Part shown: positions 1 to 25,350 of the stretch, one piece after another
Numbering within the stretch: position 1 is the stretch's first letter
Layout of the letters: each line of letters starts with the position of its first letter
Source: a virus
IMG/VR virus record: IMGVR_UViG_3300024273_001103
Span: 1 to 25,350 of that record
Strand: one strand, 5' to 3'
Length of the DNA stretch: 25,350 bases
Made by a program: the position numbers and the translations under genes
The notes under the pieces: model-generated
Seen by the model: the letters and a program-made list of their open reading frames with translations, nothing else
Database searches by the model: none
What the model was told of the DNA's origin: nothing

Positions 1-2334
1 GCTATCTTTTTTAAATCGACCATATTTTATAGCTAATTCTACACTTGCTTTCCTGCGTTCTTTGTTTTTTGCTATATTTTCCACTACCCCTAAGCTTTGT
101 TCTGGGGTTAATGTTTTGGAGAACTGCATAGTTCCAGCTTTCAAGCCTCCCTCTTTCTTTAAATCTATATCTCCAAGCGCTTCGCTAACTTTTGAGGTTA
201 ATTTTCCTTCTTTACCACTTTTGTTGTACTCTTTTACAAAATTGTAAACATCTTTACCGCTATTAAAAGATATATTGTCGAATCCTTTGGGTTTGAATAT
301 ACCCACTATTACATCGCCTATTTTTTCAAAAGTATTTTTATCGTAATTAATCTGCCCTTTAGCTAAAGCATCTGAAAAAACATTGATATATTCAGTGGCA
401 AATAGACCAGGGGTATTATATCCTCTGTCTTTCATCTGCTTGTCAACAGCCTTTCTCTGCGCCGAGGTCATTGACTTTCTAAAGTCTTTTACAATTTTGC
501 CCTGCTGATTAGCGTCTCCAACTAGTGCGTTAAGAATTGGGTGCAACATCTCGTGACTGCCAACATTGATAGCCCCTGTTTTTTTAGCAACTTCTTTGTT
601 TATGAATAATTGACCATCCACCACAGCTCCAGCCGTCGTATCCTTATTGTCTTGGTAATTTTGTTTGCTCTCTGCAGAGCCTTTAGACTCGCTTATAGCG
701 GATTCCATCTCTGCCGTAGTTTCAAACTCGGTATAGCCTAGTCCTTTTGCTTCAGAGGTTTCTTTAGCAAACTTTAGATTCTTTTCTAAGGTCATGTCTA
801 TAATACCCTGCTTAGCTTTATTATAGTCTGCTTCAAATCCTGTTTTACCCAATTCGTATTCAGCCTCAGTAATATCTCCTCTTCTTAATTTTTTGTTAAG
901 CTCCGTTATTTTATAAGCAGAAACGTCCGCTAAGTCTGACAAAGTTTCTATTTCTTTTATCTGACCTTCATTTAAGCTTTCATATATTTCATTTCCTTTA
1001 ACCACAGAATCTGCGATTTCAGACTCTTTTAGGTCAATCTCTTTTTGTATACCCTCAGCTACCGTAGCATCTTCAGTAGATTTTTTGTTATTCCTAAGGA
1101 CACTTAAGGCGTCTATATTTTTTTCAATTAAATCTCCATCAACCGCTGTTCTAATGGTGCCCATTGCTTTTACTGAATAAGTACCGCCTACTAACCCGCT
1201 ACCTCCTATGAAACCCTGTAGACCAGCTTCTAATCCTTCTTGGCTGGTAACAGCATCTATAAAAGCTTTACCAACTTCTGCTTCATTGCCAGTTCCAGCT
1301 ACGCTGCCTAACTCTTTATTGACCTCTTCTGCTGCATGCTGCAATATCTCTGTAGTAAATTCCTTAGATCCTGTGGCTAAAATTTTAACAGTAGCTCTAG
1401 CTGCTTTATTATATATAAGTTTTTCAGCCAAATATTTACTACCCATGCCAACTAGCCCAGCTCCTCCTTTTCCTTTAGCGGCTCCTTTAACTCCTCTAAA
1501 TATTGTTCCAAGCCCAGCAACTTCTAATCCTTGAGCAACAGCAGCCATACCCACTGGAATAGCGGTATCTGCTTCTCCTGATTTTATAAGTTCTTTTAAA
1601 TCTACACCTAAATTTTCGGCTTTTAACTTGTTAAACTCAATGTAATTTTCAGCGGCGTAGTCCATGAAGAACCCCGTGCCTAAAGTCAATCCACCATACC
1701 CAACACTACCAAGTAGACTAGTAAAAGCATTTACGCTACCAGCAATCATCGCTCCAACATCTCCTTCTTTAGCACCTTCAATTATGCCCAGTGTTTGCTT
1801 AGATTTACCTTTTTCTTCTGCGTAAGCTTTTAAAGCCTCTGTGGTACCTTTGCTACCCAACCCTTCGGTTAAAAAAGTTCCTTCGCCTTGCTCTTCTACA
1901 AATTTATCAACATTTTTTTGGCCAAAGATCATACTAGCGACAGCATTTGAAGCTATATCCAAAGAAGCATTAGTCCCATCGTCGTCAAACCAGAATTCTT
2001 TAGCATCGTAAATCTGTTCTCCAAGATTAGAAAACGAATTTTTAATTGACTGCCAAGCCGATAAACCATTTTCCGATTTTGAATCCGTAGTGTTTTGATT
2101 TGACTCCACAGCTGGATCCGCACTTGCAGAGTCGTTTGTCTTTGCTGGTAAAGCATTGGCTTTCCAATCGCCAAATTCGCTATCTGTATGCCCGTTATCT
2201 TTTAAATAGCCGTATACATTATTTTGAACGTCTTCGTTATCGTACACGTTAGTTTTCCATGCGTCAAATTCGGAATCTGTTTTACCTTTTGAAGATAACT
2301 CGTTCCATATGTTTTTTAATATATCGTCTGCCAT
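1..2334 (-). CDS. Giant virion/ejection protein with zincin-like motif (3' end outside window)
   Basis: This frame is open from an ATG at 2334 to the left edge, giving 778 residues with no stop, so the C-terminus lies outside the window. It begins 10 bases after the stop of the preceding gene. Residues 13-29 and 44-60 form an imperfect repeat, period 31, built on G-x-TDSEF-x-x-WK-x-N. Hydrophobic, Gly/Ala-rich stretches at about 190-225, 255-280 and 368-390 could cross or disturb a membrane. A zinc-protease-type motif HEMLH lies at 594-598, and E648 (in ATEY) is a plausible third ligand. Between these parts the chain is charged and helical. Large late proteins with zincin domains are known from phage polyvalent proteins and crAss-like virion proteins. 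I infer an internal virion protein ejected with the DNA, perhaps processing itself or its partners. No RNA polymerase motif is visible in this part. Confidence 0.8.
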   Translation of the reverse strand, partial: MADDILKNIWNELSSKGKTDSEFDAWKTNVYDNEDVQNNVYGYLKDNGHTDSEFGDWKANALPAKTNDSASADPAVESNQNTTDSKSENGLSAWQSIKNSFSNLGEQIYDAKEFWFDDDGTNASLDIASNAVASMIFGQKNVDKFVEEQGEGTFLTEGLGSKGTTEALKAYAEEKGKSKQTLGIIEGAKEGDVGAMIAGSVNAFTSLLGSVGYGGLTLGTGFFMDYAAENYIEFNKLKAENLGVDLKELIKSGEADTAIPVGMAAVAQGLEVAGLGTIFRGVKGAAKGKGGAGLVGMGSKYLAEKLIYNKAARATVKILATGSKEFTTEILQHAAEEVNKELGSVAGTGNEAEVGKAFIDAVTSQEGLEAGLQGFIGGSGLVGGTYSVKAMGTIRTAVDGDLIEKNIDALSVLRNNKKSTEDATVAEGIQKEIDLKESEIADSVVKGNEIYESLNEGQIKEIETLSDLADVSAYKITELNKKLRRGDITEAEYELGKTGFEADYNKAKQGIIDMTLEKNLKFAKETSEAKGLGYTEFETTAEMESAISESKGSAESKQNYQDNKDTTAGAVVDGQLFINKEVAKKTGAINVGSHEMLHPILNALVGDANQQGKIVKDFRKSMTSAQRKAVDKQMKDRGYNTPGLFATEYINVFSDALAKGQINYDKNTFEKIGDVIVGIFKPKGFDNISFNSGKDVYNFVKEYNKSGKEGKLTSKVSEALGDIDLKKEGGLKAGTMQFSKTLTPEQSLGVVENIAKNKERRKASVELAIKYGRFKKDS

Positions 2335-2344
2335 AAGATTTGAT

Positions 2345-3751
2345 TTAACCGAAGTTATTTGTATTTGTTTCCGCTCCCTTATCCTCTACTCCCTTAGTAC
2401 TATCTCCGCTATTTTTTCCCCATTTATCTATCCAAAAATTTGTAGCTTTCCCGCTTAACTTGGAATTCTTTAAGTAAAAATCGTATAAATCCTTAGGGTT
2501 GTTAATGTCTATATTTATACCTCTAGATTTGCCGCTGTCACTAGGATCAAATTTGAATATTTGAAAATTACCATAATTGTCAGTAAAGTCTTTTTTAGCT
2601 TCTTCTAATTCATCTTCGTCATATCCAGTATCGTTAACGAATTCTTTGAATAAGTAGTCTCTTGAAACGTATGGCCTTGCTTTAGCTGTTGGGTCAATAT
2701 CGTTTATATATTGCACAACCGAAGACGATTTTTCAATTCCGTTTTGTAATTGACTTAGTTGAGAAAACTCTACTGCTTTATTGGCAATTCCTCCGGATAG
2801 GTTTATTTCATCTTGCAATGCTCCGCTAAATCTACCGGTGCCACCAGTTGTAGCCGGTTTTTTATCTGCTGCTCCTTGCGCTGCTGTGTCTACAAGCGCA
2901 TCCATGTAACTATTAAGAACTGCATCCTGTAATAAGTCTTGATTAGCTGGCTCAAACAATGAAGTATCTTCTAAGTTTAATCCGCCCTCAATTAAAAAAT
3001 CATCCGAAGCTAAAGATAACAATGTAGCCCTGCCCCCAGAATTAAGCATGTTTTTAAGTTTATTTCGGATCATATCCTGCCTTGCTCCGCTAAGAGAAGC
3101 GCCTGCGCTATACACGCTCTCGTTCAGCGATAATATATTGTTAGCCGCTTTAAAATCTTTTAAGAAAGGTTTTTGCATAGTAGAATAACTAGCAAATTCA
3201 TCTTTGCTTTCATCCCAGAAATTTAAATTCCCGCCTTTACCAATTCCCATAGTGCCTTGGTCAGTATACACTTTAGAAGCGCTAGCTAAAGATCCTATCT
3301 CATTGCCGTCAGATATCCTTCTGCTATCAAAGTCTTTTAAGTAAGATACTTTATCTTCTTTGAACGCATTAACTTGACCTGATAGATTTTTAAAAGAATT
3401 TTGAACGCCATTCATGATATCCCTTAATTCCATATATCTTGGATCCGTAGCGTCATCTATTTTTGCTATTTCCGAAGCGGCTCTAGCATATACGTTTTTA
3501 TTCTCTACTAAAAAATTAGTAATAGCTCCTTGCTGCCCTGCAGTTAGTTGGGTTAAATCAAGATCAGAGTTTAAGTTGTCTATGTATCCACTTACTTCCG
3601 CGTTAATTTTTTGTTTTTTCGCTAGTTGTTTAGCTGTGTTTATAGCTGCCGCTTGAAACCCTCTATCAAGGCCCCCTTGCATCGCTTCTCCCCAGCTAGA
3701 TATTTTACTTTGGCCTACTAAAGCAGCCCCTTTTACTAATCCTTGATTCAT
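2345..3751 (-). CDS. Putative internal virion (ejection) protein, 468 aa
   Basis: The protein is soluble, largely helical and rich in Ala, Asn, Asp, Ser and Lys, with no signal peptide and no clear membrane segment. The N-terminus (about 1-50) is amphipathic. Residues around 295-310 are a Thr/Gly-rich linker, and the C-terminal 20 residues are polar and probably disordered. I recognise no catalytic motif. It sits between a small hydrophobic Gly-rich protein and the giant zincin-bearing protein, downstream of all tail genes. In podoviruses that is where internal core or ejection proteins (the T7 gp15/gp16 type) are encoded. The role is inferred from position and composition only. The start follows the upstream gene by 10 bases, and no better upstream start exists. 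Confidence 0.72.
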   Translation of the reverse strand: MNQGLVKGAALVGQSKISSWGEAMQGGLDRGFQAAAINTAKQLAKKQKINAEVSGYIDNLNSDLDLTQLTAGQQGAITNFLVENKNVYARAASEIAKIDDATDPRYMELRDIMNGVQNSFKNLSGQVNAFKEDKVSYLKDFDSRRISDGNEIGSLASASKVYTDQGTMGIGKGGNLNFWDESKDEFASYSTMQKPFLKDFKAANNILSLNESVYSAGASLSGARQDMIRNKLKNMLNSGGRATLLSLASDDFLIEGGLNLEDTSLFEPANQDLLQDAVLNSYMDALVDTAAQGAADKKPATTGGTGRFSGALQDEINLSGGIANKAVEFSQLSQLQNGIEKSSSVVQYINDIDPTAKARPYVSRDYLFKEFVNDTGYDEDELEEAKKDFTDNYGNFQIFKFDPSDSGKSRGINIDINNPKDLYDFYLKNSKLSGKATNFWIDKWGKNSGDSTKGVEDKGAETNTNNFG

Positions 3752-3761
3752 AATTTATATT

Positions 3762-4403
3762 TTAACCGTTACCCATTAGGTTTTCAATAAATGTACCTCC
3801 GGAACCGCCCATACTCGGCATCCCTGTCACAGCAGAACCTACTCCACTAGCAATGTTTCCTACTCCACCTACTATAGAATCGGTAGCCTTTTGTTTTGCG
3901 GTGTTGGCTGCAGCTAATCTTTGCTGAGACATGCCCAATAGTGTAGATACTTTTTCATTTTCTGCATCTCTTGAAATAAGTTCTCCTTTTTTCTCATATA
4001 ATTGCAAGTTGCCTGCTTGTTGTCTTTCAGCCTTTTGGTTGGCTTGTTCTTGTTGGCCGATATCTAATGACGCTTGTCTTGTTTGACTTTGTTGCTGCCC
4101 TGCTAAGGCTTGAGCCATTGCTGCAATTCCAGAACCACCCGCAGCACCACTTAATGTGCTCATAGTGTTAGATAATCCTTGATTAGCTTGTTCTGCAGCA
4201 AAATTAGCAGCACCTTGGTTAACTGTTAAGTCTTCCATGGTATTTTCCATGTTTTTATAAACATTAGACGTGTCTTGGTTTTCAAAAGAAGATTTAGTTC
4301 TATCAAATTCACCTTGGGAAGCTGCTTGCTCTCTTTTTCTTTTACCGCTCCCTATTACGCCACTGGCTATTCCGGTAAGACCACCAACTATTTGTCCTAT
4401 CAT
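3762..4403 (-). CDS. Small Gly/Ala/Gln-rich internal virion protein candidate, 213 aa
   Basis: The N-terminus (residues 1-18) is a hydrophobic Gly/Ile helix followed directly by the basic cluster KRKREQ. The middle (about 75-150) is rich in Ala, Gln and Ser and looks like a long helix or coiled coil. A second Gly/Val-rich hydrophobic stretch (SIVGGVGNIASGVGSAVTG, about 176-194) lies near the C-terminus. This build, two membrane-active ends joined by a helical middle, resembles small podoviral ejection proteins such as T7 gp14. Its place between the tail-fibre block and two larger internal-protein candidates fits. The next gene starts 10 bases downstream. The function is inferred; I recall no named family. 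Confidence 0.7.
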   Translation of the reverse strand: MIGQIVGGLTGIASGVIGSGKRKREQAASQGEFDRTKSSFENQDTSNVYKNMENTMEDLTVNQGAANFAAEQANQGLSNTMSTLSGAAGGSGIAAMAQALAGQQQSQTRQASLDIGQQEQANQKAERQQAGNLQLYEKKGELISRDAENEKVSTLLGMSQQRLAAANTAKQKATDSIVGGVGNIASGVGSAVTGMPSMGGSGGTFIENLMGNG

Positions 4404-4434
4404 TTGATTTGTTTTATAGTTTTATTATTACGTA

Positions 4435-4758
4435 TTATTTGCTGCTCTCAAATATCTCAGAGCCTACGGAAAACAATTCCCCGTATGAAGTTGAGTTGTT
4501 TACAAATTGAGCTTCAGCGTAGTATCCTTTTAAAGCTCCAACCACAGCCAGGGTGTCTTTGACATAAAACACGAAGTCTTCTGTAGAAGGAGGGGAAACA
4601 CCTACTAAGGCATTTACAGTAATGCCTAACCCAACTATTGCGGTTATTGTGCCCATTTTTACTTCAACGCCTGTAGACGTATCTACGTACCAAGCTATAT
4701 CATTCACTTGAATTCCTACAGGTAATTCCACTGCAAAAGTTATTACTATACTCGCCAT
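4435..4758 (-). CDS. Small conserved phage structural protein, 107 aa
   Basis: This is a short beta-rich protein. Its C-terminus (YYAEAQFVNNSTSYGELFSV, then GSEIFESSK) resembles a motif I recall from small structural proteins of many marine phages, in the form GYYAE, NNST, ELFSVGSE, ESSK. The N-terminal half (residues 20-60) alternates hydrophobic and polar residues as in a compact beta barrel. It lies 26 bases downstream of the receptor-type protein and just upstream of the ejection-protein candidates, so a role as an accessory tail or fibre protein is likely. No enzyme motif is visible. The leader is A-rich (aataatcttaaaat before ATG) with no Shine-Dalgarno sequence. Confidence 0.72.
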   Translation of the reverse strand: MASIVITFAVELPVGIQVNDIAWYVDTSTGVEVKMGTITAIVGLGITVNALVGVSPPSTEDFVFYVKDTLAVVGALKGYYAEAQFVNNSTSYGELFSVGSEIFESSK

Positions 4759-4784
4759 ATTTTAAGATTATTTGTTGTTACTGT

Positions 4785-7355
4785 TTAGGCCACTTGGGTT
4801 ACATAGACGGACGCAACTGTTCCTCCTGCTGTGGTTACTGTTACATTAGCGGCTCTAGAAAAACCTGATACGTTGGAACTGTTAACCGCTATCAACATAC
4901 TTCCGTTACCGCTGCCGTTTAAAGGTGTAACCGTTAACCAATTCGCATTACCGTTGAAGGTAGTCCAAGTGTCATTAGACGTAATAGCAACTGTTTGAGA
5001 CGGAGTACCTTGCCCGAAGTTTATACCGCCAGGGCTTACCGATACTGAAGAGCAACCAGTTGTTGTGCTGGACACTTTGTTGCCATATGTAGTACCTATA
5101 CTATTTATAGCATAAGCTCTCATCCAATAAGTAGTGCATGCGGTTAATCCTGTTATTGTTGTACTCCAATCTGTTGTGGTCGCAGGAGACTCAATATATG
5201 TACTAGGTGCGCTAAAAAACTCATCCGTATCATACTGTATACCTGTTTCTGTCAGATTACTGCCATTATCGCTAATAAGAGTAGCTCCAACATCTGCGGT
5301 AGTGTCTGTTGCGTTTGTTATAGATGTTGTAGTTATTGAAGGTGCTCCTGATGATGCTCCGGTGCAATTTATATCTGGGCAACAAAGCCTTAGTATATCC
5401 CACGCTGTTCCAGAAGGTCCAGTTGTTCTTATTTGAGCAAAAGGACTAGCTGTGTAGTCCGCAATAGTATATTCCCACCAAACTATTTGCTGGTAAGAAA
5501 TACCCCCGACTGTCATAGTAGGTACACTATTAGTAGTAGCTGCTGTAAAAGTGGCTTGCCTAGTAGGTATGGTTCCTTTAGCAGAACCTATGAATTGGTC
5601 TACGACAAGTGTTTGCGAAGCAGTAGGCGTGGTGTCAGATGGAGTAGTACCATATATATTATCATAACTTCCGCTATTTAAAGATGTCATCCCGGACGTT
5701 GCTCTTTTTACGCCGCTATGTGTTATTTCAAACTTATCAGGGATGTTTTGAGCATTAACTAAGAACGCTAATAACCCTCCTGTTGGGCTTAAGTCAATGT
5801 TATAATCTGTTATACCCATGCCTCCTGATGATACTGCCGTGCTACAAGCTACAGTGGGCTGAACGCTAATCCAATCACTAAAGTCAAGTAACATAGTTGT
5901 GTCTATGTCTCCATAGTTGCTTATTATTATATCGCCGCTTATAGTTATGGAACTTTGGTCCGTATTGCTATATACAGCCACAAGAGCCGTAGTGTCTACG
6001 TCAAATCCGTTATCATTTGTAAATGTTATACCCAACGGGTCAGATATTGTTAAACTTGGCGCTACTGTAAGTTGAGTAGCTGAATCAACAGAGAGAACAG
6101 TATAAGCTAATGTGGATAGGATCGAGCCATCAGAGTTAAACCTCATACCAGCTGTTATACCTGTGGTGTCTGCTAAAACCATAGAAGCTCCAGAAGCACT
6201 AGTAACTTGTTGAGTTATAGCCTCATTTCCTTCCCATACCACATTCGATAAAGGGGTAAATATGTTCATAGGATCGCCGCTGGCTGAAGTAATAATCCAA
6301 TTAAGAGTTGCTATAGAACTAGAAGATCCAGCGCTAGGCTCCGATATACTAGTGAATTGTTGTGTAACAATGAAACCTCCGCTAAAGATGCTTGTAGCTT
6401 TTGGCTCAAATACTATTTCTCTTAGCCCTAATTGTATCACCGATAAGGGATTAGGAAATACGCTAGCTCCAATATCTCCTGTATATGTAAAGTCCCACGT
6501 TCTTAAAGCAGAGGTGGGAGGGAATTCTACTAGTTGTTGTTGGTAACCAGATGCCTCCATGGTCGCATTAGTGGCCACGGTGAGTATAGTTATTCCGTCG
6601 GTAGCTGTAATGCTATAGACTGCCCCTTGTATACCAAATATGTCTAAAACTCTAGTCTCTCCTAGTCTAGGCACATACCAACCGCTATATGGTATAGATG
6701 TAATTTCTACAGCTTGTGTAAATATTGCATTAGCCACTACTTGAAAAGATATGGAATCACCTGCTACGTTTTGGAGCGGGTATAAATAGCTTATGCCATA
6801 AGAAATATTAGTTAGGTTGTTGTCTACGTCATAAGTGGGCGTTTGGGCTATGGTATAGTTAGTTTGATTTCCAATGACAATATTGGCCGAAGGTAACTCT
6901 AAATAATATCCCGCATCTGCATTATATGTTCTTACAAATAAACTTTCAAGTTGTTGGTACGTGCCAGAGTTTGAATAAGGAGTATTAATTTCAGAACCAC
7001 TCCCGTTAATATTACTACCAACAGTAGCATTGATAACACCTGCTATTGTAATTAAATTAACGTCAGCATCACCAATAACGCACAAGTTTACAGCATAATT
7101 GCTTGAGGGCATAACAAACCCCGTAACGAATGTTACTGTGCATAACACGTTTAGTCCATCTTGCGTAAATACTATAGAAAGAACCGATGGGTCCGTAAAT
7201 CCAGGGTCCATAGAAAAATTAGAGGCAGTGGCGTTATATCCAGAATTTGGAACTATAGTTATGACAGCCGTAGGGTATAATCCCGAAACAATCGCACCGT
7301 CGGGTATCTCATATACAATATTCGTGAAATTGTAGTTGTTATTAGTTACAGGCAT
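4785..7355 (-). CDS. Receptor-binding / tail fibre candidate with FN3-like and BACON domains
   Basis: This 856-residue protein is almost entirely beta-strand and rich in Thr, Ser, Asn and Gly, as expected for an extracellular virion appendage. Residues 1 to about 660 look like a string of Ig-like or beta-sandwich modules that I cannot name. Residues about 666-768 match an FN3-like module common in Bacteroidetes surface proteins (ATLISDNGSNLTETGIQY, GLTACTTYWMRAYAINSIGT). Residues about 769-856 match a BACON domain: FGQGTPSQTVAITSNDTW, then NWLTVTPLNGSGNG and a terminal YVTQ strand. BACON domains are thought to bind carbohydrate or mucin and also occur in crAssphage tail proteins. The gene follows the tail stabilisation gene by 21 bases. 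I infer adhesion to host surface glycans. It could instead be a head fibre. Confidence 0.82.
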   Translation of the reverse strand: MPVTNNNYNFTNIVYEIPDGAIVSGLYPTAVITIVPNSGYNATASNFSMDPGFTDPSVLSIVFTQDGLNVLCTVTFVTGFVMPSSNYAVNLCVIGDADVNLITIAGVINATVGSNINGSGSEINTPYSNSGTYQQLESLFVRTYNADAGYYLELPSANIVIGNQTNYTIAQTPTYDVDNNLTNISYGISYLYPLQNVAGDSISFQVVANAIFTQAVEITSIPYSGWYVPRLGETRVLDIFGIQGAVYSITATDGITILTVATNATMEASGYQQQLVEFPPTSALRTWDFTYTGDIGASVFPNPLSVIQLGLREIVFEPKATSIFSGGFIVTQQFTSISEPSAGSSSSIATLNWIITSASGDPMNIFTPLSNVVWEGNEAITQQVTSASGASMVLADTTGITAGMRFNSDGSILSTLAYTVLSVDSATQLTVAPSLTISDPLGITFTNDNGFDVDTTALVAVYSNTDQSSITISGDIIISNYGDIDTTMLLDFSDWISVQPTVACSTAVSSGGMGITDYNIDLSPTGGLLAFLVNAQNIPDKFEITHSGVKRATSGMTSLNSGSYDNIYGTTPSDTTPTASQTLVVDQFIGSAKGTIPTRQATFTAATTNSVPTMTVGGISYQQIVWWEYTIADYTASPFAQIRTTGPSGTAWDILRLCCPDINCTGASSGAPSITTTSITNATDTTADVGATLISDNGSNLTETGIQYDTDEFFSAPSTYIESPATTTDWSTTITGLTACTTYWMRAYAINSIGTTYGNKVSSTTTGCSSVSVSPGGINFGQGTPSQTVAITSNDTWTTFNGNANWLTVTPLNGSGNGSMLIAVNSSNVSGFSRAANVTVTTAGGTVASVYVTQVA

Positions 7356-7376
7356 GTGGTTCTATTTTTTATTTTA

Positions 7377-10300
7377 TTATGATGGTAAAATTGGAGTACT
7401 GCAGGTTGTGTCTATATTTACTGTAAAGAAGTATTCTTGAGCATCTCCTGAGCTGCTAATAGGAGTCCCAATTCCGGCGCCAATAACTTCACAATCATTG
7501 AAAACACTTAAAGGTTTTATATAATTGAAGTATTTACCCTCTTTCTTTTGGAATTCTTTAATTTCGCCCCCTTCTAAATCCGTTTTAACATAATTTACAA
7601 ACCATCCAGCATTTTTTTGCTGAGAAGCTGTTGGTATTAATTGATTAGCATTTACTTCAGCTATAGAATACCATTTAGAATTATTTTGGTATTCAACAAC
7701 CCTGGATTGTGTGCCAGTATAATTTAAAGCGCTGAATCCTTTAACTACTTGAGGCATTTCATTTATAATAGCATTGAAGGAACTTATGTATTGTGTTCCG
7801 TAGAAATTGTTGTATAAACTATTGCTACCGTGTTGCCATAAAAGTCCGTTCTTAAAAGTATAATAAATATTATTTAAAGTAATACCAGCTTCTTTTATAA
7901 AATCTTTCCTGCTAGTCCAGCCTCCTACTCCTTCCATAAAAGAAACCGTAGTGTTTAAAACAAGCGGGGTTGCAGCAGAGCAGCCTTCATTTAACTGATA
8001 AGTTGCATCGCTACTTAATTTTGATTGCCAATAGGGAGATAAATTATTTAATGTTAAATTATATAAATCCTTGTCATCGTCGTAACTACCGATAGCCGTT
8101 GTCGAGGTTCTTAAATTATCAGCAAAGAAACTAGACATCCCGTTTGTAGCGATATTCGTAATACCGTCCATTGACAATCTTATAACTGCGCCTCTATTTT
8201 TATCTGTAAAATAAGTTCTAAAACCATAAGCAGCAAATGACTCGGGATTTTTAGATATTCCAAATTCACCAGAGTAAGGCACAGCTTGACCTAAAACATT
8301 ATTGTTTGATGTTACGTTAGCATTGCCGTCAGCGTTGTACAGGGCGTCCTTATTGGCTAATATTCTTAAACACTTATCTTCACACAAAGATATTAAATCG
8401 GTGTCTCTAGAGTGAAGTTTTTGTATTGTGCCGTAGATAGGGTTTAAGTCTTTCGTTATAGGTAATGCCTGCACAAATTGGTTTAATCTATTTACCCCCG
8501 ATGTTGAATTATATATTTGCGAAAATATCATTCCACTACCACGTCTTTCAGCAGCATATGGTTCGTCTAATATTGTAGAAACTTTAGGTCCTTTATCTAT
8601 TGTTACTTCGTTATAATCATCTCTTATACGGTTAGATTCAACGCCATTGCCAAAAGCAAAAACGTTAAACCAGTCAATAACTTTTGTGGTATTATAGTCA
8701 GCTATATCAAAAGCGCTGGAAGCTTCATAGTAAAAATCCAAATCAACACCTTTTTTAGGTTCAGTTTCAAATATTGCTGGATTGCTTGTGCTTAAAGTTT
8801 TGTTGCCGTCTTTCTGTACTTTTTCTAGAATTTGTATTTCGGTAATTGGATTTGACCCCAATCTATTTGTAAACAAGTCTTGGTCAGAATAAGGTTCTTC
8901 TAGTTCTATATCCCATTGATTTCTGCCATTAGCAAACTCTCCGAAATTGTCATTGGTTTTGTTTAGCCCCCTTCTTTTGAATTGCCGAGTGGTAGCTTTT
9001 ATTACATAGGGTTTCCCAAAAACCCCTGCTGCATCCGCAAATCTAATAATTGTACCAACCTCGTTAATACCAGCCATAGTTCCATTTAGCCACTTTGTAG
9101 GGTCGTCCTTGTCATTTAGAAGGCCATGCACCATAACGGTAAACTTGGTATTATCCGAACATTCCCCTGGATATTTCCAAGGACAAACATTCCCATGAGG
9201 CTTTTCATTTGCAGTTCTTCCGCTTGTATTACCTTGATCGTACCAGACAGCATCTTGGGACATATCGCCGTTACCTTTATTAATTTGAGATGAAACAGGG
9301 AAAGAATTTTTTATAGCGTAATCAGTTTCCTGTATTGGGAAAGTATCAATTATGTTTTTATCAAACCCGAAGTCTCTGTTTATTTTAACAAAGAATCTGC
9401 CGGCAAACTCAGGCAAGTCTTGCGTTTCTTCCTCAAATAAAGTTATTACTATAGGCGCATCTTCAGGTAAATTATTTAGCCAAAAAGCTTCATTCCCTAA
9501 AGCCTTATCTAATTGAACGGCATATTCATTTCCGGTTCCAGTCGGGCCTCCTGATGCAATTTTATAAGTCTTAGTTGAAAAATTATCCGTAGAAATTCTT
9601 AAAGATGAGTTAGAATTAAACCCATCCCTAAAGTTAGGATTACTATCAATGGTTGGCCCATCAAATATAAAGAAAATGCTATCTAGTTGAGGTTTTGAAT
9701 TACCTAAAATAGCGCATTCCGCTCTACCTATTGATTTGTTATTTATCTTAATAAAACTAGGGGCCTCACTTTCTATTGCTAATACTTTATATTTGTATAG
9801 AGCATCTACTGCCTGAGAGGTAGCATGTTGCTTTTTTAGTATTAAATAAGTTTCTTCGTCTACTTTGTTTCTTTCTGAGGAGGGGAAGGAAAGCCAAACA
9901 TTGCCGTCATCGGAGTAGTAGTATCTATCTAAGGCTATATTGTAATATTCCGTAGCACCCTCTTTTATAAATACTTTGTAAGAGGAAGCCCATGATGGAG
10001 CATCTCCTGTTGGCGTAATGCTTAGTTTATTTACAGAGTTTGAATTAGCTATTGGAAAAGTTACTGCAGCTGTTTTATTTGTAAACACAGGTGTTTCTCT
10101 GCCGTAATCATCTTTAAATACGATTCCGGCCTGGTAGGTTCTTAATGACTTTACAGAAGATATAGGTAGGTTAGTTGTAGATTCGTCGTCTGAGTTAGGG
10201 TGTGGCTGACTAAAAGCAGCGGTATTTAAAGACACAGAATCAACATTATAGTTCTGCAAGTAATTACCATACACAAGTCTATTGCCTGTAATCTCCTGAG

Positions 10301-11804
10301 ACTTTGCCATTCTTGGAACGTTATCCCAAGGCCTTAATATTTGATTAGACTCTACTGCTCCTCCTACTATTTCGTTCTCTATTTCAAATGTAGTTGTTAA
10401 TACTCCATTAATTGTGTAATCCGCTCTTTTTAATGTTTCAACAGTATACACTGCTTGGCTGTTTGATTCTTTATACAGTAAATCAACTTCACTAACTTCT
10501 TCAGATCCCCAGTTAATATTTTCAATTATAAGTTTCCTAATATTATTAACCATGCCTGTGTTGTGGCCATCCGATGATAAGTACTCAAATTTGCTGCCAA
10601 TAAAAGCTACACCTGTAAATGGAGAAAAACAAGAGTATTCGTTATCTATATATTTCCATCTATAAGCAAACCTAGGAAAAACGTATTCAAATAATGGCTC
10701 TTTCTCTACAATCAAGCAGTCCCATGTTACAGGAGATGCGAATATTTGTATATCATTTGTTATAGATAATATTTTTATAGTTACTGTGGTATTATTTACT
10801 TCATCTATTAAAGCCCGTATGGAATAATTGAACGCTTCATTAGCTTCATTAGTATATGATCCTGATAGTATAATTATAGAATTTGGCTCTTGAGACCACG
10901 ATGGGACTAATTGGCTTACGACTATTTGATTTTTACCATTGTAATTAAGAGGCAGGTTGCTATCTGCATAATAATTAGGGTCTAAAGCAACATTATCCGA
11001 CCATCGCCCAAAAGTAGGTAAAGATTCAGTAATCCCTGGAGCAGCAGGAACGTCGGGAACATACGTAAAGTTTTCTAAAGTGCCAGTAGAACCGCTAACT
11101 GTATAGGTAGTGGAAACCGGCGTAGTTCCAGTGCCTGGTTGATCAACCCCAAACAATGAAGGGGACATGTTTAAAGTTAAGGATGGCAGGGGAGATTTTT
11201 TAATCACAGTGACATCCGCCTCTGTAAAATCAGGTTGGCCTATTAAGTTTGTTGAATATGTATTTTGGGAAGGAATCCATAAAGGTATTTTTGTTTGAGT
11301 TACAAAATTTATAGAACCTGTTTTGAATTTGTCAATATTTATTTTCTTTGGCTCAGTTTGATCATCTGTCCAAAATAAAAACTTACTGATTATGTTTATA
11401 CCAGTAATACGATAGCCCGTTGAAAATTTTAATATATTTTGAGTATCAACTAATATAGGAGATACTGTATTTGAAGTCTGATCATACTCTGCAATAACAC
11501 TAGTTGTATCGCTGGCTATAAACCAGTATATTTTTTCACTAGCGCTGTCTCTATACGTGCCTATACATTCCGCATTAGGTAAATCACTTATATAGTTAGT
11601 AGTCCAGCTTTCATCCGCTCCACTAGAAGTTTTAAACCGTAGTTCTGAGTTACCTTTTATATTTTGCAAAGCGCCAACGTCACTGCCATCGGAATTTGCT
11701 AAGTCTAAGTTTAAAGCATCCCTATATTCCCCGTTCGGAACTAATCGTTCGTCAAGGTCTTTGTTCATTCTCCCCGATTGGAAAACTCTAACAAACTCTC
11801 CCAT
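7377..11804 (-). CDS. Large tail stabilisation protein (P22 gp10-like), 1475 aa
   Basis: The N-terminus carries the hallmark of phage tail stabilisation (tail needle/tube) proteins: GRMNKDLDERLVPNGEYRDA at residues 11-30, with ALNL just after. A second familiar block, GNRLVYGNYLQNYN, lies at about 505-520. The protein is beta-rich, with many Tyr/Trp/Asp strands consistent with a beta-propeller or hub. A Cys pair (CPWKYPGEC) occurs near residue 875, and two Cys lie near the C-terminus. P22 gp10 is about 470 residues, so this is roughly three times longer; crAss-like and related Bacteroidetes phages carry enlarged versions. It should sit below the ring proteins in the tail and hold the fibre proteins. 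Its start lies 3 bases after the stop of the connector gene, so the two are probably translationally coupled. Confidence 0.85.
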   Translation of the reverse strand: MGEFVRVFQSGRMNKDLDERLVPNGEYRDALNLDLANSDGSDVGALQNIKGNSELRFKTSSGADESWTTNYISDLPNAECIGTYRDSASEKIYWFIASDTTSVIAEYDQTSNTVSPILVDTQNILKFSTGYRITGINIISKFLFWTDDQTEPKKINIDKFKTGSINFVTQTKIPLWIPSQNTYSTNLIGQPDFTEADVTVIKKSPLPSLTLNMSPSLFGVDQPGTGTTPVSTTYTVSGSTGTLENFTYVPDVPAAPGITESLPTFGRWSDNVALDPNYYADSNLPLNYNGKNQIVVSQLVPSWSQEPNSIIILSGSYTNEANEAFNYSIRALIDEVNNTTVTIKILSITNDIQIFASPVTWDCLIVEKEPLFEYVFPRFAYRWKYIDNEYSCFSPFTGVAFIGSKFEYLSSDGHNTGMVNNIRKLIIENINWGSEEVSEVDLLYKESNSQAVYTVETLKRADYTINGVLTTTFEIENEIVGGAVESNQILRPWDNVPRMAKSQEITGNRLVYGNYLQNYNVDSVSLNTAAFSQPHPNSDDESTTNLPISSVKSLRTYQAGIVFKDDYGRETPVFTNKTAAVTFPIANSNSVNKLSITPTGDAPSWASSYKVFIKEGATEYYNIALDRYYYSDDGNVWLSFPSSERNKVDEETYLILKKQHATSQAVDALYKYKVLAIESEAPSFIKINNKSIGRAECAILGNSKPQLDSIFFIFDGPTIDSNPNFRDGFNSNSSLRISTDNFSTKTYKIASGGPTGTGNEYAVQLDKALGNEAFWLNNLPEDAPIVITLFEEETQDLPEFAGRFFVKINRDFGFDKNIIDTFPIQETDYAIKNSFPVSSQINKGNGDMSQDAVWYDQGNTSGRTANEKPHGNVCPWKYPGECSDNTKFTVMVHGLLNDKDDPTKWLNGTMAGINEVGTIIRFADAAGVFGKPYVIKATTRQFKRRGLNKTNDNFGEFANGRNQWDIELEEPYSDQDLFTNRLGSNPITEIQILEKVQKDGNKTLSTSNPAIFETEPKKGVDLDFYYEASSAFDIADYNTTKVIDWFNVFAFGNGVESNRIRDDYNEVTIDKGPKVSTILDEPYAAERRGSGMIFSQIYNSTSGVNRLNQFVQALPITKDLNPIYGTIQKLHSRDTDLISLCEDKCLRILANKDALYNADGNANVTSNNNVLGQAVPYSGEFGISKNPESFAAYGFRTYFTDKNRGAVIRLSMDGITNIATNGMSSFFADNLRTSTTAIGSYDDDKDLYNLTLNNLSPYWQSKLSSDATYQLNEGCSAATPLVLNTTVSFMEGVGGWTSRKDFIKEAGITLNNIYYTFKNGLLWQHGSNSLYNNFYGTQYISSFNAIINEMPQVVKGFSALNYTGTQSRVVEYQNNSKWYSIAEVNANQLIPTASQQKNAGWFVNYVKTDLEGGEIKEFQKKEGKYFNYIKPLSVFNDCEVIGAGIGTPISSSGDAQEYFFTVNIDTTCSTPILPS

Positions 11805-11807
11805 ATA

Positions 11808-12719
11808 CTAGTGTTTTATGATCTTAGATTTGTTACGCATAACCTGAGTAATTTCCTCTATCTTAATATTAGATAATCTTAGCTTTGCGTTCCTTTTAGC
11901 AGCTGCTCTTTCTTTCTTGAACCTAGATACTAAATACTCTGGCGTATTAGCCCTTGTAGATAATATCGCGTACGCTATGTACTTATATAAAGCTTCTTCT
12001 GCGAATTTATGAACAGTCATATCCTCATCATTACCTCCAATACCATCTGAGATATATTTCAGCGTAACAATTCTACCAACAAATGATGAATCAAAGAATA
12101 TTACTCCTTGAAGTTGATCTATATAAAATACACCATTTACTTGAGCTTGCTGTGGAGATATGCCATACCTTCTGCCATAGTTTCTGAGGTAGGTTACATC
12201 TGTAGGAATTACATCATCAACATTTACGCTTGTGGACGTGGAGTTTTGAAATCTTTTTTGAGTCTCTGATGATTGAGCAGATATAACTTCCTGATCTTGT
12301 TCGTCAAACAGGTATTCATAGTTTGCGTCTTGCAATATAGGAAAAGGGTTGCTTGTGTTTATGGCAGGATATATAACTCTTTCAATACCAGCGCCGTCTA
12401 TCCATGTAAGCTTCACATAGTTAACATAATCCTTAGGTAGTATAAAGTTTAAATTTGGTCCAATCTCAATTTCTTGGCTTTTAACCGAAGGTAGAATATC
12501 AAAACTAAATTCCTGTAATCCACGTTGAGCATGAAACGCTACGTCTGTTCTTTTTGCTTTAGGTATAATCTTTTCTTCACCTACGTATGATATAATAAAG
12601 TTATTTATAATATCTTTTATACTGGTGAATTGATAATTGCCATAATCCTCATCCCAGCTATTCCAAATACCATCTGGACCTAAGTAATATTGTTCATCTG
12701 TTTTTAACGGTAGGCTCAT
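11808..12719 (-). CDS. Tail tubular / ring (head-completion) protein, 303 aa
   Basis: The N-terminal part (about 30-80) is helical with the sequence AKRTDVAFHAQRGLQEFSFD, typical of adaptor or ring proteins of the P22 gp4 / T7 gp11 kind, including the crAss-like 'tail tubular protein'. A beta region follows (LPKDYVNYVKLTW at about 95-107, with an aromatic strand near 190-215). The C-terminal helix (about 230-300) is basic (RFKKERAAAKRNAKLR). It lies in a four-gene run: connector-like protein, this protein, tail stabilisation protein, receptor-type protein. The spacing is 3 bases on each side. It probably forms a dodecameric ring between portal and tail. The family call is from memory of conserved blocks, not a search. 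Confidence 0.8.
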   Translation of the reverse strand: MSLPLKTDEQYYLGPDGIWNSWDEDYGNYQFTSIKDIINNFIISYVGEEKIIPKAKRTDVAFHAQRGLQEFSFDILPSVKSQEIEIGPNLNFILPKDYVNYVKLTWIDGAGIERVIYPAINTSNPFPILQDANYEYLFDEQDQEVISAQSSETQKRFQNSTSTSVNVDDVIPTDVTYLRNYGRRYGISPQQAQVNGVFYIDQLQGVIFFDSSFVGRIVTLKYISDGIGGNDEDMTVHKFAEEALYKYIAYAILSTRANTPEYLVSRFKKERAAAKRNAKLRLSNIKIEEITQVMRNKSKIIKH

Positions 12720-12722
12720 ATG

Positions 12723-13454
12723 TTATGATTTTTCTTGTTGGATAGTTTCTTGTTCTTCTTGATTCATAACTTGATACAAGTTTAAATCTTTTATTAGTAT
12801 ACCAGCTAATTCTAGTATTTTTATAACAAGATCTGCTTCCTCTGATGGGTGCAGTTCGAAGTCTACGGAATTATTAGCATTGTATAATGGCTCATTAAAT
12901 ACAATCTGATAAGCCCATTTAACTGTTGCTGGTTTTTTTATGTATTGGTAATCTACTAAGGCTGTATCTGTAATTTCAGAATTGCCATACACTTTAATCC
13001 CGTTTGTATTAGAAGTGAAAACTGGGCGCGTATTTGTAGGTTTTGTTAATGGAGAAGAATTTATGTACAAAAACTCATTAGCATTAATACGTTCCGCTTC
13101 TATTTGTTCTGTAGAAGAGACGCCAAATGAGTTGGTTGTAGTATTTTTATAAACGATAGACCCTAACCTATATACATCACTAGGAGCTACGAAATAGCTT
13201 CCTGGACGTGTAGGAGTCCCTATTGTTTCAAATATATTTATTTTTTCATTAAGTAAAGTGAGCATGTCTGAATACTCTGTACTATTACCCGGCACTCTGC
13301 CAAATTGATTTATATCGTAAAAGTATTGTTCAAATAAATCTTGTTGTGCTTGGTTAGCAAATAAGTTAAATTCTTGAGCGGTTACATACCCTCTTTGTTC
13401 TTTATTGAGTATACCAAGTACTCTTTGATAAACAGTATTTACGCTTATTGCCAT
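12723..13454 (-). CDS. Head-tail connector / ring protein, 243 aa
   Basis: The N-terminal helices (residues 1-55) contain GYVTAQEFNLFANQAQQDLF, a block I associate with connector-type proteins of Bacteroidetes and marine podoviruses. The middle is beta-rich (PSDVYRLGSIVYKN at about 92-105). The C-terminal region has DFELHPSEEADLVIKILELA, followed by a helix and a Gln/Glu tail. It opens the tail module: an RNA hairpin lies about 27 bases upstream, and the ring protein gene follows after 3 bases. I infer a second ring or adaptor protein at the portal vertex. The leader before the ATG is A-rich (aataataaaaaataaatt) with no Shine-Dalgarno sequence. Confidence 0.78.
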   Translation of the reverse strand: MAISVNTVYQRVLGILNKEQRGYVTAQEFNLFANQAQQDLFEQYFYDINQFGRVPGNSTEYSDMLTLLNEKINIFETIGTPTRPGSYFVAPSDVYRLGSIVYKNTTTNSFGVSSTEQIEAERINANEFLYINSSPLTKPTNTRPVFTSNTNGIKVYGNSEITDTALVDYQYIKKPATVKWAYQIVFNEPLYNANNSVDFELHPSEEADLVIKILELAGILIKDLNLYQVMNQEEQETIQQEKS

Positions 13455-13480
13455 AATTTATTTTTTATTATTTATAGTAA

Positions 13481-13505
13481 TTAAGCCGCCTTTAAGACGG
13501 CTTAA
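13481..13505 (-). terminator. Intergenic RNA hairpin before tail module
   Basis: The minus-strand RNA can form a 10-base-pair stem (arms 13496-13505 and 13481-13490) with a 5-base loop. One pair (13497/13489) is G·U in the minus-strand RNA but a C/A mismatch on the plus strand, so the structure is intact only in the transcript of these genes. The bases after the stem are A-rich, not a U-run, so this may be an mRNA 3'-end stabiliser, processing site or attenuator and not a classical terminator. It lies between the 272-residue gene and the connector gene. Confidence 0.55.
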
Positions 13506-13521
13506 CCTCTATAAAAGGTAA

Positions 13522-14340
13522 CTATTTAAGTTTCTTTAATATTGCTTTGTAAACTTCCATACCGTCATCAGTCTTAAAGAAAGACGCTAATGCAGAATAA
13601 GGATGTTCGTCAAATGGTATTGTCATTAGTTTTCTACCTCCTTCTCCATACGTGAAAGTACGTTGATCAGAAGATAAACTTAAAATTCCTGCTTCTACCG
13701 CTTTTGCTCCTGTATTCCTTAGTTGAATATGATCATCAGCTGCTAGTTCTATAAATAACACTGGATTTCGCTTAGCAAATATCATTAGATCTCTTTTTAA
13801 TTCATTAGAGGATAGTTGTGTAACTTTTTCTCCAAATTCAGATCTTAATATAGCTTCTGCGTGATCCACATTTAAGTTTTTAGCTGTCGTAAGAGCTTCT
13901 AATTCTAATTCAATCCAATCAATCTGGTTTACAGAATCTTTCTCTTTATCAAGCTCCTTGTAAACGCGATTTAATAATGGATGATATAGTGATAATAATT
14001 GTTGCAATGCAACGTGTTCTTTAGGAACAGTCAAAGTCCCGTTTTTCATTACAATTCTACCTAATGTTGCTTCTCCTTTTTGTTCATCCGCAAACGGTGA
14101 CTTTTGGTTTGTAGCATACCTAAGTTCTCTTTGGTAACCTGATTCGCTATCAAAATATAGCAAAGGCTTACTTCTTGAGTGCTTAGAAGATAGTGTAAAA
14201 ATTAATGGAGATTTACCTGTTATAAGAAAGTATGTTCTTTCTTTGTATTCCCATTTTGGTTTTGAAGGCGCTTTTGCAGCCGACATTACTTGTGGTTGAG
14301 GAGCAATCTCAACTTTATTTGCTGTAACTTGTTTTGCCAT
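13522..14340 (-). CDS. Conserved phage protein of unknown function, 272 aa
   Basis: I recall similar proteins next to major capsid genes in marine phages, but not a named function. The N-terminus (1-35) is Ala/Lys/Pro-rich and probably flexible. Residues about 36-100 are beta-rich (YFLITGKSPLIFTLSSKHSR, then LLYFDSESGYQRELRYATNQ). Residues about 110-200 are helical and acidic, and the C-terminal region contains FTYGEGGRKLMTIPFDEHPY, then a helix. There is no signal, membrane segment or catalytic motif. It is the only gene with a strong hairpin on each side, so its dosage may be set apart from capsid and tail genes. A head accessory, decoration or completion role is possible. A nucleic-acid-binding role cannot be excluded given its charged patches. 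Confidence 0.75.
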   Translation of the reverse strand: MAKQVTANKVEIAPQPQVMSAAKAPSKPKWEYKERTYFLITGKSPLIFTLSSKHSRSKPLLYFDSESGYQRELRYATNQKSPFADEQKGEATLGRIVMKNGTLTVPKEHVALQQLLSLYHPLLNRVYKELDKEKDSVNQIDWIELELEALTTAKNLNVDHAEAILRSEFGEKVTQLSSNELKRDLMIFAKRNPVLFIELAADDHIQLRNTGAKAVEAGILSLSSDQRTFTYGEGGRKLMTIPFDEHPYSALASFFKTDDGMEVYKAILKKLK

Positions 14341-14376
14341 GATATAATATAATTAAATAATTTTAAAAAGTAATAA

Positions 14377-14403
14377 TTACCCCCGCTAATACAACGAGGG
14401 TAA
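14377..14403 (-). terminator. Terminator-like hairpin after major capsid gene
   Basis: In minus-strand RNA the arms 14395-14403 and 14377-14385 pair over 9 bases with a 9-base loop. The pair 14397/14383 is U·G in that RNA but A/C on the plus strand, so the hairpin belongs to the minus transcript. It is followed by a U-rich stretch (ttattacttttt). It starts about 20 bases after the capsid stop codon, where terminators that isolate high capsid expression are usual in phages. Partial read-through is expected, since the following gene shows no promoter I can recognise. Confidence 0.65.
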
Positions 14404-14422
14404 AGATTACATTAATTTAAGC

Positions 14423-15841
14423 TTAAGCGATTTTCTTCAATAACACAAAGTTATTTGCTGCTTGTACGCACAAACATCTTTCTGATAAGAAGTGAACGTT
14501 CATTGCATCCTCGTCGCTTGTGTAGTTTCCACCAACAGATCCCGTAATCCAAGATTTCATCTTTCTATCGTCAGCTTCAGAAGCTCTATAACGGATATGT
14601 AAGAATGGTCTTGAAATATTTTGACCTAATTGTTGATCGTAAACTGTAGAAGTTCCAGCTGGTACAATTACACCTTCAATATCTCCAACTAATCCACGAG
14701 TGGTAGCGTCGTTTAAATATTTCCAGTCAGTTTTGTAAAAGTCATAAGAACCTCTTCTAAATCCTGAGAAACCTAAGTTTAAAGCCATATCCTCATTATT
14801 GTCGAATACACCATAAGATGTTCCTCCAGTTCCGTAAGAATTCTGAGCAGCAAGCATATTGTCAATCCCTAAAGACGTTGAACGATTTAAGAATAGCATG
14901 TTCTCTTCAATAGATCCTTGTTTGTCTAATTCTTGCAAGATAGTATCGAAATCTGCAAGCCCATCTGCGCCGCCAAAATCAGTATCTGAATAAACTAAAC
15001 CTCTATTCTCTAATGCCGAGAATAAACCGTCAGAACCAGTAATTTGAGTTCCAGCAGCGGTTCCAAAACCAGCAGCAGGAGTAATAGGGCTAGCTGCTTT
15101 TTCAGCCTCTAACATACTCATTTCTAATTGGTCTTCAAAACGAATTCTAGATTCATGCTCAGACTTTAAATACCATAAGTATCCAGAAGTTCCAGCTTCA
15201 GTAGTAACTTCAACCCATCCAATTTGAGCAGTATCAGAACCGTTCACATTGTACTTATCTCTTAAGATAATTGGTTTGTTGCTGAATTGCTCAAAAGCCG
15301 CATCAACAGAAGTACCTGCATTAGAAGTTCCTTTTGCATATTCAGAACCGTATACAAATATTTTTCCTGCTGCAGAAACAGTAAGAGCACCTTGGTAACC
15401 AGCAACTGTTAATGTAGCAACGCCTGCTGCGACAGATACTGCAGATACATAAGCTTTTTCAACTGTTAATCCATCCGCTGTAGAAACAACGATAGTAGCT
15501 CCTGGGCCAATAACGTTTTGAGAAACACCGCCAGCAAGCGCTGGTATAACAACTGTGGTAGCTGTAACCGCTACTGGGTTGTATGCAATGTGTAATCTAC
15601 CTTGTTCAGACCAAACTACTTGATCAGAAGCCATAGGCATCTCAGCACCCACCATGCGCAAGAATCCAGAGATAGTACGGTTTCCGTATCTCTCTACTTC
15701 TTTCTCATATACTTCTGGTAAGAATTGTTGAGTGAAATCCATATCTGCCAAAGCAAGATAATTGTCGTTAAATAATGTTTGTGTAGGACGTGGCGTTAAA
15801 TGTGCTAATGCGCCAACACTTCCTGTAAATGATCCTGCCAT
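14423..15841 (-). CDS. Major capsid protein (HK97 fold)
   Basis: This 472-residue protein has the right place (after scaffold candidate, before connectors) and sequence style for an HK97-fold capsid protein. Residues 26-70 hold the N-terminal arm and early helix (DFTQQFLPEVYEKEVERYGN). A long helix follows near 225-250 (HESRIRFEDQLEMSMLEAEK), and residues 310-345 are spine-like. The C-terminal block has HIRYRASEADDRKMKSWITG, then HFLSERCLCVQAANNFVLLK, resembling capsid proteins of marine phages. Residues about 91-165 are strikingly Val/Ala/Gly/Thr-rich and look like an inserted beta domain, perhaps surface-exposed. The leader is A-rich (aaaacttaaaaattaaaaatt), and a terminator-like hairpin follows the stop, consistent with very high expression. 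Confidence 0.87.
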   Translation of the reverse strand: MAGSFTGSVGALAHLTPRPTQTLFNDNYLALADMDFTQQFLPEVYEKEVERYGNRTISGFLRMVGAEMPMASDQVVWSEQGRLHIAYNPVAVTATTVVIPALAGGVSQNVIGPGATIVVSTADGLTVEKAYVSAVSVAAGVATLTVAGYQGALTVSAAGKIFVYGSEYAKGTSNAGTSVDAAFEQFSNKPIILRDKYNVNGSDTAQIGWVEVTTEAGTSGYLWYLKSEHESRIRFEDQLEMSMLEAEKAASPITPAAGFGTAAGTQITGSDGLFSALENRGLVYSDTDFGGADGLADFDTILQELDKQGSIEENMLFLNRSTSLGIDNMLAAQNSYGTGGTSYGVFDNNEDMALNLGFSGFRRGSYDFYKTDWKYLNDATTRGLVGDIEGVIVPAGTSTVYDQQLGQNISRPFLHIRYRASEADDRKMKSWITGSVGGNYTSDEDAMNVHFLSERCLCVQAANNFVLLKKIA

Positions 15842-15863
15842 AATTTTTAATTTTTAAGTTTTG

Positions 15864-17087
15864 TTATTTTCTTGTTTTTACTCCAAACTTAGAAGATCCT
15901 GAAGAAGCAATTGACTTAAAGGACATACCCGAAGTTGGCTTGACGTTTTCATGAACGCCTCTTGGGTTCATATCAATGTTCTTCGAATTCTGTACACTTG
16001 TTTTCATAGCGTCGGTTTTACCCTGCTCATAAAAATGATTTGCAATTGCGTCTGCATTCATAGCTGTAAATAAAGACTTATGGTAACCTGCGGCGTCATT
16101 CATTTCATTTTTATCGTTCAAGAACTTCTTGACAAAATTATTGATATCCCCCTGGGTGTCTTTTACTTGATCTGCGTTTTTAACCTTGTATCGAAACTTC
16201 TTTTCCCCAACATTGAAATCAAAACCTTTGAAATCGCTAGAAAAAAGCTTTTCTGTTTTACTGTTAAACGTAGACACTTGATGTTCAGCTACTTTACTCG
16301 CTTCCTTGTTTTCTTCATTATAACGATTGAAAAAATCAACCGCTTTTTTTGTTTCTGGATTTAATTTAGATCCAGATTTTATTTCTTGATAGTACTTAGA
16401 TTTTAATCCGTCTAGGTAGCTCTTAGCTTCTGCTACTTCTTCTCTTCTAGCTAACTTCTTACGCCTTATGTCTCTTTCCTCATCTAAGTCTTCGTCGTAA
16501 GAAAAGTTATCTTCCATAAGGAAATCAACATCTTCTTTGTCTAAATGAGGTTTTGTTGCTTCGTAGTATTCTCTTAGCAATTGGTCCTCGTTTAACTGGC
16601 TATAATCTTGATTAAGCTTAACATAGTCCTCTAACGTCCCATTTGTTTCATTCATAAAATCAACGACCTTCTGAATATTCTCTGGTAATTCAATACCTAC
16701 AGATTGTTCTACAATCGCTTGTTCAACTTGCTCTTCAAGATCTTCTGCTGTCACTGCAACTTCCTCGTCAGTTATTTCTTCAAGGAAAGATTCTTTAACT
16801 AGAGCGGGGTATGGTTGTTGTGGTACTTCTTTTTCCGCTTCTGGAATAGAAGCCTGAGGCTTTACTTCATCTTGAATAGCTTCCTTTGCAATTGTTTTTT
16901 CCTCAACTTGAGGTTTGCTGAAATCAACCTTGTCAGCATTGTTTGATAAAGGAGCGTCTTCTTCTTTCTTGCTTAGCGATCCTAAATCAACCTTGATTAT
17001 CCCGTTGTCACCTAACGATACAGACGTAGGCTCTTCCGCTATGACTTCTTTAACAGCGGGCGCTTGTTGTTCTAATTCTTCTGTCAT
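15864..17087 (-). CDS. Putative capsid scaffolding protein, 407 aa
   Basis: The sequence is highly acidic and low in complexity over residues 1-135 (many Glu, Val, Gln, Pro), then predicted helical and charged over about 155-290 (HLDKEDVDFLMEDNFSYDED, then RDIRRKKLARREEVAEAKSY). The C-terminus (about 385-407) is basic and Ser/Gly-rich, ending in KFGVKTRK. Acidic, helical chains with a basic C-terminal tail that contacts the inner shell are typical of phage scaffolds. The position directly between portal and major capsid genes is the usual one. There is no HExxH or Ser-protease motif, so a fused maturation protease is not supported. The gap to the capsid gene is 22 bases and to the portal gene 32 bases. 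Confidence 0.8.
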   Translation of the reverse strand: MTEELEQQAPAVKEVIAEEPTSVSLGDNGIIKVDLGSLSKKEEDAPLSNNADKVDFSKPQVEEKTIAKEAIQDEVKPQASIPEAEKEVPQQPYPALVKESFLEEITDEEVAVTAEDLEEQVEQAIVEQSVGIELPENIQKVVDFMNETNGTLEDYVKLNQDYSQLNEDQLLREYYEATKPHLDKEDVDFLMEDNFSYDEDLDEERDIRRKKLARREEVAEAKSYLDGLKSKYYQEIKSGSKLNPETKKAVDFFNRYNEENKEASKVAEHQVSTFNSKTEKLFSSDFKGFDFNVGEKKFRYKVKNADQVKDTQGDINNFVKKFLNDKNEMNDAAGYHKSLFTAMNADAIANHFYEQGKTDAMKTSVQNSKNIDMNPRGVHENVKPTSGMSFKSIASSGSSKFGVKTRK

Positions 17088-17119
17088 GATAAAATATTAT
17101 ATAATTATTACTACTATTA

Positions 17120-19552
17120 TTACCTAGGGTCTGATGAACCTAAGTTGAATCCCCCTCCCATTGTATCAAATCCACTTGATTCAAAACTCTTTGCGGGTAG
17201 GTTGTTCTGTCTTTGCTGTATTAATTCGCTTTGTTGCGTAGCTTGTAGCTTAGTCCTGTCGTCTTTTCTATCTTCTTTATCTACTGTTTCAGATTTACGA
17301 CCTTGAACTTCAATGCCTTTAAGCTGCATATTCATTTCGAATTCTAATTGCATTAACTCTTTTTTCAAAGCAGCCTCTTGCATTAGTTTTTGTGTATCTA
17401 TTTGTGCTTGAGCATTTGCCAACTCTATTTTTTGTTGAGTTAAAGCTTGCCCTTTTTGTACCTCTGCCTGAGCAGCTACTTGCTGAGCTTGAGCGTTTGC
17501 TTGGGCTTGAGCTTGTATATTCTGTTGTTGTATCTCTTGATCCTTCTTTTGCTTGTCGACTCTTCTTATTTTTAGTAATTGATTAGCCAATTTAAGGTTT
17601 CTAACTTCTCTAAGATCAATGGCATCCGATAAATCAATCATACCACTTTGCACTGCTGCTTGTATATTGTTTTCCAGCACCGCTCTTTCCTCTTCATCAG
17701 GTTGTAATTCAATGAATATACCAAAGTCATAAAGATATAAGTCTTTCATCTCTTCTAATACCGCAACATTTTGGTTACCTATCTTATGGATGAAGGCATC
17801 TTTTGTCGGAGAGTATTCTAATATATCTGAAATTCTTAATGATAAACCTTCACATAAATCTGATGTTAAGTATAAACTGCCATCTAGTATATGCCTAGTA
17901 GCTACATTTGAATTTGCGGCCGCCATTTTCTGCACGCCTACTAAAGCTCTAGAATCAGGAGTACTTCCGTCTCTAGCCTCGTTTAAGCCGGTTACGTCGC
18001 GTATCATTTGCATGTAGTAATTGTAATTACCAATTAAAGCCTGCATTTTACCTCCGCCTGCTCCTGTGGTTATTTCTTGGATAGGAACTTTACCTGGATT
18101 CATATCTCCGTCCTGGGTAAAAGACCTGCCAACCACAGATCCTGTCTGGAAAAACATATTAAGAGCTTCCTGTGGATTGTAGTTTGTACCGTTACCTAAA
18201 TCAACCTCAGCTAAACCATCAGCATCAAGATAAACTCCGTCTGGAACCATTCTTGACATTACTTGCTGTAGTTTTAGATGAGTTAATTGAATCATATCTG
18301 CAAACCCTGTTATACGGCTTACTATAGATTCTATTCTGCCTTGGTACATCCTAGGAGCAACAATACTATAATTCATTTTAACCTTAGAGTAATCACTCTT
18401 TGGTCTAATCATATTTTTAGCTAGTTCCCATTTAAGCATTGTGCCGCCGACAATCTTTACGCCTTCGTATAATACCTCGAGTGATTGAGATAATTTCTCA
18501 ATACCATACTCCTCATACAATTCAGGTGGCGGATTAAAGCTGTCATCCTTAGGTATTAACTTAGACGCTCCTGTCGCTGTTTCTTTAACTTTATAAACTT
18601 CATTCGTAAAAGTTTTGTAATTAAAGTATAATACTTGAACAGTGTTGGAATCATCTTGATTGACATTACTAGTAGACCTATTGTAAAATCCATTGTTGCT
18701 AACTGATTGTCCGGCTATACTTTTTAATTCGTCATTAGTTAACCAAGGGAATTCCTTCTTAAGCTCGTTTAAATGCACTGATTTTACTTCTCCTACATAA
18801 TACACGTCATCAAAGTAAGGTGAGTCCGTATAAGACCATACTAAGTTAACTGGGTCAACATAGTCAACCTTAGCTCCCTCTGCTTTCGTAAAAGCGTTCT
18901 TTACTGCTCCAATACCAATTGTGGTTAAATCGTAATTACACCTTCTTTTAATTAAGTCATATTTATTACCAGTTAGTAAAACCGATATAGCTTGCTCTTC
19001 TGCAATCTCAACTTGTTGTTTATAAGTAAGTTGCATATGAAGATCTAACTCTTCTTTATTTTTGGGTAAGGTTTTAGGATCGTTCTCAAATAAGTTTACG
19101 CCAAACTCAGCTGAAGCAAATTCGTTAAGCTCCTTAGTTTGCATGTCTCTTATTAAGGATTCCATATACTTTGTTCGTTTGTCAACACCGTAAGGGTCTT
19201 GAGAATAAGCGCGTATATTAAAGAGCCTGTCTGAAATACCGTTAACAACTATATCAACAAATTTAGGTATAATAGGGACGGGTTTCCAATCTAAATTTAA
19301 GTAAGACAAATCACCATTAATTGATAATTCATCTTTGTACTTTTGTATAGGCTGTTCTCCTCTAGCGTATAACCTTAAGTTGTGAAAAGTAACTTGATTA
19401 CTTTGGAACCTACTGTTGCTGCCTCCGCTAGTGTTATTAAACCATTCGCTTTCTATGGCTCTCCCCACAGTGGTGCCATAGTCTATCGACATTTTCTCTG
19501 CATCGCTAGCTATTTGGCTTGGAAAATAACTTGTTATAACTGACTCAGCCAT
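17120..19552 (-). CDS. Portal protein
   Basis: This 810-residue protein follows the large terminase by 4 bases. The N-terminal third contains LRLYARGEQPIQKYKDELSI and LSYLNLDWKPVPIIPKFVDI, then VVNGISDRL, which I recognise from portals of crAss-like and related Bacteroidetes phages. The middle includes helices and a stem-like segment (MIQLTHLKLQQVMSRMVPDG near 420-440). Residues about 666-750 are a long Gln/Ala-rich coiled coil, comparable in position to the C-terminal barrel or tail of P22-type portals that projects into the capsid. The last 50 residues are polar and probably disordered. It forms the dodecameric DNA channel and docks the terminase and the ring proteins. The start codon is preceded by aatagaaaaataaaaat, with no Shine-Dalgarno sequence. 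Confidence 0.9.
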   Translation of the reverse strand: MAESVITSYFPSQIASDAEKMSIDYGTTVGRAIESEWFNNTSGGSNSRFQSNQVTFHNLRLYARGEQPIQKYKDELSINGDLSYLNLDWKPVPIIPKFVDIVVNGISDRLFNIRAYSQDPYGVDKRTKYMESLIRDMQTKELNEFASAEFGVNLFENDPKTLPKNKEELDLHMQLTYKQQVEIAEEQAISVLLTGNKYDLIKRRCNYDLTTIGIGAVKNAFTKAEGAKVDYVDPVNLVWSYTDSPYFDDVYYVGEVKSVHLNELKKEFPWLTNDELKSIAGQSVSNNGFYNRSTSNVNQDDSNTVQVLYFNYKTFTNEVYKVKETATGASKLIPKDDSFNPPPELYEEYGIEKLSQSLEVLYEGVKIVGGTMLKWELAKNMIRPKSDYSKVKMNYSIVAPRMYQGRIESIVSRITGFADMIQLTHLKLQQVMSRMVPDGVYLDADGLAEVDLGNGTNYNPQEALNMFFQTGSVVGRSFTQDGDMNPGKVPIQEITTGAGGGKMQALIGNYNYYMQMIRDVTGLNEARDGSTPDSRALVGVQKMAAANSNVATRHILDGSLYLTSDLCEGLSLRISDILEYSPTKDAFIHKIGNQNVAVLEEMKDLYLYDFGIFIELQPDEEERAVLENNIQAAVQSGMIDLSDAIDLREVRNLKLANQLLKIRRVDKQKKDQEIQQQNIQAQAQANAQAQQVAAQAEVQKGQALTQQKIELANAQAQIDTQKLMQEAALKKELMQLEFEMNMQLKGIEVQGRKSETVDKEDRKDDRTKLQATQQSELIQQRQNNLPAKSFESSGFDTMGGGFNLGSSDPR

Positions 19553-19556
19553 ATTT

Positions 19557-21770
19557 TTATTTTTCTATTAATTTTGATAAACCACCACCATTGGTGTATT
19601 TAGCTATTTTTAAACTTATTGTTTCTTTTTCTACTTGAGGTCTTGGGTGATACAGATGTCTATTGCAAGCCATTATAGCAAGTCCTGAGCTTATTGCTGC
19701 ATCAAACTTAGTCCTGTTGTTTATGTCGAATCCCGCCCAATCATTTAGCGTATTGTTAAAATACATTGCGCCATACTGGCCGTCCTCTTGTAAACCTACA
19801 TGTTTATCTATATATGTTTCTATAGCCGCAGCATGTGCTTGTTTAATATCCTCACTAGAGTTAGGCATACCGCCTATTTCTCTTTCTGTTACTGATAGTT
19901 TATTCCAAACTTTATCAGGCCTATTCATAGAGTAGCCTCTGTAGCCTCTTCTCTTAAAATAATATAAAAGCCTGGGCTTGTTATTTTCACATAAAATTGG
20001 CATTCCATAAAACACACAAGCCATTAATACGTCTTCAAAAAATATTTCAGCGGTTTGAGGTCTTGCTACGTATTCTAGAAAGAAAGTATTAGCGGGAGAG
20101 TCCTCCATACTGAACTTTGTTAATCCGTGTAAAGCGCCTTTGGAACCGTTCCCGTCAGTTGTTCCTGATATATCATAACTATCGCAACCGAAAGCTCCCA
20201 TATGGTCATTACCTGGGGATTTCAATCCTTTATTTATAACTTGTTTATTCTGTAGATGTGAACCTGGTACCCATGATACCAAAAATCTACCGCTAGGATT
20301 AGGGGTAAATTTAACAGTAGTATCCTTTATTCCGTTTGCCCATTGAAAACTACCTCTTGTCAATACGTTTGTATTGCCTAAGTCTTCGTTATAATCTATT
20401 TGTTCGTATATTTTAACTAAATTAAATATACTATTTTTTGTTTCATCCCTAAAAGCGTGTTCTTCTGTTCTTGGGAATTGTCTATAAAATTCATTTAGAG
20501 CGTCCTGGTCAACCCTTAAACCTTCTGCTTCATTATTCCAGTGCTCTATAACTCCGACGTCTATAACGTCTCCAAATGGGCCCAGAACGGATTCTTTGGG
20601 GGTATTAAATACTGGATGTCCATATTGATCTATAAATCCTTCGTAATTCCATTCCATAGGAATAAATAAAGAATATAATCCGGAAGCTGTTTGGCCATTC
20701 CTGTTTCTTTTTGAAACATCTGAGCTACTATATAGCTTTTTAAAATTATCACCCCCTTTATCTAGCGCATTTGATGTTGAACCCATCATACACTTACCAA
20801 TAATTCTAGAGCCTAATCTTAAACACGTTTTTGTAACTCGCCAGTTATTTAATATATTGTTTGGCCTTTCCCACTTCCCACTCTCATCATGTATTAATAA
20901 CTTTAGTTTCTCCCCATCATACGCGTTATCGCCGGTATTTTTCCAATCGACCGTGGTATCTAGTCCATCAAGGGATTCGGTTTTAATTGTTTTAGTAATT
21001 GATTTTCTAGTAAGCTTAGAAGCTGGTACTCGGTAAGCAAGTTCTGTCTTTGGCCTGTCCATACCGTCCTGTATGGGTTTAAAGAAGAACGGGTAGTTAA
21101 CTGAGATCGGTACAACCTTGTCGGTGAACATTTTCTTTGCATCAGACCCTGACTTGGATAGAATACCAAAGCGCGCATCTGATGATATAGTTGCTAAATT
21201 GACGGTTTCACCCGACGCCATAAAAGAGAATCCTGAGCGCCTATTCTTAAGGTAGGACATTCCGTAACAGCGGTTGTCTGCTTTACAGGCTTCCCAGAAT
21301 ATGTAGAATAATCTATTTGCTTCCCTGAAGTCTGGTTGTCCAACATCAATCTTTGACCATTGCAAGTACATAAAGTGAGTACCAGTAATGTAAGTATCCA
21401 AGCCCTTATTATTGAACCAATGGCCGTTCTCTCTTTTATTAAATTGTTCATCTATATAGCCTTCCCAGTTTAATTTGAACTTATCTGGATAATCCCTCCA
21501 ATCAAATATGCTTTCAATAGCTTTTAATTCTTTAGGATATATATCCGGTGTCCATTTATTATTTGATTTATCTACCTTAGCTGGTGCTTTTGGTAATGCT
21601 ATTTTAAGGTTCTGTATACTATATATTTCACCTATTTGCCCTGTTCTACTTATAACAACAATATCGTGTTCCTTATTATATCCATACTCCCACTTCTTAG
21701 CTTTGTTAAGCCTAGATATTGTAGTAAGTTTTACAGGCGTTATAACCTTATATAATGACTGCTCGTACAT
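19557..21770 (-). CDS. terL: Terminase large subunit
   Basis: This 737-residue packaging motor has an ATPase and a nuclease half. The nucleotide-binding loop is at 174-183 (LKNRRSGFSF), a deviant Walker A in which the usual GK[ST] lysine position is Phe. Walker B is at 289-298 (LKLLIHDESG, with D295 and E296). The coupling motif GSTSN is at 330-334. The nuclease half has the first acidic residue in FGCDSYD (D530), a second candidate in CENN (E595) and a third in FDAAISSG near the C-terminus. This form resembles the crAss-like terminase group. The start ATG overlaps the stop of the upstream gene in TAATG, so translation is likely coupled. It pulls genome DNA into proheads through the portal encoded next. 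Confidence 0.92.
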   Translation of the reverse strand: MYEQSLYKVITPVKLTTISRLNKAKKWEYGYNKEHDIVVISRTGQIGEIYSIQNLKIALPKAPAKVDKSNNKWTPDIYPKELKAIESIFDWRDYPDKFKLNWEGYIDEQFNKRENGHWFNNKGLDTYITGTHFMYLQWSKIDVGQPDFREANRLFYIFWEACKADNRCYGMSYLKNRRSGFSFMASGETVNLATISSDARFGILSKSGSDAKKMFTDKVVPISVNYPFFFKPIQDGMDRPKTELAYRVPASKLTRKSITKTIKTESLDGLDTTVDWKNTGDNAYDGEKLKLLIHDESGKWERPNNILNNWRVTKTCLRLGSRIIGKCMMGSTSNALDKGGDNFKKLYSSSDVSKRNRNGQTASGLYSLFIPMEWNYEGFIDQYGHPVFNTPKESVLGPFGDVIDVGVIEHWNNEAEGLRVDQDALNEFYRQFPRTEEHAFRDETKNSIFNLVKIYEQIDYNEDLGNTNVLTRGSFQWANGIKDTTVKFTPNPSGRFLVSWVPGSHLQNKQVINKGLKSPGNDHMGAFGCDSYDISGTTDGNGSKGALHGLTKFSMEDSPANTFFLEYVARPQTAEIFFEDVLMACVFYGMPILCENNKPRLLYYFKRRGYRGYSMNRPDKVWNKLSVTEREIGGMPNSSEDIKQAHAAAIETYIDKHVGLQEDGQYGAMYFNNTLNDWAGFDINNRTKFDAAISSGLAIMACNRHLYHPRPQVEKETISLKIAKYTNGGGLSKLIEK

Positions 21771-22045
21771 TATTTAGATCTTTTTTCAGCAAACCCTTTA
21801 AAAGATTGTTCTTCTTTTACTTCTACTGGTTTTTCATCAAGAATATCTTGCTCAAGTTGAATTCTACTAAGAATTTCAAAAGCATCAAATATAGCTAGCT
21901 TTTTTGTAGCGGCTGCATTCTTTAGCTTATCAGCTGTCAAATCGTCATCAGAATCAACTATAGCTTCTTTAGCTACTTTAATTAATTCTTCAACAGCTTT
22001 ATGTCCAGCTAGGATTATATTCTTCTTCGTCTCCTTGATATTCAT
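21770..22045 (-). CDS. Small helical protein, possible small terminase subunit
   Basis: From the ATG at 22045 the product is 91 residues. An in-frame ATG at 22090 would give 106 but deepens the overlap with the upstream gene from 47 to 92 bases, so I prefer the shorter form (MNIKETKKNIILAGHKAVEE). The protein is helical, with a basic-helical N-terminus, an acidic linker (IVDSDDDLTADKLKNAAATK) and a C-terminal KGFAEKRSK. It ends in a TAATG overlap with the large terminase gene. Small size, all-helical character and position suggest a small terminase subunit. There is no recognisable DNA-binding helix-turn-helix, so this is inference only. Confidence 0.68.
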   Translation of the reverse strand: MNIKETKKNIILAGHKAVEELIKVAKEAIVDSDDDLTADKLKNAAATKKLAIFDAFEILSRIQLEQDILDEKPVEVKEEQSFKGFAEKRSK

Positions 22046-22589
22046 ATTTAATTGTGATTGAATTTGTGGGTACTCTATAAATCCTATCATTACCGATTAC
22101 GAATTCATATTCTGCCCCGGGCCTAAACCCTACTAAATCTCCTTTTTCTAACCCTTTTAACTCCGGATCTTTAAAGTATAAAACGCCGATGCCTTCTTTT
22201 TCTGGGACCATTGAAAATGTCTTCGTTTCTTTTATAGGTTTAACGAAATTGAATCCTTTGCAACTCAACCATACTTTGCTTTTCTTATAAGCATAAACTT
22301 GGTCCTCTGTTGCAAAATATATATTATCTTTATAGTAGGATCTACTATTAACTTCGTTGCCTCTAATGTCTCTAAAACGTCTAAATACGTTGTGATGCAC
22401 TACTACTTCGTCGCCTTCTCTTATATCGGTATCCGCTAATTCAGGTACCGCTATAACTTTAGCTATTCTATTTGAATAATTGTGATTCTGTAATTCAGTA
22501 TTTAGCAGCAATTCGTTGCCTTCAATAATTTTTACATTATTATATCTTTCGCCTACTGGCTCTATAATAAAATTTACTAATGATTTCAT
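21999..22589 (-). CDS. GroES-like beta-barrel protein (putative phage co-chaperonin)
   Basis: This is a 196-residue beta-rich protein. Residues 21-75 resemble the GroES barrel: a flexible segment (LLLNTELQNHNYSN, 27-40) in the place of the mobile loop, then RIAKVIAVP (41-49) and DIREGDEVVVHHNVFRR (55-71), which echoes the GroES pattern 'vk.GD.V.f'. The C-terminal half (KGLEKGDLVGFRPGAEYEFV, then RVPTNSITIKYEYQ) repeats a barrel-like pattern. T4 gp31 is the known precedent for phage co-chaperonins needed for capsid folding, and a capsid role would fit this location. Length is about twice bacterial GroES. The start shares one base with the previous stop (TAATG). The 3' end overlaps the next gene. 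Confidence 0.72.
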   Translation of the reverse strand: MKSLVNFIIEPVGERYNNVKIIEGNELLLNTELQNHNYSNRIAKVIAVPELADTDIREGDEVVVHHNVFRRFRDIRGNEVNSRSYYKDNIYFATEDQVYAYKKSKVWLSCKGFNFVKPIKETKTFSMVPEKEGIGVLYFKDPELKGLEKGDLVGFRPGAEYEFVIGNDRIYRVPTNSITIKYEYQGDEEEYNPSWT

Positions 22590-22810
22590 TAATAGCTTAT
22601 ATCATATTCTACCGCAATTGCCATATTTTTATTAAAGTCTTTCCATGGCATTACCTCGTTATTCTTCTCTATATAGATTGAGTACTTAGTATCTTCTTCA
22701 ATTATATTTTTTATGGTATGACCACCATACACTTCCTGCCCAACAGAATAGTGCATGGCATCAATTTTATAGTCTTTACCAATACTGATTTTTCTAACTA
22801 TCTGATTCAT
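22589..22810 (-). CDS. Small conserved phage protein, 73 aa
   Basis: I choose the ATG at 22810 (MNQIVRKISIGKDYKIDAMH) over an in-frame ATG at 22846, because the shorter form overlaps the upstream gene by only 17 bases and starts like proteins I recall from marine phage contigs (the form '..IRK..IG.DYK.AM.YSVGQ.V'). The sequence continues with YSVGQEVYGGHTIKNIIEED and an ending rich in aromatic and charged residues (NEVMPWKDFNKN, VEYDISY). It appears to be a small beta fold with no known role. It is coupled by TAATG to the GroES-like gene, so the two may work together. Confidence 0.68.
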   Translation of the reverse strand: MNQIVRKISIGKDYKIDAMHYSVGQEVYGGHTIKNIIEEDTKYSIYIEKNNEVMPWKDFNKNMAIAVEYDISY

Positions 22811-23036
22811 CTGCAATTTCGTGGATTTCACCTGTCTTAATATCAACTGAAACTTTTCCGTAAGCAGCTTCTAATCTATTTTGCAATTCCCCTAAAGCTT
22901 TTTTAGCTTCAGCTGCAACATAAATTATGCCTTGCTTTTGAATTTCTAACCCACCAATTTGCATTGAGGCTTCATTGATTTTACCAATAACTTCCTGTAA
23001 TTCTTTTAGCTCTGATTCTTTTAAATTTAATGCCAT
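22794..23036 (-). CDS. Small coiled-coil protein, 80 aa
   Basis: I prefer the start at 23036 (MALNLKESELKELQEVIGKI), since the extra nine residues of the 23063 start are unlike the rest and the shorter form matches the typical beginning of such phage proteins. Residues about 4-60 are a heptad-rich helix with Leu, Ile and Ala at spaced positions. The C-terminus (YGKVSVDIKTGEIHEIADES) forms a short beta hairpin. This resembles a recurrent small protein of marine phages with a coiled coil plus 'YG.VSI...G' ending. No function is known. It overlaps the next gene by 17 bases. Confidence 0.68.
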   Translation of the reverse strand: MALNLKESELKELQEVIGKINEASMQIGGLEIQKQGIIYVAAEAKKALGELQNRLEAAYGKVSVDIKTGEIHEIADESDS

Positions 23037-23094
23037 ACTAATATGATTTAATTGTTTATACAATAGCTATATAGTTACCTATTTTTATGGATTC

Positions 23095-23619
23095 TTAATG
23101 ACATGCGATGATCAGAGAGGCAGGTGTCACCGCTTCTACTAATACATAGTCAACAATAACCGGTAAATAAGTCCCAGCAGCTATTCCTTGAAAAGACACA
23201 GCTTGAGAAGCTTGAGGCGTATTATCAACACTATCTACTGTAATTATAGCCATACTAGTACCGCCTGCTATCCTTAATGTTTGTCCCGGGATATATCCTA
23301 TACCTGCGTCCGCTAAGACCGCAGTAACAATAGCTCCTCCTCCGTCTACTGTAATATCAACAGTTAATCCAGCACCCACTTGGTTGCTATTATTTAAGGT
23401 GGCTACTCCAGTAGCAGTAATATAACCCGCTCCTGGTGATGTAATAGCAATGCTTTGCGCAACACCCCCTAGGGTACTTGACAAGATTGCCGTTACTGTT
23501 CCTGCACCACCTACCCATAAAGATGCTTTACTAAGGTTAGTTGTACTGTCAATTGTGTTACTCGGCACCACTACTTCGCCGTATTCTATAAAATCTGGCT
23601 GATTTAAAAATTGTCCCAT
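23095..23619 (-). CDS. Beta-rich virion protein with inserted GxGY module, 174 aa
   Basis: The two ends (residues 1-42 and 135-174: PSNTIDSTTNLSKASLWVGG and VSFQGIAAGTYLPVIVDYVL) together resemble a compact structural protein of about 100 residues seen in many marine phages, often suspected to decorate the head or tail. Residues about 43-134 interrupt it with a Gly-rich beta repeat containing GAGY (63-66) and GIGY (106-109), a motif common in phage fibre proteins. There is no signal peptide. A 58-base gap to the next gene follows, AT-rich and without a clear promoter. The structural role is inferred. Confidence 0.72.
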   Translation of the reverse strand: MGQFLNQPDFIEYGEVVVPSNTIDSTTNLSKASLWVGGAGTVTAILSSTLGGVAQSIAITSPGAGYITATGVATLNNSNQVGAGLTVDITVDGGGAIVTAVLADAGIGYIPGQTLRIAGGTSMAIITVDSVDNTPQASQAVSFQGIAAGTYLPVIVDYVLVEAVTPASLIIACH

Positions 23620-23625
23620 TTTTGT

Positions 23626-24021
23626 TTATTTATTATTTATTTTAGTTGCTTTTTCCCATGTCCTACCCACAAAATACGCTCCGTAAACAGTAACTAGTAA
23701 TGTTTGGAATATAGGTATATATTCTTTAGCTATTCTGAATTCCCCGATGTTCCCATCTGTGAACGCCAATGCTGTGAATATAACCGTTATATATATAAGT
23801 ATAATTGGTCGGATGTTTTTAGATAAGAAACTATCACTAGCCATATCCGCTTTCCACCGATCTGTGACTTGAGCTTGAGCATTAGTGTCTGCTTGCTCTA
23901 GTATTTCTAAAACTTGCTTTTTAATTGTAAGCTTTTCTTCTTCGGTAGTGGTTAACTTATCAATGACGCCACCTATTTCTTTGATAACGCCACCAGTAAG
24001 CCATTGGAATAACTTGTTCAT
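23626..24021 (-). CDS. Holin-like membrane protein (GTA 3TM holin type)
   Basis: This 131-residue protein has an N-terminal amphipathic or weakly hydrophobic helix (about 4-20, FQWLTGGVIKEIGGVIDKL), a charged helical linker (25-60) with DRWKADMASDSFLSKNIRP, and two clear membrane segments (about 70-87 and 101-119). This order and the 'D..S.LSKNIRP' block match the 'holin of 3TMs, for gene transfer agent release' family. It would sit in the host inner membrane and permit lysis, but no endolysin gene lies in the window, so lysis genes are split or the protein has another membrane role. Its start overlaps the upstream stop in TAATG. Confidence 0.78.
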   Translation of the reverse strand: MNKLFQWLTGGVIKEIGGVIDKLTTTEEEKLTIKKQVLEILEQADTNAQAQVTDRWKADMASDSFLSKNIRPIILIYITVIFTALAFTDGNIGEFRIAKEYIPIFQTLLVTVYGAYFVGRTWEKATKINNK

Positions 24022-24932
24022 TATTTAGGTTGAATTGCTTTGGAACCTTGGCTTTGATAGCCATTTCTTTTTGCCATCCTAGCTTCTTTCTTATCGATAG
24101 CTTTTTCTTTTCTAGCTGCTTTCTTGAAATTACCTTCTGCTTTTGCTTTATCTGCTTTGCCTTGTTTCTTGTCTATGCTCTTCGTTTTACGCACAATCTT
24201 AACACTCACTTCTTTTTTAGGCTTTGGTGGTTGAGCAAGCTTCGTATCTATTTCCACTTTTTTAATTCCAGCTGGAGCCGTAACAGAAACAGCTTTTGCT
24301 TTAGGGTTTACTGCAGTAGAAGTAGAATCCTGCTTCCAGCCTCTAGCCGTGTATTCATCTTGTCTAGCTTGACTACCTACTTTGTAGTCTTTTATATTAC
24401 CAGTTGCTTTTCCCTCTTTTTTAGTGTATGACGCTTTCGCAGATGGTTTTTCGTATACAAAATTTGCATGAGCTACCTTTGCTCCCTCTACTTTTGGTCC
24501 TTGTACTTCAGCATTACCTGTGTTTTTAGGAGGACTAACTTTAGAGGGTTTAAGCGAACTCTTCATATCCGCTATACTGACATACCCCTTTGATTCACTA
24601 GTGTCTTTAGGCTGTAAGCTCTTTAATTTGTTTTGGCTTTTCTCTAGGTAAGCAGCGTCTCTAGGATCTACTTTTCCACCTTTAGCTTTGTAAGAGGCAA
24701 GAGTGTCAGACATAGATTTAACTTCTGCTTTCAATCTTTTTTGCTCAGAACTAGTATCTTTAGGTGTATCTTTTGAATTGCTAGCAGCAACTCTATCTCT
24801 ACCTTTTTGCTTAGCAGGTGAAGATGCTTTCATTTTAACAGGTCCTCCCATGTTAAGTATTGGTTGTTGAACCATACCTCCTTGGGTAGTTCTTTTAATC
24901 TTTGCCGTTATTGGTTTGTTATTAAAACTCAT
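24021..24932 (-). CDS. Lys-rich disordered protein of unknown function, 303 aa
   Basis: The protein is very rich in Lys, Ala, Ser and Pro and has hardly any hydrophobic core. It carries Pro/Val/Lys linkers (AQPPKPKKEVSVKIVRKTKS near 230-250) and a basic Lys/Ala helix repeat at about 245-290, including KKAARKEKAIDKKEARMAKR. The ending GYQSQGSKAIQPK recurs in phage proteins I have seen. A strongly basic, flexible chain could bind DNA or RNA or coat packaged DNA. This is inference, and I know no characterised homologue. It starts 6 bases after the 51-residue gene, behind an A-rich leader (caaaaaataaaaaaaa), and is coupled to the holin-like gene. Confidence 0.72.
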   Translation of the reverse strand: MSFNNKPITAKIKRTTQGGMVQQPILNMGGPVKMKASSPAKQKGRDRVAASNSKDTPKDTSSEQKRLKAEVKSMSDTLASYKAKGGKVDPRDAAYLEKSQNKLKSLQPKDTSESKGYVSIADMKSSLKPSKVSPPKNTGNAEVQGPKVEGAKVAHANFVYEKPSAKASYTKKEGKATGNIKDYKVGSQARQDEYTARGWKQDSTSTAVNPKAKAVSVTAPAGIKKVEIDTKLAQPPKPKKEVSVKIVRKTKSIDKKQGKADKAKAEGNFKKAARKEKAIDKKEARMAKRNGYQSQGSKAIQPK

Positions 24933-24938
24933 TTTTTT

Positions 24939-25094
24939 TTATTTTTTGTATGATACTAATTTGTTTAATTTTTCTTTCCTTTGCTGGCACCCGCAAGGAA
25001 TGTTTAAACCCTCTGAAACCTTTTCCACTAAAGTTTTAATTCCAGTTGCCTTTGTTATTTTTTCTATTGTGTCACCTAGTCCTTGTGATTCCAT
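24939..25094 (-). CDS. Small Cys-containing conserved phage protein, 51 aa
   Basis: This gene is short and easily missed. The ATG at 25094 opens a 51-codon frame ending in TAA at 24939. The product begins MESQGLGDTIEKITKATGIK, continues with an amphipathic helix and has the motif CGCQQRKEKLNKL near its C-terminus (C34 and C36). The pattern 'GLGDTIEKITKATGIK ... CGC..RKEKLN' is one I recall from marine phage genomes, always as a small protein near structural genes. Only two Cys are present, so a zinc site would need a dimer. It fits exactly between its neighbours, with a 4-base gap upstream and 6 bases downstream, which supports it as a real gene. Confidence 0.75.
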   Translation of the reverse strand: MESQGLGDTIEKITKATGIKTLVEKVSEGLNIPCGCQQRKEKLNKLVSYKK

Positions 25095-25098
25095 AGCG

Positions 25099-25350
25099 TT
25101 AGCTTTTTTTGTTTTTTTGACAAAAACTACTAGCAGCGCCTACGCTCCCGAAGCCCCACTTTTTTAAAGCCATAGCTTTTCTAGTCGGTTCCCCTTTGCT
25201 GTCCTTCATAGCTCCCTTCATTCCAGCAAATCTACAAGCAAACGAAGTTCTTCTAGGGCTTGTGCCCGTAAGGTGTCTTTTGCCTAATGTTTTACCAGTT
25301 TCCTTGGTATACTTAGATCGCATTTTGCGATTGGACTCTTCATAAGCAGC
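25099..25350 (-). CDS. Basic DUF6321-like small protein (5' end may lie outside window)
   Basis: The recognisable core runs YTKETGKTLGKR, then SFACRFAGMKGAMKD and RKAMALKKWGFGSVGAA, ending SFCQKNKKS. It resembles the small phage domain I know as DUF6321 (SFACRFAGMKGPMKD, ALALKKWGF). Two Cys flank the basic core. An in-frame ATG at 25323 gives 74 residues, but the frame stays open to the window edge (AAYEESNRK before that Met) with coding-like sequence, so the gene may start further right. It is strongly basic and could contact nucleic acid; no function is known. It leads the operon visible here, 4 bases ahead of the 51-residue gene. Confidence 0.7.
   Translation of the reverse strand, partial: AAYEESNRKMRSKYTKETGKTLGKRHLTGTSPRRTSFACRFAGMKGAMKDSKGEPTRKAMALKKWGFGSVGAASSFCQKNKKS

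Follow-up and report, generated by a model that had tools for sequence, protein, structure and literature searches.

A giant phage ejection-type protein with a predicted zincin domain and candidate cleavage tags in its linkers

The window analyzed here is an entire 25,350-base virus record, in which a long minus-strand reading frame runs off the left end, and it raises the question of what this protein is and what the protease-like motif within it might act on. An earlier note, made from the letters alone, described the protein as a giant late protein with a zincin motif, HEMLH at residues 594-598, preceded by hydrophobic Gly-rich segments. It proposed that the protein could process ejected proteins, and that a virion RNA polymerase may be attached to it or come after it. 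The frame and the motif are exactly as claimed there: translation starts with ATG at position 2334, and the frame is stop-free up to the record end. The Gly-rich segments are also present, at residues about 190-400, and may possibly represent a membrane-active part. For the leftward extension, relatives of the window stood in.

The 778 amino acids encoded in the window share homology with the N-terminus of full-length giants, such as those of loci L001 (2,318 aa) and L003 (2,617 aa); the window's frame encodes the N-terminal third of a giant protein of the polyvalent type. Complete relatives continue with modules that vary and with a conserved, helical C-terminal domain (C-domain), which is encoded in at least 580 of 599 IMG/VR stretches among the matches listed. 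In the window's relatives, the giant is a multidomain protein encoded among packaging and late genes. The features of the window are collected in Table 1.

Table 1. Features of the window, with positions in the 25,350-base record
Feature	Position	Strand	Basis
5' part (778 aa) of giant virion/ejection protein gene, running off the record end	1..2334	-	ORF; homology
Two N-terminal repeats, residues 4-30 and 35-61, 12/27 identical, helical	2152..2325	-	block pLDDT 79-86
Gly-rich hydrophobic helical region, residues about 190-400	1135..1767	-	sequence; helices in low-confidence model
Zincin-like metallopeptidase domain, residues about 490-660	355..867	-	predicted secondary structure; conservation
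HEMLH, residues 594-598: two likely Zn-ligand His and catalytic Glu	541..555	-	H, E, H invariant 37/37
E648, likely third Zn ligand	391..393	-	invariant 37/37; on predicted helix 642-658
D655, invariant, 7 residues after E648	370..372	-	37/37
Junction tag TMQFSK, residues 735-740, first linker tag, candidate cleavage site	115..132	-	tag analysis; AF2
468-aa protein, positional counterpart of phi38:1 gp100; likely ejection protein	2345..3751	-	synteny; no PHROG match
213-aa protein, positional counterpart of phi38:1 gp099; likely small ejection protein	3762..4403	-	synteny; resemblance by eye only
Muzzle-like virion protein, 1,475 aa	7377..11804	-	Pfam crAss_MUZ_C; PHROG 14478; phi38:1 gp097

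Conservation was assessed in an alignment of 37 proteins, comprising the window's giant and 36 IMG/VR loci with 20-64% identity to it, some of which are nearly identical among themselves. The columns without any substitution include H594, E595, H598, E648, D655 and G693; none of the aligned homologues, down to 20% identity, has lost a residue of the HExxH core. At this composition (4 His, 70 Glu), such a motif is expected 0.0019 times by chance, and it appeared in 8 of 5,000 shuffles. E648, located by ATEYINVFSDAL at nucleotides 393-391, had been put forward as a gluzincin-like third ligand, and this assignment is likely. Judged from these sequence patterns, a zinc ion would likely be bound by H594, H598 and E648, with E595 as the base.

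The AF2 model of the whole 778 residues has a mean pLDDT of 57.6, with block values of 53-65 for residues 481-520 and 64-85 for 521-660, and it was read for secondary structure only, not coordinates. The predicted elements are helix 490-529, strands 533-537, 569-572 and 575-579, helix 591-604, which carries HEMLH, and helix 642-658; this succession of an N-terminal helix and three strands ahead of the motif helix fits a zincin core at residues about 490-660. Of the structural check proposed earlier, the agreement in secondary structure stood, and the fold search, run with the whole-chain model, listed no zincin, an absence that does not count against the fold, as the helical part filled the lists: Foldseek against the PDB gave a best E of 2.0, and VIA-align gave a best Z of 6.2 for a long-helix match on residues 454-507. 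The C-domain model (mean pLDDT 55.1) is almost wholly helical. A viral structure library yielded an unnamed protein (E 9e-8) and an uncultured-virus protein (4e-6), both without a function.

Sequence databases gave little further indication. No Pfam or PHROGs family reached its curated cut-off for the window's giant; PHROG 6808, which has no function, matched residues 575-636, HEMLH included, at E 0.002. No match was found by tblastn among 50,697 phage records, and PDB sequence searches returned nothing for the window's giant or for the C-domain profile. The profile of the window's giant gave 13 weak PDB matches, including influenza haemagglutinin (E 0.007-0.34), which we read as an effect of helical, Gly-rich composition.

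The neighboring genes point to the virion. Upstream of the giant's gene lie a crass-type muzzle gene and the genes of two small proteins; the arrangement is syntenic with that in Cellulophaga phage phi38:1, and the order GroES-TerL-portal-...-muzzle-giant is shared with that phage, portal and TerL being assigned by PHROGs. The 1,475-aa protein matches Pfam crAss_MUZ_C (1.6e-07, 32.1 bits, cut-off 27) and PHROG 14478 (4.7e-149), and is 34% identical over 63% (tblastn) to gp097, the phi38:1 protein in the muzzle position. The description as a late protein is backed by this synteny with the phi38:1 late genes. Because the gene sits where cargo or ejection proteins are encoded, the giant is best explained as the largest ejection (cargo) protein, and the same position supports the reading as a giant polyvalent-type protein; judged by position, it is probably injected into the host. 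Pervagoviridae gene order and related virion genes make a podovirus of the phi38:1 kind the best explanation of the phage, a bacterial virus that is probably marine. The record is a fragment of a genome that may possibly represent a new family or a sister group beside Pervagoviridae.

The proposed virion RNA polymerase, whether attached to the giant or encoded after it, did not find support. Pfam detected no RNA polymerase family in seven complete giants (L001, L003, L004, L031, L105, L088, L094), nor did PHROGs in two, and HHalign of giant-family profiles with single target sequences gave no match to crAss001 gp47, gp49 or gp50 or to N4 gp50. The suggested look-up of DxDxD, carried out in complete relatives, found D-x-D-[GA]-D among the giants examined in L028 only (DIDAD at 464), in the N-terminal part. 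A PF00940 search of 10 records was empty, and its control likewise gave no signal. The strand switches after the giant in several relatives (e.g., L008, L010, L019, L021), and same-strand genes follow it in others (e.g., L022, L025, L028, L036). Two of the downstream ORFs (L001, L003) were scanned, and a divergent or more distant polymerase is possible. The giant might itself be, or carry, a virion RNA polymerase, with the zincin as an accessory, like N4 gp50 or the crassvirus RNAP-associated protein. In its favor, N4 gp50 has HELVH at 2228 and crAss001 gp47 has HEAFH at 2157, the eighth-ranked BFVD match (E 0.26) is a crassvirus "Putative RNAP associated protein fused to zincin protease", and the N-terminal profile reaches a whole-sequence E of 8e-6 against N4 gp50, with only 0.034 for the best stretch. 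Set against the negative family and profile searches, we consider this identity very improbable. The literature search, with subscription papers and bioRxiv outside its coverage, found no paper joining crAss-like phages, a zincin or metalloprotease and a virion or fused RNA polymerase.

The linkers of the giants bear a short repeated tag, commonly hydrophobic-x-F-S-K/R, and each protein tends to have its own version. Tags stand directly after the zincin (GTMQFSKT in the window), at least once among the middle modules, and directly before the C-terminal domain; in the AF2 model, the window's tag forms a short strand (736-738) beside segments with pLDDT below 50 (729-736 and 741-758). In 26 representatives drawn from 37 giants, some of them partial, [IVLM]xFS[KR] occurs 49 times against 5.4 (sd 2.4) in shuffles, although these copies are not independent, some being homologous and counted more than once and a few lying inside the C-domain. 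Ten permuted or substituted control motifs occur in giants at 0.2-1.5 times chance. Two control motifs are enriched in other ORFs of the same loci (hxLS[KR], 23 vs. 8.1; hxSF[KR], 11 vs. 5.1).

Tags at three homologous junctions are alike within a protein, which was tested in 37 giants with 21, 15 and 11 representatives by identity. The J1-JC likeness is 8.14 within against 2.21 between proteins (printed p 0.0000 from 20,000 permutations), and it also holds in the 15 and 11 more distant representatives; these values include several proteins in which the J1 finder chose the wrong serine (e.g., L002, L013, L014). Over six positions, none of the random-site controls (200 per kind, two kinds, per set) reaches the real J1-JC z values of 4.7 and 5.3. 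Residues +1 to +3, which the finder ignores, are also alike within a protein (p 0.0001-0.0007); for them alone, some random-site controls exceed the real value. Own versions recur as FSET four times (L105), SKASKGL twice exactly (L071, L076), DKFSIT twice (L115) and LAS[RK]P three times (L094).

The presence of tags is tied to that of the zincin. A set of 168 giants with a complete 5' end gave 110 representatives, 100 with HExxH and 10 without; HExxH alone defined the former, and in a few of these (L116, L124) the motif may have arisen by chance. Some loci are the same contig twice (e.g., L016/L046), duplicates which the representative filter removes. Three of the ten giants without HExxH have a degenerate zincin (EExxH) and were set apart. 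[FYA]S precedes the C-domain in 76/100 giants with HExxH, 24 having none in this region, compared with 0/7 without (Fisher 1e-4); with a stricter tag pattern, the values are 67/100 and 1/7 (Fisher 0.009). By the finder-free repeat test, the two groups could not be told apart (Mann-Whitney p 0.90), ranks of 0.05 or less being reached by 27/100 giants with HExxH (binomial p 3e-10) and 3/10 without (p 0.025). The own-tag rank test at p3 < 0.1 gave 28/75 and 2/6, respectively; the two without HExxH, L074 and L080, do not look like tags by eye.

Tag sequence is also tied to zincin sequence. From 101 giants entered, 100 had a tag call (L031 was dropped) and 81 were representatives, of which the 75 with HExxH were used for correlation. 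The more alike two zincins are, the more alike are the tags, once the C-domain is corrected for (partial r 0.21, p 0.010). The relation persists after further correction for the pre-zincin region (r 0.18, p 0.012), whose own contribution is r 0.05 (p 0.11).

We give a probability of about 0.5 to the reading that this is a polyvalent ejection protein whose zincin cuts its own polypeptide at the linker tags. The putative protease would act in cis or between copies, and its cuts would release the modules from one another while the capsid matures or once the protein has been ejected. The idea of processing ejected proteins is thereby backed anew, by candidate sites in the giants' own linkers. In polyproteins of RNA viruses, a protease and its sites drift together. 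A fuller account, which we advance tentatively at a little under even odds, is that of an injected self-cutting polyprotein with one zincin per giant and a lineage-specific linker code (FSK, FSRS, FSET, SKASKGL, LASKP, ASN and others) drifting together with the protease, in a phage group that would be large and, within the phage records searched, uncultivated. According to the accessible part of Iyer 2017 (PMC5512222), no domain is commoner in polyvalent proteins than the zincin, and the options for its role are self-cutting before or after injection, or attack on host proteins. If the tags are zincin sites, the choice between self-cutting and host attack becomes simply testable, and cut products become predictable for the many genomes encoding the C-domain. 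The giants could then cross the narrow tail as one chain and separate into working parts.

The same data can be read differently. The zincin may act as an effector on host proteins, cleaving them once it has been injected, a use of metallopeptidases (MPTases) among the options in the accessible part of Iyer 2017 (PMC5512222), while unrelated tags bind a shared virion partner or guide tail threading. Candidate partners would be the portal, another ejection protein or a chaperone. A shared partner also predicts within-protein likeness, and a tag for such a partner would evolve in concert too, a point that speaks against self-cutting. The tags are kept in all three degenerate-zincin giants (a fourth, L189, is tag-like), and they follow C-domain similarity as well (partial r 0.20, p 0.006). 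However, [FYA]S is absent before the C-domain in all seven giants lacking HExxH (present in one of seven by the stricter pattern) although they keep the same C-domain, and the tags follow zincin sequence and hardly the pre-zincin region; we regard this alternative as fairly unlikely.

It is more doubtful that a separate phage or host protease cuts the tags and the zincin has another job. SPN3US ejection proteins are reportedly cut at a motif. The accessible part of PMC10052503 describes a SPN3US prohead protease that cleaves head proteins, in a virion also carrying ejected proteins, which offers a precedent. Against it, the tag motif is no commoner than chance in the remaining ORFs of the giants' loci (6 vs. 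5.3 expected), and tags co-occur with the zincin and track it. Finally, module swapping could have left the tags as recombination joints or copies of duplicated DNA without a function at the protein level, as the strongly varying length and conservation of the middle part between tags would allow. This is already disfavored and highly improbable: permuted motifs are not enriched in giants, and codons at 25 paired tags vary independently, because the same codon is used for 71/130 identical residues against 69.2 expected.

Several known systems resemble the giant whose zincin we propose to be self-cutting. As described in the accessible parts of PMC12633501 and PMC8472413, N4 gp50 is a giant protein that is ejected and whose C1 domain has a conserved HExxH, and its gene adjoins two smaller ejection proteins, as in the window. 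Unlike N4 gp50, which is an RNA polymerase, the giants have no detected polymerase, place the zincin before the variable part and carry repeated linker tags, of which gp50 has none by eye. The N4 virion RNA polymerase is packaged unprocessed although it has a zincin (Iyer 2017, PMC5512222, accessible part), an observation against self-cutting. The phi-crAss001 cargo genes gp45, gp46 and gp47 follow the muzzle gene like the giant's (PMC10172136, accessible part), and gp47 likewise has HExxH; giant-family profiles gave no HHalign match to gp45 or gp46 either (probability under 2, single target sequences), and gp45 matched the N-terminal profile weakly by hmmsearch (whole-sequence E 0.0099).

Phi38:1 gp101 (Pervagoviridae) and elemo phage gp18 share gene position and gene order with the giant. 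Unlike the giants described here, neither has tags by eye, and gp101 (1,691 aa) lacks HExxH; elemo gp18 carries HEIFH at 1543 and matches the zincin weakly by HHalign (probability 59, E 9e-5). Tenacibaculum phage Gundel_1 gp074 is a structural protein of 2,482 aa that matches the C-domain (HHalign probability 93.8) and has HEFGH at 1337, but its gene precedes the terminase gene. It has a zincin motif and no clear tags, which speaks against self-cutting.

A further parallel in design is offered by the polyvalent MPTases, which, in the accessible part of Iyer 2017 (PMC5512222), have a HEXXH helix, a Glu on a second helix and a three-stranded sheet, and occur in giant, multidomain, late phage proteins. 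For the window's giant and the scanned relatives, no Pfam or PHROGs match was above the curated cut-off or at E < 1e-3 except LPD23, the only polyvalent-associated domain in seven scanned giants, found in L031 (E 8e-4, 19.6 bits, below the 27-bit cut-off). Linker tags were not found in print in the literature on cleavage tags in polyvalent proteins, as far as the sources were accessible and with subscription papers and bioRxiv uncovered. Autoprocessing by a zincin, before or after injection, was already proposed in Iyer 2017 (PMC5512222), whose accessible part names no cleavage sites; the giants described here supply candidate sites.

The metallopeptidase (zincin) motif proposed in the earlier note is present in the giant encoded at the left end of the window, which comprises a whole 25,350-base virus record: HEMLH occupies residues 594-598, and the downstream glutamate claimed with it is E648, within ATEYINVFSDAL. 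An HExxH motif is expected 0.0019 times from the composition of the giant alone and appeared in 8 of 5,000 shuffles. H594, E595 and H598, whose loss in homologues was named as grounds for rejecting the motif, are retained in 37 of 37 aligned sequences (window and relatives, 20-64% identity), and E648 and D655 are equally invariant. Overall confidence in the AlphaFold model of the window giant is low (57.6); the zincin part is better (blocks of 64-85, residues 521 to 660), where the predicted elements begin with a helix, a strand and helices, followed by two strands, the HEMLH helix, further helices and the E648 helix. This order is close to the layout of polyvalent metallopeptidases, as given in the portion of Iyer et al. 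(2017, PMC5512222) used here. A fold search, run with the whole window model, was uninformative on the zincin fold. The domain is, with high probability, a real zincin of a known kind. Residues 4-61 (nt 2152-2325, minus strand) form two imperfect 27-residue repeats (12/27 identical), predicted to be well folded; as a guess, these might bind portal or tail.

The window giant as query matched 5 loci in IMG/VR, and its alignment matched 36, all of which (36/36) carry HExxH. Complete giants in this set span 2,006-3,680 aa, except in L011, where the giant is split into 10001-15193 (1,730 aa) and 15198-17246 (682 aa), with the break near the last linker; in its relative L019 the giant is undivided (2,456 aa), and the split may be either natural or an assembly error. 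The giants are better conserved across the N-terminal part and zincin than in the poorly conserved middle, and conservation rises once more to a high level in a helical domain of ~650 residues at the C-terminus (C-domain). With the C-domain as query, it was found in at least 580 of the 599 matched IMG/VR stretches listed, of which 80 were fetched. In the variable middle part, the giants of L031 and L033 have a second, different HExxH (TGSLVHELQHVIQL) at residue 1612; a weak match to LPD23 is also present in L031 (residues 1409-1468).

The linkers of the giants carry short repeated tags, such as TMQFSK (residues 735-740) in the window and VSFSKN, IQFSKK, INFSKT, and ISFSRN in L001; xFSRS and FSK[TN] each occur five times in linkers of L029 and L021, respectively. 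In 26 representative giants, [IVLM]xFS[KR] was observed 49 times against 5.4 expected (sd 2.4), while ten permuted or substituted control motifs reached 0.2-1.5 times expectation. The other 135 ORFs of the same loci (80,707 aa) contained it 6 times against 5.3 expected; two control motifs were enriched there (hxLS[KR], 23 vs. 8.1; hxSF[KR], 11 vs. 5.1). Other versions of the tag are found in some lineages: Q[AF]SN at three junctions in L003/L004, QFSIEEEY/QFSVEETY/QYSFEEDY in L020, and ELVAS/ELLAS/ELLAS in L024. Giants of the wider set repeat versions of their own: IKFSET (twice), LKFSET, and VRFSET in L105, SKASKGL twice in each of L071 and L076, DKFSIT twice in L115, LNESK twice in L090, and VLASRP, TLASKP, and VLASKP in L094. 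In L047, L050, L088, and others, the C-domain tag is directly preceded by a recurrent module, (D)FYFADDAxKNVKAVxxxLxxxDVKxKVxQA, which may resemble a HAD phosphatase motif.

Tags were scored within and between proteins at three homologous junctions, one behind the zincin (J1), one in mid-protein (J2) and one ahead of the C-domain (JC). J1-JC similarity within and between proteins was 8.14 and 2.21 (sd 1.12) among 21 representatives sharing less than 80% identity, 7.80 and 1.56 among 15 sharing less than 60%, and 9.91 and 1.02 among 11 sharing less than 50%; for the six-position likeness, the printed p was 0.0000 of 20,000 permutations in each of the three sets. Positions +1 to +3 alone, which lie outside the finder's pattern, gave p 0.0001-0.0007, and the remaining two junction pairs gave 0.0000-0.0002 and 0.0001-0.0094. 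Over six positions, real tags (z 4.70 and 5.30) exceeded random core-like serines from the same linkers (mean 0.9-1.1, maximum 4.59 and 5.05); at +1 to +3 alone, real tags (3.79, 3.64) exceeded most, not all, random-site controls (maximum 5.10 and 4.00). A giant's own tag ranked in the best tenth in 28 of 75 representatives with HExxH (7.5 expected) and in 2 of 6 without. Among the 130 residues that are identical between the members of 25 tag pairs, 71 share their codon, against 69.2 expected from each gene's usage; the resemblance of the tags is therefore maintained at the peptide level and does not have the look of recent copying of DNA.

The tags also follow the zincin. With C-domain similarity removed, tag similarity correlated with zincin similarity across 75 representatives (partial r 0.21, p 0.010), also when the region before the zincin was removed as well (0.18, p 0.012); the contribution of this preceding region was 0.05 (p 0.11). 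Given the zincin, tags track C-domain similarity too (0.20, p 0.006). The stretch of 17 residues ahead of the C-domain includes [FYA]S in 76 of the 100 giants that have HExxH, 0 of 7 without, and 3 of 3 with degenerate EExxH; in stretches shifted by 20-60 residues, it occurs in 5-24 of the 100. A stricter tag pattern gave 67/100, 1/7, and 2/3; one of the seven, L189, proved to have a degenerate SEELYH. Counting against the link, a finder-free repeat test did not separate the groups (rank <=0.05 in 27/100 with HExxH and 3/10 without; Mann-Whitney p 0.90). In L121, L123, L170, and L189, the first zincin histidine is replaced (EELFH, SEELYH) and linker tags are kept or tag-like; we read these motifs as recently dead or altered metal sites.

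Zincins hold substrates by strand pairing with their sheet. Besides the three zincin strands, the window model has a single strand, at residues 736-738 inside the tag (block mean 46, low confidence); as strands do not stand alone, the tag is presumably paired with the zincin sheet in the model, a weak hint. The giant's own zincin would cut the giant at its linker tags, a reading to which we assign a probability of about 0.5. For the earlier idea of a protease that processes ejected proteins, candidate sites are now found in the giants' linkers, and the cutting itself stands at these even odds. Self-processing by zincin-type domains of polyvalent proteins was proposed in 2017, in the part of Iyer et al. 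(PMC5512222) considered; what this analysis adds is a set of candidate sites bearing statistical marks expected of protease sites.

The window's long virion genes share one orientation and are arranged like gp089-gp101 of Cellulophaga phage phi38:1 and like the genes of a Flavobacterium elemo phage.

Genes located in the window
Feature	Position	Strand	Remark
GroES-like gene	21999-22589		
TerL gene	19557-21770		
Portal gene	17120-19552		virion proteins follow
Muzzle-like (crAss-type virion protein) gene	7377-11804		
Protein with BACON-like domain	4785-7355	minus	small proteins, then giant, follow
Giant ORF	2334 to 1	minus	778 codons, then off record end

The BACON-like domain is C-terminal (PF19190, 8.9e-5) and scores 22.8 bits, short of the cut-off of 25 bits; phi38:1 and elemo phage differ in lacking a gene of this size directly after the muzzle. 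In phi-crAss001, gp45-gp47 come after the muzzle gene and are described, in the passages of Bayfield et al. (2023, PMC10172136) used, as cargo proteins that occur in virions and are presumed to be ejected; because of this position, we infer that the window giant may be the largest ejection protein. A related muzzle occurs in 87 public records, mostly of Flavobacterium and Cellulophaga phages (Tenacibaculum 2, Maribacter 1), and the C-domain in 8 metagenome-assembled genomes (14 loci), 5 of them named as Bacteroidota groups. These phages' hosts and genome names point to Bacteroidota as the probable hosts and to a probably marine habitat; the other three genomes (Aliivibrio, Woesearchaeota, Maricaulis) are perhaps binning strays. 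The related isolate Calle is podovirus-like, according to the part of its description consulted.

The virion RNA polymerase suggested as possibly joined to the giant or following it was not detected: Pfam gave no RNAP family in seven complete giants, nor did PHROGs in two, and HHalign of family profiles against N4 gp50 and crAss001 gp47/49/50 gave no match. A PF00940 search of ten records found no match, and neither did its control; of the genes behind giants, the scan covered two ORFs. Like the window giant, N4 gp50 has HExxH (at 2228), as do crAss001 gp47 (2157), elemo phage gp18 (1543), and Tenacibaculum phage Gundel_1 gp074 (1337), whereas phi38:1 gp101 lacks the motif; zincin motifs thus recur in giant virion proteins across several podovirus lineages.
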